Origin: Novipirellula galeiformis
Lineage (GTDB): Bacteria; Planctomycetota; Planctomycetia; Pirellulales; Pirellulaceae
Length of the DNA: 64,000 nt
Reading direction: 5' to 3'
NCBI RefSeq assembly: GCF_007860095.1
Contig: NZ_SJPT01000004.1
Coordinates: 612,729 to 676,728, forward strand
Both the position numbers and the translations under genes were made by a program. The notes under the pieces are model-generated. The model was not told where the DNA came from. It saw only the letters and a list, made by a program, of their open reading frames with translations, and did not search any database. Positions 1 to 64,000 of this stretch are shown piece after piece. Numbering within the stretch: position 1 is the stretch's first letter; each line of letters opens with the position of its first letter.

Positions 1-1068
1 CGCTCGCATCCGACTCGGCAATGTCATCTGGGCCGTCGAATTCAGCGTCGTCAAGGTCATCATCCAACTGGCTCCCATGATCAAGGTTGCGGTGCAAACC
101 AAAATTCCATTTGTCACATTGGCGAGCAGGGCCAATCCTCCGGCGAACCCGACCATCGAGATCGCAATCGTTTGGTCGGCGCCTCGAGCGCGCTGAAAAT
201 GGGGTAACAACCAAGCGGCCAATACCGCTCCGGCCCCCATACATCCGACCAAAAATCCAAATCCGCTCGCCCCCCAACGAAGATGCTCCTTCGCGACCAA
301 AGGCAACAGCGACCACAACGCGCTAGCGGGCCACACGAATAAGACCACCCCGAGCATCGTATGCCGCATCGCAAGGTTCTTCGCCACATAACGCAGCCCT
401 TGGTACATCGACAAACGAAACGACAGCCCCCGCGAGGATTCCCGACGCGCTCGTTTCCAGGACAACAACACAAACATCACGCCGGCAAACGACATCGCGT
501 TGAGTGCAAACGACGTCCAAACGCCCGCCAACGCTATCAAGACTCCACCGACGGCGGGCCCCACCGCGCGAGCGAGATTGAAACTAATGCTACCCAACGC
601 TATCGCTCGGGCGAGTTGATTTTTCGGCACCAGTTCGGGGATCGATGCTTGCCAGATGGGGACGTGTACCACCATCCCTAAACCGATGATGAAGGTGAAC
701 ACCAGCAGCAAATTCGCGGTAATGATCCCGCTAAATGTCAGCAAGGCCAACGTCGCGGTACAGGCACAGAGCACAAACTGAGTCAGAATCAACATCCGTC
801 GACGATCGATTCGGTCCCCCAATACCCCCACCGGAATGGCTAAGAAAATGATCGGGGCCGCCATCACGGTCCGCACTGCAGCAACCATTTGCGGTGAAGG
901 ATCTAGACTCGCCATCAACCATCCCGCACCCACCTCGTGAATCCATGTCCCCAAATTCGCGGCCAGCGACGCGAACCAAAACGTGCGGTACAGCGGGATC
1001 TGTAAGGGTGCCCATGCCGATGTTGATGTCGAAGCCGACACGGTACGATCGCGGTCAACTCGATCCAT
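1..1068 (-). CDS. MFS transporter, EntS/TMS-effector-like (3' end outside window)
   Basis: The minus-strand frame is open from ATG 1068 to the window edge, giving 356 residues of an incomplete protein. It is strongly hydrophobic with regularly spaced membrane helices. After a short polar N-terminus it reads PLQIPLYRTFWFASLAANLG, the usual opening of the TMS-effector/enterobactin-exporter-like branch of the major facilitator superfamily. The loop between helices 2 and 3 reads GVLGDRIDRRRML, which is the MFS motif A (G-x-L-x-D-R-x-x-R-R). The family exports siderophores, drugs or other small molecules by proton antiport; the substrate here cannot be told. It is divergent from the nth gene, with a 13-bp tandem repeat between them. 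Family assignment is solid, substrate unknown. Confidence 0.88.
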   Translation of the reverse strand, partial: MDRVDRDRTVSASTSTSAWAPLQIPLYRTFWFASLAANLGTWIHEVGAGWLMASLDPSPQMVAAVRTVMAAPIIFLAIPVGVLGDRIDRRRMLILTQFVLCACTATLALLTFSGIITANLLLVFTFIIGLGMVVHVPIWQASIPELVPKNQLARAIALGSISFNLARAVGPAVGGVLIALAGVWTSFALNAMSFAGVMFVLLSWKRARRESSRGLSFRLSMYQGLRYVAKNLAMRHTMLGVVLFVWPASALWSLLPLVAKEHLRWGASGFGFLVGCMGAGAVLAAWLLPHFQRARGADQTIAISMVGFAGGLALLANVTNGILVCTATLIMGASWMMTLTTLNSTAQMTLPSRMRA

Positions 1069-1157
1069 CAAGCAAATCCTCGACGTCGTGGTTCAGAGAT
1101 GGTAGAAGTTCCCTCAAAAGATCAGATGTGAATTATCGTGCTAGCAAACTAACCCTC

Positions 1158-1209
1158 GTCTCTAGGCACGGTCTCTAGGCACGGTCTCTAGGCACGGTCT
1201 CTAGGCACG
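1158..1209. repeat. 13-bp tandem repeat, 4 copies
   Basis: Four perfect head-to-tail copies of gtctctaggcacg (1158-1170, 1171-1183, 1184-1196, 1197-1209) lie in the divergent gap between the MFS gene and nth. No open frame uses them. This is one of about ten short arrays in the window that share architecture but not sequence. Confidence 0.95.
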
Positions 1210-1252
1210 CTTCAGGGGACCAACCGCCTGAACAAAGTAGGATAACGAAAAA

Positions 1253-1906
1253 TTGAAAAAACAGGAACGCGCCGATCGAGTTCGTCAACGACTAGCGGAG
1301 TTGTACCCCGATCCCCCCATCCCACTCGATCACTGCGATGAGTTCACGCTCTTGATCGCGGTCCTGCTGAGTGCCCAGTGCACCGACAAGAAAGTCAACG
1401 AAGTCACCCCTGATCTCTTTCACGTCGGCGGTTCGCCGGCGGCCATGATCGAACTCGGTCAAGAAGAAATTTTGCGTTTGATTCGTCCCATCGGTCTCTC
1501 CGCCACCAAATCGAAAAGCATTTACAACTTGTCGCAATTGTTGATCGAGCGACATCAGGGCGAGGTGCCGAGAACCTTCGAAGAGCTCGAAGCCTTACCC
1601 GGTGTAGGGCATAAAACGGCCTCGGTCGTGATGGCTCAAGCCTTTGGGGTGCCTGCGTTCCCGGTCGACACCCACATCCATCGACTCGCTCAACGCTGGG
1701 GACTTTCGAGTGGAAAGAATGTCGTCGAAACCGAACGCGACCTAAAGAAACTGTTTCCCGAATCGTCGTGGAACGACTTGCATCTGCAAATCATTTTCTA
1801 TGGCCGCGAACATTGTACCGCCCGCAGCTGTGACGGTACCAAGTGTGGTCTGTGTGTGGAGTTGTATCCCAACCGAAAGAGACCGGTGGTTTGGAAAAAA
1901 CCCTAG
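1253..1906 (+). CDS. nth: Endonuclease III (DNA glycosylase/AP lyase)
   Basis: Base-excision repair enzyme that removes oxidised pyrimidines and nicks at abasic sites. The 217 residues match the family length. The helix-hairpin-helix LPGVGHKTA (about 115-123) carries the catalytic lysine K121, and VDTH carries the catalytic aspartate D139, nearly the E. coli positions. The start is TTG 1253, preceded by AGTAGGA about ten bases upstream; no ATG fits better. The C-terminal iron-sulfur loop is odd: cysteines lie at 188, 193, 198 and 201 (C-x4-C-x4-C-x2-C) instead of C-x6-C-x2-C-x5-C, and the last canonical cysteine is missing. The gene stands alone, facing the minus-strand flavoprotein gene. Confidence 0.95.
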   Translation: MKKQERADRVRQRLAELYPDPPIPLDHCDEFTLLIAVLLSAQCTDKKVNEVTPDLFHVGGSPAAMIELGQEEILRLIRPIGLSATKSKSIYNLSQLLIERHQGEVPRTFEELEALPGVGHKTASVVMAQAFGVPAFPVDTHIHRLAQRWGLSSGKNVVETERDLKKLFPESSWNDLHLQIIFYGREHCTARSCDGTKCGLCVELYPNRKRPVVWKKP

Positions 1907-1925
1907 GTTGGAGTGCAGGCGGTAG

Positions 1926-1976
1926 GTTGGGTTACGAAGTCAAAAATCATAACCCAACGCGTCAGCGAGGGACCGA
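1926..1976. repeat. Stem-loop, possible dispersed palindromic repeat
   Basis: A 9-bp perfect stem gttgggtta / taacccaac (1926-1934 and 1950-1958) is followed by gcgtcagcgaggga. It lies in the convergent gap between nth and the HI0933-type gene. There is no T-run, so it is not a standard terminator. A REP-like dispersed element is my inference; only one copy is in this window. Confidence 0.4.
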
Positions 1977-2028
1977 ATCAAGCGTGGTCTTCCTTCGCGG
2001 ACGCTTCGGCTCCCATGAAAAATCGGGG

Positions 2029-3270
2029 CTATTCGGCCGTCGCTGCGGCGATCCCCGCCGCTCTACCCGTGCTGAAGGCGGCTTGGAAATTGTAGCCGCC
2101 GATCCAACCATCCACGTCCAACACTTCGCCCGCGATATACAATCCCTTGGCGATTTTGCTCTCCATCGTTCGCGAGTTGACTTCACTCAGCGCGACGCCC
2201 CCGGCGGTCACTTCGGCTTTGTTGAATCCTCGCGTCCCGGTGATCGGCAATTCTAATTTTTTGATTCCGGCCAATATCGATCGACGGCCCCCCTTGCTCA
2301 GCTCCGCGATCGTCGGATCGGCGCATAATTCCGTTGCCAGCGAAGTGGCAAGGCGACTGGGGACCCATTGGTTCAATACACTCGAAAGCCGACGTCGTCC
2401 TGCCCCACCGGCGGTATCGCAAAGCGTCGCCTCGATCTGCTCGGCCGACACATCGGGCACCATATCGAGATGCACACGCACGCGAGAAAGGTTTTCGGTC
2501 AAGGTCACGATCCGGCTAATATCCATCGCCGCGGGCCCCGAAAAACCGAAGTGGGTGAATAACCAAGACGAACGCCGCGTCATTGTCTGCTTCGACTTCT
2601 TAGCTTCGCTGGTTTGATTCTCAGCCGTCACGACGCAATCCTCCAAGGTGATCCCCGAGAGCGCCTTGGTCCACTCAAACCCACCCGTCAATGGCACCAG
2701 CGCCGGACGCGTCGCCACAATCGTATGTCCCAACGGTTCAAGCCAACCGTAACCATCTCCGGTCGTCCCACAGCCTGGCCAACTTCGTCCTCCCGCGGTC
2801 ACGATCACCCGATCCGCCGCATAGCTTTGTTCGTCGGTCTCGATACGCCATCCCTGAGGATCACGAATCAAACGTTTTACCGCTTGTTCGCGAATAATTT
2901 GGACTCCTGCTTCGACGGCTTGCCGCTGCAGCGCATCTCGCACCTCGATGGCGCGGTCGCTTTGCGGAAACACCTTTCCCGTATTTTCGACTTTGGTTGC
3001 CACCCCCAAATCCGCGAACATCCGCACCACTTCGGACGGTGGAAAGGCACCGATCGTGGGCTGAAGAAATCGAGCTGCATGCCCAAATCCTGGCAAGATG
3101 CCTCGCGCATCGGTATTGTGGGTCACATTGCAGCGGGTCCCGCCGGACATCAAGATTTTGACGCCCGTTTTGGTGTTTTTCTCGAGCAAAATGACGTTCG
3201 CGGACCGTTTCGCCGCTTCCGCCGCCGCCACCATCCCTGCGGCTCCGGCGCCGATCACTACAATTTGCAT
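2029..3270 (-). CDS. NAD(P)/FAD-dependent oxidoreductase, HI0933/YhiN family
   Basis: 413-residue flavoprotein. The N-terminus MQIVVIGAGAAGMVAAAEAA is a Rossmann dinucleotide-binding motif (GxGxxG). The following ILLEKNTKTGVKILMSGGTR is the typical HI0933 signature, and the C-terminal GLYIAGEVLDVDGWIGGYN is the second FAD-binding stretch. Length is normal for the family (about 400). The family (BaiN/YhiN/HI0933) is widespread; its physiological substrate is mostly unknown, with some members reducing bile-acid intermediates or acting on modified tRNA-like substrates. ATG 3270 is the natural start because the Rossmann strand begins at residue 2. It is divergent from bioF. Confidence 0.93.
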   Translation of the reverse strand: MQIVVIGAGAAGMVAAAEAAKRSANVILLEKNTKTGVKILMSGGTRCNVTHNTDARGILPGFGHAARFLQPTIGAFPPSEVVRMFADLGVATKVENTGKVFPQSDRAIEVRDALQRQAVEAGVQIIREQAVKRLIRDPQGWRIETDEQSYAADRVIVTAGGRSWPGCGTTGDGYGWLEPLGHTIVATRPALVPLTGGFEWTKALSGITLEDCVVTAENQTSEAKKSKQTMTRRSSWLFTHFGFSGPAAMDISRIVTLTENLSRVRVHLDMVPDVSAEQIEATLCDTAGGAGRRRLSSVLNQWVPSRLATSLATELCADPTIAELSKGGRRSILAGIKKLELPITGTRGFNKAEVTAGGVALSEVNSRTMESKIAKGLYIAGEVLDVDGWIGGYNFQAAFSTGRAAGIAAATAE

Positions 3271-3400
3271 TAGGTTTTAAACCCGTGGATTTTCTCGTCG
3301 CCGAGGCGGCAACATGGCGGGGAATCCATGACACGCCCCCGTTCATCGTGTCACTTGTCGTCAAGAGGGGCTTATCATAACCTTGCCGCAACATTCCTAC

Positions 3401-3439
3401 GACGCCCACACCCGACGCCCACACCCGACGCCCACACCG
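3401..3439. repeat. 13-bp tandem repeat, 3 copies
   Basis: Three copies of gacgcccacaccc (3401-3413, 3414-3426, 3427-3439, the last with one final-base change) lie just upstream of the preferred bioF start. A longer upstream bioF frame would translate them, which is a reason to prefer the downstream ATG. Confidence 0.93.
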
Positions 3440-3462
3440 CCACTGCGATCTCCGGCATACCT

Positions 3463-4611
3463 ATGTTTGACTACCTTGCCGATCGACTCGCCGAATTGAA
3501 ATCGCATCATCGCTTGCGAACGCTTGTGCCTCGTCAACCCTTGGGCATCGAATTCATCGACGATGCCCAGCGACGGCTGATCAATTTCGGCAGCAACGAC
3601 TATCTCGGCTTGGCCACCTCGCGTTCCCCATCGCCGATCGCACCGTCGGCAACCGGCAGCACCGCCAGCGCCCTGGTCTGTGGATGGACCCCGCTGCATC
3701 AACAACTCGCCGAGCGGATCGCACAGCTTGAATCGACCGAATCAGCCATCCTGTTTCCCAGTGGTTACGCGGCCTGTAGTGGCACCGTCGCCACGCTGGC
3801 CGAAGAGGGTGATTTGATCCTCAGCGACGAGCTCAATCATGCTTCGCTGATCGAAGGTTGCCGACTCTCACGGGCCGAGTGCATTGTCTATCCGCATCGC
3901 GATCATGAATTTGTCGCTAACACACTGGCACAACGTCGGCATCAATTCACTCGTGTTTGGATTGTCACCGACGGAGTGTTCAGCATGGATGGGCACGTTG
4001 CGCCGCTACGCGAACTGGCCGATTTGGTTCAGCGGTTTACAGCAACTTTGATCGTCGACGAAGCCCACGGCACCGGCGTGTTGGGTAAAACCGGAAGCGG
4101 GCTGTGCGAAGCATTGGAGGTCAAGGATCGCGTCGCCATTCGCATCGGAACGCTTAGCAAAGCGATAGGTGGCCAAGGTGGATTTGTGGCTGGCCCCAAA
4201 GTGGTGACCGACTATCTTGTCAATCGATGTCGTTCCTTAATTTTTAGTACGTCTCTGGCACCCTCGGCGGTGGCGGCCTCTCTCGCCTCGATTGAATCGT
4301 TTCAAGCCGAGCCGAGCCGGCGCCATCGGGTGCAATCGATAGCTCGTCATGTCCGTGAGCGGTTGTCATTGCTCACCACTTGTGAGTTGGAAAACTCCGT
4401 CCCAATCATCCCCATCGTTCTCGGTCAGGATGCCAAGGCGATGACGGCCTTTGAAAAGCTTGTTGAGGCTGGCTTCTATGTTCCTGCGATTCGACCACCC
4501 ACCGTACCCCGAGGCACCTCTCGGCTGCGTCTTTCCTTGTCGGCACTGCATGACGATGCGATGATCGAGTCGTTAATCCGCGCGGTCGCAGAACTGATCC
4601 CAACCTGTTGA
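3463..4611 (+). CDS. bioF: 8-amino-7-oxononanoate synthase (biotin biosynthesis)
   Basis: PLP enzyme of the alpha-oxoamine synthase family that condenses pimeloyl-ACP/CoA with L-alanine in biotin synthesis. Visible motifs are NFGSNDYLGLA near residue 40, LILSDELNHASLIEGCRLS, VDEAHGTGVLG, and the PLP-lysine site GTLSKAIGGQGG with the lysine at about residue 233. The frame extends upstream to 3328, but that part is poor in conservation and contains a 13-bp repeat. ATG 3463 gives 382 residues, the family length. Other alpha-oxoamine synthases (glycine C-acetyltransferase, serine palmitoyltransferase) are possible alternatives. No other bio genes are adjacent, so the biotin pathway is scattered. 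Confidence 0.88.
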   Translation: MFDYLADRLAELKSHHRLRTLVPRQPLGIEFIDDAQRRLINFGSNDYLGLATSRSPSPIAPSATGSTASALVCGWTPLHQQLAERIAQLESTESAILFPSGYAACSGTVATLAEEGDLILSDELNHASLIEGCRLSRAECIVYPHRDHEFVANTLAQRRHQFTRVWIVTDGVFSMDGHVAPLRELADLVQRFTATLIVDEAHGTGVLGKTGSGLCEALEVKDRVAIRIGTLSKAIGGQGGFVAGPKVVTDYLVNRCRSLIFSTSLAPSAVAASLASIESFQAEPSRRHRVQSIARHVRERLSLLTTCELENSVPIIPIVLGQDAKAMTAFEKLVEAGFYVPAIRPPTVPRGTSRLRLSLSALHDDAMIESLIRAVAELIPTC

Positions 4612-5015
4612 AGTCGATGGTTACTCGCGGCGAAATCTCCTTTCTCTGCGCTGTTTGGGAGAGCGTGATCGTAAGTGAAACACCTCCGTTCAATATTGCA
4701 TTGAGAAGAGTGAGAAAAAGCCTCACCGAACGCTAACGCGTCCGACCCGCCCAAGGGGAAGGGGTGCCCCTCGTGCCATCCGATGCTTCTTCTCTCAAAA
4801 CGGACGTCCCAGCCGTCTCCGGCTGCGGGTTTGTTGGAATTGTGGCTCGATTATCGCGTGAAAACCGCGTTATCGGAGCGATAATGGGTTCTCGGAGTCT
4901 CTTCAAATCGGATCCAATCGACTTTATTCTTTTACGGACAGCCTAATAAAGACGGAGATGGATCGTTGTTTGATTGCTTCTCGATTCATTTTCTCTGTCT
5001 CAGGAATCTGCTGTC
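4612..5015. other. Intergenic gap, 404 bp
   Basis: Between bioF and the giant secreted protein. I see no convincing gene: the short open frames have no motif and no ribosome-binding site. It presumably holds the promoter of the large gene. A purine-rich caggaa ends about ten bases before ATG 5016. Confidence 0.6.
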
Positions 5016-8000
5016 ATGGTTGCGGTATCACCCAATCGAGCATTACTGGCATTGCTTTTCGCCTTCTCTCTTGCCATCGGAAATTCAATGGCTGAACCCA
5101 TCGGAATCATGGAACGCTACGCCTTGGCGGATGATCGCGAGGCGTTTCTCGGCGAGTTGATCCCAGGCAGCGATGACTATTACTTCTATCACAGTTTGCA
5201 TTACCAAACGTCAGGGCAACTTGATCGAGCCGAAGTCATTTTGAACGATTGGTTGGCCGAACACAAAGGTCGAGAAACGCCCGTCATTCAAGGCATGATC
5301 GATCGGCAACGTTTGCTCACCTATTCCCAAACTCCTCAACGCACGCTTGACCATTTGATCAAGCGACTCGGCGTTCAATTGCATCACCCGGCACCGCCCG
5401 TCAAAGGCGAGCGACGTTACCCGAGTCAATTTGATGACTCCGCACTAAACATTGATCTTTTGATCAAAGAAGCGGTGCAACGTGACGAGCTGCTGCGACC
5501 GATCGGAATGCGTCATCTCGCAGAAAAGTTTCGTCGAGATCAAACCGCGGGTTTGAAGATCAATCTGCAAGATTTTCTTAAACGCGTTGACGACGCCACG
5601 ATCGATAAACTGGATGAACTTGTCATTCGTGAATTGCAATCGCGTCGCAAGCAAGACGTGCGGTTTGGTGACCTTGCCGCTCATCAAATATTAACGCTCG
5701 CGGAACTCGATCGTGTTGCTGCTGCGGTTCCCGACATCGCTGACGACCATCCTTTTGTTTCCGCGAAACTACTGCGTCTTCGCCCCGGGGACGACACCGA
5801 TTTGAGTCAGCAACCCGAACAACGACTGGCCTACCTCAAACGTGTCGAAGCCTACGTTCACACCTTACCGACAAGCTACAACTCGTTAAAAGCATCCGCG
5901 ACGTATCGATTGCTCGAAGCGAACCTTGCGGCGGGGATTTATGATCGCGAGCTCTTTCTGCGTTACCTCGCACTGCCTCGGCAAAGCCCAATTGTTCCAT
6001 TGGAATGGGTCAAACGACCGGAACAAAAAGCCAATCTGAATGAGAACTTCATGCCGCTGGCGATGCTACCGCCGATCGTCAATGAAGAGCCTCTCGTCCG
6101 AGTTTACCTCGAGCACTTTTTAGTCAACGAAGCGAATTCGGATGCTTTTTCCGAGTACCTGCTACCGGAGTACCTGCGTCGTGTGTTTGCCGAAACAAAG
6201 CTGATGTTCGGCATCGGTCAGGAAGAACAGTGGTATCGACTGTTGTCGGCCGAGGAGCGGCAAGCGATCCGTGACTCGGTGCAATTACGCTTAGCAGCTC
6301 AGAATCCGATCCGTTTTGGCAAGGAAGAAGCGTCGCAATTGCTCATCGACGTCAAGAACATTGATGAGCTGGTGCTGCGGATCTATGAAATCAACTCGCT
6401 CGCCTTTCTTCGCAATCATGATGAACGTCTTGATACCGACATTGATCTCGATGGTTTGGTTGCGACGTACGAACGAAAAATTGCATTCACTCAGCCCGCG
6501 GTCCAGCGTCATCGCGAAACCTTGACGCTTGACGAGATCACGGGTCGAGGTGTGTGGGTGGTCGAATTGGTGGGTAAAGGGATGCGAGCTCGCGCGATGA
6601 TTCGCCGTGGTGCACTCCATCATGTTGATTCGAGCACCGCCGATGGAATGAAATTCACGATTATCGACGAAGACCGTAACCCCATCGCCAATGCGCGTAT
6701 GATCGTGGGGGGACGCGAATTTTTAGCGGACGACAAGGGTTCGATTACGCTGCCACCTGTCGCGGAGCAAACTCAACGCGACGCGATCATCAGCGATGGC
6801 CAAGTGGCTGAGAAAATAACATTCTCGCACCTCATCGAAAACTATTCCCTGACCGCCGGCATGCACCTGGATCGCACTCAATTGCAGTCCGGCGATAACG
6901 CCACTTTGTTGATTCGTCCACGGATTGCGATGGGCGACACCTCCCTCGATCCATCCGTTTTGACGGACGCGAGCGTTCGTATCGAAGCGACCGATTTAGA
7001 TGGTATTTCAACGACGAAAACCATCGACGACGTCAAACTCGATGCGAACAGCGACTTGGCCGTCTCGTTCCGTGTCCCCACGCGGTTGCAGCACCTAAAC
7101 GCGGTTTTGACGGGGAAAGTCCGCTCATTATCGGACAACCAAGTTCGTACTCTGCGCACCAGCGAAGAATGGAAAATCGCCAGTGTGCGGAATACCAACG
7201 CTACCCACGATGCGTTTTTGACCCGCGATGGCGACCAATATGTGATCGAAGTCCGAGGCCGTTCCGGTGAAGCGATCGCGGGTGCGACCGTTTCGGTTTC
7301 GTTGTCCACCAATGTGAGTGCCTCGGAGATCCAACGCACGCTCCAATCGGACGACCACGGGCGAGTTCGTTTATCGACACTTCCCTATGTGAACGAACTT
7401 CGCTATTCCGTCGGTTCGGGGCCTCGGCATGTTCGTCGATTGAAACTCGACGAAGTCTTTTGGCCCAACACGCTGCACACCACTCCCGAACTTGGCCTGG
7501 CATTGCCGATCGCCGATGTGGCAGTCGCTGCTTCGGAGCGCTATCGATTGCTTCGTCTACGGGGAGGCGTGTTCGATACCGATCGGTCCGACCGATTGAT
7601 GATTGAGAATGGAATGCTGTCGATCCAGTCACTCGAGCCGGGTGACTACCGTTTGATTGATCGCGATACCGCGATCCAAACGACGATCTCGGTAGTCGAG
7701 GGCCCTGTGATCGACCGCGTTGCTGCGGGAGCGATTCGCCACCGTGAAATCTCTCCCCTCGTGCCCCTCGGCGTGGCCTCGATCGTTCGCAATGCCGAGG
7801 GACTGCGGATTCAATTGTCCGGGCAAACCGATCAGGCTCGCATCCATGTGATTGGCACGCGTTACTTCGACTTAGGGATGGCGGGCAAGTCGTTGCATTT
7901 GCCACTCGCTCCGGTTCGCGGCCGTAGTGTGTCGCTACCGCAGTGCGGCTACATCAGTGATCTGCGTTTGGGAGATGAATATCAATACGTGCTGCGCCGC

Positions 8001-11000
8001 CGCTACGCCACAAAATTCCCTGGCGTGATGCTGCCTCAACCAGGAGTGATTCTGAATCCATGGGAAACCGAAGCGACAAGCAACACCAGTCAGGCGGTCG
8101 CAGCAGGCGATCAACCGAGGCCGTCCGCAGCCGCGGCCCCAATGTCTCGAATGCATTCAGGGAACGCACATTCCGCTGGGGAGGCGGCTGAAGTCACGTC
8201 GGATTACGATTTCTTAGCGGACAGCGGCATGACGGTCACCAATTTGCGTGCGGACAAGGACGGCATCGTCCATGTTCCCGCGGATCTAATCGATGGTTTA
8301 CCCCTGCTGCAAATCATCGTCAGCGACCCGACGACAGTGATCCAGCGGACGCTCACCGCTCCGCTTAGCGACGTCGATACGCTCGATCTACGACTGGCTA
8401 AAGCGATCGCCGCCGAAAAATCAGTCTCCTTTGAAAGGGCGGTGACGATTGTTTCCAAAGCCAAACCGTTGAACATTCAAGAACTGGGTTCGGCTCAACT
8501 CCAAGTCTATGGAAACGTCGGTGCACTCTTAAAACTGTACCAAACACTTGTTCCCGATGACCGCTTTGCGGAGTTTGATGAGCTAGCTCAATGGGACCAG
8601 TTTAATACGTCTGAAAAGCTTGATGCCTACTCTCGATTGGCGTGTCACGAATTGCATCTTTTCTTGAAGGCACATGATCCCACTTTCTTCAACGCCACGA
8701 TCAAACCCTATCTGGAAAACAAAAAGGAGAAACAGTTTGTTGATCATTGGTTGCTCGACGACGACTTAACACCCTACACCTCGCTTTGGCAGTACAACCA
8801 ACTGAACTATGGCGAACGAGCGCTGTTGGCGATGCGCGTTCCTGCGGTCCGTGAATCGGTGCGACGCGAATTGAAGGAGTTAGTCGAACGCCAGGATACC
8901 GATTACGACCAGATCCGGATGCGCATCGAAAGTGCGCTCAAGGCTAATGTGATGTTTGCTGAATCGGACGATGCCATGGCGATGGATGGCATGAAGGGGG
9001 AAAAAGCCCCGATCGCTAACTTCGGCATGGGTGGCGGAGGAATGGGTGGCGGAAGATTTGCAGGTGCCGGAGGAGCGATGTCGCCGGCGGACAAATCCGA
9101 CGCCAACCGCAAGCGAGGCCGCCGAATGGAGAAGGCGAAAGAGGTCCAAGAACTTGCCGAGATGGAATCGATGGCCTTCGATGAGTCGAAGGACCTCGGG
9201 ATCGACCGTTTGTCACGTCGTTCGTTATCCAGAACGCTCGCCTTTTTTCGCGATCTCGACTCGACAAAACAGTGGGCGGAAAGCCAATGGGATCATGTTC
9301 GCACCGCCGCGGGACCTCCCCCGGTCAGTCTGATCTCGGTCGATCCCTTTTGGGCGGGTCTTGCCTTGTCCGACGACAGCGTTCCTGCGGTCTCCTCTGA
9401 GCTATTGCATCCGGTTGCAAACCGGCATGCCGCTTTGGTCGCGTTAGCGATGTGTGGTCTGCCCTTGAAGGCGGGCGAGATCGGGCTGCCTAACAAGGAA
9501 GGTGACGCGTACGCCCCAGAGCATCCCGTCGCCGTGGTCATGAAACGTTTACGATCGCTAAAAATCGACCCCGACAACCAGAGCAGCATTTTGGTAGGAC
9601 AACGGTTCTCGTTAGCGAGCGATCCGCCCGCCAGCCAATCGAAGCCGTCCGAGGAACCCAAAGAGTTTTTGACAGGGATCGCCTACAAAGGTCAAACCGT
9701 GATCTCGAATCCAACCGCCGACCCACAGATCGTTGAAGTCTTTTGGCAGATTCCCGAAGGCAGCTTGCCACTTGCCGGTAGCCAAGTCACTGACAGCGAA
9801 ACGATCACGTTGGAACCGTTTGCCGTTGAAGCGATCGAGTACCAATTTTACTTTCCCAGCATCGGCAAGTTTCCCCACTATCCCGCCACGGTCGCCCGTG
9901 ACGGGGAACTGCTCTCGCGCGGCAGCACACGGACGTTTGCGGTCGTCGATCAAGCGACGGAATTGACAAAAATCAGCTGGGAGAAAGTCGCCCGAAGCGG
10001 AACCGCCGCTGAGATCAGCGAGTTCTTAGCGAGCACCAATCTTCATCAGCTCGATTGGATGTTGGTGGCTCACCGGATGTCCGAAGCCGATGTCTATCAC
10101 GCGGTAACGAGCGTGCTTGAAAGTGCCCACCTCGCCATCACTGAATTGTGGGCCTATTCGTTAACGCATCGTGACGAACCGGCGATCGAGAACTTCTTGT
10201 CGCTTCGCGAGGATTTGGTCCAGCGTGTGGGTCCTGAACTCGATAGCCCGTTGTTGCATGTGAATGCCACCGACCAACGGTTCCACGAGATGCTTGAATT
10301 CGCCCCCCTCGTCCGCGCTCGAATCCATCGTTTGGGCGAAGATGACGAAATTCTTAATCCCACCTTCCTGGACCACTATCGCGACTTTGTGCGTGTGCTT
10401 GGATTCAAGAAAGAGGTTCCGCAAAATGAAACGCTAGCGCTGACTTACTATTTGTTGATCCAAAATCGGATTGAAGAAGCGATTGCGACGTTTGCCAAAA
10501 TCGAGCGTGATTCGATCGCTACTAAATTGCAATTCGATTACATGGATGCGTACTTGGCCATGCATCAGGGACAGTACGAGCGAGCGGAAAACATCGCCAA
10601 TCGCCGAACTGCCGAAGCGGTGCCACGTTGGCAATCTCGGTTCTCGGAGCTCGCCAACCAATTGAAACAACGTCGTGAGCTGAGGATGAACGAACAACTC
10701 GTTTCCAACGACGCGGGAAGCGACGAAAACGAAGCGGTTCAGGCCGGCTCGGCGGACCTATCCGTTCTCGATCGTGAACAACAACAAGCTTCTGCTGCGG
10801 ACCAACAACCCGTCGTAATGGTGCGTGTCGAAGGGGACTCGTTGCGGATCGATCATCGACAAACCAAGCAAGCGACGCTCAACCTATATGGGGTCGATTT
10901 GGAATTGTTGTTTAGCAAAGCACCGTTTGTTCGCGAAGACTTGCAGCGGATGGCAATGGTCAAGCCGACTCATCGTGAATCGTTGGACTTTGAACAAACC

Positions 11001-11378
11001 AATGGGATCGCCCGTTATGAATTGGACGAAAACCGGCGTCGGCAAACCTTGTTAGTCGAAGTCGTTTCGGGGGCATCGCGTGATACCGCCCTGTACTTTG
11101 GGGGCGAGATGACGACGTATGTTTCGGAGAGCTTCGGACAATTGCAATCCAGCGATGCGAAAACCCATCGTCCTATCGATACCGCCTATGTGAAGGTCTA
11201 CGCTAAGTATCCCGACGGTAACATTCGCTTCTACAAGGACGGTTACACCGATTCGCGAGGCCGGTTTGATTACGCCAGCGTGAGTGCGGATGATGCAAAG
11301 GGAGCGACCCGTTTTGCGATCCTGGTGCTCAGTGACGAGAAGGGTGCAACGTTACACGACGTCGCCCCACCGAAGTAG
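5016..11378 (+). CDS. Very large secreted protein, macroglobulin-like beta-domain architecture
   Basis: About 2,120 residues. The N-terminus MVAVSPNRALLALLFAFSLA is a clear Sec signal peptide if ATG 5016 is used; the frame is open back to 4974. After a helical, TPR-like N-terminal third come repeated beta-sandwich-like stretches with phrases such as RGVWVVELVGKGMRARAMI and LAVSFRVPTRLQHLNAVL, reminiscent of macroglobulin (MG) domains. There is no CxEQ thioester motif. Around residue 1350 is a Gly/Met-rich linker (FGMGGGGMGGGRFAGAGG) and a basic coiled segment. A second TPR-like part follows near 1830, and the C-terminus looks like a carboxypeptidase-regulatory beta domain (GYTDSRGRFDYASVSADDAK). 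It acts outside the cytoplasm. Function unknown; a protease-inhibitor or surface role is inference only. Confidence 0.85.
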   Translation: MVAVSPNRALLALLFAFSLAIGNSMAEPIGIMERYALADDREAFLGELIPGSDDYYFYHSLHYQTSGQLDRAEVILNDWLAEHKGRETPVIQGMIDRQRLLTYSQTPQRTLDHLIKRLGVQLHHPAPPVKGERRYPSQFDDSALNIDLLIKEAVQRDELLRPIGMRHLAEKFRRDQTAGLKINLQDFLKRVDDATIDKLDELVIRELQSRRKQDVRFGDLAAHQILTLAELDRVAAAVPDIADDHPFVSAKLLRLRPGDDTDLSQQPEQRLAYLKRVEAYVHTLPTSYNSLKASATYRLLEANLAAGIYDRELFLRYLALPRQSPIVPLEWVKRPEQKANLNENFMPLAMLPPIVNEEPLVRVYLEHFLVNEANSDAFSEYLLPEYLRRVFAETKLMFGIGQEEQWYRLLSAEERQAIRDSVQLRLAAQNPIRFGKEEASQLLIDVKNIDELVLRIYEINSLAFLRNHDERLDTDIDLDGLVATYERKIAFTQPAVQRHRETLTLDEITGRGVWVVELVGKGMRARAMIRRGALHHVDSSTADGMKFTIIDEDRNPIANARMIVGGREFLADDKGSITLPPVAEQTQRDAIISDGQVAEKITFSHLIENYSLTAGMHLDRTQLQSGDNATLLIRPRIAMGDTSLDPSVLTDASVRIEATDLDGISTTKTIDDVKLDANSDLAVSFRVPTRLQHLNAVLTGKVRSLSDNQVRTLRTSEEWKIASVRNTNATHDAFLTRDGDQYVIEVRGRSGEAIAGATVSVSLSTNVSASEIQRTLQSDDHGRVRLSTLPYVNELRYSVGSGPRHVRRLKLDEVFWPNTLHTTPELGLALPIADVAVAASERYRLLRLRGGVFDTDRSDRLMIENGMLSIQSLEPGDYRLIDRDTAIQTTISVVEGPVIDRVAAGAIRHREISPLVPLGVASIVRNAEGLRIQLSGQTDQARIHVIGTRYFDLGMAGKSLHLPLAPVRGRSVSLPQCGYISDLRLGDEYQYVLRRRYATKFPGVMLPQPGVILNPWETEATSNTSQAVAAGDQPRPSAAAAPMSRMHSGNAHSAGEAAEVTSDYDFLADSGMTVTNLRADKDGIVHVPADLIDGLPLLQIIVSDPTTVIQRTLTAPLSDVDTLDLRLAKAIAAEKSVSFERAVTIVSKAKPLNIQELGSAQLQVYGNVGALLKLYQTLVPDDRFAEFDELAQWDQFNTSEKLDAYSRLACHELHLFLKAHDPTFFNATIKPYLENKKEKQFVDHWLLDDDLTPYTSLWQYNQLNYGERALLAMRVPAVRESVRRELKELVERQDTDYDQIRMRIESALKANVMFAESDDAMAMDGMKGEKAPIANFGMGGGGMGGGRFAGAGGAMSPADKSDANRKRGRRMEKAKEVQELAEMESMAFDESKDLGIDRLSRRSLSRTLAFFRDLDSTKQWAESQWDHVRTAAGPPPVSLISVDPFWAGLALSDDSVPAVSSELLHPVANRHAALVALAMCGLPLKAGEIGLPNKEGDAYAPEHPVAVVMKRLRSLKIDPDNQSSILVGQRFSLASDPPASQSKPSEEPKEFLTGIAYKGQTVISNPTADPQIVEVFWQIPEGSLPLAGSQVTDSETITLEPFAVEAIEYQFYFPSIGKFPHYPATVARDGELLSRGSTRTFAVVDQATELTKISWEKVARSGTAAEISEFLASTNLHQLDWMLVAHRMSEADVYHAVTSVLESAHLAITELWAYSLTHRDEPAIENFLSLREDLVQRVGPELDSPLLHVNATDQRFHEMLEFAPLVRARIHRLGEDDEILNPTFLDHYRDFVRVLGFKKEVPQNETLALTYYLLIQNRIEEAIATFAKIERDSIATKLQFDYMDAYLAMHQGQYERAENIANRRTAEAVPRWQSRFSELANQLKQRRELRMNEQLVSNDAGSDENEAVQAGSADLSVLDREQQQASAADQQPVVMVRVEGDSLRIDHRQTKQATLNLYGVDLELLFSKAPFVREDLQRMAMVKPTHRESLDFEQTNGIARYELDENRRRQTLLVEVVSGASRDTALYFGGEMTTYVSESFGQLQSSDAKTHRPIDTAYVKVYAKYPDGNIRFYKDGYTDSRGRFDYASVSADDAKGATRFAILVLSDEKGATLHDVAPPK

Positions 11379-11383
11379 TCGCG

Positions 11384-12502
11384 TTACCGGTCGCGTGCCA
11401 TCGGCATGATGACGTAACTGAAACCATCATCGGTGGTTAACAGGGCTGGCTTGGATGACGATTCGATTTCCATGATGAAATTCGTTTCGTTGTCCAAGAC
11501 TTTGCAAAAGTCGGCGACGTAACGATGGTCCATCGTCAAAGTGATCGTTTCGGCGTCGTAAGGGATTGGCAATTCGATTTGAGATTCACCGATATCCGCT
11601 GTGCTCGCTTCGAGTTTTAGCGTGCCATCGCCAAAGGTAAAGTCGATGCCTCGGCTCTCGTGATCGGTCACAATGGCCGCTTGGCGAAGGGCTGCGAACA
11701 ACGGTCCAACCGCCATGTCAATCTGCTCAGCCGAATCTCGCTTCGGGAACACTTGACGCCAATTCGGATAACGTCCTTCGACAAGTCGCGAGTAGATGAC
11801 CGCTCGCGGGGTGCGAATCAGCAAGTCGTTCGCTCGAGCCGCAACGTCGACGGTGTCGTCCTTGTCGCTCACCGCTCGCTCCATCAACTGGATTGCTCGT
11901 GTGGGGACGATCGTGCTCGTACCGGTCGTCTGATGACCTCCCTGCGGCTCTCCGGTCCCTTCCATCTTGGCCAAGCGGCGACCATCGGTACCGATTGCGA
12001 TCACCGAGGTCCCTTCCATTTCGAGCAACACCCCACCGAGTGCATAACGACTGCTCTCCGCATCGGTGGCGAACACCGTGCGGCGAACCATTTCGCGGAA
12101 CAAGCGGGTGGGCAAGACATGAAACTTGTCTTCGTTGAACTCCGTGACGCTAGGAAATTCATCCGGATTGCTGCCGGGAAGGCGGAACTTACTGCGGCTG
12201 CCGGTGATGCGAATCCCCGCATCATCGGTTTCGATGGTCAAGGTTTCATCATTGCTTTCTCTCAGGATCGCCATCGTTCGTTGCACAGGCAACAGGGCGG
12301 TTCCCTCGGTTTCCACTTCGACCCCTTCTTCGAGATCCAAGCGAATCCCCACGTCCAAGTCGGTCGCGGTCAACGTGATCCGATCACCCGATGCGGTCAC
12401 TTTGACGTTTTGAAGAATCTCTTTGGGCGAACGTGTCGGAGCGATGCTTGCCGCAAGAGCAAAGGCTGCGGTGAGTGATTCGCGTTGGCAAGTGATCTTC
12501 AT
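11384..12502 (-). CDS. dnaN: DNA polymerase III beta subunit (sliding clamp)
   Basis: Ring-shaped processivity clamp of the replicative polymerase. The 372 residues match the family. The N-terminus MKITCQRESLTAAFALAASI and the C-terminal FSYVIMPMARDR (standard clamp ending YxxMPMR) are diagnostic, and three clamp domains fit the length. ATG 12502 is the only start compatible with the N-terminal strand. It lies downstream of dnaA on the same strand, but 938 bp away rather than closely linked. A possible leader frame with a very strong ribosome-binding site lies about 50 bp upstream. Confidence 0.97.
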   Translation of the reverse strand: MKITCQRESLTAAFALAASIAPTRSPKEILQNVKVTASGDRITLTATDLDVGIRLDLEEGVEVETEGTALLPVQRTMAILRESNDETLTIETDDAGIRITGSRSKFRLPGSNPDEFPSVTEFNEDKFHVLPTRLFREMVRRTVFATDAESSRYALGGVLLEMEGTSVIAIGTDGRRLAKMEGTGEPQGGHQTTGTSTIVPTRAIQLMERAVSDKDDTVDVAARANDLLIRTPRAVIYSRLVEGRYPNWRQVFPKRDSAEQIDMAVGPLFAALRQAAIVTDHESRGIDFTFGDGTLKLEASTADIGESQIELPIPYDAETITLTMDHRYVADFCKVLDNETNFIMEIESSSKPALLTTDDGFSYVIMPMARDR

Positions 12503-13440
12503 GGAACCATGGACTTACTGAGAGAAAGAAGATTTCGTAGCCATGTTGTACCGGTTCACAGGCTGCTGTGTGTAGTGGTGAAACCAATCCAGATCAGAAC
12601 ATTCACTGGGTCCTCCTCAAAGGTTTAAAGAATATATAAATCGTCGTAGTCTTAATACGACATCCAGAACTGTTCGTAATCTCGAAACTTGATTCCTAAC
12701 TTGTTTACACCAATGGGTTTGCGGTTTAGGTAGGGGTGTGGAAAAACCGTGGCTGTGAAGTGAAAATGTCGTTGAGGAAGAGGACAAAGACCAACATGGA
12801 CTGACACAGCAAAGGGAGGGCGAACAAAGGGAGAGGACAAAGTCACACCAAGGACGACCAGGGAATGAACAAGTTATCCACGATAAAAAAAGGGTAAAAA
12901 GACAGGAAAAGCAGGGGGGGAAAGGACCTGGATTTGATCGAAACCTAGGATCTCAGCGACGGCTGTATCGTTGTTCAGGGGCTTTGTTCAGGGGCGGCAG
13001 CTTGTCGCGGGACCGCCGATCCGCCAGAAGTAGCCGAGCGAGCTGTCCCCAACGCAAGGTAGGTGAGAGTACTTATCGGGGGCCGCAGCAGCGGGCTCAA
13101 TCCGGCCGCAGTCTTGAGTAAGTTCTCGTGATCCGCCGAGTCTAAGCATTGGCGCGAGCCCTCCGGTTTCCGTCGAACCCAAGAAAGTAAGGATGGACAA
13201 AGCATTTGATGGCATGAATTATCGGCCTCAGAAGGTCGTTAGGAAGTTTTTTATCGAGCCAGGATCGCGATCTTGCTCCTGGCTCTAACACCAGACGCAT
13301 GCTTCGTCTTGGGTTGGATAGCGAGCGCATCGGTGGCAGGGAATCGCAGCCACGGCGGTAGAGCATTGACCGCAAGAAGAAGCGAGGATTAGGCGTTTCT
13401 GATCTGAGTTGGGATCGATCCCAACAAACGCTCTGGGGCA
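12503..13440. other. dnaA-dnaN spacer, candidate replication origin region
   Basis: 938 bp without a supported gene between dnaA and dnaN. It contains a near-consensus DnaA box ttatccacg at 12874-12882 on the plus strand and a one-mismatch box ttttccaca on the minus strand at 12737-12745. A strongly AT-rich stretch at about 12619-12660 includes gaatatataaat. These are the elements expected of oriC, and dnaA-dnaN gaps are a common oriC place. Only two boxes are convincing, so the call is tentative. A 13-bp direct repeat ttgttcaggggc lies at 12971-12996. Confidence 0.4.
12556..12606 (-). promoter_or_regulatory. Possible leader peptide with strong ribosome-binding site upstream of dnaN
   Basis: On the minus strand TTGAGGAGGA (12611-12620), a near-perfect Shine-Dalgarno, sits five bases before GTG 12606. 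The GTG opens a 16-codon frame, MNVLIWIGFTTTHSSL, ending in TGA at 12556. dnaN begins 53 bp downstream and has no comparable site. TATATT just upstream (about 12633-12638) could be a -10 element. It could regulate dnaN translation or be coincidental. Confidence 0.3.
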
Positions 13441-14559
13441 CTAACCACCGAGTTTATCGGCGAGTTCATCCGCGGCGACGCGGAGCTCGGCATCGTCGTG
13501 CAAGAGTGTTTCGGTTTTGCGGATCGCGTGCAGGACTGTCGAGTGGTCGCGTCCTCCAAAATGTTCGCCGATATGAGTCACACTCTTGGATGTGATTCGG
13601 CGAGCCAACAGCATCGCTAGGGAGCGGGCGCGAACAATGTGCTGTTTGCGTGAACTGCTTCGCAACTCGCTTGCTTTCAAGCGAAAGTAGCGAGCAACGG
13701 TGTTGGTAATCTTATTAAGCGGGATTTCCTCATCGGGTGCAGCGGACTCGATGGCGTACGCGATCGCCTGACAACACGGTTGTGCCTCGTTCATGCGGCA
13801 CCACAAATCGACTTGCCGAATCGCAGCGGATAACGCACGCACGGGAAGCGTTGGATCCAACCCGTTGTCGAGCATTTCAATGAGCGGTCCGTCGAGCTCG
13901 AGACCCAACTGCATCGCTAATTCCGTCAGTAACATCGTGCGAGTTTTCCCTGCCGGACAACTCATCGCGATGGTCAAACCCGGTAAGGAGCGGCTGACCA
14001 AAGCAGGCCGCAAACCACGCACTTCGGTAGGCAGACGACGGCACGTCAACACGGTCGGTCGTTGGGATTCACAGCGAGCTTCGATCCGTTGGGCTAGCTC
14101 TTCCTGAGCCGCCGGTTTGCTGGTGATCAAGTGAAGATCATCAATGATTAAAACCGGAACCTCATCGAGCTCTTCACGCAAATGTTGCAAATCGTCCGCT
14201 GCAACGGCTTCGGCGAAACGACGGGCAAACTCAATCGCTGGCACGTGTTGGACGCCACTTGCATCGATGTACCCAAGCTTGTTTGCATGACGCACCGACA
14301 AATGAAGTGCCAGCGCTGTTTTGCCCGTTCCACTTGGACCGACCAACAACAGGGGGTTGCCCAGCGCAAAAACCGACGCCTCTTGGCGAGCGATAAAGGC
14401 GACCAAGCGATTCTCGGGGCCCGCGATGAAATAGGGCAGCAGTAACGGACTGACTGCGGATTCGCGACGACGTACCTTTAGCGGTGGACGCTCCAACGGA
14501 AATGCGAAAAGATCGCTATCCGCTAGAGGACGCTTCAGGTCGGGCTCGGTTGTCAGCAT
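13441..14559 (-). CDS. dnaA: Chromosomal replication initiator DnaA, short divergent form
   Basis: AAA+ initiator that binds DnaA boxes and opens oriC. Walker A is LVGPSGTGKT (about 74-81) and Walker B is VLIIDDLHLI (about 140). The C-terminal domain IV carries the DnaA signature IGEHFGGRDHSTVLHAIRK, which makes the identification firm. The protein is only about 372 residues: domain I (helicase loading and oligomerisation) and most of domain II are missing, since the AAA+ core begins by residue 45. Parts of the core differ from typical DnaA; for example SRSLPGL replaces the usual SRF-x-x-GL. ATG 14559 is used; an in-frame TTG lies at 14571. dnaN follows after a long gap. Confidence 0.9.
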   Translation of the reverse strand: MLTTEPDLKRPLADSDLFAFPLERPPLKVRRRESAVSPLLLPYFIAGPENRLVAFIARQEASVFALGNPLLLVGPSGTGKTALALHLSVRHANKLGYIDASGVQHVPAIEFARRFAEAVAADDLQHLREELDEVPVLIIDDLHLITSKPAAQEELAQRIEARCESQRPTVLTCRRLPTEVRGLRPALVSRSLPGLTIAMSCPAGKTRTMLLTELAMQLGLELDGPLIEMLDNGLDPTLPVRALSAAIRQVDLWCRMNEAQPCCQAIAYAIESAAPDEEIPLNKITNTVARYFRLKASELRSSSRKQHIVRARSLAMLLARRITSKSVTHIGEHFGGRDHSTVLHAIRKTETLLHDDAELRVAADELADKLGG

Positions 14560-14719
14560 TGCAGATGACAAAGCAGCAACATGGTGATCCGGCGTCGCCG
14601 CGCGCTGGATGGCTTAAAAATTGGAGACCCATTTTTTGTCCTGCGTGCGGCGACGCAGAACCACTTGTAAACCAGCGGGATTATACCGAATCAGCCATCG
14701 ATAACGAGGGGGAAAATAG

Positions 14720-15907
14720 CTAGTTTTCCACATCGTTTTTTTTACCTAAACGCTTGTAGCACAACGAGATGCGATCGATTGCATCGTCGATTTCTTCAAC
14801 CGTGGAAAACTTTGACACCCCGAGCCTCAATGCCGATTGTACTAATGCTGCTGATTTTCCCATGGCCAACAGCACGTGACTGGGGGGGCTACTGCCGCTG
14901 CTGCACGCCGAACCACTGCTGAGGGCGATCCCCGCAAAGTCGAGCGCCATCAGCATTGATTGACGATCGGCCCCGGGAAATGAGAGGCAAGTGGTGTTCG
15001 GTAATCGGGGGGGGGCGGGTTGGTTGGCCGCCGCACTCGAACATCCATGCACGACCAAGTCGGCGTGCCGCGATCGAAGTCCTTGTTCGAGCCGATCGCG
15101 GAGCGAACTCAGAAGGGATTGGGTTTCGTGCAAACCGGCGGTCGCCAATTGCAAGGCGAGGGCCATGCCACAGATCAATGCGACCGGTTCGGTGCCGGGA
15201 CGGCTTTCAAGTTGTTGTTCTCCGCCGTGCAGCAAGGGACGCAGTGGAACACCTCCGTCGAGCCACAGCGCTCCGATACCGGGGGGGCCGTGGAATTTAT
15301 GGGCCGACATCGTGACCGCCGAGGCACCGAGTTGGCTCAACGAGAGCGGCACTTTTCCGATCGATTGGGTCGCGTCGACGTGAAGCAGGGTGCCCCGTTG
15401 GCGGCAAATACGGGCGGCCTCGTCGATCGGTTGGATCACGCCGGTTTCGTTATTGGCCGACATTAACGAAACCAAACCGGCCGGTTGGGTTCCCGATTGA
15501 ATCAATTCGGCGAGCGTTTCGACTTTGGCGACGCCCTCCCCATCGACGTCCAACCAACGGATTTCGCGTCCCTGGGTAGCGAGATGCTCGGCGACAGCAA
15601 TCACGCTGGGGTGTTCGATCCGGCTGAGCACGATCGGAGCCGCGGGATCGGCGAGCCCACTGAGGGCCAAATTATTGGATTCCGTGCCGCCACTGGTAAA
15701 GATCAGCCGCGGGCCGCCCGGTTGATCCAGCGGCGAATCGAGACAGGAGGCGATCGTGTCGATGGCGTCGTCGATCCGCAAACGAGCGGCACGCCCCACG
15801 GCATGCTGGCTCGACGCGTTGCAGGGACCGCTGCGAAACACTTCGGCAATCACGTCGGCGACGCGAGGATCAATCGTGGTCGTCGCATTGTTATCGAGAT
15901 AGATCAC
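14720..15907 (-). CDS. Cysteine desulfurase, NifS/IscS family
   Basis: PLP enzyme that takes sulfur from cysteine as an enzyme persulfide for Fe-S cluster, thiamine or tRNA thiolation use. The N-terminus MIYLDNNATTTIDPRV is the family opening. SANNETGVIQP and HVDATQSIGKVPL are conserved, the PLP lysine is in SAHKFHGPPGIG, and the catalytic cysteine is in ALSSGSACSSGSSPPSHVL. The 395 residues are normal. The start is GTG 15907, which overlaps the stop of the upstream membrane-protein gene by four bases, so translation is probably coupled. No iscU or sufBCD is nearby; a ThiF/MoeB-type enzyme lies 5 kb away on the other strand. Confidence 0.93.
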   Translation of the reverse strand: MIYLDNNATTTIDPRVADVIAEVFRSGPCNASSQHAVGRAARLRIDDAIDTIASCLDSPLDQPGGPRLIFTSGGTESNNLALSGLADPAAPIVLSRIEHPSVIAVAEHLATQGREIRWLDVDGEGVAKVETLAELIQSGTQPAGLVSLMSANNETGVIQPIDEAARICRQRGTLLHVDATQSIGKVPLSLSQLGASAVTMSAHKFHGPPGIGALWLDGGVPLRPLLHGGEQQLESRPGTEPVALICGMALALQLATAGLHETQSLLSSLRDRLEQGLRSRHADLVVHGCSSAAANQPAPPRLPNTTCLSFPGADRQSMLMALDFAGIALSSGSACSSGSSPPSHVLLAMGKSAALVQSALRLGVSKFSTVEEIDDAIDRISLCYKRLGKKNDVEN

Positions 15908-16710
15908 GTGGCACTGCGTTTGCTAGGAAGAGGGGGCTTGCTAGGAAGAGGGGGCTTGCTAGGAAGAGGGGGCTTGCTGGGCACGGCGAGTTTCTTCAGG
16001 GCGGCATCGTTGGGAAAGTCCAGTAGCGCTTCTTCCAGCAAACCGGCCGCGAGATCGTCACGCTTGGCCGCACGCATATCAAGGATCAAATCATGGTATT
16101 GTCGTGCGAGTATCGCGTCGATTCTCGTGTTCAATTCGTCGAGGCTTTGCTTGCGCTGGGCCAGTTCAAACAGGGGAGGCATGAGTAGGTAGAGTTCACG
16201 GTCGGCGAGCCGTTGGATCACGGGCCAGAATCGTTTGGCATGTTCGGGGTGATCGATACTCCATTGTCGCCAATACTCGTTAGGCGTTTGTTGCAGCGAG
16301 AGTTGGTCGGCCAAGAGCTGAGCATCCGCCGGGGTCGAGCCCGTAAAGCCCCGTGAAATTTGGACCAAGTGCCATCGGGCGGTGGGCGTCGCGGGATCGA
16401 GGATCAGTTTGTTTTGGCGAAGGTAGATCGCCGTCTTCGCGGTCGAAGCGGTGCGGCGGATGGGGGTGATTTGCCAATGCAGCAAGGGGATCTCATAAAA
16501 TTGAAAATCTCGCATCAAAAAAGTGGTTGGCGAAATTTCGCGGCCGCTGACAAAGCCTTGGGTGCGAACCCATAGCAGGACAAACAAAGAGACTAGAATC
16601 GTCGCCAAAACAAGGATCCATCGTCGCAGTGAACCTTTTTGTTTCTTCAAGGTTCGCGATGCAGAGGGGCTAGACGAAGCGGACGATGGGGGCAATACCG
16701 TGGTGGACAA
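15904..16710 (-). CDS. Uncharacterised single-pass membrane protein with PSKPPL repeats
   Basis: 268 residues with no recognised family. A Ser-rich N-terminus precedes one membrane helix, ILVLATILVSLFVLLWV (about 34-50), then a soluble, largely helical region. The last 27 residues contain three perfect PSKPPL repeats. These are encoded by an 18-bp DNA tandem repeat, so the tail is a product of repeat expansion. The stop overlaps the cysteine desulfurase start by four bases, which links the two genes translationally, but nothing in the sequence explains the pairing. Gene reality is well supported by length, membrane helix and overlap. Confidence 0.8.
   Translation of the reverse strand: MSTTVLPPSSASSSPSASRTLKKQKGSLRRWILVLATILVSLFVLLWVRTQGFVSGREISPTTFLMRDFQFYEIPLLHWQITPIRRTASTAKTAIYLRQNKLILDPATPTARWHLVQISRGFTGSTPADAQLLADQLSLQQTPNEYWRQWSIDHPEHAKRFWPVIQRLADRELYLLMPPLFELAQRKQSLDELNTRIDAILARQYHDLILDMRAAKRDDLAAGLLEEALLDFPNDAALKKLAVPSKPPLPSKPPLPSKPPLPSKRSAT
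15921..15974. repeat. 18-bp in-frame tandem repeat, 3 copies
   Basis: Three perfect copies of tgctaggaagagggggct (15921-15938, 15939-15956, 15957-15974). Read on the minus strand they encode PSKPPL three times at the C-terminus of the 268-residue membrane protein. Confidence 0.95.
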
Positions 16711-16992
16711 GGCAGTCAGGATGAAAGATGTTGCGGAAAAGGTGAAGAATCGGTGGGATACAAACGATTGTCAAACAGTACGTGGGTTCGGCAAGGCCAA
16801 GCCAGGGCCGAAGCAACGACTAGTGCCGAAGCAATGCAGGGCCGAAGCAACCTATCGTACCGAGAGCGGGCTGATTTTCAGCCCGGCACTGCAATGAACA
16901 CGCCGTTTAGCGTAATTCGCCGTGAAGTTTCATCACTTTGTGCATTGCGATCACGAGCATTGCCATTTTAAGCCATCCAAACGTATCGTGTG

Positions 16993-18273
16993 ATGAAACG
17001 TAACCAATCCACCTTAGCCCAGCGAACGATTGCCCTGGGAACGATTGCCCAGCGTACCTCGGTTGATCGAGGACACTTTGCGTTAGTGTCCAACGCAAAG
17101 CCGCGATTACCGCGGCCCTATGCGGTGCTATGGGGGCAATATTCGCATGCCGATGAGGATGATCAACCGATTGAGCAAGAGACGAGTCCCCACACTGCGA
17201 GGGGCTCCGAAGACAGTATCGATAAGAAACGCAAGCGAACCGAAGCGGTTCTGTTCCTTTCAAAATCACCGGTCTCGCTTCGTAAACTAGCCCAAATGGC
17301 TCACTTGGCGGATGCTACCGAGGCCCGTACACTTGTCCGCGAACTCAATAATACCTACGAAAGTTATGGTCGGGCCTTTCGAGTGGAACTGATCGCCGGT
17401 GGTTATCGTCTGATGACCCGTGCGACACTTTCCCCTTGGTTAGCTCGACTCGGACATTTGCCTGCAGTGATGCGGTTGTCAACGCCGATGATGGAAACGC
17501 TTGCGGTGGTCGCCTACCGTCAAGCGGTTTCTCGAGCGGATATTGAAGCGATTCGTGGTGTGGCGTGCGGCGATCTGTTGCGACAGTTGATGGAAAAAGA
17601 TTTAGTAAGAATTGCTGGGCGTAGCGAAGAATTGGGTCGACCGTATCTTTACGGGACCACGAAACGTTTTTTACAACTTTTCGGATTGGCAAATACCGAA
17701 AGTTTGCCGCCGATCGAGTGGCAGATCCTGCAGGAAGTCGAACACGATCCCACCGCTGAGAACGACGCCTCGGAAACCGACCCCGAACAACCCCTTGATT
17801 CCACATCTATCGATCCGTCCACTAATGATGATTTTCCATCCACGAAGGAGTCTGTCGTGAGCACCGCCCTCGCATCGGTTCTCTCCGAAGCCGATTCAGA
17901 AGTTTTGGTCAACCTTGATCCCAATGCCATCTCGTACATTGATCCTGATACAGGGCTCGTCGAGGATGCACAGGCCATCATTGAAGATGAAGAAGATGAG
18001 CTGTACGGCGACAACGACGACGAAGAGGATGAGGATGACGACGTCGACGACGATGATTGGGCTGACGACGACGATGATGAAGACGACGACGAAGAGGATG
18101 ATGACCTCGATGAAGAGGACGACGACGACGAGGATGAAGTAGACGCGGAAAATGCCGACTGGGAAGAAGTCGATGACGACGACGAAGAAGAATGGGACGA
18201 CGACGACGAAGAAGAAGACGATTGGGATGACGAGGACGACGAAGAGGAAGACGACGACGAGGATTGGAGTTAA
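16993..18273 (+). CDS. scpB: Segregation and condensation protein B with long acidic tail
   Basis: Subunit of the SMC-ScpAB chromosome condensation complex. The conserved part starts near KRKRTEAVLFLSKSPVSLRK (about residue 80). It continues through winged-helix stretches including LSTPMMETLAVVAYRQAVSR and RGVACGDLLRQLMEKDLVRI, then GRPYLYGTTKRFLQLFGL, all typical of ScpB. The first 80 residues are not conserved and contain a duplicated segment (RTIALGTIAQRT), so the true start may be further in; ATG 16993 follows an in-frame GTG. After residue 330 the protein becomes almost pure Asp/Glu with spaced tryptophans to the end, which is far longer than normal ScpB (about 200-250 residues). No scpA or smc lies nearby. 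Confidence 0.88.
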   Translation: MKRNQSTLAQRTIALGTIAQRTSVDRGHFALVSNAKPRLPRPYAVLWGQYSHADEDDQPIEQETSPHTARGSEDSIDKKRKRTEAVLFLSKSPVSLRKLAQMAHLADATEARTLVRELNNTYESYGRAFRVELIAGGYRLMTRATLSPWLARLGHLPAVMRLSTPMMETLAVVAYRQAVSRADIEAIRGVACGDLLRQLMEKDLVRIAGRSEELGRPYLYGTTKRFLQLFGLANTESLPPIEWQILQEVEHDPTAENDASETDPEQPLDSTSIDPSTNDDFPSTKESVVSTALASVLSEADSEVLVNLDPNAISYIDPDTGLVEDAQAIIEDEEDELYGDNDDEEDEDDDVDDDDWADDDDDEDDDEEDDDLDEEDDDDEDEVDAENADWEEVDDDDEEEWDDDDEEEDDWDDEDDEEEDDDEDWS

Positions 18274-18285
18274 CTTCGTCGGCTC

Positions 18286-18321
18286 GTGCTGGTTCCAACC
18301 GATGTGCTGGTTCCACTCGAT
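18286..18321. repeat. 18-bp imperfect tandem repeat, 2 copies
   Basis: gtgctggttccaaccgat (18286-18303) is followed by gtgctggttccactcgat (18304-18321) and a decayed third copy, just after the scpB stop in the convergent gap with hemA. Confidence 0.75.
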
Positions 18322-18428
18322 GTGTTAGTTCGCCGCGGTCGATCGAGCCGGCAAGAGTTCACGCTCGCTGTTTCGCGCGAAGGGGTCTCCAAGAGGAGAC
18401 CCATGTCAGCCTACCCATGTCAGCCCAT

Positions 18429-18480
18429 CAGGGCCCGCGATGACTTCAGGGCCCGCGACACCTTCAGGCCCGCGACACCG
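18429..18480. repeat. 18-bp imperfect tandem repeat, about 3 copies
   Basis: cagggcccgcgatgactt, cagggcccgcgacacctt and a shortened caggcccgcgacaccg follow each other at 18429-18446, 18447-18464 and 18465-18480, between scpB and hemA. Confidence 0.8.
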
Positions 18481-18518
18481 CTCCGCCGCCGTGGGAATCG
18501 ATTACGTCAAAGACCACG

Positions 18519-19802
18519 CTATTCGTCGCCCAAATTGAACAGGTGGCGTAGCGCTTCAAGCAATCCACGCTGGTGTCCTTCGGCGGCATCGTCGCGTACC
18601 GACGATAGGGGCGGATGAAGCAATTTATTGGTCAACCGATCAAACGACTTGTCGATCTCTTGAATCACCGATGGGTTGACGTTTAATTGCTCGAGCTTGT
18701 TCTTCAAGCGTTTAAGCTCCTCGGTTTTGATCTCGGCCGCATTCTCGCGTAAGCGGCGAATCACTGGCCCGGTAGAGCGATGGTTCACCGCCAGGATCAA
18801 ACGTTCGGTTTCGTCTGCGATGATTTGTTGCGCTTTGGGATATTCCTTTTCCCGTTCGCGTCGATTGCGCTCGCAAGCCGCTTTTAAATCGTCGATCTGG
18901 TACAGATAGACGTTGGGAAAATCACCCAGGGCGGGGTCGAAATCGCGTGGGACCGCGAGATCCAAGATCAATAACACGCGTCCTTTGCGTTTGCTGCGGA
19001 TGCTTTCAAACAGGGCGCGATCGACGATCGGTTCCGGGGCGCTCGTAGTCCCGATCAACAAATCGGCCTCGATCAATTTCTCAGTTAAGGAACTCCACGG
19101 CGCCGTTTGAACGTCAAAGCGGTTGGCAAGTTCGGCGGCCCGCTCGGCGCTTCGATTGACAATCGTGATCTTGGTGGCACCGGCTTGGAGGAGGTAGGGC
19201 AGCGTTTCCTCGCCCATTTCCCCCGCGCCACAAACCACAATTTGTTTGTCATGAAGCGAATCGAAGACTTCGGGAACGACCTCGCCGACCGCCACGCTGG
19301 GAACGCTCAGCCGGCGGCGGTGAATCGAAGTCTCTTGCTGAACTCGCTTTGCCGTTCGATTGGCCGCTTGAAAGACCGCGTGCGTTAAGGGGCCCGTCGA
19401 ACCATTGTTGCAAGCCAAGTCGTAGGCTTGTTTGACCTGGGACAAAATCTGAGCTTCACCCAGCACCATGCTGTCGAGACTCGCTGCGACCGTAAATAGA
19501 TGTTCGACCGCCTCGGGCCCGGTCCGATAGATCATGTGGTGGATGACTTCATCCGCGGTTAACTGATGTTGGCCAGCGAGAAAGTCGGCGACAGAATCCC
19601 GATCCAATCCGACCGAATCGTCGTTGGAGGAAGCATACAACTCAACGCGATTGCAGGTGCTTAACAGGACCAATTCGGCCGAGGGAAAGCGTTGTCGAAA
19701 ATCCTTTAACGCCTTGCCAACTTGATCTGCGGTAAAGGAAATGCGTTCACGAAATTCGACCGCAGCGTCACGGTGGCTACAGCCAATCATTTGTAATTTC
19801 AT
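18519..19802 (-). CDS. hemA: Glutamyl-tRNA reductase (tetrapyrrole synthesis)
   Basis: Reduces glutamyl-tRNA to glutamate-1-semialdehyde with NADPH, the first committed step of the C5 haem pathway. MKLQMIGCSHRDAAVEFRER and LVLLSTCNRVELYAS are family signatures; the latter holds the catalytic cysteine near residue 50. VCGAGEMGEETLPYLLQAGA is the NADPH Rossmann site, and a helical dimerisation domain follows. 427 residues is normal. The start overlaps the stop of the upstream HemX/CcsA-like gene by four bases (ATGA), so the two are co-translated. The order hemX-like then hemA recalls the Bacillus hemA-hemX association, though there the order is reversed. Confidence 0.97.
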   Translation of the reverse strand: MKLQMIGCSHRDAAVEFRERISFTADQVGKALKDFRQRFPSAELVLLSTCNRVELYASSNDDSVGLDRDSVADFLAGQHQLTADEVIHHMIYRTGPEAVEHLFTVAASLDSMVLGEAQILSQVKQAYDLACNNGSTGPLTHAVFQAANRTAKRVQQETSIHRRRLSVPSVAVGEVVPEVFDSLHDKQIVVCGAGEMGEETLPYLLQAGATKITIVNRSAERAAELANRFDVQTAPWSSLTEKLIEADLLIGTTSAPEPIVDRALFESIRSKRKGRVLLILDLAVPRDFDPALGDFPNVYLYQIDDLKAACERNRREREKEYPKAQQIIADETERLILAVNHRSTGPVIRRLRENAAEIKTEELKRLKNKLEQLNVNPSVIQEIDKSFDRLTNKLLHPPLSSVRDDAAEGHQRGLLEALRHLFNLGDE

Positions 19803-20707
19803 GATCGCAGTGCCTCATGCCGCTGCGATCGATCGGTCGCGGTGATCGCGTCAATGTTCTCAGCAGCAGGGGTCTCGTCGCGACCGTGCGAGGAAGTCAT
19901 CACGCCAACGAATGCCAAAACCAGAAAACCGAGACTCGCCAACGTCAAGTAAATCGCTTTGCGACCTTGCCGCGCGGGTGCGTAGAAGAACTCAACCGAG
20001 CTGGCTACGATTAACCAGACCAAGAGTAGAAAACTGAACAAGATTCCCCCGTCCGTCCATGCCACTTGGCCCCAACGATTCAAATTCATCACCACCCCGG
20101 CCAAGACGCCGATGGCCACCGCGGACGTGCTGACAATCAAGCATTGGCGGTTCAAGCGAGCGAGTGTTTCGAGGGTCGGTAATCGCAAAGCGGAACCGGC
20201 ACGTTTTTGTTTCAAACGCCACGATTGAGCCAAGTACATCACTCCGGCGAGAAATCCAATCAGCACCGCCCCGGCACCGGTCGCCATCCCAAACGCATGC
20301 ACGCTCAACCAAACCTCCGCCGCCTCGGAACGGGAAAAGGGGGGCATCGGTCGAACGGCAATCGATAACCCGATCAGCAACAAGATCACTGGCAAAAAGA
20401 AGAAACTGATGACGGTATCGGGGCGGCGAAGATAGAAAACTAAAAAACAAATGGCCATTCCCAAGGCCAATAAGAGTGACCATTCGGACCAACTCGCCAG
20501 CAGTCCACGATCCGCCGTTGCCGCCGAAGCGACCATCTTTAGCACCAAGTAGCACAGATGGGTGAACAGCCCTAACCCCATCATCACGATGACGAGTAAG
20601 CCGCGTCCAGGTATCTTGCCTAGCAAACGGAGTAGTTCTAAGACGAGCACAATCAAGTAGCTCGCAAAGAAACAGGTCACGGTTATCTTGCTAAGAATAG
20701 CGAGCAT
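19799..20707 (-). CDS. HemX/CcsA-type cytochrome c assembly membrane protein
   Basis: 302 residues from ATG 20707, with about eight membrane helices. The frame is open upstream to 20920, but the extra residues are polar and overlap the divergent ThiF promoter region. The region RPMPPFSRSEAAEVWLSVH followed by FGMATGAGAVLIGFLAGVMY resembles the CcsA/ResC/HemX family, in which a histidine pair and a WxWD loop handle haem. I do not see a full WxWD motif. With hemA directly downstream and overlapping by four bases, a HemX-like role (modulating HemA level or haem delivery) is more likely than a dedicated cytochrome c synthetase. Family call good, exact role uncertain. Confidence 0.85.
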   Translation of the reverse strand: MLAILSKITVTCFFASYLIVLVLELLRLLGKIPGRGLLVIVMMGLGLFTHLCYLVLKMVASAATADRGLLASWSEWSLLLALGMAICFLVFYLRRPDTVISFFFLPVILLLIGLSIAVRPMPPFSRSEAAEVWLSVHAFGMATGAGAVLIGFLAGVMYLAQSWRLKQKRAGSALRLPTLETLARLNRQCLIVSTSAVAIGVLAGVVMNLNRWGQVAWTDGGILFSFLLLVWLIVASSVEFFYAPARQGRKAIYLTLASLGFLVLAFVGVMTSSHGRDETPAAENIDAITATDRSQRHEALRS

Positions 20708-20843
20708 CGTGGTGATTCGTGGGCGATGGGGGGGCGGTGACAACGTACGAGCGAATTTACAAAACATTTCCAGCAACCATCCTACACACTCACTCAAATT
20801 TGTCAGCTTGGCAAGTTTAGAAGCGCAATCGGACCGAGGAACC

Positions 20844-21902
20844 ATGGAAGATTCAAGCCACAATCGATACGCCCGCCAGATCCAATTCAATCCCGTGGGA
20901 ATCGAGGGACAGCGGCGCATCGAGCAATCGCGTGTGACGCTGCTCGGTTGTGGTGCGCTGGGCAGTGTGGCCGCGGAGATACTCGCTCGAGCCGGGGTAG
21001 GGCATCTGCGGTTGCTCGACCGCGATCTGGTCGAGTGGACGAACCTGCAGCGACAAGCGCTGTTTGACGAACAGGATGCCGAGCAAGGACGAGCGAAGGT
21101 TCAAGCGGCCAGCGAGCGATTGACGAAAATCAACAGCACCATCGAAATCGAACCGGTCGTCGTCGACATCACCGCTGACAACATCAGCGGGGTGCTCAAG
21201 GGCTCGGATCTCGTGATCGATGCGACCGACAATTTCGCGATCCGGTTTCTGCTCAACGATTGGTCGCTGAAGAACAAAACCCCTTGGGTGCATGGAGGCT
21301 GTATTGGGGCGAGCGGTCAAGTTCGTCTGTTTGATGGACAGGGGGCCCCCTGCTTTCGCTGTCTGGTTCCGGAGCCCCCTCCCGCAGCGTCGGTGGCGAC
21401 CTGTGATACCGCTGGGGTGCTCGGAGCAGCAACCCACGTGGTTGCCAGTCTGCAGTCGCTCGAGGCACTCAAGTGGCTCTCGGGCAACCGTGACACCGTT
21501 CACGAGGAACTGTGGTCGATCGATCTGTGGCGGAACCGCTTCCGAGCCTTGGGGATCGACCCCGGGCTGAGCCAATCCTGTCGAGCGTGCGGTGAACACC
21601 AATACGACTTCTTAGATGCCGATCATGCTCGCTCTCGCAGCGCCGTGGAGATCTGTGGACGCGACGCCGTTCAGATCACGCCGGCAACGGCATCCAAGGT
21701 GGCGCTCAAGCAGGTCGCCGAGCGTTGGCAGGGGCAAGGAGAGGTTCAAGCGAATCGCTTCTTCGCCCGATTGATGATCGCGTCTCAGGGCAACGAACCC
21801 CCGCTGCGGTTAACCCTCTTTGCCGATGGGCGTGCGGTGATTGATGGGACCGACAACGCCAGCAAGGCGCGATCGCTTTATGATCGCTTTGTGGGGGGGT
21901 AG
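20844..21902 (+). CDS. ThiF/MoeB/HesA family adenylyltransferase
   Basis: E1-like enzyme that adenylates the C-terminus of a ubiquitin-like sulfur carrier (MoaD or ThiS). After SHNRYARQIQFNPVGIEGQR comes the nucleotide site LLGCGALGSVAAEILARAGV, then LRLLDRDLVEWTNLQRQ with the catalytic RD and Q residues. A zinc site is formed by CFRCLVP and a distal CRACGEH. 352 residues from ATG 20844, which has gagga seven bases upstream; the open frame to 20688 runs through the divergent ccsA-like start and is rejected. Sulfur from the nearby cysteine desulfurase could feed such a carrier, but no carrier gene is in the window. MoeB and ThiF cannot be separated here. Confidence 0.92.
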   Translation: MEDSSHNRYARQIQFNPVGIEGQRRIEQSRVTLLGCGALGSVAAEILARAGVGHLRLLDRDLVEWTNLQRQALFDEQDAEQGRAKVQAASERLTKINSTIEIEPVVVDITADNISGVLKGSDLVIDATDNFAIRFLLNDWSLKNKTPWVHGGCIGASGQVRLFDGQGAPCFRCLVPEPPPAASVATCDTAGVLGAATHVVASLQSLEALKWLSGNRDTVHEELWSIDLWRNRFRALGIDPGLSQSCRACGEHQYDFLDADHARSRSAVEICGRDAVQITPATASKVALKQVAERWQGQGEVQANRFFARLMIASQGNEPPLRLTLFADGRAVIDGTDNASKARSLYDRFVGG

Positions 21903-21949
21903 CGTCCAGCGGACTGCGACGGGGGGCTCCCCCCAGCGCCGATCGAAAC

Positions 21950-21998
21950 GGGCTTCCAAAAAAAAGGGCTCCCGATAAAAAGGGCTTCCATAAAAAAA
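21950..21998. repeat. 16-17-bp imperfect tandem repeat, 3 copies
   Basis: gggcttccaaaaaaaa (21950-21965), gggctcccgataaaaa (21966-21981) and gggcttccataaaaaaa (21982-21998) run directly into the terminator stem. They may have arisen by slippage of its A-rich 5' flank. Confidence 0.75.
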
Positions 21999-22031
21999 GG
22001 GCAGACGCTTGCACGTCTGCCCTTTGATTTT
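21996..22031. terminator. Bidirectional rho-independent terminator
   Basis: Perfect 12-bp stem aaagggcagacg / cgtctgcccttt (21996-22007 and 22014-22025) with loop cttgca, followed by gatttt on one side and preceded by a run of A on the other. It lies between convergent ThiF-family and clpC genes and can serve both. Confidence 0.9.
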
Positions 22032-22057
22032 GATTGTCACGAATTCATCCGTGATGA

Positions 22058-24637
<2,580 letters not shown>

Positions 24638-24979
24638 ATCAATTATCTCGTTTACCCAGGCTGTCAAACTGGCGATACATTTCGCAATAAATTTAGATAA
24701 GCAAACCGTACGCCACTTTTGCTCTTGATGGCAATGGCGGTCTCAGCGGGAATGACTTTTCGTGTTCGTGCGGAATGATGCCAATCCAACGCGATGACTT
24801 TCGACTCCAATGTTTGATTCTATCGGGTAGGTCAAAGGCCGGGGATAGGAGCTTGACATTGGAAAGCGGAAAAGAAGCCCGCTGACGCCGAATCTTCTCG
24901 AAAACAGCGAGGAAGTTTCTTGAAGAACTTCCTCGCCATCACCTCGTCGATGCGATCACAACCGCATAGAAAGCTAGCA
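24638..24979. other. Intergenic gap upstream of clpC, 342 bp
   Basis: Contains the clpC promoter region and, near 24907-24936, the terminator of the neighbouring TPR gene. No CIRCE (TTAGCACTC-N9-GAGTGCTAA) and no small gene seen. Confidence 0.6.
24900..24936 (-). terminator. Rho-independent terminator of the TPR membrane protein gene
   Basis: Stem gcgaggaagtt / aacttcctcgc (24907-24917 and 24926-24936). Read on the minus strand it is followed by TGTTTTC, 44 bp after the stop of the gene ending at 24980. Confidence 0.7.
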
Positions 24980-25627
24980 TTAAGCGGCCGCTGCGCTCTC
25001 TGCTGTCATATCGGCAGCGTTTGGATGGCGCTTCGCATCGCGATCTCGGACGTCCTGATTTGACTCGTTTCCAGTTTCCGCTTCGGCCGCCACGGCACGA
25101 CGAATTCGTTTCCGTTCGGTTTCGACTTCGACCCACCAGGGATCGGCCACCTCGAGACGGCTGATTTCGTTAATAAGAACGGTGGCGTGGTCTAATTGGG
25201 ATAGATGTCGATAAACCGAACACAACATCAACAAGGCCGGGGGGTCGCGAGGCTCCACGGCCAATACCGAGGTCAACAATTCCTCAGCGGCTTCCCAATC
25301 GGCTCGCAAATAGGCGGCCCGGGCCTCTTCAAAACGGTCAGGTTCTTCGCTGACCTTGCGCGGGTGAATCAATTCTGGTAATTCGCGAATGCTGCGAATT
25401 ACGTAAAAACCCCACACCGCGGCGCCCACCAGCGTGGCCATCCAGAACAATCCGCCCGACAACCAACCGGGATATAACCAACCGAAAACGAAAAAACTAT
25501 TGAGCGCAAGGCAAAAACCGATCGCCAACGGTAACGAGGCCAACCGGCCACGCCACCACAACTCTGGCAACCCTGGCCAAAGACACGATAAATAGTAACT
25601 CGCGCTCATAACCTCGCTTGTACTCAT
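24980..25627 (-). CDS. Membrane protein with TPR-like segment
   Basis: 215 residues, family not identified. The first 90 residues hold two hydrophobic segments (LASLPLAIGFCLALNSFFVF and GGLFWMATLVGAAVWGFYVI). A soluble part follows with one or two TPR-like helical pairs (EARAAYLRADWEAAEELLTS; ALLMLCSVYRHLSQLDHATV), then a charged, Ala-rich tail. A second in-frame ATG at 25609 has gagg just before it and could be the real start. It has its own terminator downstream. TPR content suggests a scaffolding role; nothing more can be said. Confidence 0.8.
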   Translation of the reverse strand: MSTSEVMSASYYLSCLWPGLPELWWRGRLASLPLAIGFCLALNSFFVFGWLYPGWLSGGLFWMATLVGAAVWGFYVIRSIRELPELIHPRKVSEEPDRFEEARAAYLRADWEAAEELLTSVLAVEPRDPPALLMLCSVYRHLSQLDHATVLINEISRLEVADPWWVEVETERKRIRRAVAAEAETGNESNQDVRDRDAKRHPNAADMTAESAAAA

Positions 25628-25709
25628 TCGCAGCCGAACGAATCAAGCACAATCGCCAAATTACCTAAGTTCACATTCTGTTGAACATGAGCTTCGATAT
25701 CGAGGAATT

Positions 25710-25810
25710 GGATCTTGCTAAAGATCCTTCATTGAAAAACGGTAGCTACCGTCGCTAGACGGTGGACAGTACGTCGAAACACGCCACGCTCTGGCGAGCG
25801 TAGCTACGCT
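25710..25810. repeat. Cluster of palindromes, relative of the 28.2/28.9-kb repeat family
   Basis: ggatcttgctaaagatcc (25710-25727) is the core of the palindromic family found at 28.2 and 28.9 kb. It is followed by the palindrome ggtagctacc (25741-25750), the hairpin accgtc-gcta-gacggt (25748-25763) and the perfect 14-bp palindrome agcgtagctacgct (25797-25810). It lies between two minus-strand genes. Confidence 0.7.
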
Positions 25811-25864
25811 GAAATCGACTTTTGTCCCCGAGCTTTGACTCCGCATCCCAAACAGTTTTGCTAC

Positions 25865-27850
25865 CTAGACGTCGCCGAACTGCCAAACGGATTGATAGGC
25901 TCCGGCGTCTTCAAAATATTGCAGTAACGAAGCATAAAACTCGTTGCTGGCAAGTGTGGCGCTATCGCCCACCATGATCATTTTGCGACGCGCTCGGGTC
26001 AGCGCCACATTGGTACGCCGCGTGTCGGCGAGAAAGCCGATCTCCGCTTTGTCGTTGCTGCGCACCATCGTCAGCAGCACGACTTCTTTCTCGCGTCCTT
26101 GAAATCCGTCGACCGTGTCGATTTCAACTTCCGGCATTTCCAATCGCGATCGCAATAACCGGGCTTGGGCTGCATAGGGTGCAATCACGGCGATTTGTTC
26201 CGGTTGGACCCCCGCATCAAGGAACTCGCGAATCAAACGCAGGATCAAGTTCGCTTCTTTGGGATTCAGTTTGCTCTGGCCATCGGGTTCCAATTGCTCG
26301 TCGAATTCGGCACCTGCGGTGTCAATGAATTCAATGGGTTGCGTCGTCAAATCGCTTTCGATCACGTCTGGCAGATCACACAAGCGGTGGGAACGAACTG
26401 ATGCATCGGCGACCAAGGTTCCATCATAGAACTGTTGCGAAGAAAAGTTCATGATCGTTTCGTTCATGCGGTATTGGACGACCAAGCGGCGGAAAATCGA
26501 ATCGCCTTCGCGCTCCACGAGTGATTGCATCAGCGATTCACGCATCCCTGCTCGCGCCGCTTCGTCACTCAAGACGGTGGGCGGCAATTGGCAGTGATCA
26601 CCCGCCAAAACCAAGCGATCGGCGCGCAACACCGCTTGCCACACACTGGGCTGGGTGCATTGGCACGCTTCATCGATCACCACCAAATCAAAGTCTTGGT
26701 CGTACAACAGCTCGTCGTCGATGGTGGTGGTCGTACAAACGACGTCCGAGGAATCGATCACACTGCGGATCACGCTGCGTTCGAGTGAGCGAATTTGGCC
26801 ACGAAGTTGACCGGCTTCGGCATACAGTGCTCCTTTGCGCCGATGCGCATCGCGGCCCCTCGAATTTTTGGACGCGGCACGCATTAGATCTTCTAATTCG
26901 CGACGCATCTCGCGAATGATGTCGGTCGACGGATCGGCATCAACGAGTTCATCAAGCGTGTGGCCTCGTAGCGATTCAAACACTCGGGCGGGGTGTCCGA
27001 CGCGTAACACGTTGGGCATGATGGCAACCAATCGCTCGAGCAGATTGTCGACGGCGGTATTGCTCGGCGCACATGCCAGCACGCGTTCTCCGCGGGCGAC
27101 CGCTTGGTAGATGACTTCGGCGATGGTGGTCGTTTTACCGGTCCCCGGGGGACCGTGAAGAATCGCGACATCTTGAGCCGACATGGCGAATCGCACGGCA
27201 TCTTGTTGCGGTGGATTCAAGCGGGTCAAGAAACGAAGGTCGGGCAGGGGATCGAAACGCAGTGGCCGAAATCCAAGCAACGCATCACGCAGTCGTCCGG
27301 TGCGGGCAGTCGCCGTTTGAGCTTTTGCCATCGCTGCCATCTGGCGACGGCGAGTCGTTTCGTCGGGCGAAAGATCGATGCGAAACATCGATCCCGCCGG
27401 CCACTGCTCCGTCGCCACCTGAATCGCGTTATGCTTGCGGCGGCTGACCACCCCAGCGACGCCTTCGTCCGAGGCGTCGGACCAGTCTGAGATCACCACG
27501 GGCGAACCGACCTTCAAACGGTTCATCGGCAGCGTTTCGCCGCCGGGTTTGACAAAATCGAGCAGCAATCGGCCCGCTAGCCCCGTTTTGTGGTCGGACA
27601 TCTGTAGCGAAACGAGGGTTTCCCCGCTACTTTCCACGTCTCGTTGCGAGCGAATTTGCCGTCGCAGCGCCATTCGGGCGCGTTCGGCTTCGCCTTCCAA
27701 CGCGAGCCAATGCTCCAAAACGCCGAAGTAATCTTCGGGGGTGATGCAGTCCCTCACCCCCTTTAAGCCGCCACCAAACGTACTGGAACCTGAAACAGCA
27801 GGACGTGAAGATCCACGACGCGGACGAGACTGGCCAGAACGAGACGACAT
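25865..27850 (-). CDS. UPF1/SMUBP2-like superfamily 1 helicase
   Basis: About 661 residues. The N-terminal quarter is a beta-rich accessory domain, then all SF1B helicase motifs appear in order. These are LNPPQQDAVRFAM (Q motif), HGPPGTGKTTTIAE (Walker A), ACAPSNTAVDNLLERL (Ia), DLVVIDEACQCTQPS (motif II, DEAC), LAGDHCQLPPTV (III), VQYRMNETIMNFSSQQFYDG (IV), EIDTVDGFQGREKEVVLLTM (V) and NVALTRARRKMIMVGD (VI). This is the AAA_11/AAA_12 arrangement of eukaryotic UPF1, SETX and IGHMBP2, with 5'-3' RNA or DNA helicase activity. ATG 27850 follows an in-frame GTG. Bacterial members are poorly studied. It is divergent from the DUF1294 gene. Confidence 0.93.
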   Translation of the reverse strand: MSSRSGQSRPRRGSSRPAVSGSSTFGGGLKGVRDCITPEDYFGVLEHWLALEGEAERARMALRRQIRSQRDVESSGETLVSLQMSDHKTGLAGRLLLDFVKPGGETLPMNRLKVGSPVVISDWSDASDEGVAGVVSRRKHNAIQVATEQWPAGSMFRIDLSPDETTRRRQMAAMAKAQTATARTGRLRDALLGFRPLRFDPLPDLRFLTRLNPPQQDAVRFAMSAQDVAILHGPPGTGKTTTIAEVIYQAVARGERVLACAPSNTAVDNLLERLVAIMPNVLRVGHPARVFESLRGHTLDELVDADPSTDIIREMRRELEDLMRAASKNSRGRDAHRRKGALYAEAGQLRGQIRSLERSVIRSVIDSSDVVCTTTTIDDELLYDQDFDLVVIDEACQCTQPSVWQAVLRADRLVLAGDHCQLPPTVLSDEAARAGMRESLMQSLVEREGDSIFRRLVVQYRMNETIMNFSSQQFYDGTLVADASVRSHRLCDLPDVIESDLTTQPIEFIDTAGAEFDEQLEPDGQSKLNPKEANLILRLIREFLDAGVQPEQIAVIAPYAAQARLLRSRLEMPEVEIDTVDGFQGREKEVVLLTMVRSNDKAEIGFLADTRRTNVALTRARRKMIMVGDSATLASNEFYASLLQYFEDAGAYQSVWQFGDV

Positions 27851-27894
27851 CACAGAGAGCTCAAAATGAAAAAGGTCAGGGAAAGTTTCCGCTC

Positions 27895-28167
27895 ATGTTA
27901 ATCGGTTTCGCAATTTCGACACTGGTAGCAAGTTTGATCACCGCAATTCTGTACGCGTGGGACAAACGCGCTGCACAAACGGGTCGGCGTCGGATTTCCG
28001 AGCGAACGCTACTGGGGTGGTCGCTCGTCGGTGGATGGCCTGGGGGCTGGATCGCCGGTCGTTGGCTGCGTCACAAAACCTATAAACGATCTTATCGAAT
28101 CCAATTCGCGTTGGCCGCCACTCTAAATCTGATTGCCGTGGCAGCCGTTGTTTACACATGGCATTGA
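27895..28167 (+). CDS. DUF1294 small membrane protein
   Basis: 90 residues from ATG 27895 (frame open to GTG 27805, inside the divergent helicase gene). Two or three membrane helices surround the DUF1294 core. This reads ILYAWDKRAAQTGRRRISER, then TLLGWSLVGGWPGGWIAGRW and LRHKTYKRSYRIQF, i.e. the YxxDKxxA, GGxxG and RHKTxK motifs of the family. cagggaaag precedes the ATG, supporting this start. Function of DUF1294 is unknown; it is sometimes fused to cold-shock domains. Confidence 0.88.
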   Translation: MLIGFAISTLVASLITAILYAWDKRAAQTGRRRISERTLLGWSLVGGWPGGWIAGRWLRHKTYKRSYRIQFALAATLNLIAVAAVVYTWH

Positions 28168-28214
28168 TCGTCCCCCCTTCGCTCGGAACATCGCCGGAAC
28201 CATTCGCGTCCTTC

Positions 28215-28364
28215 CCGTAGTGGAGCTTGCTAAAGATCCCCCATGAAGGATCTTTAAGCACCTCCGCACAACTCATTGGGCTTAGGCTGCGTTTTGCAGC
28301 TTCGCCGCTTTGAGGAGTTATGCCGAAAGACTTCTGCCGAGGTGCTTAGCAAGATCCACTACGG
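28215..28364. repeat. Palindromic repeat, long form with nested 92-bp segment
   Basis: Outer inverted ends ccgtagtggagcttgctaa (28215-28233) and ttagcaagatccactacgg (28346-28364) match at 18 of 19 positions. Inside is the hairpin aaagatcc / ggatcttt (28232-28239, 28248-28255). Compared with the copy at 28894-28949, bases 28256-28347 are extra. That 92-bp piece has its own perfect inverted ends aagcacctc / gaggtgctt. It lies between the DUF1294 and GNAT genes. Confidence 0.85.
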
Positions 28365-28423
28365 ACGTTATTTCGTGTGCTTGAAATAAATTCGCAACCC
28401 AGACCCATTGTTGATTTGTCGCC

Positions 28424-28924
28424 ATGCCGAGCGAAAGTGACCGTCCCGCCTCGATCCAATTCGTTCCCATCGAATTTCAGTCCAATGTGTATGGTCAAGC
28501 GATTGCGCTGCGTCACGCAGTGCTTCGTCAACCGCTGGGGCTAGCGTACAGCGAGCGCCAGCTTGCTGCGGAACATGACCAGCTGCATTTTGGTATGCTC
28601 CGAGGCGATGACTTGCTCGCATGTGTGTCAGTAATACTGCGTTCACCGACCGCAGCAAAAATTCGTCAAATGGCCGTGGATGCCGCATTCCAAGGTCGAG
28701 GGATCGGATTTGAACTGCTCTGCCGAGTCGAATTGGAATTGAAGATGAAAGGGGTGCAATCGATTCAGCTGCATGCTCGCAAGGTGGCTGTGGGGTTCTA
28801 TGAGCGGCTTGGTTATGTGGTCACGGGAGAACCGTTTACCGAGGTCACGCTGCCTCATATCAAGATGAGCAAAACGATTTTTGACGCATTTTCCGTAGTG
28901 GATCTTGTCAAAGATCCCCCATGA
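28424..28924 (+). CDS. GNAT family N-acetyltransferase
   Basis: 166 residues. IRQMAVDAAFQGRGIGFELL contains the acetyl-CoA pyrophosphate-binding motif (QxxGxG/A), and the C-terminal LHARKVAVGFYERLGYVVTG and PHIKMSK are standard GNAT beta-6/7 features, close to the ElaA/YjcF-like branch. The natural domain ends about at PHIKMSKTI. The last nine residues (VVDLVKDPP) and the TGA are encoded by a palindromic repeat that invades the 3' end. The gene is bracketed by two copies of that repeat. Substrate unknown. Confidence 0.88.
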   Translation: MPSESDRPASIQFVPIEFQSNVYGQAIALRHAVLRQPLGLAYSERQLAAEHDQLHFGMLRGDDLLACVSVILRSPTAAKIRQMAVDAAFQGRGIGFELLCRVELELKMKGVQSIQLHARKVAVGFYERLGYVVTGEPFTEVTLPHIKMSKTIFDAFSVVDLVKDPP

Positions 28925-28949
28925 AGGATCTTTAGCAAGATCCACTACG
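28894..28949. repeat. Palindromic repeat, short form
   Basis: Near-perfect 56-bp palindrome with outer arms cgtagtggatcttg / caagatccactacg (28894-28907, 28936-28949), a two-base mismatch, then inner arms aaagatcc / ggatcttt and loop cccatgaa. It contains the stop codon of the GNAT gene (28922-28924). Confidence 0.9.
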
Positions 28950-29012
28950 CCAGTTATTTGCTTCACATCCCTTGCAACGTCAGAGTGGAACTGAGATTGA
29001 CAACAACGATGG

Positions 29013-29828
29013 TCACATGCCGGTCCAGAACCAGACGCCCAGCAGAATGCAAATCGAATTGACGACCCAGGCGAAGATCAGCTTGCGTCGCGCCGTAGCG
29101 TCACGATAGGCGGTCGCTGGGATTTTTAGTGTGACGTATAGCGAGTAAAAGTTAAGCAGCGGTGGAAACACTAAAATTCCAACGATCGATGACAGATAAG
29201 CTCGCTTGACCGATTCGGCGACCGATTCATCGATTTCCGCATGCACGTCGCGGCGTTCGTTTCGCTTCTTGGGTGGATGTTCCGGCAGATCCGAAATCAG
29301 AGTGGGAGGATGATAGGGATTGTCCGAATCGTTGATCGGCTCCGTCGAAGTTTCGCTGACAAAGTCACCGGCACCCAAATGTGATTCAAAGCCATCTTGC
29401 GTTTTGGGAACGTGGCGTCCGGTGGCATCCTGCTCGCTACGTCGTTTGTTGCAACTCCAGCAAACTTCGAACGCGGGCTCGTTCTGTTCTTCACATCGCG
29501 AACAAATCCAGGGTCCCGCACTTTGGATCAATCTCTCGTCAGCCCTCAGCAGATCGACTGCCCGCTGGTAATCCGCTGAGGCGACCTCGATCCGTACCAA
29601 GCGGTCCGTTCCGGCGCCGCCCATGCTGAGTGCCACCGCGGCATCGGTCCCAGTGACGAGTGAGCGAATCCCGGCGGCCGCTAATCGGATCCGAATGGTC
29701 TCGGCCGAAAACGCATCGGCATACTCGCGGACGCTGACCATCGAGCCTCGATCCTTCGAGACCGGTATCGCCGGGGCCTCAATATCAACTTCGGCTGAAT
29801 CGGCGTCTGGAAATTCCGAACTCGGCAA
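29013..29828 (-). CDS. DUF2007 - zinc ribbon - two-helix membrane protein
   Basis: 271 residues in three parts. Residues 30-100 (MVSVREYADAFSAETIRIRL through the hydrophobic strand DRLVRIEVASADYQRAVDLL) resemble DUF2007, a putative signal-transducing domain. Next is a RanBP2-type zinc ribbon, WICSRCEEQNEPAFEVCWSC, with two CxxC pairs. After a polar linker, two C-terminal membrane helices (LSSIVGILVFPPLLNFYSLY and KLIFAWVVNSICILLGVWFW) anchor it. This layout is recurrent in planctomycetes to my knowledge, but its function is not known. It is divergent from the PVC cytochrome gene. Confidence 0.85.
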   Translation of the reverse strand: MPSSEFPDADSAEVDIEAPAIPVSKDRGSMVSVREYADAFSAETIRIRLAAAGIRSLVTGTDAAVALSMGGAGTDRLVRIEVASADYQRAVDLLRADERLIQSAGPWICSRCEEQNEPAFEVCWSCNKRRSEQDATGRHVPKTQDGFESHLGAGDFVSETSTEPINDSDNPYHPPTLISDLPEHPPKKRNERRDVHAEIDESVAESVKRAYLSSIVGILVFPPLLNFYSLYVTLKIPATAYRDATARRKLIFAWVVNSICILLGVWFWTGM

Positions 29829-30054
29829 AATGCTTGTCTCCGAACACGCATAATCGGAAATGGGAACGCTCTCTGCGATAGAATAACCGTGCCTGGAATG
29901 GTGCGAGGGGCAAAATCATTGACTAGTATAGTCGCTAGGGGGATCTCCGATTTTGCCTGACCACCCCCATTCGTCTGTTTCCTCTTAGCGGCGAATCTTG
30001 GCTCATTCACTATAACCGCATCCCGTCTTCCTCCTATCCGTTAGGTGAACTTCC

Positions 30055-33000
30055 ATGCCGATCCGCTACCGGACATCCCAAAACGTCGCATTCACCGTGG
30101 CCCTTCTCTCGCTCGCCCTGCTCGGGCACGCTCTGCTTGGCGGGGCTGTGCAAGCGGAATCGATTCAGCTTCGCGACGGGCAACGTGTAGCCCTGGTTGG
30201 CAATAGTACCGCAGAGCGGATGAACTTGTTTGGGAATTTGGAAACCCTTCTTCAATTACGTACTCACGATCAACGCATTCAGTTCCGTAACTTTGGTTGG
30301 CCCGCCGATGAAGTCGCCAATCAACAGCGCCCGGGGAATTACACGCTGATCGACGACCCATTCAAAGTATATGGTGCTGACTTTTTTCTTTGCTTTTTTG
30401 GATTCAACGAATCGTTCGCGGGTGACTCACCCGAAGCGATCGAAACGTTCGTTGCCAATTATCGTGCGTATCTGAGCAAGATTACCACTGAATTTACCGT
30501 TGACGGGCGAAAGCCATCGTTCATCTTGGTCACCCCGATCGCATTTGAATCGACGGGAAACCGTTTGCATGCGGACGCGGTCTCGCGCAACGCGATTCTA
30601 GCCAAGTACGCCGAAGCGGTTCGCCAGCTTGGAAAGTCCGAGAATTATCGGGTCGTCGACGTCTTTGCATCGACCCAAGAATTGTTCTCTCGCGAACCGG
30701 GGGCGCAGTTCACGATCAATGGGATTCATTTGAATGAACAGGGCGATGTGGAACTCGCGCGTATGATTGACGCCCAATTGTTCGACGAACCGGCGCCGCA
30801 AGTCGACGGAGCACAAATGGAAAAGCTTCGCACCGCGATCAACGACAAATCATGGTTGCACCTGCAAGACTATCGCATGCTAAACGGTTGGTATGTCTAT
30901 GGGGGTCGACGCACCTGGGATACGGAAACGTTTCCGACCGAGTTTCGCAAGATTCGCCAAATGGTCGCCGTTCGCGATCGCTACGTATGGGATATCGCCG
31001 CGGGACGACCGGTAGCCGATCAGCCTGACGATTCGGGGACCGGTGAGGTTTTCATTCCGGAAACCATGTTCGGATCTCGCGATGAAAAGTTCCGACAATT
31101 TCGCGAACCCAAGACGCTCGAGTATCCCACGCCCGAAGAATCGATTTCTCAGATGACCGTGCCGGAGGACTTCCGGGTGGAATTGTTTGCTTCAGAGCGA
31201 GAATTTCCGGAACTCGCCAACCCGACTCAACTAGCGTTTGACGAAAAAGGGCGATTGTGGGTTTCATGCATGGTGAACTATCCACAATGGTTGCCGGGGT
31301 CGTCGCGTCCGAGTGACCGCTTGTTGATTCTCGAAGACACCGATGGCGACGGGAAAGCTGATAAGTGCACGACGTTCTACGACAAATTGATTTGCCCCAC
31401 GGGCTTCGAATTTTACGATGGTGGCGTGTTGGTCGTTGACGAACCACGGATCATTCACTTGAAGGATACCGATGGTGATGACCAAGCCGACGTCGTTGTG
31501 CACATGCTCGACGGACTCGCAACGGATGACACTCACCATACGATGGGGGCCTGGGAATTCTCGCATGGCGGTTTGATGTACATGCAAGAAGGCGTTTCGA
31601 TGTCGACCACCTTGGAAACCCCCTGGGGGCCCTTCCGCAATCATGGACCTTCGGGATCATACGTGTGGGACATTGAATCGCTTAAGATCCGTCACTTCCG
31701 CACCCCTGCTTACGGAAATCCATGGTGTTTGGTTTTCGACAAATGGGGCATGGGGGTGATTGGTGACGGTACTGGGGCTCAACAGCACTGGTCGAGCTTG
31801 TTTTCGGGTGCTGCGGTTCGTTCGCGAAGCAGCGTGCAACCCATCTTCAACAATGAAGGCATGCGGCCTGCGGTGGGCAGCGAATTTTTGACCTCGCGTC
31901 ACTTTCCCGAAGCCTATCACGATCACTTTATCTATGCCTGCGTGATCAACATGCATGGGATGCCCAAGTTCACGATCGAAGATGAACCGGGAACGGCCGG
32001 TTTCACCGGAAAGCGAATCGAGGATTTGCTCTCCTCGACGGACATGTTCTTCCGCCCGGTCGATCCCAAAGTCGGTCCCGATGGGGCGGTGTGGTTCGGC
32101 GATTGGTGCAACGCGCTGATTGGACACATGCAGTATTCCCAACGCGATCCGAACCGAGATCATGAGCATGGGCGTGTCTATCGCATGGTCTACGACAAAA
32201 AGCCGCTCATCGAGCCTGTTTTGCAAGACAAGAAAAGCGTCGATGAATTGCTCGAGCAACTCAGCACCTACGAGCTTCGAACTCGCTATCGCGTTCGTCG
32301 TGCCTTGCATGACCGCGATGAAAACGAAGTGCTAACCAAGGCGTCCGCGTGGTTAGGTGATTCCAACGATCCGATGCGAATGTGCGAAGTGCTCTGGTTG
32401 CAAGAGTTCTTTCATCAGGTTGATCCCGCGTTGGTCAACCGGATCATGAAAAGCGAGGACTTTCATGCTCGCAGTGCCGCCATTCACGTGGTCGGCAACC
32501 AATGGGAATGGATGGAGAATCCAAACGAAATTTTGCGTCAATCGATTCTCGACGAGCACCCTCGCGTGCGACTCGAAACGCTTCGAGCGTTGAGTTTCCA
32601 GCAAACGATCGAGTCGGTCGAAATCTCGCTACGGATTTACGAGAACTCGCGTGATTCGTGGATCGACTACGTATTCGAGCACACGTTGCAAGCACTACGA
32701 CCGGTCTGGGAAAAGGCCAGTGAAGATCCTGAGTACTTGGCAAGTTTGTCGCCTGAGTCGCAAAAAGTGCTTCGCGACTATCAGCATTCCACCGGTCCTG
32801 GACGCGACATCTACGTGCCACTTCGCACGGTCATGAACCCGGATAAAAAATCCGAGCATGACAAGGCACTCGCGAAACTCGTTGCCGCGGGTGGGGGAAG
32901 CATGGACAATGGTTCGAAGGTGTTCGAACGCGCCTGTGCCGCATGTCACTTGCATGGCAAGTTGGGCAAAGAGTTCGGTCCCAAGTTGACGGACGTCGGA

Positions 33001-33804
33001 AGTCGCTTCTCGCGAGAGCAACTGATTCGTTCGATCGTTTGGCCGAATGAAGAAATCTCCAAAGGCTTCGAAACCGTTCAAGTCCTGACCTACGATGGGC
33101 AACCTTTTGCCGGGTTCATCCTGGCTGAGGATGAAACAACGTTGACGCTCGGCATCGCCAACGGCAAGGTTGAAAAGATTGACAAGGAAGAGATCGAAAT
33201 TCGCAAGGAAATGAAGGCCAGTAGCATGCCCGAAGGTTTGCTAGAAACGATTTCGCCTGGTGAGTTTTTGGACCTGATTGCCTTTCTCAATGATGGTTGG
33301 ATTTCGACCGATGCCAACAAGCAGCTGAAGTTGCGAAAGCACGGTGAGTTTGAAGAGGTCTCGCGCGATGCTCAATTGAAGCTTGGAGCTAGCTTCCAGA
33401 GTCAATACTCCGAAGAAGCTTCATTGTTCTTGAGCGGCAAATCACCGAAAAAGTTTGATTTCGCGTTTCATTCTCGCGAGGGCGCCAAACCCGAGGAGTC
33501 CTTCATCGTCATCCGTTTGGCCGGCCCCACAGAGTTGCGTCATGGGGAGCTTACCAATCGCCGCACCGCTAAGTTCCATGCTCGTGCAAAAGGGTTGGCG
33601 ATGTGGACTAGCAACGATGGGCAATCGTGGGACAAGGTTTGGACGAGCGAGAAACCCGCTGCGACGTGGTCTTTCGATTTACCCGCGGGAACCAAGGCTC
33701 AGTACATCAAGTTGGGACTTGAGAACGGTGGCACATTCCACCTCGATCAAGCCGTCTTTTTCGGAAGTCGTTTGCCTAACTCTGAACCGGTAAACCAAAA
33801 GTAA
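30055..33804 (+). CDS. SGNH hydrolase - PVC dehydrogenase-like domain - c-type haem fusion
   Basis: 1,249 residues, exported by a signal peptide (VALLSLALLGHALLGGAVQA). Residues 40-250 form an SGNH/GDSL-type domain: VALVGNSTAERM, FFGFNESFAG and the final INGIHLNEQGD. Residues 360-700 are the PVC 'membrane-bound dehydrogenase' beta-propeller-like domain (VPEDFRVELFASEREFPELA; WVSCMVNYPQWLPG), followed by HEAT-like helices. A cytochrome c-like module follows with CxxCH at about residue 961 (ACAACHLHGKLGKEFGPKLT) and the PVC heme-domain continuation. The C-terminus has a beta-sandwich of about 150 residues. It is probably a periplasmic oxidoreductase of carbohydrate degradation, typical of Pirellulaceae. 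ATG 30055 has aggtg eight bases upstream. Confidence 0.92.
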   Translation: MPIRYRTSQNVAFTVALLSLALLGHALLGGAVQAESIQLRDGQRVALVGNSTAERMNLFGNLETLLQLRTHDQRIQFRNFGWPADEVANQQRPGNYTLIDDPFKVYGADFFLCFFGFNESFAGDSPEAIETFVANYRAYLSKITTEFTVDGRKPSFILVTPIAFESTGNRLHADAVSRNAILAKYAEAVRQLGKSENYRVVDVFASTQELFSREPGAQFTINGIHLNEQGDVELARMIDAQLFDEPAPQVDGAQMEKLRTAINDKSWLHLQDYRMLNGWYVYGGRRTWDTETFPTEFRKIRQMVAVRDRYVWDIAAGRPVADQPDDSGTGEVFIPETMFGSRDEKFRQFREPKTLEYPTPEESISQMTVPEDFRVELFASEREFPELANPTQLAFDEKGRLWVSCMVNYPQWLPGSSRPSDRLLILEDTDGDGKADKCTTFYDKLICPTGFEFYDGGVLVVDEPRIIHLKDTDGDDQADVVVHMLDGLATDDTHHTMGAWEFSHGGLMYMQEGVSMSTTLETPWGPFRNHGPSGSYVWDIESLKIRHFRTPAYGNPWCLVFDKWGMGVIGDGTGAQQHWSSLFSGAAVRSRSSVQPIFNNEGMRPAVGSEFLTSRHFPEAYHDHFIYACVINMHGMPKFTIEDEPGTAGFTGKRIEDLLSSTDMFFRPVDPKVGPDGAVWFGDWCNALIGHMQYSQRDPNRDHEHGRVYRMVYDKKPLIEPVLQDKKSVDELLEQLSTYELRTRYRVRRALHDRDENEVLTKASAWLGDSNDPMRMCEVLWLQEFFHQVDPALVNRIMKSEDFHARSAAIHVVGNQWEWMENPNEILRQSILDEHPRVRLETLRALSFQQTIESVEISLRIYENSRDSWIDYVFEHTLQALRPVWEKASEDPEYLASLSPESQKVLRDYQHSTGPGRDIYVPLRTVMNPDKKSEHDKALAKLVAAGGGSMDNGSKVFERACAACHLHGKLGKEFGPKLTDVGSRFSREQLIRSIVWPNEEISKGFETVQVLTYDGQPFAGFILAEDETTLTLGIANGKVEKIDKEEIEIRKEMKASSMPEGLLETISPGEFLDLIAFLNDGWISTDANKQLKLRKHGEFEEVSRDAQLKLGASFQSQYSEEASLFLSGKSPKKFDFAFHSREGAKPEESFIVIRLAGPTELRHGELTNRRTAKFHARAKGLAMWTSNDGQSWDKVWTSEKPAATWSFDLPAGTKAQYIKLGLENGGTFHLDQAVFFGSRLPNSEPVNQK

Positions 33805-34199
33805 CGAGCCCCGCTCGAGCGAGTGTGCTTGTCGAAATAACCTTTTTTGACACGTTAGCCGCCTGCGTCGCTAAGGCAATTCAAACGCTGAAGCAATTCA
33901 AACCCAGAGTCGTGGCCATGCCATGGCTCTGGGTTTTCTGTTCCATCGCTTCGTTTTCCCCTACGTGCTTAAGAGAATCGTCGGGTTTGGGAAAGTCCTC
34001 TATGCCCGGGCAGCTCGCTTCGGAATCCCCAACTTGGAATGGCAGCTTCAGCGAAGGTGCCCGATGCACGGCAGTCGGATGATGCTAAGATAGCTCGCAT
34101 CCAGAATATCAAGCACTTCGCGCCCTGCTGCTGCGCAAACGGTGCCAAGGGTGTGAGAGAGTGATTCAACATGATTAAGTTAGCGTGGGAGCAAACGTG
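33805..34199. other. Intergenic gap, 395 bp
   Basis: Contains the terminator at 33900-33940 and a 17-bp direct repeat beginning caattcaaacgctgaag. No gene seen. The last bases (tgggagc) serve as ribosome-binding site for the next gene. Confidence 0.6.
33900..33940 (+). terminator. Rho-independent terminator after the PVC cytochrome gene
   Basis: Stem aaacccagag / ctctgggttt (33900-33909 and 33927-33936), extended internally by ccatgccatgg, followed by tctgtt. It lies about 95 bp after the stop. Confidence 0.75.
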
Positions 34200-34970
34200 A
34201 TGGCGAATGAGAATGCAACACCAGAGACAGAGGATAAATCGATGAGTTCAACGTCAGACGTCGCTAAGAAACCGTCGAAGTCGAACTCGATTTTTCTGGT
34301 TCCGTATCCAAAATTTATCTTCATGTACCCCACATTGATTGTGGCGACCGTGGCGGCGATCGTGATGTATTTGGGCGGTTACCACACTGTCGATCCCGAC
34401 ACGCAAACGGTTCCGGTCGTGATGACAGGATTGTTTCTATTGGTGATGGTCACCAACATGTTCGTCATCGTTTTCGATTTTCCTCGCGCGACGTCGCTGA
34501 CGTTGGTCTTCGTGCTGGCCACGATTGGCATGGGAATTTGGATTTTGACGTTGGTCTATCCCGATTTGATGCCGACGATTGAAAGCGTACTCTCCGGGAT
34601 TCGACCCGCCGCCAACACGACCTTCTTTGTCTGCACGGCGCTGGCGATGATTTTGATGTATGTCGCCGTCTTTGTGAGCGTACGATTCGACTACTGGGAA
34701 CTCCGGAACAACGAACTGCTACATCATCACGGGTTTCTGAGCGACTTGAAACGCTATCCCGCTCCGAATCTGCGAGTCGATAAAGAGATCAATGATATTT
34801 TTGAGTTCATGCTGCTTGGTGCTGGCCGTTTGATTTTGCACCCCACGACCGAAAAACGAGCGATCGTGTTGGACAATATCTTGTTCGTTGGAAACAAAGA
34901 GCGAGAACTGACTCGCGTGCTCGGTTCAATCAAAGTTCAAATCGGCAGCGATTCGTCTGGATCAAACTAA
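34200..34970 (+). CDS. Four-helix membrane protein with PH-like C-terminal domain
   Basis: 256 residues from ATG 34200 (frame open to GTG 34185). A polar Ser/Lys-rich N-terminus is followed by four membrane helices: PTLIVATVAAIVMYLGGYH, VVMTGLFLLVMVTNMFVIVF, LTLVFVLATIGMGIWILTLV and FVCTALAMILMYVAVFVSVR. The C-terminal 85 residues are beta-rich (DYWELRNNELLHHHGFLSDL; IDNDIF-like strands) and look like a bacterial PH domain, but I cannot confirm it. Unknown function. The next gene follows 37 bp later on the same strand. Confidence 0.8.
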   Translation: MANENATPETEDKSMSSTSDVAKKPSKSNSIFLVPYPKFIFMYPTLIVATVAAIVMYLGGYHTVDPDTQTVPVVMTGLFLLVMVTNMFVIVFDFPRATSLTLVFVLATIGMGIWILTLVYPDLMPTIESVLSGIRPAANTTFFVCTALAMILMYVAVFVSVRFDYWELRNNELLHHHGFLSDLKRYPAPNLRVDKEINDIFEFMLLGAGRLILHPTTEKRAIVLDNILFVGNKERELTRVLGSIKVQIGSDSSGSN

Positions 34971-35007
34971 TCGGCCCTTCCCGTACTTTCCCCCCCATTT
35001 CTTTGGC

Positions 35008-37077
35008 GTGATTGTGAAACGCTTTTACGTTAGTTTTTTGGTGTGGTTGATCGCGATGCCTGTCGCTTCGGCAGCGAGCTGGACTCTTTTCCCAGAGCGT
35101 TGCAACGACGTCGATATTCAACGACGCGACCAAGTGATCGAAATCCTCACCACGGGGAACGATCCGTATCTCGTGGGTGAACTGAGTGAAATCGGGGCGG
35201 AAGATGCCGTGCTTCAGTTCGACTACTTTTGCGTTTCGGGAATTGAACAAGTCGAGTTATTTTTGGGGCGAACCCATTTCGGCGACACCCCGCTGAGCTT
35301 GCCGTCGATTCCGGTGGCGGAAGCGTGGCAAACCTATAGTACGCCCGTGCAGCTCGATCGGCTGCGAAACGGCGATCCGGCTCACCACACATTGCGGATC
35401 GATTTGGGGCAAAGGCCCGGCGTTCGGATCCAACTTCGCAACGTCCACATGCGGGGAACGACGCCGCAAGAGAAACAACGCGAAGCGAACCAGCAGCAAT
35501 TGCGGCAGCAAAAGATTATCCAAGCCGAACGGATTCGCAGCTACCTTTCGCAGTCGTTTCCCGCCAAAATCGATTCGGTGGTCGTTGACCAAGACACCCT
35601 CACGATTTCATTTTCGGCCTTGCCCACAACGCTCTCGGTCTCGGACGTCCAGCTCATCGAATGTCCGCCGTGGCAATCGATCAGCCAATCCGTCGAGCCG
35701 ACTGAAGTGGAGCCCACTAAAGTTGACGTGGCGATTCAGCGTCATGATCGTAAAATCACCATGCGGTTGCCGCGGTTTGATGGCCAACGAGATCGATTGC
35801 AGAGCGGTTGGCGGCTGACACGATCGGTCTCGGGGCAATCGTCTTACCTCACCCCGCGGGCGTTCGCCACCGAGATCAACGTGGTCGGCGATAACCATGC
35901 GCCGCATCGCCCGGTGCCTGCGAATCAGAAAGGGTTGGGCGGTATTGGTTTGCATGGGCCAATCGAGGAGCTCAAAGAACTGGGAGTCACTGCGATCACC
36001 GTCAATATCGCGATCAATGCCTTTGTGAAAGATTCGCCCGGTCAAGGTCGAATCAACATCCCAACCTCGGGCGAACCGGTTTATTTCGACACGCTCACGC
36101 TATCGCACTACGACCGTGTGATGAACTGGGCTCGGGAAAACAACGTGGTGGTTTCGGCAATCATTCTGATTCCGACCCCACGTGTTGGCAAAGACACCTC
36201 ACCGTTGGTCCATCCCGACAATGATGGCGGCATCTATACGATGCCCGATTTGACGACGCGGCGAGGATCCGACATCTATGCGTTTGTGATAAGCGAAATA
36301 GCGCGGCGGTACAGCAATACCGACGCCGCTCCGGGAGGCATCAGCAACTGGATCGCGCACAACGAAATCGACTTCCACACGGTGTGGACCAACATGGGGC
36401 TGCAGCCTCGCGAGATCGTGACCGAGACCTACTATCGGTCGATGCGGATCATTCACAACGCGGCTCGCCAGTCCAACCCACATGCTCGTGTGTTCGCATC
36501 ACTGACACATCATTTCAATGTCCCCGACGATGGCCAGTGGCGGCAACTCTCAGGCCGCGAAGTGATCCAGTCGCTGCAACGCTATTCCGTCTTGGAAGGC
36601 GACTTTGCTTGGGGTGTGGCCTATCATCCCTATCCACAAAACCTATTTGCGTCGGTGCCGTGGAATGATACTCGCATCAGCGATGATTTCGACACGCCGC
36701 TGGTGACGATTCAGAACTTGCAGGTGTTTGGTCGTTTTATGCAGCAAGAATCGATGCGTGATCCTGCTGGCAGGATACGTCCGGTGTTGTTCAGCGAGCA
36801 AGGTTTCCATACCGATTCGTACGACGCTGATGCTCAGGATCGGCAAGCGGCGGCGCTGCGGTATGCAATGAAAAAAGTTCATGCAATGCCGATGGTCGAG
36901 TCCTTTCATTACCATCGCTGGATCGATCATCCCGATGAAGGCGGATTGATGCTAGGTTTGAGAACGTTGCCCAGCGAAGCGGAACCGTATGGCAAACGCA
37001 AACGCGCGTGGGAAGTTTATCAAGCGATTGGCACGGAGCGAGAAGAGCAAGTCAGCCAGGGTTTACCGACGCCGTAA
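35008..37077 (+). CDS. Secreted DUF5722-like protein, probable TIM-barrel glycosidase-type fold
   Basis: 689 residues with a signal peptide (FYVSFLVWLIAMPVASAAS). The first 300 residues are beta-rich and may bind carbohydrate. The second half reads KGLGGIGLHGPIEELKELGV, then MNWARENNVVVSAIILIP, WIAHNEIDFHTVWTNMG and RPVLFSEQGFHTDSYD. That spacing of an NE pair and a late SEQG resembles a clan-A glycoside hydrolase acid/base and nucleophile, and fits DUF5722. The start is GTG 35008 or GTG 35014; no ATG is available. It follows the membrane protein by 37 bp and is probably co-transcribed. Substrate unknown; the catalytic assignment is inference. Confidence 0.75.
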   Translation: MIVKRFYVSFLVWLIAMPVASAASWTLFPERCNDVDIQRRDQVIEILTTGNDPYLVGELSEIGAEDAVLQFDYFCVSGIEQVELFLGRTHFGDTPLSLPSIPVAEAWQTYSTPVQLDRLRNGDPAHHTLRIDLGQRPGVRIQLRNVHMRGTTPQEKQREANQQQLRQQKIIQAERIRSYLSQSFPAKIDSVVVDQDTLTISFSALPTTLSVSDVQLIECPPWQSISQSVEPTEVEPTKVDVAIQRHDRKITMRLPRFDGQRDRLQSGWRLTRSVSGQSSYLTPRAFATEINVVGDNHAPHRPVPANQKGLGGIGLHGPIEELKELGVTAITVNIAINAFVKDSPGQGRINIPTSGEPVYFDTLTLSHYDRVMNWARENNVVVSAIILIPTPRVGKDTSPLVHPDNDGGIYTMPDLTTRRGSDIYAFVISEIARRYSNTDAAPGGISNWIAHNEIDFHTVWTNMGLQPREIVTETYYRSMRIIHNAARQSNPHARVFASLTHHFNVPDDGQWRQLSGREVIQSLQRYSVLEGDFAWGVAYHPYPQNLFASVPWNDTRISDDFDTPLVTIQNLQVFGRFMQQESMRDPAGRIRPVLFSEQGFHTDSYDADAQDRQAAALRYAMKKVHAMPMVESFHYHRWIDHPDEGGLMLGLRTLPSEAEPYGKRKRAWEVYQAIGTEREEQVSQGLPTP

Positions 37078-37085
37078 CGGTCGTT

Positions 37086-38123
37086 TTAGGACTTTCCCAG
37101 CACATGGCATGTTGAACCGATATCGACCTGCAACGCCTCCGCACTTGCGGCGTCGATTGTCACGTCGCCATTGGGTTGGTCGATCAAAACACTGGTATAC
37201 ACACTGGTAAAACCTTGATGCGTGCTACAGACGATGTGCTTTTCTAGATCGCTGGTTTCGGAGCCGCTCGGTTGGTTGGCGAGAATCGATTTCACGGTCA
37301 GTTCTCGAGTTCGTTTGACCGCGTTGATTTGATTCGTTTCGCAGCTAATCATCGGTCCGCCGTCAAAGATGTCGACGAACGCGGTTTCGCCGAAGCCTTC
37401 CTTTTTCAGCATCGTCAGCGCGGGAACGGTTTCATCGTGCACTTGCCCGATGCCGTCGCGAATCTCGTCGGGCAGCAGATCGAGATAGATCGGTGAATCG
37501 GGCATTAGTTCTTCGATGAATTGCTTCGACACGGTGGACAACGCATCGGCGATGGCGAATTCGATGGGGATAAATTTGCCCGCCACCGCATCAAAAAAAG
37601 GAACCTTGCCGTCGGCCGTCGCCTTGCCGCGCATCTCGGCGATCACGCGATCGGCGAAGCGGTGTGGTCGCATCGCAATCAGGGCGAAACGGGCCATCGA
37701 TAACCAACGACCGAAGCCGTGACCGCGATATCGGCCGCGTAAAAACAGGCTGCCGATTTCAGTCGGACCATCATGAATCCGCGTCAATTGAAGTGAATGA
37801 CGGACTTGCCGAAGGCCAAGCTGTGCGCTGACGTGTTCGGTTTCGATCAACTGGTAAGCATAAAACGGTTGGTAGCCACCGGTCTTGGCATAGACCGTCG
37901 ACGTACCCGCCAATTCTCCCGTTTCCTGATTCACCAAAACCAACACGTACGGTTCGCCTCGAGGTGACGGACCGCTACGCGAAAAGGCAAACTCGGAGTG
38001 TTCGATGCGATCAAGCAACTGATCTCGTTTCAGCTGCAAACTGGTCAATCCACGGGTCGCCGACTTGACCAAGTCGTGAAGTGCATCCAGATCGTCGATG
38101 CGAACCGCGCGTAGAACCCACAT
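37086..38123 (-). CDS. Arginine N-succinyltransferase-like acyltransferase (AstA family)
   Basis: 345 residues, the size of AstA. MWVLRAVRIDDLDALHDLVK opens the GNAT-like fold. PTEIGSLFLRGRYRGHGFGR, PHRFADRVIAEMRG, then PIYLDLLPDEIRDGIGQVH are close to AstA conserved blocks, and FDGGPMISCE matches the family's C-terminal substrate loop. AstA transfers succinyl from succinyl-CoA to the alpha-amino group of arginine (or ornithine), opening the AST degradation route. aagagg precedes ATG 38123. It is third in a minus-strand set after an M20 peptidase and a class III aminotransferase. AstB and AstD are not in the window, so the full AST pathway is not shown. Confidence 0.88.
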   Translation of the reverse strand: MWVLRAVRIDDLDALHDLVKSATRGLTSLQLKRDQLLDRIEHSEFAFSRSGPSPRGEPYVLVLVNQETGELAGTSTVYAKTGGYQPFYAYQLIETEHVSAQLGLRQVRHSLQLTRIHDGPTEIGSLFLRGRYRGHGFGRWLSMARFALIAMRPHRFADRVIAEMRGKATADGKVPFFDAVAGKFIPIEFAIADALSTVSKQFIEELMPDSPIYLDLLPDEIRDGIGQVHDETVPALTMLKKEGFGETAFVDIFDGGPMISCETNQINAVKRTRELTVKSILANQPSGSETSDLEKHIVCSTHQGFTSVYTSVLIDQPNGDVTIDAASAEALQVDIGSTCHVLGKS

Positions 38124-38187
38124 CGTTTCAGACCTCTTAAGATGTTACGAGACGCATGTGTGACGACGTGACACTACTTGATTTTAG

Positions 38188-39609
38188 TTACCGCGGTTTG
38201 CTAAACAACGCCAACGACTTGTCGAGTAGTGTGATGGCGGCATCGATGTGCTCGGTCGTAGTGATCGCGGGAGCGGGTAGGAAACGAATGCGTGTGGGAT
38301 TGGATCCACAGACAAAGCCCAACAGCCCGACGTCGTACATGATGTCCATCAGTTGTTTGGCTTGCTCAAAGCTGCCGTCGCCGGGAGTGAACGCGATCAT
38401 CATGCCTTCGCCGTACGGGCCGGCGATCAATCCAGGATACTTTTTGGCAAGCGAATCCAGTGCGTCAGCAAAGTATTGGTGTCGTTGGATGTTTTGCCCA
38501 TTCTCTCCGAAGCAATCGTTCGCTTCGAGAGCATCCAGTGTGGCCAATCCGGTGGCAATCGACGACGAAGCACCGGTGAAGGTTTGGCTCAAGATCGGAC
38601 CGGTCGGTTTGAAGGCCTCGCCGTAGAGTGTTGCACACACCTGGGTGATCTTTCCAATCGTGACGATGTCGGCGAATCGATCGAGCCCGTAATGCTGGAA
38701 TGCAAACGGTTTGGACGTTCGCGAGAACGATTGCACCTCGTCAAAAATGATCGGGATTCCGGCTTCACGAAGGGGAACGCATAGTGCCTCGAAGAATTCG
38801 GTGCTGCCGGGATAGTAGCCGCCTTCGCCTGCGATGGGTTCAGCCCAGAATGCGGCATAACGACCGGGGTGTCGATTGAGCAATCGTTTCAGTTCGGCAA
38901 CCGCTCGCTTGGTGCTTCCTGCGGGATCCGCTTGATCACGAAACGGCAGATAGTCGACCGAAAGGGCTAGCGGCAATCCGGCTCGATAGTTAGGACGATC
39001 GGTGAGTGCAGCCAGGGCGATCGAGCGTCCGGCGAACGCATTTTCAAACGCGATGATACGGTTAGCTGGCGCCTTGTGGTGCAGCGCAATTTTTAATGCG
39101 TTCTCGTTTGCCATCGCACCGCTTGTGGACAGCAAACAATGGTCGAAGTTTGCTCCCCCCGCGGTCGCCAACTTCAACAACCGTTCACTCATCTCCAGAC
39201 TCGGGGGATGTTGTTGCAAGTTGCCTTGCATCACGGTGTCCTCTAGGGCCGCATCGATGGCCGCATCGACCATCCGCGGGTCACTGTGCCCACAACCATG
39301 CACGCCAATGCCGCCGATGAAATCGAGCTTGATGCTGCCGTCGGCCAATTGCACGTAGGGACCGTTGCCGAGACCTGAGGACAGGTAGGGCCAAATCGGG
39401 GCGCCACCACGTGCGGTGCCCAATCGCGTGAGCATCGCTTGATAGCCGGGAACCAGCGAATCATCCGCACTGCGAACATCGTCGATCGATTTTGCGTGCT
39501 CGGCAACCGCTTCGGCGATCAGCCGTTTCGCCTCGGCGATGCGAGGATCCGATCGAAGGGCTTCGGCGTGTGTCGTCGAGGAGGGGGAGGTTGGTTGAAC
39601 CACAGCCAT
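38188..39609 (-). CDS. Class III aminotransferase, succinylornithine/acetylornithine-type
   Basis: 473 residues from ATG 39609, which has ggag four bases upstream; the frame is open to GTG 39657. FIGGIGVHGCGHSDPRMVDA, LSTSGAMANENALKIALH, WAEPIAGEGGYYPGSTEFFE, IPIIFDEVQSFSRTSKPF and DIVTIGKITQVCATL with the PLP lysine define a class III (ornithine-type) aminotransferase. It is longer than AstC/ArgD (about 405) by an N-terminal extension of about 60 residues. Between AstA-like and M20 genes on the same strand (64 and 172 bp gaps), it most plausibly acts on acylated ornithine. L-lysine or beta-alanine aminotransferase activities cannot be ruled out. Confidence 0.9.
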   Translation of the reverse strand: MAVVQPTSPSSTTHAEALRSDPRIAEAKRLIAEAVAEHAKSIDDVRSADDSLVPGYQAMLTRLGTARGGAPIWPYLSSGLGNGPYVQLADGSIKLDFIGGIGVHGCGHSDPRMVDAAIDAALEDTVMQGNLQQHPPSLEMSERLLKLATAGGANFDHCLLSTSGAMANENALKIALHHKAPANRIIAFENAFAGRSIALAALTDRPNYRAGLPLALSVDYLPFRDQADPAGSTKRAVAELKRLLNRHPGRYAAFWAEPIAGEGGYYPGSTEFFEALCVPLREAGIPIIFDEVQSFSRTSKPFAFQHYGLDRFADIVTIGKITQVCATLYGEAFKPTGPILSQTFTGASSSIATGLATLDALEANDCFGENGQNIQRHQYFADALDSLAKKYPGLIAGPYGEGMMIAFTPGDGSFEQAKQLMDIMYDVGLLGFVCGSNPTRIRFLPAPAITTTEHIDAAITLLDKSLALFSKPR

Positions 39610-39781
39610 TGGCTCCGTTAGGGATGGAAAGGGTGGGTTGGGAATTAAATTTGCCACATCGTTTGATGCGCGCTGACCGGATTGGTTGGCTGCGGCTAAG
39701 GATCACCGTCAGTCCGCTTGTCGAACACGCCCGTAACCGACTGGTTTTCTAGCAAACCGAGCGCGATCCCGTACATGACAC

Positions 39782-40981
39782 TTACTCAGGATGGGTGTTC
39801 GCTAAAAAGGCCAAGACCGTTGCCGCCGCAGGGACGAGCGTGGCGGGAAGACAATATTCCTCGCTGCTGTGTAGGTTATCGCCTGTCACGCCCATGGTGT
39901 CGATGTTGCTCAGATTCATCGCGGCGAGCTTGCATCCGTCACACGCACCGCCGGTATCCTGCCACCGAATCGAGCGGCCGACGCTCTGTGCCGCCGCGAC
40001 CACCTGTGCCTGGATCGCCACGAGCGCTTGATTAGAACACTTGGGGGGGGAATGGAGCATCCCGTTGAGTTCGACTTGATAGCCGTCGCCGTCAAATTGT
40101 TGACGAAGGGACTGCAGCTTCGTTTCGACGTTTTGCATCGCAATCGGATCGGTGACGCGCACGTTAAAGTGCACCGAGGCAGCATGGGGGACTCGGTTCA
40201 AGGGGCCTCCGCCGGCGATCTTGCCCACGTTCAACAAAACCCCCTCATTGGGGTTGTTGAGTTCAGAAAGCTTGGCCACGAGCTTAGCAAGGTGTACGAT
40301 CGCATTGCGCCCCTGCTCGGGATTGCGGCCGGCGTGGGCCGAGCGTCCCCGGACGACCATGGCGAATCCGCCCGAGCCTTTGCGGGCCGCGACGAGGCTG
40401 CCATCGGGGAGTGTCGGTTCGAAGACCAAGGCCGCATCGAACTGAGGGGCCAATTGCCGCATCAAGGGTTCCGACGCGGTGGAACCAATTTCTTCGTCAG
40501 GATTGAGCAGAATCGAGACCCCCAAGTCAGGGAACAGACCGAATCGCAATCCCGCTTCGATGGCCAATGCGATCACCGCGATCCCCCCTTTGGCGTCGGC
40601 GGTTCCGGGACCGACCAAGCGCTCGGCTTGATGCACACAGCGAGTCGCTTCACGATCGCTGGGGTAAACCGTATCGTAGTGAATCATCAGCAAAACGCGC
40701 GTTTTGGCATCGGGACGATGATGCCACAACAATGCAGGTCCGGTCGCAGGGGCGTACCATTGGCCCGAATCATCGAGTAGCTTCATCGGGCCGAGCGGCA
40801 CTGGGTCAAAGACAACGCCGAAGCTGCGAAAATCGTCACACAGCGTGTCAGCCATCGCTTGCAACTTGGCCACATCCATCGACCACGAGTTCTGGTTACA
40901 CCAACGCTCGAGCCGCTCGGTTGCCGAGGCTTCCTGAGTGTGCATCCACTCGATTGCCGCTTGGATCTTATCAGACATCAT
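39782..40981 (-). CDS. M20 family metallopeptidase (CPG2/ArgE/DapE-like)
   Basis: 399 residues. Metal ligands are seen in LLMIHYDTVYPSDREATR (HxD), GPGTADAKGGIAVIALAIEA (bridging Asp) and SILLNPDEEIGSTASEPLMR (catalytic Glu-Glu). VFEPTLPDGSLVAARKGSGG and the lid-domain sequence RSAHAGRNPEQGRNAIVHLA are also M20 features. The pattern fits carboxypeptidase G2 or acyl-amino-acid deacylases. As first gene of the minus-strand set with an aminotransferase and AstA-like enzyme, it may remove the acyl group (a stand-in for AstE), which is inference. ATG 40981 or ATG 40978. It is divergent from the EamA transporter with only 15 bp between. Confidence 0.92.
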   Translation of the reverse strand: MMSDKIQAAIEWMHTQEASATERLERWCNQNSWSMDVAKLQAMADTLCDDFRSFGVVFDPVPLGPMKLLDDSGQWYAPATGPALLWHHRPDAKTRVLLMIHYDTVYPSDREATRCVHQAERLVGPGTADAKGGIAVIALAIEAGLRFGLFPDLGVSILLNPDEEIGSTASEPLMRQLAPQFDAALVFEPTLPDGSLVAARKGSGGFAMVVRGRSAHAGRNPEQGRNAIVHLAKLVAKLSELNNPNEGVLLNVGKIAGGGPLNRVPHAASVHFNVRVTDPIAMQNVETKLQSLRQQFDGDGYQVELNGMLHSPPKCSNQALVAIQAQVVAAAQSVGRSIRWQDTGGACDGCKLAAMNLSNIDTMGVTGDNLHSSEEYCLPATLVPAAATVLAFLANTHPE

Positions 40982-40996
40982 TTTTGAGGAGCTGGA

Positions 40997-41932
40997 TTGC
41001 TGGACCTAACGTGGATTGGATTAGCGGCGGTTTCCGCCGTGTTGCTGGGATGCTATGACGTTACCAAAAAGATCGCCGTGCGAAAGAACGCCGTGCCGAT
41101 CGTGTTGCTTCTTAGCGTTTCGGTGGGGGCTGCGATTTGGTTGCCCTTCATCGTTTGGTCCGTGATTTCACCGGCAAGTCTGCCCCATCCCATTTTACAA
41201 GTGAATCCCTTGTCGCTACGCGAACATGGGTGGTTGTTTGTTAAAAGCGTGTTGGTGGGGGCGTCTTGGACGTTTGCCTTTTTCGCGTTAAAGCGACTCC
41301 CCCTGTCGATCGCCGCCCCGATTCGTTCGACCAGCCCGATTTGGACGATCGCCATCGCGGCGGTGTTTCTTCAGGAACGGCCCAGCGGAATGCAATGGCT
41401 TGGCATCGCCACCGTGCTGTTGGCATTCTGGGCATTCTCGGTAATTAGTCTTCGCGAGGGAATCTCATTTTCCCGTGATCGCGGCGTCGCGATGATGATC
41501 GTGGCGACCCTGCTCGGGGCCCTCAGTTCGATTTACGACAAGTTCCTGTTGCAGACGATTTTACTTGATCCCTCCACGCTCCAAGCATGGTTTTCGCTCT
41601 ACTTGGTGCCGGTGATGATCCCGATGGCGGCAATTTGGTGGCGAAGTTCACGGAAAATGGAAGATTCGGAGCCCACGATTCACACGCTTTTTGAGTGGCG
41701 CTGGGCGATTCTCGGCATTAGCCCATTGCTGTTAGCCGCCGATCTCGTCTACTTCACTGCCTTGGCCGACCCCGAGGCTCTGGTTTCCGTGATCTCCGTG
41801 GTGCGGCGATGCAGCGTCGTGATTGCCTTTGTGTTTGGGATTCGAGCATTGGGGGAAGCGAACTTTTGGCCGAAAGCGGCTTGTATCGCGACGATTCTCT
41901 GCGGCGTCGCTTTGTTGGTCCTGGGAGCGTGA
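40997..41932 (+). CDS. EamA/DMT-family transporter
   Basis: 311 residues, ten predicted membrane helices in two EamA repeats. The repeat ends are recognisable: LPLSIAAPIRSTSPIWTIAI with AVFLQERPSGMQWLGIATVL, and EALVSVISVVRRCSVVIAFV with ALGEANFWPKAACIATILCG. The start is TTG 40997, set by gaggag six bases upstream. Drug/metabolite transporters of this kind export amino acids or other metabolites. Its proximity to the acyl-arginine gene set (divergent, 15 bp apart) makes an amino-acid substrate possible but unproven. Confidence 0.9.
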   Translation: MLDLTWIGLAAVSAVLLGCYDVTKKIAVRKNAVPIVLLLSVSVGAAIWLPFIVWSVISPASLPHPILQVNPLSLREHGWLFVKSVLVGASWTFAFFALKRLPLSIAAPIRSTSPIWTIAIAAVFLQERPSGMQWLGIATVLLAFWAFSVISLREGISFSRDRGVAMMIVATLLGALSSIYDKFLLQTILLDPSTLQAWFSLYLVPVMIPMAAIWWRSSRKMEDSEPTIHTLFEWRWAILGISPLLLAADLVYFTALADPEALVSVISVVRRCSVVIAFVFGIRALGEANFWPKAACIATILCGVALLVLGA

Positions 41933-42080
41933 GGCAAAGTGTCGTGCTTTTCAGTCGAGCCGAATCCCCGTATCCTATACGGCACTGTGTCTTTCTGGGA
42001 CTGATAACTCACGCCGAGTGTGGCTTCAGTTTCGTTTCAACCGAGTGACGTGACAAGCGAGCGGCAACCAACGTTGCTTC

Positions 42081-43832
42081 ATGTTGATGAGCGAGATCCT
42101 GCTCTATTACAAACGTCCTGACCCAACCACTTGGGTGTACTTGTCGTCATTTTTGACGATTGGGTTGTTTTTCGTTTTCCACCGCTTTTGGAGTGTTCGC
42201 AATCTCGACATCGTCCTGTTGATTTTGTTGGCTCCCGGACTGTTGATGGTCCATGAGGGGCGCAGACGTCAGATTCAGGAATTTGAGTCCGAAGTCATCA
42301 CCCATCGACAATCCGATCCCGAAATGGCCTCGTCCGACTCGTCTCAAGCGAGGACGCATCACGCCACCAGTCTTGCGAACACCGAGCCCATCGCCTTCGT
42401 CGACCACTCCGCCCCCGCCAACCCTAACGCGTCACCGGAGCCTCGCGACATCGATGCACTGCAGCGGGATTCTCAGCGGGATTCACGCGGCGCTAACATC
42501 TTGGTGGCACTGACACAGGCATCCGCGGTCGAGCGAGCCTCCGAAGAGGCGTCGGTGAAAGCGGAAGCGATTCCATCACCCGCCACCGATGCGCCCGCCA
42601 CCGATGCGTCTGCATCAGCCGATTCCGCATCACCTGTGGCATCCATGCCCGCCGGCGATGCGGGCTCGAGCACTCCATCGGAGCACGCGGACACTTCGGT
42701 AATCGCTCCCGAAGACATCCGTCGTTACGGATTCATTAGTTTGTTTGTCGTTCAGTTTTTGCTGCTGATTCGCTTGTTACTCGACCCATTGATGGTCCGT
42801 CGTCCGTTGTTGGATCCGAACCTTTCCAGTGGCGGTTTGACCTTTATTGGGGTTTCGTTGTTCATTTTTATGATGGCGAACATTGTCGCAAGCACGCCAC
42901 GCATTCAGATTGAACAAGGTCCCAAGCTTGGACCCGGTTACGCGTTGATGAACATGTTACCGGCGATTCCCACCCGGCCTGTGACCGATGCCCTGGCCGG
43001 TTCTGCGTCCGGTTCGGTATCCAGCAGCGAAAATGAATTGGATTCATCGCAACGGCGTCTTGCCACGATCGCAAAGGTATTGGCGATCCTGGCGCATGCG
43101 GCGATTGTTTTGGGCATTGTGTTGATTGGCAATTGGCATTTCGGCAACATGCGCGCTGGCGTTGGCTGTGCGACGCTCTACTTGCTGATGCCTTATACCG
43201 CACAAATGACGGGGCGAGTCGACCATGCGCTGCCCGCGGCGCTATTGCTATGGGCCGTGCTGTTTTATCGCAAACCACTTATCGCAGGCATTTTCTTGGG
43301 GCTTGCCGCCGGGCTGGTTTATTACCCACTGTTTTTGTTGCCGTTGTGGATCAGTTTCTATTGGCGACGAGGCGTTTGGCGGTTCACCATTGGAGTGGCC
43401 GTGATGCTTGGGCTATTGATGTTGCTGCTTTCGCTCGGTGGAATTGAAACGCTGGTCGATCACTTGCGGACCATGTTTGGGTTGTTCAAACCGGAAACGA
43501 AATCCAATATTTTGGGAGGCGTTTGGGGGCTGGGCTGGAATCCAATCTGGCGGTTACCGGTGATCGTCGGGTTTGTGATTCTTTGTTCGTTCTTTGCCGC
43601 ATGGCCGGCTCAAAAGAACCTCGGCACGTTGATTGGTTGTTCGGCCGCCGTGATGGTCGGGGCCCAATTTTGGCACGGCTATGGGGGTGGACTCTATATC
43701 GCTTGGTTCCTGCCGCTGCTGTTGTTAACAATATTTCGTCCGAACCTACAGGACCGTGTCGCCTTGAAAGTTGTCTCGGATTCATCTGGTAGAAAACGAC
43801 GCCCGGCGGCGTTGGGGGTAGATGCAGCTTGA
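42081..43832 (+). CDS. Uncharacterised multi-pass membrane protein
   Basis: 583 residues. Two N-terminal helices (VYLSSFLTIGLFFVFHRF; IVLLILLAPGLLMV) are followed by a 150-residue low-complexity Ala/Ser/Pro/Asp linker containing a short duplicated DAPATDAS-type unit. Then come about ten helices. The second half (GCATLYLLMPYTAQMTGRVD; AGIFLGLAAGLVYYPLFLLP; LIGCSAAVMVGAQFWHGYGG) has the look of a GT-C/GT87-like membrane glycosyltransferase, but no catalytic DD motif is certain. The stop overlaps the start of the MutS-like gene by four bases, so the two are translationally coupled and should work together. Confidence 0.82.
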   Translation: MLMSEILLYYKRPDPTTWVYLSSFLTIGLFFVFHRFWSVRNLDIVLLILLAPGLLMVHEGRRRQIQEFESEVITHRQSDPEMASSDSSQARTHHATSLANTEPIAFVDHSAPANPNASPEPRDIDALQRDSQRDSRGANILVALTQASAVERASEEASVKAEAIPSPATDAPATDASASADSASPVASMPAGDAGSSTPSEHADTSVIAPEDIRRYGFISLFVVQFLLLIRLLLDPLMVRRPLLDPNLSSGGLTFIGVSLFIFMMANIVASTPRIQIEQGPKLGPGYALMNMLPAIPTRPVTDALAGSASGSVSSSENELDSSQRRLATIAKVLAILAHAAIVLGIVLIGNWHFGNMRAGVGCATLYLLMPYTAQMTGRVDHALPAALLLWAVLFYRKPLIAGIFLGLAAGLVYYPLFLLPLWISFYWRRGVWRFTIGVAVMLGLLMLLLSLGGIETLVDHLRTMFGLFKPETKSNILGGVWGLGWNPIWRLPVIVGFVILCSFFAAWPAQKNLGTLIGCSAAVMVGAQFWHGYGGGLYIAWFLPLLLLTIFRPNLQDRVALKVVSDSSGRKRRPAALGVDAA

Positions 43833-45781
43833 AGGATCAAAACGCGAACTCGGGCCACGAACTGAGTCATGCAAGCGAAGCGCTTGCTCGCTATCGCGAA
43901 CATTTAACGGAAATTCAAACCGAGCGTGAGCAGCTAAAAGGACGGGATCGCACCTACGGCACGATCCGTGTCGTGTTGTTTTTGTTTGCGATCGTGTTCT
44001 GGGTTGTGGGCTATTACGGCGACATCGTGATCGCACGGCCACTGGGCTGGGCTGCGTTTGTCGGTTTCATCGCGGCGGTGATTTTGAACGAACCAGTGCG
44101 CGATCGACTCGATGCACTTCGCCGCGAACGCGCTGTGTTTCGTCGTTTGGTGGCCAGGATCGAGCGAGATTGGGATCGCTTGGCCACCGCCAGCTTGTCG
44201 CGTCAACTCAGCGAAGTTCCGTTGCCCGTCGGACAACGGGATGCCGCTGCAGATTTAGATCTGTTGGGCCGTGCCTCCTTGTTTCATTTGGTCTCGATGA
44301 CCGCCACGACTCCTGGGATCCGCACCCTTGCTTCGTGGTTAACCGGACCTGCCATTTCCAGCGAAGCGGTGGAGCGAACGCGCGCGATCGAAACGCTGGC
44401 CCCCTTGCGCGAAGAACGTCTTCGTTTCTACGTGACCGCGCGAAAGGTCGCCGAAAGCAGCGGCGATCCCGATCGTTTCACCACTTGGGCAACCGGGCCG
44501 CGTTGGTTGGCGTCGCGGAAATGGCTTTCGAGCTGGGCCAACCTTTCCGCGCTCCTGGCCGTGTCATTCCTGCTCGCAATGCTCGTCGGATTCACCGCGC
44601 TGGAATCCGCGACCTGGTTCCGAGTCGGTCTCTTAGGTTTGCTTGGCGTGGGTGTCATCAACGTCGCTCTGACCGGCGTCGTGCTTGGACCGGCCCATGC
44701 GATCTTTTCAATCGCGATGGCCAGCCGTGGTGCGGTTGATGATTATCGAGATCTGTTTGCCGCCGCCGAAAGTCTGCCGACGGATAACGTTTCCGCTAGC
44801 ACGAAGCATCTGCAAGCGATTCGAGAAACGCTCGTCGCAGGTGATCGTTCCGCAGCCGAAGGCATGAGGGCGTTGCAAAAGGTCGCTGCGGCAGGATCGA
44901 TGCGACAATCCGCGGCAACGTTCTTGCTCTACTTGCCGTTACAAGCGTTCGCCCTCTGGGATGTGCGAGTTCTAAAACGACTTGAACAGTGGCAAGAAAC
45001 TTACAGTGACGTGGTGGCGGATTGGTTCGAGTCGCTCGGGCAATTTGAATCCTTGATGTCGTTAGCGGCCTTACGCGACGAATACCCAAGTTGGACCACG
45101 CCTCAGTGGAAGGATGGTCGCACGGATCGCTCCGTCGAAGCAATCGGCATCGGGCATCCGCTGTTACGCGATGATGCTCGCGTCCGCAACGATGTCACGG
45201 TCGGGCCACCCGGCACCTTGTTGCTCGTGACCGGCAGCAACATGTCCGGCAAAAGTACGATGCTACGCAGCATTGGACTCAACGTCGCTTTGGCGGGAAC
45301 CGGGGCACCGGTTTGTGCGGAGCAGTTCTCGTTGCCTTCGATCGAATTAGCCACAAGCATTCGCGTCAGTGACAATCTCAGCGAAGGGGTGTCGTTCTAC
45401 ATGGCCGAGCTTCACCGCTTGAAACAGGTGGTCGATCACGCGCGTCGATTGGCTGACCAGGATGATCGTGTGTTGTTGTTCTTGCTCGACGAGATCCTAC
45501 AAGGAACGAACAGTCGCGAACGTCAGATTGCCGTTGTGCAAGTATTGAGGCACCTCGTTGCGCTGGAGTCAGTTGGGGCGATCAGCACTCATGACTTGGA
45601 ACTCGCGGATGAGCCTGAGTTGAATTCGATCGCCCATACGGTGCACTTCCGTGAAACCATTACCACCGGGGATGATGGAAACGATACGATGACGTTCGAC
45701 TATCAAATGCGACAAGGTGTGTCGCCGACGACGAACGCATTGCGATTGTTAGAGATGGTAGGCCTAGGACCGAAGGCGTAG
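43829..45781 (+). CDS. Membrane-anchored MutS-like ATPase
   Basis: 650 residues from TTG 43829. The C-terminal third is a clear MutS domain V ATPase: LLLVTGSNMSGKSTMLRSIG (Walker A, about 469-477), SFYMAELHRLKQVV, LLFLLDEILQGTNSRERQIA (Walker B) and ISTHDLELADEP. The middle is a MutS-like lever/core. Domain I (mismatch recognition, FxE) is absent. Unlike MutS or MutS2 there are membrane helices: IRVVLFLFAIVFWVVGYYG near 50 with WAAFVGFIAAVILN, and ALLAVSFLLAMLVGFTALES with LLGLLGVGVINVALTGVVLG near 250. There is no Smr domain. Such membrane MutS homologs occur in several phyla, with unknown function. It is coupled to the upstream membrane protein by a four-base overlap. Confidence 0.92.
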   Translation: MKDQNANSGHELSHASEALARYREHLTEIQTEREQLKGRDRTYGTIRVVLFLFAIVFWVVGYYGDIVIARPLGWAAFVGFIAAVILNEPVRDRLDALRRERAVFRRLVARIERDWDRLATASLSRQLSEVPLPVGQRDAAADLDLLGRASLFHLVSMTATTPGIRTLASWLTGPAISSEAVERTRAIETLAPLREERLRFYVTARKVAESSGDPDRFTTWATGPRWLASRKWLSSWANLSALLAVSFLLAMLVGFTALESATWFRVGLLGLLGVGVINVALTGVVLGPAHAIFSIAMASRGAVDDYRDLFAAAESLPTDNVSASTKHLQAIRETLVAGDRSAAEGMRALQKVAAAGSMRQSAATFLLYLPLQAFALWDVRVLKRLEQWQETYSDVVADWFESLGQFESLMSLAALRDEYPSWTTPQWKDGRTDRSVEAIGIGHPLLRDDARVRNDVTVGPPGTLLLVTGSNMSGKSTMLRSIGLNVALAGTGAPVCAEQFSLPSIELATSIRVSDNLSEGVSFYMAELHRLKQVVDHARRLADQDDRVLLFLLDEILQGTNSRERQIAVVQVLRHLVALESVGAISTHDLELADEPELNSIAHTVHFRETITTGDDGNDTMTFDYQMRQGVSPTTNALRLLEMVGLGPKA

Positions 45782-45787
45782 TTGTCC

Positions 45788-45894
45788 GCTGCGTGAGGTT
45801 CGCTACGTGAGGTTCGCTACGTGAGGTTCGCTACGTGAGGTTCGCTACGTGAGGTTCGCTACGTGAGGTTCGCTACGTGAGGTTCGCTACGTGG
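45788..45894. repeat. 14-bp tandem repeat, 7 copies plus partial
   Basis: gctacgtgaggttc repeats head-to-tail: 45788-45801 (first copy with one change), then six perfect copies to 45885 and gctacgtgg to 45894. The array fills nearly the whole gap between the convergent MutS-like and LOG genes, ending one base before the LOG stop codon. Confidence 0.97.
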
Positions 45895-46941
45895 CTAAAC
45901 CGTTTCGGATGCATTGATCGTGTTGATCAACATTCGCAATCGGCCCAACGCTCGGCGGTTGAAATGGAAGACCAAGCGGGGGAGATGAGCGAGGTCGGGT
46001 TCACCGCTTTCATCGGGTAGCGCCTTGGTTTGTTCGTAGGTTCCATCGACCAAAATGTCGGCAAATTGTTCGCGGATATTTTCGATCGCTTCGTCGCTCA
46101 ACTTGCGTTGCAAGCGGAACACGAGTCGGTCGCGAACGTAACGCAAACTATGGTAAACGCGGTAGAAGCTCAGCATCTCTTGGATCGCTTCATCGACCGA
46201 ATTGGTGATTTTGTAAAGACTCACGTCCTCGGGGCTGATCATTCCCGTTTTAAGCAGTTGCTTCTCCATAAAGACGCCCAGGTCTCGCCAATAACTGCCC
46301 TCTTTCGAATCGAGTAGCACGAGAGGCATCATCGTCTGTTTGCCCGTCTGCATCAGCGTCAAGGTTTCAAGCGCTTCATCGAGCGTCCCAAATCCGCCTG
46401 GGCAACAAACCACTCCGCTGCATTCTTTGACAAACATCAACTTGCGAGTGAAGAAGTACTTCATCGTGACAAGTTTTGCATCGCCTTGAATGTAGGGGTT
46501 CGCACTTTGCTCGAAGGGCAACATGATGTTCAGCCCCATCGATGCTTTGCGACCGGCGCCACGATGCCCGGCTTCCATGATCCCGCCCCCAGCGCCGGTG
46601 ATCACCATCCAACCATGCTCGGCCATCCGACGCCCCAGTTCGACCGCACATTCATATTCAGGGTGGCCCGGTTGCGTTCGTGCCGAACCGAAAATGGTGA
46701 CTTTGCGGCGTTTGCGATATGGGCGAAAGACCTTGAAGGCGTAGCGCAATTCACGCAGTGTTCGTGACAGGATCTTGAGGTCGCCGCGCGCAGTATTGTC
46801 TTTCTCTAAACGGTCGACCGTGTGTCGCATGACTTGCAATAAGTCTTGCGAATCGACTGTCGAGATCGGCTCGTCCGCCGGCTGAGGTCGTTGCAGTTCG
46901 TCTTCGCCAATCGCTTCGCTGGGCAGTGGTTCTTGATGCAT
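45895..46941 (-). CDS. LOG-family protein (nucleotide 5'-monophosphate phosphoribohydrolase)
   Basis: 348 residues. The LOG core is plain: KVTIFGSARTQPGHPEYECA, GWMVITGAGGGIMEAGHRGA and the signature VCCPGGFGTLDEALETLTLM (PGGxGTxxE). Proteins of this fold hydrolyse purine or cytokinin nucleotides to base plus ribose-5-phosphate. N-terminal (about 80) and C-terminal (about 90) helical extensions beyond the 190-residue core place it nearer the large bacterial LOG/PpnN-like proteins than the small plant type. gaagga lies four bases before ATG 46941. Its 3' end abuts a 14-bp tandem array. Older databases call this family 'lysine decarboxylase', which is wrong. Confidence 0.9.
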   Translation of the reverse strand: MHQEPLPSEAIGEDELQRPQPADEPISTVDSQDLLQVMRHTVDRLEKDNTARGDLKILSRTLRELRYAFKVFRPYRKRRKVTIFGSARTQPGHPEYECAVELGRRMAEHGWMVITGAGGGIMEAGHRGAGRKASMGLNIMLPFEQSANPYIQGDAKLVTMKYFFTRKLMFVKECSGVVCCPGGFGTLDEALETLTLMQTGKQTMMPLVLLDSKEGSYWRDLGVFMEKQLLKTGMISPEDVSLYKITNSVDEAIQEMLSFYRVYHSLRYVRDRLVFRLQRKLSDEAIENIREQFADILVDGTYEQTKALPDESGEPDLAHLPRLVFHFNRRALGRLRMLINTINASETV

Positions 46942-47226
46942 AGGTCCTTCAATGTCTCTTTCAGAGATGGCAACAATCTAAGGAAAAATCGCTGGCGAAG
47001 CGTTGTTTTGCTTAGCCCGGCGAGAGCATGCCGATGTTTAGTGTAACGTCCCACGGCAATTCGAGGGAGACTTGCTGGTGACGGCGTGGACCCTCCCGTC
47101 GCAGGCGGGTTTTCTCTCGCCAGAGAACGATTCGTAGACCACCGGCATCCTCGCTCGTCGCTTGCCCAAGCGGGTCGCCAATCGGTGCCGCGACACGCGT
47201 GGGACCCTCCACTCAACGCAACTTGG

Positions 47227-48492
47227 CTAGGCCGCCTTGGCGATTTTCGGCGTGTCGACATTCACCAACGGTAAGGGGCGAATGCCGAGCAATTTGGCAA
47301 CAATCACGGCGATGGGTGCCGCTGCGAAACTGAGCAAAGCGCCCATCTTCACGGAATCTTGCTCCATCCCCGCGGTGGTGAACGCCGCGACCGAGACGAA
47401 CAAGGCAACCGTGAACCCAATCCCAGCAATCATTCCGAGGGTTACCACGTGGCGATAATCCATCCCCGCAGGTTTCTCGAGTTTCAAGGCCTTTTCGGCG
47501 AACAGCGTTAACAAGGTGATGCCAACCGGTTTGCCGATCAACAGTCCTGCCAGCACGACCCAGGTGCCCGTGCCCAGACTGCTCATCACCACGCCCGCGT
47601 TAGCGAGTCCGAATAGTCCGAGTCCGAATTCAACCGGGAGTTTCCAAAAGTGTTCGAATTCATTGAGTGTGTCATGCCGACCGCGTTCAGCGCGAGCATA
47701 GAATCCGAGGTCGGTATGTGCGTGAGGCATGAACGGGATGATCGGAACCAAGCCCAAGGCCGGATGAATATTGGCCTGGTAAAAGCTAAACCAGGAAATG
47801 ATTCCCGGTCCGATCAAATAGGCCCAATGCGAATGGACTTTCGAGCGGCGGAGTTGCATCGTCAAAAGTACCGCACCGACGGTCAATAGCAACCATTCAG
47901 GACGGATTTCGGCTTGCGGATAGAATACCGCCAAGATGATCAATCCCGCGGCGTCATCGGCGATCGCAAGTAGCAACAAGAACGCAATCGCGGGATGGCT
48001 CGCCCCAAAAATGAACCGTGCGATCAAGTAGCTAAAGGCAATGTCGGTCGCACAAGGGATCGCCCATCCTCGGCCCAAGGAATCATGAGTTCCGGTGAAA
48101 TAGGTTCCCGCGATGTAAACGATCGCGGGCCCCAGGATTCCGCCTACCGTGGCAAGCAGCGGAGTGGCCGCTTTCTTAGGATTGGCAAGCGAACCGCCGG
48201 GCAACAAGGATTCCCATACTTCCTTTGCCGCAATCGCAAAGAACAATGCCATCACAATATCGTTGACAAAAAAGTGCAGCGTAAAGCCATGCGAATGTGC
48301 TTCGGCGGCAGTCTCATGTCCGGCGCTAGGAGCATGGTGAAACAGCGAAAGCAAATCAAAGTTAATAAAGGCTTGATAGCTGCTGGTGTGAACGTTAGCC
48401 CAGATCAAAGCCGAAACCGCACCTGCGATCAGCAAGAAGGAATTGTCGATCAGTTTGCGAACGAGTCCGCGTTTTTCTTGTTGCCCAGACAT
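47227..48492 (-). CDS. nhaA: Na+/H+ antiporter NhaA
   Basis: 421 residues, about twelve membrane helices. The ion-binding aspartate pair lies in LLLLAIADDAAGLIILAVFY (E. coli D163/D164). GPAIVYIAGTYFTGTHDSLG with GWAIPCATDIAFSYLIARFI is the NhaA helix-4 block, and PVEFGLGLFGLANAGVVMSS and GIGFTVALFVSVAAF are conserved. A His-rich insert (HAPSAGHETAAEAHSHG) lies in an early periplasmic loop. NhaA exports sodium in exchange for protons, which fits a marine organism. Single gene with 285 bp to the LOG gene upstream. Confidence 0.96.
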   Translation of the reverse strand: MSGQQEKRGLVRKLIDNSFLLIAGAVSALIWANVHTSSYQAFINFDLLSLFHHAPSAGHETAAEAHSHGFTLHFFVNDIVMALFFAIAAKEVWESLLPGGSLANPKKAATPLLATVGGILGPAIVYIAGTYFTGTHDSLGRGWAIPCATDIAFSYLIARFIFGASHPAIAFLLLLAIADDAAGLIILAVFYPQAEIRPEWLLLTVGAVLLTMQLRRSKVHSHWAYLIGPGIISWFSFYQANIHPALGLVPIIPFMPHAHTDLGFYARAERGRHDTLNEFEHFWKLPVEFGLGLFGLANAGVVMSSLGTGTWVVLAGLLIGKPVGITLLTLFAEKALKLEKPAGMDYRHVVTLGMIAGIGFTVALFVSVAAFTTAGMEQDSVKMGALLSFAAAPIAVIVAKLLGIRPLPLVNVDTPKIAKAA

Positions 48493-49041
48493 ATAACCAC
48501 GCTGTCATCGATGATGAGTCGATTTTGAGTTTGAAAGATAATGGTGAAAAGTGACAGACCCAAGAAAGGTGGCTGCCCGAAATCAAGCGTGGGTCACTTT
48601 TGGAAGTGCGACTTCATTTCGTTCCATTGCTTTGTTGTCAAAATCGGAGGGCAAATCGGACTGTGACGTCTGTTCCGATCAGTATATCGGTCGGGAGGGG
48701 GGGGCAGGCCAGAAAAGGGCGGACTTTCCGCGGTGATGAGATTGGGCAACGAATCGTCGACGTCCGCCCGTGTCCGACGATCATGCTCGTCCGGCAATCG
48801 CTGAGAATTTGAGCATAGGGAGAGCTTGGCACGAATCTCAATCAAAGCTGCCGCCGCAAACAGGGCAAGCCGAAGGCGTCCGTGGTTGACGGGAATCGGC
48901 GACGCCTTCGGTGTGCCATTAAACTTGGAAAGATCGGCTTAGCTGTGGATTAGCGAGTCGATCGGAGCAAAGAGAAGCAGCATGCCTGCGGCCTCCCTAT
49001 CGCGACGCCCGCCATGCCGCGGGCAAACCTCCGAGATTGGT
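48493..49041. other. Intergenic gap, 549 bp
   Basis: Contains an inverted repeat aaaagtgac / gtcactttt (48547-48555 and 48593-48601) enclosing 37 bp, and another ccgaaggcgtc / gacgccttcgg (48870-48880 and 48901-48911). Neither has a T-run. No gene supported. Confidence 0.6.
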
Positions 49042-49287
49042 TTACTGCTTCGTGGGTTCCGCTGGGGGCTCCGCTGGTTTTACTGGCTCCGCTGGTTTCG
49101 CTGGCGTTTCCGCTTCGCTTTCTAATGCGGGTGGTGTTACCTCAGGCATGGCGGGCTTCATCACTTCATGCTGCTCTGCTGACTCCGCTGGGGGCGACTG
49201 CGCGGCGGGTTGATCGGTCTTGTTGTCGCATCCCGCTACCATTAGTAATGCACCACAAAGCACGCAAGCAAACGTAAAACGTTTCAT
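49042..49287 (-). CDS. Small Pro/Glu-rich lipoprotein
   Basis: 81 residues from ATG 49287, with ggag eight bases upstream; the frame is open much further (to 49653), but the upstream part has no features. The lipobox LLMVAGC places lipidated Cys at residue 20 after a short signal. The rest is low-complexity Pro/Ala/Glu/Lys (ETPAKPAEPVKPAEPPAEPT) and probably spans or lines the periplasm as a flexible stalk. No family recognised. Small lipoproteins of this kind are common and often unannotated. Confidence 0.72.
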   Translation of the reverse strand: MKRFTFACVLCGALLMVAGCDNKTDQPAAQSPPAESAEQHEVMKPAMPEVTPPALESEAETPAKPAEPVKPAEPPAEPTKQ

Positions 49288-49754
49288 CTCAAACTCCATG
49301 TTCGTGTATCCATTTGACATCGCAGCTGCACCACCGCGGCGACCGAAACCTTTTCGGCCTTTTGAGTCGCAGTGATATTCTGCGCCGAGCCTGTTTGGCT
49401 TCAGGTGGCGGTTGCAACAGCATGTCTTGTGCCGAAGCCCGTCGAGACGCACTGAAATGTCGCGGCGGTGTCGCTCTGGATTCGCGTTTACAAACGGCGC
49501 AGTGTTTGCATTGCCAGCGTTAGCATCGGTTTTGTTTTGGCTTGCACGCTCAGCAAGAAACGGCCTGGTAAGCGAGAGTCGGCCGAATTTGCGACGCAAC
49601 CCAATGTGCGACAACGTCACAAGTGACTTGCCAAACGTGTCATCGCGCACCAACGCGAGTCGTCGTGAGGGGCGCCCGCGATCGGAGGTGCACTGAATAA
49701 CAATCCCTCTGATGACTCCGATGCAGCACCTCGAATCATCAAACGGAAAAAATC
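49288..49754. other. Intergenic gap, 467 bp
   Basis: Divergent gap between the lipoprotein and alcohol dehydrogenase genes. Short frames exist on both strands but none has a motif or ribosome-binding site. Should hold the promoters of both. Confidence 0.55.
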
Positions 49755-50765
49755 ATGAGAGCGATGGTCTTGTCGCAAACCGCTTTGCTGAGCGATGAGC
49801 CCGAGCCGCTACACTGTATGGAGCTGGACACGCCACAGCCCGCCGAAAACGAATTGCTGATTCGTGTCGCGGCGTGTGGGGTTTGTCACACCGAGCTCGA
49901 TGAAATCGAAGGTCGCTTGACTCCATCACGCCTACCGATCGTGCTCGGGCATGAAGTGGTGGGCCGCGTTGCCGAGCGAGGCTCCCAGGTCACCCGTTTT
50001 GATATCGGAGATCGAGTTGGGGTAGGGTGGATCCATCATTCCAGTGGCACGCCCGCCGAGAACCTCTCGCCACAGTTCGCTGCGACCGGTTGTGATGTCA
50101 ACGGCGGCTACGCTGAATTCATGACCGTACCGGAAACCTATGCGGTGGCGATCCCCGACCGTTTCAGCGATGCGCAGGCCGCGCCGCTAATGTGTGCCGG
50201 CGCGATCGGATACCGCGCGTTGCGGTTAACGGGACTTCGTGATGGCGAGCCGCTCGGCTTGATGGGCTTTGGAGGCTCGGGACATCTCGTTTTACAAACC
50301 GCGAAGCATCTCTTTCCAAACTCGCCCGTGTACGTATTCACGCGAGAGGAATCGGTCCAGCGGTTCGCATGCAAATTGTCCGCAGATTGGGCGGGAGGCA
50401 TCGACGCGACGCCCCCGCAACCGTTGAACGCGATCATCGACACAACGCCTGCCTGGAAACCCGTGGTGGAATCACTGAAAAAACTTCACCCCGGAGGCCG
50501 TTTGGTGATTAACGCGATTCGTAAGGAAGACGCGGATAAAGAGGAGCTGTTGAAACTAAGTTATCACGAGCATTTGTGGATGGAACGCGAGATCAAGTCG
50601 GTCGCAAACTTAACGCACGCGGACATCGCCGAGTTCTTGCCGCTCGCCGCAGCGATCCCGATCCTCCCCGAAGTCACCCTTTTTCGGCTCGAACAAGCCA
50701 ACGCGGCTCTACGCAACCTGCGACGTGGACAAATCAAGGGTGCCAACGTCTTGGTTGTGGCGTGA
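49755..50765 (+). CDS. Zinc-dependent alcohol dehydrogenase family protein lacking structural-zinc cysteines
   Basis: 336-residue medium-chain dehydrogenase. Catalytic zinc ligands are present: VAACGVCHTELDE (Cys about 44), VLGHEVVGRV (His 66) and LMCAGAIGYRALRL. The Rossmann part LGLMGFGGSGHLVLQTAKHL follows. In typical members a lobe with four cysteines follows GDRVGVGW; here the text is IHHSSGTPAENLSPQFAATG with those cysteines gone and the loop shortened. Such forms (adhA-type 'zinc-binding alcohol dehydrogenase') are known in stress-linked clusters. It is probably an NAD(P)-dependent alcohol/aldehyde reductase. It opens the island with DUF2267, baeRF, GT4, GH130 and CBS genes. Confidence 0.9.
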   Translation: MRAMVLSQTALLSDEPEPLHCMELDTPQPAENELLIRVAACGVCHTELDEIEGRLTPSRLPIVLGHEVVGRVAERGSQVTRFDIGDRVGVGWIHHSSGTPAENLSPQFAATGCDVNGGYAEFMTVPETYAVAIPDRFSDAQAAPLMCAGAIGYRALRLTGLRDGEPLGLMGFGGSGHLVLQTAKHLFPNSPVYVFTREESVQRFACKLSADWAGGIDATPPQPLNAIIDTTPAWKPVVESLKKLHPGGRLVINAIRKEDADKEELLKLSYHEHLWMEREIKSVANLTHADIAEFLPLAAAIPILPEVTLFRLEQANAALRNLRRGQIKGANVLVVA

Positions 50766-50888
50766 GCCCGTATTCGCGGCGCGGTCTGCGTTGGCATGAT
50801 CGACGCGGTGTCACGGTTGGGTTCCGTGATTTGACGTCCTACTCAAATGCGTCGTCGCACGCGTATTCAAATCGCGATCGATTAGGGC

Positions 50889-51443
50889 TCACTCCTTTGG
50901 CATTAGCTCTCGTAGTGGTTTGGGAAGAATCGCTTTGATATCGGCGATTTCACCTTGGCTGACATGTCGGCTGAGGATGCTCAAGACGGCGCGGGTCAAG
51001 CGTTCGGGGTCGATGCTCGAATCGTTAGGAAACTCATGTAAAACATGCTCGAAGAACGCTTGTTGGGATCGGTCTTTGACGGGAGCATGGCTTGGTTGCC
51101 AGCCTTCGAAAAACATACCGCGAATCAAGGTCGGCAATTGTGCCGAGACGTCGGCCATTTCGTGAAGCGTCAAGCGATCGCGAAGCGCATGTAAAACGAC
51201 GCGCAACGCATGATAGGCTTTTTGAGCATCCTGCCACTGTAACTCGACCATCAGTTCGCTGACCCAGCGTTTCGTTTTCTGCACGGTCGTCGCAAAGGCG
51301 GGAATGTTGCTGCGTCCTTGTTTCGGCTTCGCTTTGGTGCTCGCGTTGCCTTCGTCGCGCTCGGTGCCCTCATCGCCGGTGTTGAAGACAATATAGAACT
51401 CCTCGACACCGTGCACATTGCTGTAGATGGAGGTGCCATTCAT
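50889..51443 (-). CDS. DUF2267 protein
   Basis: 184 residues. The core FATTVQKTKRWVSELMVELQ, AYHALRVVLHALRDRLTLHE, DVSAQLPTLIRGMFFEGWQP and AVLSILSRHVSQGEIADIKA match DUF2267, an all-helical domain of unknown function. An N-terminal stretch of about 55 residues is charged and not conserved; agga nine bases before ATG 51443 supports the long start. From knowledge of the family, DUF2267 genes often sit with universal stress, CBS and alcohol dehydrogenase genes, as here. Function unknown. Confidence 0.87.
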   Translation of the reverse strand: MNGTSIYSNVHGVEEFYIVFNTGDEGTERDEGNASTKAKPKQGRSNIPAFATTVQKTKRWVSELMVELQWQDAQKAYHALRVVLHALRDRLTLHEMADVSAQLPTLIRGMFFEGWQPSHAPVKDRSQQAFFEHVLHEFPNDSSIDPERLTRAVLSILSRHVSQGEIADIKAILPKPLRELMPKE

Positions 51444-51711
51444 GATTTATGTCCTGGGAGCGAGGAAATCGGGAGGACTTGTGGAACTATCGATTCTATT
51501 CCTAAGCAACCTAAGCAACTGGTGGGCCACAAAATGGGAACGTCAGAAAAGAAAGCGACTAAGAGGGCAAAGTGTGGAGTGGCTTCGCATGGCTGGGGTG
51601 ACTCGATCACGATGCGTGCGCGTTTCGCTGCACCGCGAAGCAGCCATTTTATTGCCGGTGGCGCGTCGTTTGCTTTGCAGCTTCTTCAGCTAACCACGGA
51701 GAACTTCAACG

Positions 51712-52671
51712 ATGACTGACTCAAATGAGCTCGAACATCCCTGGCTTGTCGCTGTCTGGCCTGGCATGGGACACGTTGCCCTGAGCGCGGGGTACTACTT
51801 GATGTCGAAACTGGGGATGAATCAATTCGCCGAGCTTTCCTCGGCAGGTTTGTTCGATATCGATGTGGCGATCGTGCGAGACGGGTTGGTCCAGAAGCCG
51901 AATCGGCCGCAGAGCCGTTTGTTCGCTTGGAAGGCGCCGCCGGGCCAACGAGACGTGATTGTCTTTATCGGTGAAGCGCAGCCGCCGTTGGGCAAGTATG
52001 CATTTTGTGAACGTCTGCTCGACCTTGCTCGCGAGTTGCGTGTCGAGCGAGTTTTCACGTTTGCAGCGATGGCGACCGAGATGCATCTTGGCGATGACGC
52101 GCGAGTCTTTGTGGCGGCGACGGGACAACCGCTGCTCGATGAACTCGCCAACACGAACGTTCATCGGCTGGGCGAAGGGCATGTCGGAGGGCTCAACGGC
52201 GTGTTGCTTGCTGCGGCGATTGAGAAAGGAATACCGGGGATTTGCTTGCTCGGCGAAATGCCTCACGTGTTTTCACAAATGTTGTATCCCAAAGCTTCCT
52301 TGGCGGTGTTGCGCGTCTTTGTCGAGTTGGCAGGGATTGAATTGGATTTTGCCGAACTCGCCAAACACGCCGAAGCGACGGAGCACCGTTTGGGACAATT
52401 GATTGCCGAGGTGCAGCGGCGACTTGAGGCGGTCGAGGACGAAGATACGGGCGAAGGAGATAAAACCGGCGGCGAGCCGTGGCAGTCCGAACCGACCGAA
52501 TCGGGGATTTCTCCGGAGGATGAACGACATCTCGAAACGATGTTCGATGCTGCCAAGCAAGATCGCTCCCGAGCGTTTGAGTTGAAAAGCGAACTCGATC
52601 GACTCGGCGTGTTTGAAGACTATGAGGATCGCTTTCTCGATTTGTTCAAAAAGGAGGATCCCGGAGCGTAG
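51712..52671 (+). CDS. PAC2-family protein (proteasome-assembly-chaperone-like)
   Basis: 319 residues. WLVAVWPGMGHVALSAGYYL, VIVFIGEAQPPLGKYAFCER, VERVFTFAAMATEMHLGDDA, LGEGHVGGLNGVLLAAAIEK and PGICLLGEMPHVFSQMLYPK are the PAC2 pattern. PAC2 proteins in archaea and eukaryotes help 20S proteasome assembly; bacterial members outside actinobacteria are uncharacterised. The final 110 residues are an acidic linker and helical segment without assignment. ggaga precedes ATG 51712 at nine bases. No proteasome gene is in the window. It sits between DUF2267 and baeRF genes. Confidence 0.85.
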   Translation: MTDSNELEHPWLVAVWPGMGHVALSAGYYLMSKLGMNQFAELSSAGLFDIDVAIVRDGLVQKPNRPQSRLFAWKAPPGQRDVIVFIGEAQPPLGKYAFCERLLDLARELRVERVFTFAAMATEMHLGDDARVFVAATGQPLLDELANTNVHRLGEGHVGGLNGVLLAAAIEKGIPGICLLGEMPHVFSQMLYPKASLAVLRVFVELAGIELDFAELAKHAEATEHRLGQLIAEVQRRLEAVEDEDTGEGDKTGGEPWQSEPTESGISPEDERHLETMFDAAKQDRSRAFELKSELDRLGVFEDYEDRFLDLFKKEDPGA

Positions 52672-53006
52672 CTTTCGTCGTTTCCCTTTCCCGATTGAAG
52701 CGATCGCGGCGAGTTCGACAATGCGGCGGTTTGCAAGCGTTTCCCAATCGGGGCGTGCGGTTGGCTCACCACTGCGGCTCAACGTTCGGTGTCAATGATG
52801 GGCCATTGGGGACCTGCAATGGTATCCGAGGGGGCGGCGGGTGTGCATCCCCGCGCAGATCGCACCGCTTCGACGGGAATTGAAAAGAAGGCTCTGCGAA
52901 CGCAAAGCAAATCAGATGAATCACAAACACGGGAATTACATCCTCACAGGAACAGCGTTTGCACTATTTGCATTTCTAAAATGCTCATTTGAATAAGGAA
53001 AATGTG
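52672..53006. other. Intergenic gap, 335 bp
   Basis: Between the PAC2 and baeRF genes on the plus strand. I see no terminator, repeat or gene; aagga at 52995-52999 is the baeRF ribosome-binding site. Confidence 0.5.
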
Positions 53007-54188
53007 ATGGCGTTCAAACGATTCACTCGTGACGACTTGGACCGCTTGATCGCCAGCGTGGGCGGTCCACATCTGAGTTTGTACCTGCCCCCGCCTCCCT
53101 CGATTAACGCCGCAGACCAAGATCGAATTCGAATCGGTAATGTGGCGCGAAGTGCCCAAGAATCGCTGGCAAAGCATTGGATGTCCGAAGCAGACGCCGC
53201 CGGCTTTCTGGGGCCGCTACGCAAGTTGGCCAACACGCCGGCGCTTGCGACTCCCCGCACCCACGGGATTGCGGTCTTTCTGCAGGGTGATTCACTCGAG
53301 ACGTTTCGTGTTGAAAGTGCGGTTAAAGAACATTGGACCATCGCACGTGCGTTTCAGGTTCGCTCCTTGCTACCAAGTCTGGGACAGCTCGAGGCCTATA
53401 ATGTGCTCACGTTGAGCCAAAAACGAGTCGCTTTGTTCGCGGGCACGGTTGACGTGTTGGAGCGGAGGAGCGTTCCCGGGTTGGAGGAGAGTTTCGAGCA
53501 GTTGCAGGACTCATTGACCGCCGAGCCACAGCTCCAAGCCCATTCGGCCGCTAGTAGCATGCGGGGTAAACAGGGCGGCAAACAGGGCGCGGTCTTTCAT
53601 GGGCAAGGCGGGCTGCCGGACTCGGAAAAGAAGGACTTTGAAAACTATTTAAAACGGGTCGATGATGTCGTCTGCGGCTACTTGCGGCAATCTCCTGCTA
53701 CGCCGCTGATTCTAGCGGGAGTGGATTCGGTGACAGCAACGTTTCGCTCGGTTTGCCGGTACGATTCGCTGCTCGCCGATTCGCTCTCGGGTAACGTCGA
53801 TCATCTCTCGGCCGATCAACTTCGGATGCGAGTGGCCGATATTGTCACGGAGGAAAACGGACGCCAGCGCGAGCAAGATGCCTCACGAATTCGCGAACAT
53901 GACGTGCCCACCGCGACCGAGTCTGAACGCATTTTGATCGCGGCATTCGAAGGCCGTATCGACACGTTGTTCATCGACCGAGACGCATCGCTTCACGGGA
54001 TGTTTATGGTCGATCGCGGTATCTTGAAGGAGGTGCATCACGCACCGACAGGTGACCCCGCCGACGAGAGTCATGATTTGATCGAGCTGGCTGCCGTGCA
54101 AACCCTCAAAACCGGCGGCACGGTCCATGCGGTGCCAACCGACGCGATGCCGGTCGCGACCACCATGGCCGCGGCCCTGCGGTTTTGA
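53007..54188 (+). CDS. Bacterial archaeo-eukaryotic release factor family protein (baeRF, family 3/7-like)
   Basis: 393 residues from ATG 53007 (aagga eight bases upstream). The N-terminus GGPHLSLYLPPPPSINAADQ is the baeRF opening, where related proteins read xxSIYLPTHRxxxxxQDPIR. The central GKQGGKQGAVFHGQGG (about 188-202) is the glycine/glutamine loop occupying the place of the eRF1 GGQ loop. YLRQSPATPLILAGVDSVTA and a C-terminal ILIAAFEGRIDTLFIDRDAS complete the RF1/eL30-like layout. These proteins are predicted to hydrolyse peptidyl-tRNA in ribosome rescue or stress; this is prediction from sequence studies, with little direct proof. It is co-oriented with the cytochrome and GT4 genes. 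Confidence 0.8.
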   Translation: MAFKRFTRDDLDRLIASVGGPHLSLYLPPPPSINAADQDRIRIGNVARSAQESLAKHWMSEADAAGFLGPLRKLANTPALATPRTHGIAVFLQGDSLETFRVESAVKEHWTIARAFQVRSLLPSLGQLEAYNVLTLSQKRVALFAGTVDVLERRSVPGLEESFEQLQDSLTAEPQLQAHSAASSMRGKQGGKQGAVFHGQGGLPDSEKKDFENYLKRVDDVVCGYLRQSPATPLILAGVDSVTATFRSVCRYDSLLADSLSGNVDHLSADQLRMRVADIVTEENGRQREQDASRIREHDVPTATESERILIAAFEGRIDTLFIDRDASLHGMFMVDRGILKEVHHAPTGDPADESHDLIELAAVQTLKTGGTVHAVPTDAMPVATTMAAALRF

Positions 54189-54367
54189 ATCGCGGAAAAT
54201 ATCGCTCCGCGGTCGCCAGCAAATCCGTCACGCTGCGGCCGCCTTTTTGCGACCAGAACGTATCACGCTCGATGCAATGATTGCGATTCCGATGGCGTGG
54301 CAGCTTTGGTCGCGTTCCATCCCCTCTCGATTTGCAACGATCATTGTTTCACTCGGAGAAATTTTCC

Positions 54368-54826
54368 ATGAGAACGTCATTGCTAGGCATGGTTTTACTC
54401 GTTTTGTTTTCGGTTGGATGCCGACCCGATTCAAAATCGGGAAAGGGATTCACGTTACCCACCGGCGATATTGAACGCGGTAAACAAGCCTTCACTCAAC
54501 TGCAGTGTCATGCGTGTCATACCGTTTCGGACGTGACGTTGGAGCCGATTGAAACGGACCCGAACCAAACCATGGTTTCGCTCGGGGGCGCTAAGACGCG
54601 AGTGCAAACCTATGGAGATCTCGTCACGTCGATCATCAATCCATCGCATCGCTTCGCTCAGGGGTATCCAAGTGAAGACGTGGCCATCGATGGCACCTCC
54701 AAAATGCGCAGCTACAACGATGAGATGACAGTCCAGCAACTCATCGATCTTGTCGCCTTTTTGGAATCGCACTATTCAGTAATCCAATACGATCCGACCC
54801 CCTACGCCCCCTATTACCACTTGTAG
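54368..54826 (+). CDS. Lipoprotein cytochrome c (single haem)
   Basis: 152 residues from ATG 54368; the frame is open to 54281 but the signal begins here. MRTSLLGMVLLVLFSVGC is a lipoprotein signal with lipidated Cys 18. IERGKQAFTQLQCHACHTVS carries the haem motif C47-H-A-C50-H51, and a distal methionine is probable in SKMRSYNDEM. The fold fits class I cytochrome c. It is membrane-tethered in the periplasm and may take electrons for a terminal oxidase. It lies 179 bp after the baeRF gene and 48 bp before the GT4 fusion gene. Confidence 0.88.
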   Translation: MRTSLLGMVLLVLFSVGCRPDSKSGKGFTLPTGDIERGKQAFTQLQCHACHTVSDVTLEPIETDPNQTMVSLGGAKTRVQTYGDLVTSIINPSHRFAQGYPSEDVAIDGTSKMRSYNDEMTVQQLIDLVAFLESHYSVIQYDPTPYAPYYHL

Positions 54827-54874
54827 CACGTTTCATCGACCGTTCAATCGCAATTCAAGCTCGAGGCACTTTCG

Positions 54875-57181
54875 ATGCAGAACACGGAACCGGAACGACG
54901 GATTGCCTGCGTGGGGACCTTCCCGCCTCGTCAATGTGGGATTGCGACCTTTACTCAAGACCTTTGTCGGGCGATTGAAAGTCGAAACGATTCGGGACGG
55001 CATTGTCATGTGCTCGCGATCAATGACCGCGCCGAGCGATATGATTATCCCGCGAGCGTGCGGTTCGAAATCCGCCAACAACAGCCATCCGATTACCGTT
55101 TGGCGGCGGATTTTGTCAATATTCGCAACTGCGAAGTCTTGCTGCTGCAGCATGAGTATGGAATCTTTGGCGGAGATTGTGGCGAGCATTTGTTGGGCTT
55201 CCTGCGGAATGTGCGGATGCCGGTGGTGACAACCTTGCACACGGTGCTACCGGACCCATCGCCACAAATGCGAAGAGTGACGGAAGCGATCATCGAACAT
55301 TCTGACCGCCTCGTCATGATGAGCGAACATTCCGCGGCTTTGCTGCGTGATGTTTACAAGCTTTCCAACGACAAAGTCCGGATGATTCCGCATGGCATTC
55401 CGGATTTGCCATTCGTCGATTCGAGTTTCTACAAGGATCATTTTGGCGTCGAAGGGCGAACGGTGATGTTGACGTTCGGTTTGCTTTCGCCAGGAAAAGG
55501 AATCGAGTATGCCATTGGGGCGCTACCCAAATTGATCCCCCAGCATCCTGAACTCATTTACGTCATTCTGGGTGCGACCCATCCTCATGTTTTGCAAGAT
55601 CGTGGAGAAGAGTATCGCCATCAACTGCAACATATGGCCGAAGATCTAGGCGTGTTGGATCACGTGATGTTCATCAACCGCTACGTTGATTTGGCGGAAC
55701 TGTGCGAGTTCTTGATGGCCGCGGATATTTATGTCACGCCTTCGCTTGCAGAGCAACAGATCGCCTCAGGCACTTTGGCCTATGCGCTCGGCGCCGGCAA
55801 AGCGGTGGTCGCGACACCTTATGTTTATGCCAAGGAATTATTAGCCGAGGAACGTGGTCGCTTGGTGCCATTTCGTAATGCGGACGCGATCGCTCGCGAA
55901 GTCGGTTGGTTGCTCAGCAACGAACAAGAACAACAAGCGATTCGCAAACGAGCCTACCTGTATAGCCGCCAAGCGGTCTGGTCCGAGGTAGCGCAGCGCT
56001 ACTTGGAGGTATTCGACGAGGTGATTCATCAACCGTCGGTCGCCACTCGGCGATACCATGCGTATCGCGCGGATGCCACGTCACCACTGCACGCGGTTCC
56101 CGAAGTGAATGTTGCGGCGCTGCACTCGATGACTGATGATGTGGGGATGTTACAACATGCGAGGTTCACCATTCCCGATCGCAACCACGGATATTGCACC
56201 GACGACAATGCGCGGGCGCTGGTCGTCGCGCTGCAATCGTATGAATTGACCCAAGACGACGCGATGCTGAAATTAGCGCGGACGTACCTGAGTTTCGTGC
56301 ATCATGCGTTCAATCCAAATGCCGCTCGGTTTCGCAACTTCATGAGCTACGATCGCAGCTGGAAAGAGGAGATCGGTTCGGAAGATTCACACGCGCGAGC
56401 GTTATGGGGACTCGGGTCGGCCGTCTCGTTGGCGCGACACGACGGGTTCCGGGCGCTCGCGCTCGATTTGTTTGACCGAGCGGTCCATGTGACCGCCGAT
56501 TTCACCTCGCCGCGAGCTTGGGCGTTCACGTTGGTCGGTCTGCATGCGTACCTCCGCCGCTATGGCGGCGATAGTGACGTCAAGCGGATTCGCGAGAGTC
56601 TGGGCAACCGCTTGTACGACCAATTCCTGGCCAATGCTCAAGACGATTGGCCGTGGCCCGAAGACACTTTGACCTATTCGTGTGGCAAAATTCCGCATGC
56701 GCTGCTGTTGGCCGGCCAATGGATGCAACATGGCGGAATGATCGACATCGGACTTCGTTCACTCGATTGGTTACTGAAAATTCAGACCAGCGAGGGCGGG
56801 CACCTTTCATTGATCGGTAACCAAGGCTGGTTTCCACGCGGCGGTGCGAAGGCACCGTTTGACCAGCAACCGATCGAAGCCCATGCACTGTTGGAAGCGT
56901 GCTTGGAAGCTCACTCGGTGACCCAGGATGACCGATGGTTTGTCGAGGCTCGACGTTGTTTTGATTGGTATCTCGGACGCAACGATTTAGGGATTCCCAT
57001 CTACAACTACGAGACCGGTGGCTGCCGTGATGGTCTGCACGAAGAAGGTGTCAATGAAAATGAAGGTGCCGAATCGACGCTGGCTTGGTTGTTGTCGGTG
57101 CGGGCGATCCGAGCGGCAAAGTTAGTTGAGCAGATCGGGCAGAGCGAAACTTCAGCGGAGTTCGCAACCGATCAAGGATAG
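54875..57181 (+). CDS. GT4 glycosyltransferase fused to alpha/alpha-toroid domain
   Basis: 768 residues. Residues 1-395 are a GT-B family 4 transferase: VGTFPPRQCGIATFTQDLCR (acceptor side), MLTFGLLSPGKGIEYAIGAL, ELIYVILGATHPH and the donor site PSLAEQQIASGTLAYALGAG with VVATPYVYAKELLAEERGRL. After a linker, residues 410-750 form helical repeats ending in acidic or aromatic loops: HGYCTDDNARALVVALQSYE, WPWPEDTLTYSCGKIPHALL, EGGHLSLIGNQGWFPRGGAK and FDQQPIEAHALLEACLEAHS. This is the signature of an (alpha/alpha)6 barrel such as glycoside hydrolases or epimerases. gagg lies nine bases before ATG 54875. The gene faces a GH130 operon, so both probably handle one mannose-type glycan. Confidence 0.88.
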   Translation: MQNTEPERRIACVGTFPPRQCGIATFTQDLCRAIESRNDSGRHCHVLAINDRAERYDYPASVRFEIRQQQPSDYRLAADFVNIRNCEVLLLQHEYGIFGGDCGEHLLGFLRNVRMPVVTTLHTVLPDPSPQMRRVTEAIIEHSDRLVMMSEHSAALLRDVYKLSNDKVRMIPHGIPDLPFVDSSFYKDHFGVEGRTVMLTFGLLSPGKGIEYAIGALPKLIPQHPELIYVILGATHPHVLQDRGEEYRHQLQHMAEDLGVLDHVMFINRYVDLAELCEFLMAADIYVTPSLAEQQIASGTLAYALGAGKAVVATPYVYAKELLAEERGRLVPFRNADAIAREVGWLLSNEQEQQAIRKRAYLYSRQAVWSEVAQRYLEVFDEVIHQPSVATRRYHAYRADATSPLHAVPEVNVAALHSMTDDVGMLQHARFTIPDRNHGYCTDDNARALVVALQSYELTQDDAMLKLARTYLSFVHHAFNPNAARFRNFMSYDRSWKEEIGSEDSHARALWGLGSAVSLARHDGFRALALDLFDRAVHVTADFTSPRAWAFTLVGLHAYLRRYGGDSDVKRIRESLGNRLYDQFLANAQDDWPWPEDTLTYSCGKIPHALLLAGQWMQHGGMIDIGLRSLDWLLKIQTSEGGHLSLIGNQGWFPRGGAKAPFDQQPIEAHALLEACLEAHSVTQDDRWFVEARRCFDWYLGRNDLGIPIYNYETGGCRDGLHEEGVNENEGAESTLAWLLSVRAIRAAKLVEQIGQSETSAEFATDQG

Positions 57182-57430
57182 TCTCTTTTTTCATCGCCAC
57201 CCCAACAATCCGTTTTTGGCCGCAGGGGTTTAGTCGTACCAATTTAGATTGCCCGCACCGTTTAATCCCGTACCTTTTCATATCGTGTGCAACCCGGCGG
57301 CGGATCGTCTGAAGAACCGGGGGGACGTTATGGTTTGTCGCAGGGATGACCATCATGGTTTGTCCCATTGGAATTGTGCACGCTCCGCGGACGGTGACTC
57401 GCTGCGGATATACTACGGGGGCAGCCGATA

Positions 57431-57460
57431 CTTGCATGGCAGTACCCACCGCCATGCAAG
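57431..57460. terminator. Stem-loop, possible terminator
   Basis: Perfect 10-bp inverted repeat cttgcatggc (57431-57440) and gccatgcaag (57451-57460), loop agtacccacc, followed by tattatt. It lies 250 bp after the GT4 fusion gene in the convergent gap. Confidence 0.55.
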
Positions 57461-57478
57461 TATTATTCGATTGGCTTA

Positions 57479-57612
57479 ACGAACAAGTGACTTAACGAAC
57501 AAGTGACTGACGAACAAGTGACTGACGAACAAGTGACTGACGAACAAGTGACTGACGAACCAGTGACTGACGAACCAGTGACTGACGAACCAGTGACTGA
57601 CGAACCAGTGCG
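57479..57612. repeat. 15-bp tandem repeat, 8 copies plus partial
   Basis: One copy (57479-57493) is separated by a single extra base from seven perfect-phase copies of acgaacaagtgactg starting at 57495, ending with a partial copy at 57600-57612. The first five read acgaacaag, the last three and the partial acgaaccag, so the array has two sub-blocks. This implies an early point change followed by further duplication. Confidence 0.96.
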
Positions 57613-57671
57613 ATCGGATTGGAAGAACGATCTGTTGTTGAACCATACATGCCAATGGCGATGGAATGAAT

Positions 57672-59153
57672 TTATGGATGCAGTTCGTTTAGTAGTTTTT
57701 CCAACGACACCACGGCGACACCGGTCACCGAGTCGGACATGGCGTAGGGGATGAACAAACAATGATGGTGGGCGAGCGCGCCACAGGTATAGACGACATT
57801 GGGCACATAGCCTTCGCGTTCTTGTTCGTTTGGTGCAATCAGCGGTTCCTGCAAGGAGCCGATCACACGCAACGGATCATCGCGGTCCAACAACATCGCC
57901 CCAATGCAATACTTTCGCATCGGACCGACGCCATGGGTTAACAATAACCAACCTTCACTGGTTTCGATCGGTGATCCACAGTTTCCGATTTGCATAAACT
58001 CCCAAGGTTGTCGGGGGGCCCGTAGCATCTCGGCCGTTTCCCAGAACTGAATATTGTTGGAAAACATCAGGAACAGATTCTCGCCGTCGATTCGTGAACT
58101 CATGCAATAGTGTCCATTGACTCGCCGTGGAAATAATGCCATCCCTTTGTTCTGGACGACAGGGCCGTTGAGGGTATGAATTTTCAAATGGTGAAAGTCG
58201 CAAGTCTCCATCAATTGGGGTAAGACGTGAGTGCCGTTGTAGGCCGAGTAGGTTCCGAAATACCGCACACTGTGGTCGTCGTCGATGAACCGTACCAACC
58301 GCAAATCTTCGATGCCCATGCGGTCGTTGTCGCTCTGGGGAAAGACAACCAGCTCGGAAATATCCGCATCTTCATCGAGGCTAAGTTGATAGTTTTCGCG
58401 TGCCAGCCAGGTCATATTGTCGGCCGTTTCGCCGAGTAAATACAGGTCGGGATATTCGGCGTGGATATGTTCGATGGCGTGCTCAAGTTCGACCATCGTA
58501 AATGAATCGGGCAATCGATTCATGACTAAATCCATTACCGATTCATCTACGACCACTTCGCACAACTTGCGGCGAAACAACGCTTTCTCGTATCGACGAT
58601 CGGGTGATAATCGCATCCGATGTTGATGGGCCGCGGGCGGATCGAATTGAATGTGATGGCGGGGACCGATCGTGCCCGTTCGAAACACGATCGATGACAC
58701 ATGCCCTTCTCCGGTCGCGCGCAAACTCATAATGAATCGTAACGATTCTTCGTCGACGCCGGATTGGTCGGGATGCAAAACGATCGAAGGATTGAATAGA
58801 GCTGCCGATGCAAAGGCGTACTCCATCGTGAAATAGGCGCCGATCAACCGTTGTCGCGATGGTGTGAACTGCGCGAGTTCGGGGACGAGTTGAAGCGCTT
58901 GGCGAAAGTGATCGGTCCATTCGGAAAGCATGTCTTTGTGCCGCGCAGCAAATTCGGCTTGTACTTGGCGGAGGATCACTTGTACGCCCTCATCGGAAAG
59001 CTCGCTAACCCGATGGCAAACGCTCCGCACACGGGCTTCCCCACCGGGAAAGAATGGCCGCGTCACGACCCAGCGATCATCGGCGGTGAACTTGACCGAC
59101 AACCGTTGTACCAACGGACTGTCGCATGTATCAGAAACAGTTTCAGGAATCAT
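57672..59153 (-). CDS. GH130-family glycosidase/phosphorylase
   Basis: 493 residues. The five-bladed propeller of GH130 is indicated by NDRMGIEDLRLVRFIDDDHS (about 277, the GxEDxR block), VRYFGTYSAYNGTHVLPQL, VVQNKGMALFPRRVNGHYCM, GNCGSPIETSEGWLLLTHGV and the closing YVPNVVYTCGALAHHHCLFI. Family members phosphorolyse or hydrolyse beta-mannosides. The usual EDPR is EDLR here. About 150 N-terminal residues are extra to the core. Its first 11 bases overlap the 3' end of the Gfo/Idh gene, so it is the last gene of a four-gene minus-strand operon. The GT4 fusion gene converges on it. Confidence 0.9.
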   Translation of the reverse strand: MIPETVSDTCDSPLVQRLSVKFTADDRWVVTRPFFPGGEARVRSVCHRVSELSDEGVQVILRQVQAEFAARHKDMLSEWTDHFRQALQLVPELAQFTPSRQRLIGAYFTMEYAFASAALFNPSIVLHPDQSGVDEESLRFIMSLRATGEGHVSSIVFRTGTIGPRHHIQFDPPAAHQHRMRLSPDRRYEKALFRRKLCEVVVDESVMDLVMNRLPDSFTMVELEHAIEHIHAEYPDLYLLGETADNMTWLARENYQLSLDEDADISELVVFPQSDNDRMGIEDLRLVRFIDDDHSVRYFGTYSAYNGTHVLPQLMETCDFHHLKIHTLNGPVVQNKGMALFPRRVNGHYCMSSRIDGENLFLMFSNNIQFWETAEMLRAPRQPWEFMQIGNCGSPIETSEGWLLLTHGVGPMRKYCIGAMLLDRDDPLRVIGSLQEPLIAPNEQEREGYVPNVVYTCGALAHHHCLFIPYAMSDSVTGVAVVSLEKLLNELHP

Positions 59154-60300
59154 GGATGATGACTTCGCCGAGGGGAGAGCAGTTGGGTGCAGAGGATTGG
59201 CTCGCCAATCGGTTCGCCTGCACCGCCATACGCAAGGCTTCGCGGCTATGGAGCTCGGTGAGGCGGCGTTGGTGAGATGGCTCGCTGATACGTTTGAGTT
59301 GATCTTCCATCAACGCTCGCACCAACTCGCCGTAGCGGTTCATTTTGTCGCTGTCCTGGCCCGTCGAGATACGAATACGGCGATCGACGGGGAATGCTTC
59401 ATGTCGCCCGTGACAGACGCGTTGTTCGCCAAAGTATGATTCAAGGAGGTCGAGCGTCGCGTCGGGGAACAACGCGACAAGTTGTGCTTCGTCCGCATCG
59501 CTGACGATTGCATCGAGACTCAACCGCGTTGGAATCCAGCCATGCAGCGTGACGTCGCCGCGTTCAAAGACAATCCGAATCTCTTGTCGATCCATGCGGG
59601 CGGTTTGATGAAAGCCGTGATAAAAATTAACCAGGATCTCATCGCGATAACGGACACAGCACTGGACTTGATCTTCCTGCGCTCGCGGTTGCCGCAGGCA
59701 TCGTTGGGCCGCTACAACTTCGCCGTTGCCGAGCCAGCTCGCGAACAGATCAAAGAAGTGCACTCCATGTTCGACAAAAATGCCGCCGCTTTTCTCGGGA
59801 TCCCAAAACCAATGGTCCGTCGCGAGTTGTTCGTCGGAGGCGTAGTTCTCGAAGTAGCCATGTAGCGGTTTGCCGAGGATTTGGTTGGCGATCAGTTTGC
59901 CGACGCGGTCGGCCAGCGGATTGTAACGCTGGATCAGATTCGCCACCACAATCCGGTCGCTCGCCTTAGCAAACGCGATCATTTCATCGGCTTGAGCCAA
60001 GGAAAGCGCGAGGGGTTTTTCGCAAACGACATGCTTGTCGGCCGTTAGCGCTGCGATCGCATGGCGATGATGCAAGAATGGGGGCGAGGCGATGTAGACC
60101 AAGTCAACGTCGGGCCGCTGACAAAGCGAATCGACGCTGGGAGCGTCAATCAAACCAAAGTGTTTAGCGGCTCGCTCGGCGGCTGCTCGATTCGGATCGG
60201 AGACCGCGATTAAGTTCACATTCGGTATCTTCGCATATTGCTGCATGGCGTAGAATCCGAATCCACCACATCCGATCACACCGATTCCTAACTCGCCCAT
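59143..60300 (-). CDS. Gfo/Idh/MocA-family oxidoreductase
   Basis: 385 residues. GVIGCGGFGFYAMQQYAKIP is the NAD(P) site. VYIASPPFLHHRHAIAALTA with KHVVCEKPLALSLAQADEMI carries the family's EKP motif. WFWDPEKSGGIFVEHGVHFF is the substrate loop ending in the catalytic GxxxEHGxHxxD. These enzymes oxidise or reduce sugars, inositols or other polyols. It lies 24 bp after the 76-residue protein gene and overlaps GH130 by 11 bp. Sugar substrate unknown; partnership with GH130 suggests mannose derivatives. Confidence 0.92.
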   Translation of the reverse strand: MGELGIGVIGCGGFGFYAMQQYAKIPNVNLIAVSDPNRAAAERAAKHFGLIDAPSVDSLCQRPDVDLVYIASPPFLHHRHAIAALTADKHVVCEKPLALSLAQADEMIAFAKASDRIVVANLIQRYNPLADRVGKLIANQILGKPLHGYFENYASDEQLATDHWFWDPEKSGGIFVEHGVHFFDLFASWLGNGEVVAAQRCLRQPRAQEDQVQCCVRYRDEILVNFYHGFHQTARMDRQEIRIVFERGDVTLHGWIPTRLSLDAIVSDADEAQLVALFPDATLDLLESYFGEQRVCHGRHEAFPVDRRIRISTGQDSDKMNRYGELVRALMEDQLKRISEPSHQRRLTELHSREALRMAVQANRLASQSSAPNCSPLGEVIIHDS

Positions 60301-60324
60301 CGTTTCCTCGTTCCATGCTTGGGG

Positions 60325-60555
60325 TTACCGCTCGGAATTGTGATTCACTCGCCTGGGTCGCGCGGTGGGCCATTCGCGATCATCGCTCACTTCCAATTGC
60401 TCCAACACTTCGTTGGCATCCTCGTAGCTGTGATACGGACCGGGATCAATCAATTGCCCTCCTTGGGTGGCAGCAGCATCCTCGGCAGATTGCCCGGTGA
60501 TCAGTTCAATCACTTCAAATCCATCTTCGACTTCGATAACGGCAAACGAATGCAT
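60325..60555 (-). CDS. Small acidic protein of unknown function
   Basis: 76 residues, MHSFAVIEVEDGFEVIELIT followed by DPGPYHSYEDANEVLEQLEV. aagga seven bases before ATG 60555 is a good ribosome-binding site. It is set between CBS and Gfo/Idh genes with gaps of 36 and 24 bp, so it is a real operon member. The first half looks like a two-strand beta hairpin with a helix (a ubiquitin- or wing-like size). No family recognised. Confidence 0.7.
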   Translation of the reverse strand: MHSFAVIEVEDGFEVIELITGQSAEDAAATQGGQLIDPGPYHSYEDANEVLEQLEVSDDREWPTARPRRVNHNSER

Positions 60556-60591
60556 GACAGATCCTTGATTGAAAATGCGACCACGTTCGAC

Positions 60592-61089
60592 TCATCCCAT
60601 GATGAAGCGGTGGTTGATGATTTGGTGGACATCGACGGGAAACCGCTCCACATCTTTTCTGCGGATCCAATCGCGATAGTATCGATCGAGCGATTGCAAA
60701 ATGTCGCGTCGACTGACGATGCCAAGCAGGTTTTGATCCTGAACTACCGGAAGATGCCGATAGTGATGGCTCGTGAAGATCGAGGTGAGTGCAAAGAGGT
60801 CGGTTTCGGAGCCGACACAGACCGGATGCTTCTTCATGATCGTCTCGGCTCGCTGCGGCGGACTTGGGCTGCCGTAGAACAACTCGTTGCTCATGAATTC
60901 CAGACAATCACTTTCGGAAAGAAAGCCCAACAACCGTTGATGCTCGCCTTGCGAATCCACGACTGGAACGCTCGACAATTGATGTTTGAGTAGAAAGGTA
61001 ACAATCTCGTCTAACTTCATCGCCGGACCAATCGTCTGGATATGCGAAGTCATGATTTCCGCGGCGTTGGGAGCGGGTTCGATATTCAT
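60592..61089 (-). CDS. CBS-pair domain protein
   Basis: 165 residues, two CBS repeats. The first is AAEIMTSHIQTIGPAMKLDE to LLKHQLSSVPVVDSQGEHQR and LLGFLSESDCLE. The second is AETIMKKHPVCVGSETDLFA to SHHYRHLPVVQDQNLLGIVS with SRRDILQSL. The arrangement binds adenine nucleotides (AMP, ATP, SAM) and typically senses energy state. aaagg precedes ATG 61089 by eight bases. It is the first gene of the operon with the small protein, Gfo/Idh and GH130, which suggests it signals or gates glycan metabolism by energy charge (inference). Confidence 0.92.
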   Translation of the reverse strand: MNIEPAPNAAEIMTSHIQTIGPAMKLDEIVTFLLKHQLSSVPVVDSQGEHQRLLGFLSESDCLEFMSNELFYGSPSPPQRAETIMKKHPVCVGSETDLFALTSIFTSHHYRHLPVVQDQNLLGIVSRRDILQSLDRYYRDWIRRKDVERFPVDVHQIINHRFIMG

Positions 61090-61662
61090 GGCGTTCGCCT
61101 TTCATCCGGCGGGATGCAGTTCAAAATTCGACCAGCCTAAACGAGCAAAAACCGCGCCCAACGGATGACCACGCGGCACCGCTCCGAGATCACCAACGCG
61201 AACGCATCGCAGCGAGGATCGATTGGCGTTTTTGGAGAGCGTCGTGGAAGTGGTAGAGACGATCGTCGTTGCGGTACGCGATACCGCGTGATCAAGACCG
61301 CGTGATCAAGACCGCGTGATCAAGACTGATTGCGAAGTTTTGCCGTCAAAGGTTTTTTTTCTTTGTCACCGTGATCAAAACTTGTGAGACGAATCATGAA
61401 TGATCTCCGCTGCGGTTGTGCCCAATAGCACACCCCAAAAGCGTCGACTCGGATCATTTCCACGCGGTATAGGCTTTGCTGTTTTTTGTTAGCGGCAAAG
61501 TGAGGCGATGAGATTCTTAAACTCGCTGAGATTTTCAGGCTAGCATTGTGTAGCGAAGGGGGGTGATGAAAGCGATCGACTTTGCAACCGAGCGTGACGA
61601 AATGGTGAAACGCCAGATCGAGGCTCAAACGGTCTGCGTGGTTTCTTCTACAATCAGCAAGC
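61090..61662. other. Divergent intergenic gap, 573 bp
   Basis: Between the CBS operon and the last membrane protein gene. It contains a 14-bp tandem array at 61283-61324. A minus-strand open frame (61320-61745) runs into the next gene antisense and shows no motif. Otherwise empty to my eye. Confidence 0.55.
61283..61324. repeat. 14-bp tandem repeat, 3 copies
   Basis: Three perfect copies of accgcgtgatcaag (61283-61296, 61297-61310, 61311-61324). Each contains the palindrome tgatca. Confidence 0.95.
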
Positions 61663-63993
61663 ATGCGTTCCAAAGATCCAAACATCAAATCGACCACCGC
61701 TCGTCCTAGACGTGATTCCGGTAGGGCTTCACCCCATCCCGCCACTGCACCTCGTTTTGAGTACGGGTGGCAATGGTTGGCGATATTGTTTCTGGGCGTC
61801 TTCGCGTTTCAGCCATTCTCGGCGGATGATTTTTGGTGGCAACTCAGCCGTGGGCGTGAGGTTGTCGGCGGATCGATCACGCCGAGTCGTTCGCTGCTGA
61901 CACTCGAAACCTTGGCCGAAGCGGACTGGCTTGGCGGATTGCCGGCTTTTTCCGTCTTTCAACTTCTGGGCGGAAACGGGTTGATGTTGTGCCGGGTGCT
62001 GTTGGTCGGCGGAGGCTTAGCGTGGTTGCTCGCTCCGCCGCGGTCGGGCGGGATGGTTCATCCGTGGGTTTGGTTCGTCGTGACGCTCGCGATGCTCACG
62101 CTGGCGGAGCGTTTTGACATGCTGCCCCCCATGTTCGACTGTTTGGCGATTCTGGTACTGGTGGGATTGATGCACCGAAAACCGGGGGAGCCTACCGGCG
62201 CGGTTCCCTGGCCCAGCAAGGGACGCAAGCATGCCGCATCGATGGTGACCGCCGCGGGGTTGTTCGTCGTTTGGAGTAATCTCTCGCCGGCGATTTTGGC
62301 AGGCTTGGTCGGATGGTTGGCGTTTACGTTCGCGGCCTCTTTGAGCGGGGATCCAGGCCGTCGTGCAAACTGGGGTTTGGCAATCTTGATGCTGGCTGGC
62401 GGCTGCATCAACCCTCGCGGCGTGTTCGCTTGGTCAGATTCATTTTCGGCGATCGTGCCGGCATGGCGAAACCATCCTTCATTGCTGGCCGGTACGCCAT
62501 GGCGACCGCTGTTTGAAGGGCTGCCGAATCAGGCGGCGATTTTATTTTTGGTGCTCACCGCGATTTGGGTTGCCACTGCAACGTTGAATCGACAGCGAAT
62601 CCCTCGAGGGCTGTTTTGTTTCGCATGGATGCAGTGGTTGGCATGGTCGTCGCTTTCGAATGTCCCTCTGGCAACGACATGGCTGGCTGCCGATATTTTA
62701 TTTACCTGGCATCGCCGCGGCGCGTGGACGATTTCCACTTTGGGCTGGTCGCGATCACGACGGATCGGCTTGCTCGTAGCGCCGCTGGTGATCGCGGTGG
62801 CACCACCGCTCAGTGGATTGCTTGGGACACTGGGATGGGGGATCGATGTAGGGCTCGACAATCGGATGTTGCGAATCGCCTTGGAACCGACTCGTCCCTA
62901 TGGAACGGCGTTTGCCGATGACACGCGGAGTGGTGGGATGTTGGCATGGGAAATCCCCCAGCTTCGCGAACCCTCCGCGGCAAGCGACTCGCCCCCGCTG
63001 CAACTGCAGGATGTCGCGCTGCGAGCGGTGATCACGGGCCGTTTTGCCGAGCACCGCCGCGTGATCGACGACCTGCGCCAGCAGCGGCTGATGAGTTATT
63101 GGTTGACGGACGGTTCTCGAGGTGGATATTGGCTGGCGCTGGAACGTCGCAAGACGACGTTGTTGGTTGTCTCGAGTCGTGACAGCGAGTTGATTTACGG
63201 ATTGGAACCGTCGATTTGGAAGCCGCTCTCACTTGATTCACCGGTGATCCCCTATGCTGCCGCTGGTGATGAGCACTACGCTCGTCAGATGGTCGAGACG
63301 CTCACTCACCGTGAGATCGTCGAGTTTCAAAATTGGCAATATTCATTTCCAAATTCGACCGGATCGCTTTTCGATCGCGATCGCTGGGGGGCCATCTCCG
63401 TGATCGTCAACGCCGATCAAGCGTACCGCCAAGCGGAGGTCTTTCGTGCCATGGGACTGCGATATGCCGCCCTGCGCGTGTTATGGGTCGGACGCGAGGC
63501 GTTCCCCGAGTCGGTGCCGTTGGCCTGCGCGATGACTCGCTGTCAAACCGAATTGGCGGAGGCTGAAATTGCCGCTACGGGCCGCCCCAGTTGGTTTCGT
63601 TACTTTGCCGCAACGGAAGCCCTCGCAAGGGATGCTTGCTCACCGTCACTCGAAGTGAAATTGGAAGTGCAGAACAAATCGATCGTTCCCGGTTGGGTTG
63701 CCCCCCAAAAAACAGAGCGGAACGACACGCTTCGTAACCGCGTGGCTGCGTACTTGCAACAGGGACCGCAGGCGTTGATGGTGTTGACGGACTTTCAAAC
63801 GTCGCGCGGCATCGAGCACGCCCAACTCATGTATGCTGGACTATGCGGAGCGATTGAGCTGGGGAACCCTGCGATGGCCGAACGCTACCTAACATGGTTT
63901 ACCGACAACCCGCCCACCGGCGTGTTACAACGATTAGTCGAAATGCGTTTTCGCGAACTGCACCCTCAGCCGACTTCGGATGACGAGTCGTGA
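61663..63993 (+). CDS. Large multi-pass membrane protein, uncharacterised
   Basis: 776 residues. A basic N-terminus is followed by about ten helices in the first 400 residues (WQWLAILFLGVFAFQPFSAD; LMLCRVLLVGGGLAWLLAPP; MVTAAGLFVVWSNLSPAILA), with FSADDFWWQLSRGREVVG in the first extracytoplasmic loop. An acidic pair in the first loop is a feature of GT-C-type membrane glycosyltransferases (ArnT/PMT/GT39-like), so this may be one. The last 350 residues are soluble, with helical TPR-like text. It ends seven bases before the window edge. No family certain. Confidence 0.82.
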   Translation: MRSKDPNIKSTTARPRRDSGRASPHPATAPRFEYGWQWLAILFLGVFAFQPFSADDFWWQLSRGREVVGGSITPSRSLLTLETLAEADWLGGLPAFSVFQLLGGNGLMLCRVLLVGGGLAWLLAPPRSGGMVHPWVWFVVTLAMLTLAERFDMLPPMFDCLAILVLVGLMHRKPGEPTGAVPWPSKGRKHAASMVTAAGLFVVWSNLSPAILAGLVGWLAFTFAASLSGDPGRRANWGLAILMLAGGCINPRGVFAWSDSFSAIVPAWRNHPSLLAGTPWRPLFEGLPNQAAILFLVLTAIWVATATLNRQRIPRGLFCFAWMQWLAWSSLSNVPLATTWLAADILFTWHRRGAWTISTLGWSRSRRIGLLVAPLVIAVAPPLSGLLGTLGWGIDVGLDNRMLRIALEPTRPYGTAFADDTRSGGMLAWEIPQLREPSAASDSPPLQLQDVALRAVITGRFAEHRRVIDDLRQQRLMSYWLTDGSRGGYWLALERRKTTLLVVSSRDSELIYGLEPSIWKPLSLDSPVIPYAAAGDEHYARQMVETLTHREIVEFQNWQYSFPNSTGSLFDRDRWGAISVIVNADQAYRQAEVFRAMGLRYAALRVLWVGREAFPESVPLACAMTRCQTELAEAEIAATGRPSWFRYFAATEALARDACSPSLEVKLEVQNKSIVPGWVAPQKTERNDTLRNRVAAYLQQGPQALMVLTDFQTSRGIEHAQLMYAGLCGAIELGNPAMAERYLTWFTDNPPTGVLQRLVEMRFRELHPQPTSDDES

Positions 63994-64000
63994 ACTTAGA

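Follow-up and report, generated by a model that had tools for sequence, protein, structure and literature searches.

The DosR dormancy regulon of mycobacteria includes baeRF (Rv2629), CBS, Usp, Hsp20 and nitroreductase genes that are induced by hypoxia, and DosR itself is a NarL-type activator which works without sigma-54. Induction of Rv2629 is described in the literature on Balon and baeRF (PMC10901736; PMC6514570). There the genes of the hibernation factor Balon (AOC03_06830) are placed next to RaiA and Hsp20, with the hypoxia factor Hrp1 encoded nearby in mycobacteria, and baeRF families, mostly without the catalytic glutamine, are described as neighbors of HPF genes. Francke et al. 2011 (PMC3162934) found that in diderm species rpoN has the HPF gene as a neighbor, which suggests a link between sigma-54 and ribosome hibernation, and hpf expression in Caulobacter is treated in PMC12421884. 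Carrera-Reyna et al. 2025 (PMC12316311) predicted a sigma-54 regulon of Planctomycetia which contains Usp, IbpA/Hsp20, GroEL, NtrC/ZraR-type regulators and CBS (COG0517); that sigma-54 regulates the Usp, Hsp20 and CBS genes of this class has already been predicted in print. In Thermoanaerobacter, two GH130 beta-1,2-mannoside phosphorylases are encoded near a GT4 glycosyltransferase (PMC4264767).

The locus studied here is a ten-gene island of Novipirellula galeiformis (NZ_SJPT01000004.1). It lies within a window of 64,000 nucleotides, the whole stretch of DNA that was analyzed. An ORF check located all ten genes, and the gene content given in an earlier note on this DNA was confirmed by the ORFs and their Pfam domains, with p76 having no family.

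49755..50765, plus strand: ADH, an alcohol dehydrogenase, TIGR02822-like but below its cut-off (Pfam ADH_N)
50889..51443, minus strand: DUF2267 protein (PF10025, 114 bits)
51712..52671, plus strand: PAC2-family protein (PF09754, 135 bits)
52989..54188, plus strand: baeRF, a candidate Balon-like ribosome-hibernation factor (Pfam, NCBIfam); its start may be the ATG at 53007
54281..54826, plus strand: lipoprotein cytochrome c (Pfam Cytochrom_C, PF00034, 28 bits); its true start is probably 54368
54875..57181, plus strand: fusion of a GT4 glycosyltransferase with an alpha/alpha toroid domain (Pfam GT4 domains, AlphaFold)
57479..57610, no strand: tandem array of a 15-bp unit in 8.7 copies, lying where the units converge
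57672..59153, minus strand: GH130 phosphorylase-like enzyme with a long N-terminal extension (PF04041, 102 bits)
59143..60300, minus strand: Gfo/Idh/MocA oxidoreductase (Pfam GFO_IDH_MocA)
60325..60555, minus strand: p76, a 76-residue protein with no Pfam family
60592..61089, minus strand: CBS protein with two CBS domains (PF00571, two stretches), heading the minus-strand operon
61283..61326, no strand: direct repeats of 14 bp in 3.1 copies, preceding the CBS promoter-like site; possibly activator sites

The CBS-p76-Gfo/Idh-GH130 group is packed tightly (gaps of 36, 24 and -11 nt) and converges on the plus-strand genes, with the 15-bp tandem array in between. The layout is nevertheless less simple than the two converging sub-operons described earlier: between ADH and PAC2 stands the minus-strand gene DUF2267, transcribed away from PAC2. 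Six unit starts were counted in the island: ADH, DUF2267, PAC2, baeRF, cytochrome c and CBS.

The likeness to the DosR regulon lies in its set of baeRF, CBS, Usp, Hsp20 and nitroreductase genes; the difference is that no DosR is found among the ten genes, and the activator proposed here is NtrC-type. COG5502 and COG1503 are the COGs of DUF2267 and eRF1-like proteins, and COG2152 is that of GH130 proteins. The Planctomycetia regulon (PMC12316311) resembles the proposed one in its Usp, Hsp20, GroEL, NtrC/ZraR-type regulators and CBS, but the main text has neither the word hibernation nor COG5502, COG1503 or COG2152. The rpoN-hpf association (PMC3162934) also points to a tie of sigma-54 with ribosome hibernation, but it concerns HPF adjoining rpoN, not baeRF promoters, and its main text is without the string "planctomycet". 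The Balon and baeRF operons (PMC10901736; PMC6514570) share with the window a stress operon that encodes an aeRF1-like protein lacking GGQ, whereas no RaiA or HPF is among the window's ten genes. The main text on Balon (PMC10901736) mentions neither "sigma-54" nor "rpoN", and the linkage to PAC2, DUF2267 and GT4-GH130, absent from the passages of the Balon literature consulted, is the window's feature. The Thermoanaerobacter cluster (PMC4264767) likewise has GT4 and GH130 together, but it is a 12-ORF transport and GDP-mannose set, while the window's GT4 is toroid-fused and sits in a stress island. A search for literature joining DUF2267 with the CBS domain and hypoxia found none, and DUF2267 by itself turned up in one annotation paper.

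The island's separate units seem to share one kind of predicted promoter. These sigma-54 -24/-12-like sites were scored:

49495..49510, plus strand: weak site, 12.8 bits, 260 nt upstream of ADH; not relied on
51514..51529, minus strand: site of 13.1 bits, 86 nt upstream of DUF2267
51659..51674, plus strand: site of 15.7 bits, 53 nt upstream of PAC2, also matching the strict genome-wide pattern
52948..52963, plus strand: site of 13.1 bits, 41 nt upstream of baeRF
61144..61159, minus strand: site of 13.1 bits, 70 nt upstream of CBS

Sites of at least 13 bits thus stand 41-86 nt upstream of four of the six unit starts (PAC2, baeRF, DUF2267 and CBS); in the rest of the window, 1 of 26 leading ORFs has one. 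The window has nine sites of at least 12.8 bits, and because four of the nine stand before island genes, at that spacing and on the gene's strand, their placement is beyond chance. ADH has no convincing site (best 0.1 bits within 220 nt), and neither does cytochrome c (9.7 bits). A common stress regulon, its units linked by predicted sigma-54 promoters, is supported by these sites and by the recurring gene sets described below; the earlier note's interpretation as a whole is partly supported.

The genome has the sigma factor itself, with rpoN at C1:1045010 (PF04552, 209 bits). A strict -24/-12 pattern matched the genome 43 times against 28 matches for the reversed control, and the same pattern with a spacer one base too long, used as a negative control, gave 16 against 18. 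Eleven of the 43 matches precede genes for baeRF2, PAC2, thioredoxin, nitroreductase, Usp, DUF1328, a GlgB-like enzyme, a short-chain dehydrogenase, Hsp20, an aldolase and a SpoIIAA-like protein, and a cysteine-synthase-like gene, recognized by eye, is also among the candidates. One of 17 matches to the activator beside a related island in the planctomycete UBA6163 is encoded at G000:C5:383452; it is 67% identical, and its region carries NiFe hydrogenase, Usp, nitroreductase and CBS genes. A candidate activator motif, CACCGC, was found at 12 of 16 chosen sites of the genome (random windows 0.23) and at 2 of 5 further ones. It was not reproduced in UBA6163 (1 of 7 sites) or upstream of other baeRF genes (4 of 25). 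Motif fitting gave 42.2, somewhat above the 33.2-37.8 of eight shuffles, and palindromic dyads were at chance level.

Similar sites precede 25 of 58 baeRF genes of other planctomycetes. The 58 do not include six loci of 64 (L030, L034, L052, L199, L200 and L209), in which the ORF caller missed the gene; scored by alignment, all six fall below 13 bits, which makes the count 25 of 64. Spacers 1, 2 or 3 nt longer or shorter gave 0 of 58 each against the 25 of 58 with the exact spacer, the reverse strand gave 3 of 58, and shuffled sequences gave a mean of 0.14 and a maximum of 1 in 25. The first set of loci had sites at 11 of 23 baeRF genes (11 of 25 by alignment starts) and the second at 12 of 32 (12 of 34 by alignment starts, three loci being without a match in these alignment-start counts). 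Set against the 12 of 32 in the second set, the remaining leading ORFs of those loci yield 1 of 242 (Fisher 9e-12). Eight loci of this set are from one genus, four of them with a site, and one of its genomes, G263, is also in the phylum-wide sample. Other leading ORFs of the first set carried a site in 18 of 335 cases, some of them stress genes, far above the 1 of 242. Phylum-wide, 3 of 18 baeRF genes had a site, and outside the window's class just 1 of 14.

The other families follow this pattern less, or not at all. At 12 bits or more, 2 of 7 DUF2267 relatives and 0 of 5 PAC2 relatives had a site, the window's own PAC2 alone reaching that score among the six scored; the PAC2 site in UBA6163 is absent from this count because the gene start was placed elsewhere in that scoring. 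None of three ADH genes had one. At 12 bits, GH130 genes had a site in 1 of 9 loci of the planctomycete set and 1 of 41 others, and GT4-toroid genes in 2 of 15 and in 1 of 79 others, where the 79 include planctomycetes and the sole site-bearer, L102, is one.

Stress islands of other planctomycetes contain, between them, nine of the ten genes, CBS at the family level only. One locus (L034) has baeRF, ADH (a 64% relative) and PAC2 together; another (L203) has DUF2267, baeRF, GroEL, Hsp20, PAC2 and ADH; a third (L206) has baeRF, Usp, CBS and a cytochrome c that is a 46% relative of the window's and is coupled to the Usp and CBS genes. The UBA6163 island (L064) combines two Hsp20 genes with PAC2, DUF2267, GH130, Gfo/Idh and GT4-toroid, and 7 of its 12 sites of at least 12 bits precede Hsp20, PAC2, DUF2267, GH130, PCMT, Gfo/Idh and GT4-toroid, so PAC2, DUF2267 and the three sugar genes each apparently lie behind a sigma-54-like site there. 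That island is without baeRF, which is on another contig and has no site. A NarL-type regulator is present in the UBA6163 locus; none is among the window's ten genes.

Such shared gene sets are a minority of baeRF loci. Among 65 others, PAC2 was found in 6, DUF2267 in 2, ADH in 3 (one just 38% identical), cytochrome in 1, and GT4-toroid or GH130 in none. PAC2 and a strong baeRF (E <=1e-20) lie within 2.2 kb of each other in 4 of 5 such relatives. Across the order, 46 of 296 genomes have a baeRF; for PAC2 the count is 8 of 60, own genome included. Gfo/Idh has relatives of 68% in L064 and 55% in L027, both GT4-toroid loci, and p76 has no relative at the thresholds used within the loci searched. 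The exact ten-gene order was absent from every other stretch examined, and a conserved ten-gene operon was rejected on that ground. The earlier note had named a gene order unique to this strain as what would refute its reading: this holds for the exact order, but not for the gene sets, given those of L034, L203, L206 and UBA6163.

Two functional labels in that note have to be changed. It had proposed ribosome rescue, and rescue by peptide release was rejected, the window's baeRF having no GGQ; NIKS is absent as well. Among aligned baeRF proteins the GGQ string occurs in 3 of 59 and NIKS in 0 of 59. The protein scores above the gathering threshold for Pfam baeRF families 7, 3, 6, 11 and 8, and NCBIfam points to the Balon family AOC03_06830 with 92.8 bits over residues 43-399, below the equivalog cut-off of 330; it is a relative of Balon, not the same equivalog. 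It is better read as a candidate Balon-like hibernation factor than as a rescue factor. No PDB relative was found by sequence, and a single-sequence model (pLDDT 35.6) was not used. The second label was a private glycan. GT4-toroid occurs with GH130 in 73 of 80 GT4 loci from many phyla, so a strain-specific glycan was rejected, and the genome has a second GT4-GH130 copy elsewhere.

The GT4-toroid fusion is real by its Pfam GT4 domains and an AlphaFold model (mean pLDDT 86.4, pTM 0.56), in which a GT-B-like half is followed by an all-helical repeat domain; the toroid domain alone matches no Pfam family. ADH does lack the structural-zinc cysteines, the region reading WIHHSSGT/WIHSSSGD in the window and L034, whereas the L203 homologue keeps CGQCPQC. 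GH130 scores 133.8 bits against the beta-1,2-mannobiose phosphorylase equivalog, below the cut-off of 450. Its ED.R, the H of "thg" and the NK of NK....(F)P line up with 9fj8, and in part with 7fip; these may be the catalytic Asp and phosphate-binding residues.

We consider it probable that the ten genes together make up an island within a scattered stress (dormancy) regulon that depends on sigma-54. In this reading, a kinase that senses stress would act with an NtrC-type activator, for which the protein at G000:C5:383452 is a candidate, to open several separate sigma-54 promoters: that of PAC2, that of baeRF, from which transcription may continue into cytochrome c and GT4, that of DUF2267, and that of CBS-p76-Gfo/Idh-GH130. 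Like Balon, the baeRF protein would keep idle ribosomes parked. Redox and energy sensing would be tuned by ADH, cytochrome c and the CBS proteins, while an intracellular beta-mannoside would be produced and recycled through GT4-toroid and GH130. A bolder version, which we think improbable, is that this regulon couples ribosome hibernation to the making and recycling of an intracellular beta-1,2-mannan reserve (compare Leishmania mannogen) by GT4-toroid and GH130 phosphorylases, and that the GT4-toroid/GH130 pair is a general bacterial mannogen-like system.

The sugar genes might belong to a widespread module for ordinary carbohydrate metabolism that merely adjoins a stress block of ADH, DUF2267, PAC2, baeRF and CBS. 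The frequent GT4-GH130 pairing and the second copy in the genome fit such a split, as do baeRF in 0 of the 80 GT4 loci, PAC2 and DUF2267 solely in L064, the background level of GT4 sites in the 79 other loci, and the mutual absence of the families: baeRF is in no relative's GT4 stretch (several contigs being short) and the sugar genes are in no other baeRF locus. However, UBA6163 has the same sugar genes among PAC2, DUF2267 and Hsp20 behind sigma-54 sites, the window's GH130 and Gfo/Idh belong to the tightly spaced CBS operon, which has a predicted site in front, and the planctomycete GT4 loci L017 and L020 also have phosphoketolase, GroEL, D-2-hydroxyacid dehydrogenase, M50-CBS protease or MpsC genes. 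We find two independent modules doubtful.

Sigma-54 control could also be real and respond to nitrogen or carbon limitation. Sigma-54 classically serves nitrogen control, and the GlgB-like enzyme, the aldolase (both by Pfam) and the cysteine-synthase-like gene are among the genome's candidates; yet many recognizable targets or neighbors are Usp, Hsp20, GroEL, nitroreductase, thioredoxin, PCMT and BON proteins, and the published scan reports sigma-54 enrichment at Usp, chaperones and ZraR-type regulators in Planctomycetia or Planctomycetota (PMC12316311), which makes this unlikely. A chance gathering of accessory genes under no shared regulation would agree with an exact order absent from every other stretch examined and with the rarity of baeRF and PAC2, but the promoter statistics with their spacing control and the repeated co-location of rare genes leave it very little room. 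For the stress regulon as a unified system, recurring gene sets and shared predicted promoters speak in favor, while the unconserved gene order and the sugar genes' absence from all 65 other baeRF loci speak against.

If the sigma-54 stress regulon is real, baeRF ribosome hibernation in Planctomycetia would sit under a sigma-54 switch, DUF2267 and PAC2 would gain a physiological context, and a widespread, uncharacterized GT4-toroid/GH130 sugar module would gain a testable role in stress.

The ten open reading frames (ORFs) between 49755 and 61089 lie where the earlier note placed them, and Pfam backs nine of its assignments. The 76-residue protein, p76, matched no Pfam family and had no relatives in the loci searched. 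The alcohol dehydrogenase (ADH) does lack the structural-zinc cysteines. The GT4 protein is a fusion of a GT4 half, whose nearest structures are MshA and the GDP-mannose enzyme PimA, and an all-helical toroid, for which a Pfam search returned no family. The proposed pair of converging sub-operons stands in part: CBS, p76, Gfo/Idh and GH130 form a tight minus-strand operon, but DUF2267 is divergent from PAC2, which makes the layout more complex. A 15-bp tandem repeat (57479-57610, 8.7 copies, 97% matches) separates the converging GT4 and GH130 genes.

The 64-kb window was scanned for sigma-54 promoter-like sites with a matrix that had been weighted in advance after the known consensus. The nine best sites score 12.8 bits or more. 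PAC2, baeRF, DUF2267 and CBS each have one of them at a distance of 41-86 nt upstream and on the same strand as the gene. Another of the nine, 260 nt upstream of ADH, is not relied on, and the scan found no site for cytochrome c. Of the 26 leading ORFs that the window has outside the island, one has a site of at least 13 bits. Two further features were seen:

15909-15924, + strand: the top-scoring site of the window, at 17.5 bits; no gene start can be recognised shortly after it, and it may serve a small RNA or a small ORF.
61283-61326: three direct repeats of 14 bp (ACCGCGTGATCAAG), which lie some 125-165 nt before the CBS site.

Such a distance upstream of a sigma-54 site is the usual place for activator sites.

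The predicted promoter recurs before baeRF in other genomes. In a first set of planctomycete loci, a score of 13 bits is reached upstream of 11 of 25 baeRF genes (the window's own counted), against 0.7% of random windows and a mean of 0.14 (maximum 1) of the 25 after shuffling. Measured from ORF starts, and leaving out the window and the own-genome paralogue, the count is 11/23 for baeRF versus 18/335 for other leading ORFs, several of these 18 being stress genes. For a second set, 296 genomes of the order were sampled and baeRF was found at E 1e-25 in 46, the own genome counted; in loci of at most 20 kb, 12/32 baeRF genes reach 13 bits versus 1/242 other leading ORFs. These 12 span seven genera; eight loci (four with a site) come from one genus, and one genome, G263, had already been met in the phylum-wide sample. 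A wider count, which takes in three loci from other samples, gives 13/37. When both sets were pooled with two loci of the window's class and the own-genome paralogue, the exact spacing occurred in 25/58, each of six other spacings in 0/58, and the reverse strand gave 3/58. Six more loci, in which the ORF caller had missed the gene, lack a site, making 25/64 in all. Phylum-wide, 3/18 baeRF genes have a site: 2/3 in the window's class and 1/14 in other classes, with none before that of the relative UBA6163. On these counts the predicted control of baeRF looks largely class-specific.

Among 65 other baeRF loci, PAC2 occurs in six, ADH in three, DUF2267 in two, cytochrome in one, and GT4-toroid or GH130 in none. 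PAC2 is rare (8/60 genomes, own genome counted), and in 4/5 relatives having both it lies within 2.2 kb of a strong baeRF.

Gene neighbourhoods in other genomes
L034: baeRF, ADH (64%), PAC2
L203: DUF2267, baeRF, GroEL, Hsp20, PAC2, ADH
L206: baeRF and a Usp-CBS-cytochrome c string of overlapping genes, 12454-13930
L064 (UBA6163 island): two Hsp20, PAC2 (68%), DUF2267 (57%), GH130 (72%), PCMT, Gfo/Idh (68%), GT4-toroid (77%), short GH130, then kinases and regulators

The overlapping L206 genes near baeRF suggest that the cytochrome lipoprotein partners CBS/Usp proteins; the cytochrome is 46% identical to the window's, the CBS protein only 28% over 60 residues. In the UBA6163 island, 7 of 12 sites (12 bits or more) stand before the listed genes, provided that PAC2, DUF2267, GH130 and Gfo/Idh start within their automatically called ORFs. 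UBA6163 has its baeRF on a separate contig; it shows 24% identity, and no site precedes it.

At 12 bits in the planctomycete set, window included, sites precede DUF2267 in 3/8, PAC2 in 1/6 (the window's own), ADH in 0/3, GH130 in 1/9, GT4-toroid in 2/15 and Gfo/Idh in 1/2; the remaining genome_contigs loci, eight of them labelled as planctomycete, give 1/79 for GT4-toroid and 1/41 for GH130. By these counts the strong generalisation concerns baeRF, whereas that for the sugar genes depends on the window and UBA6163.

The earlier note called the glycan private, but the module proves widespread: GT4-toroid and GH130 are co-located in 73 of the best 80 of at least 582 confirmed places, across many phyla. 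Two contigs among these 80 are labelled Lokiarchaeota. GT4 and toroid are encoded by separate neighbouring genes in five planctomycete loci. The window's GH130 has beta-1,2-oligomannan and beta-1,2-mannobiose phosphorylases as its nearest PDB relatives, yet scores under equivalog cut-offs, so from sequence its sugar is likely a beta-mannoside and the linkage is a guess. Published work describes a GT4 together with two GH130 enzymes in Thermoanaerobacter (PMC4264767) and beta-1,2-mannan as an energy store in Leishmania (PMC8950772).

The 7.4-Mb own genome has rpoN, and a strict sigma-54 pattern matches it 43 times versus 28 for a reversed control. Eleven matches lie upstream of genes for baeRF2, PAC2, thioredoxin, nitroreductase, Usp, DUF1328, a GlgB-like enzyme, short-chain dehydrogenase, Hsp20, aldolase and a SpoIIAA-like protein (nine identified by Pfam, two by homology; Usp and Hsp20 need a later start than the called one). 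The rest fall within genes, before genes named only by eye or before other ORFs. The sigma-54 activator adjoining the UBA6163 island has its top own-genome match at C5:383452 (67%), followed by 16 weaker ones. Around it are NiFe hydrogenase subunits, a nitroreductase, a CBS protein, a cNMP-binding protein, Usp genes (one Pfam-confirmed, three more by eye) and many sites. This stretch, G000:C5:368000-402000 (L304, L305), is a second stress-type region that also holds kinases, and the activator gene within it is probably that of the regulon.

Predicted sigma-54 control of Planctomycetia stress genes (PMC12316311), genes for the hibernation factor Balon within stress operons (PMC10901736) and a general sigma-54-hibernation link via hpf adjoining rpoN (PMC3162934) have already been published; among the papers seen in the literature search, none came up on sigma-54 control of baeRF genes, or on its link to DUF2267, PAC2 and the sugar module. 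The ribosome rescue first proposed is better read as hibernation, and the unified stress island holds up as a predicted regulon.
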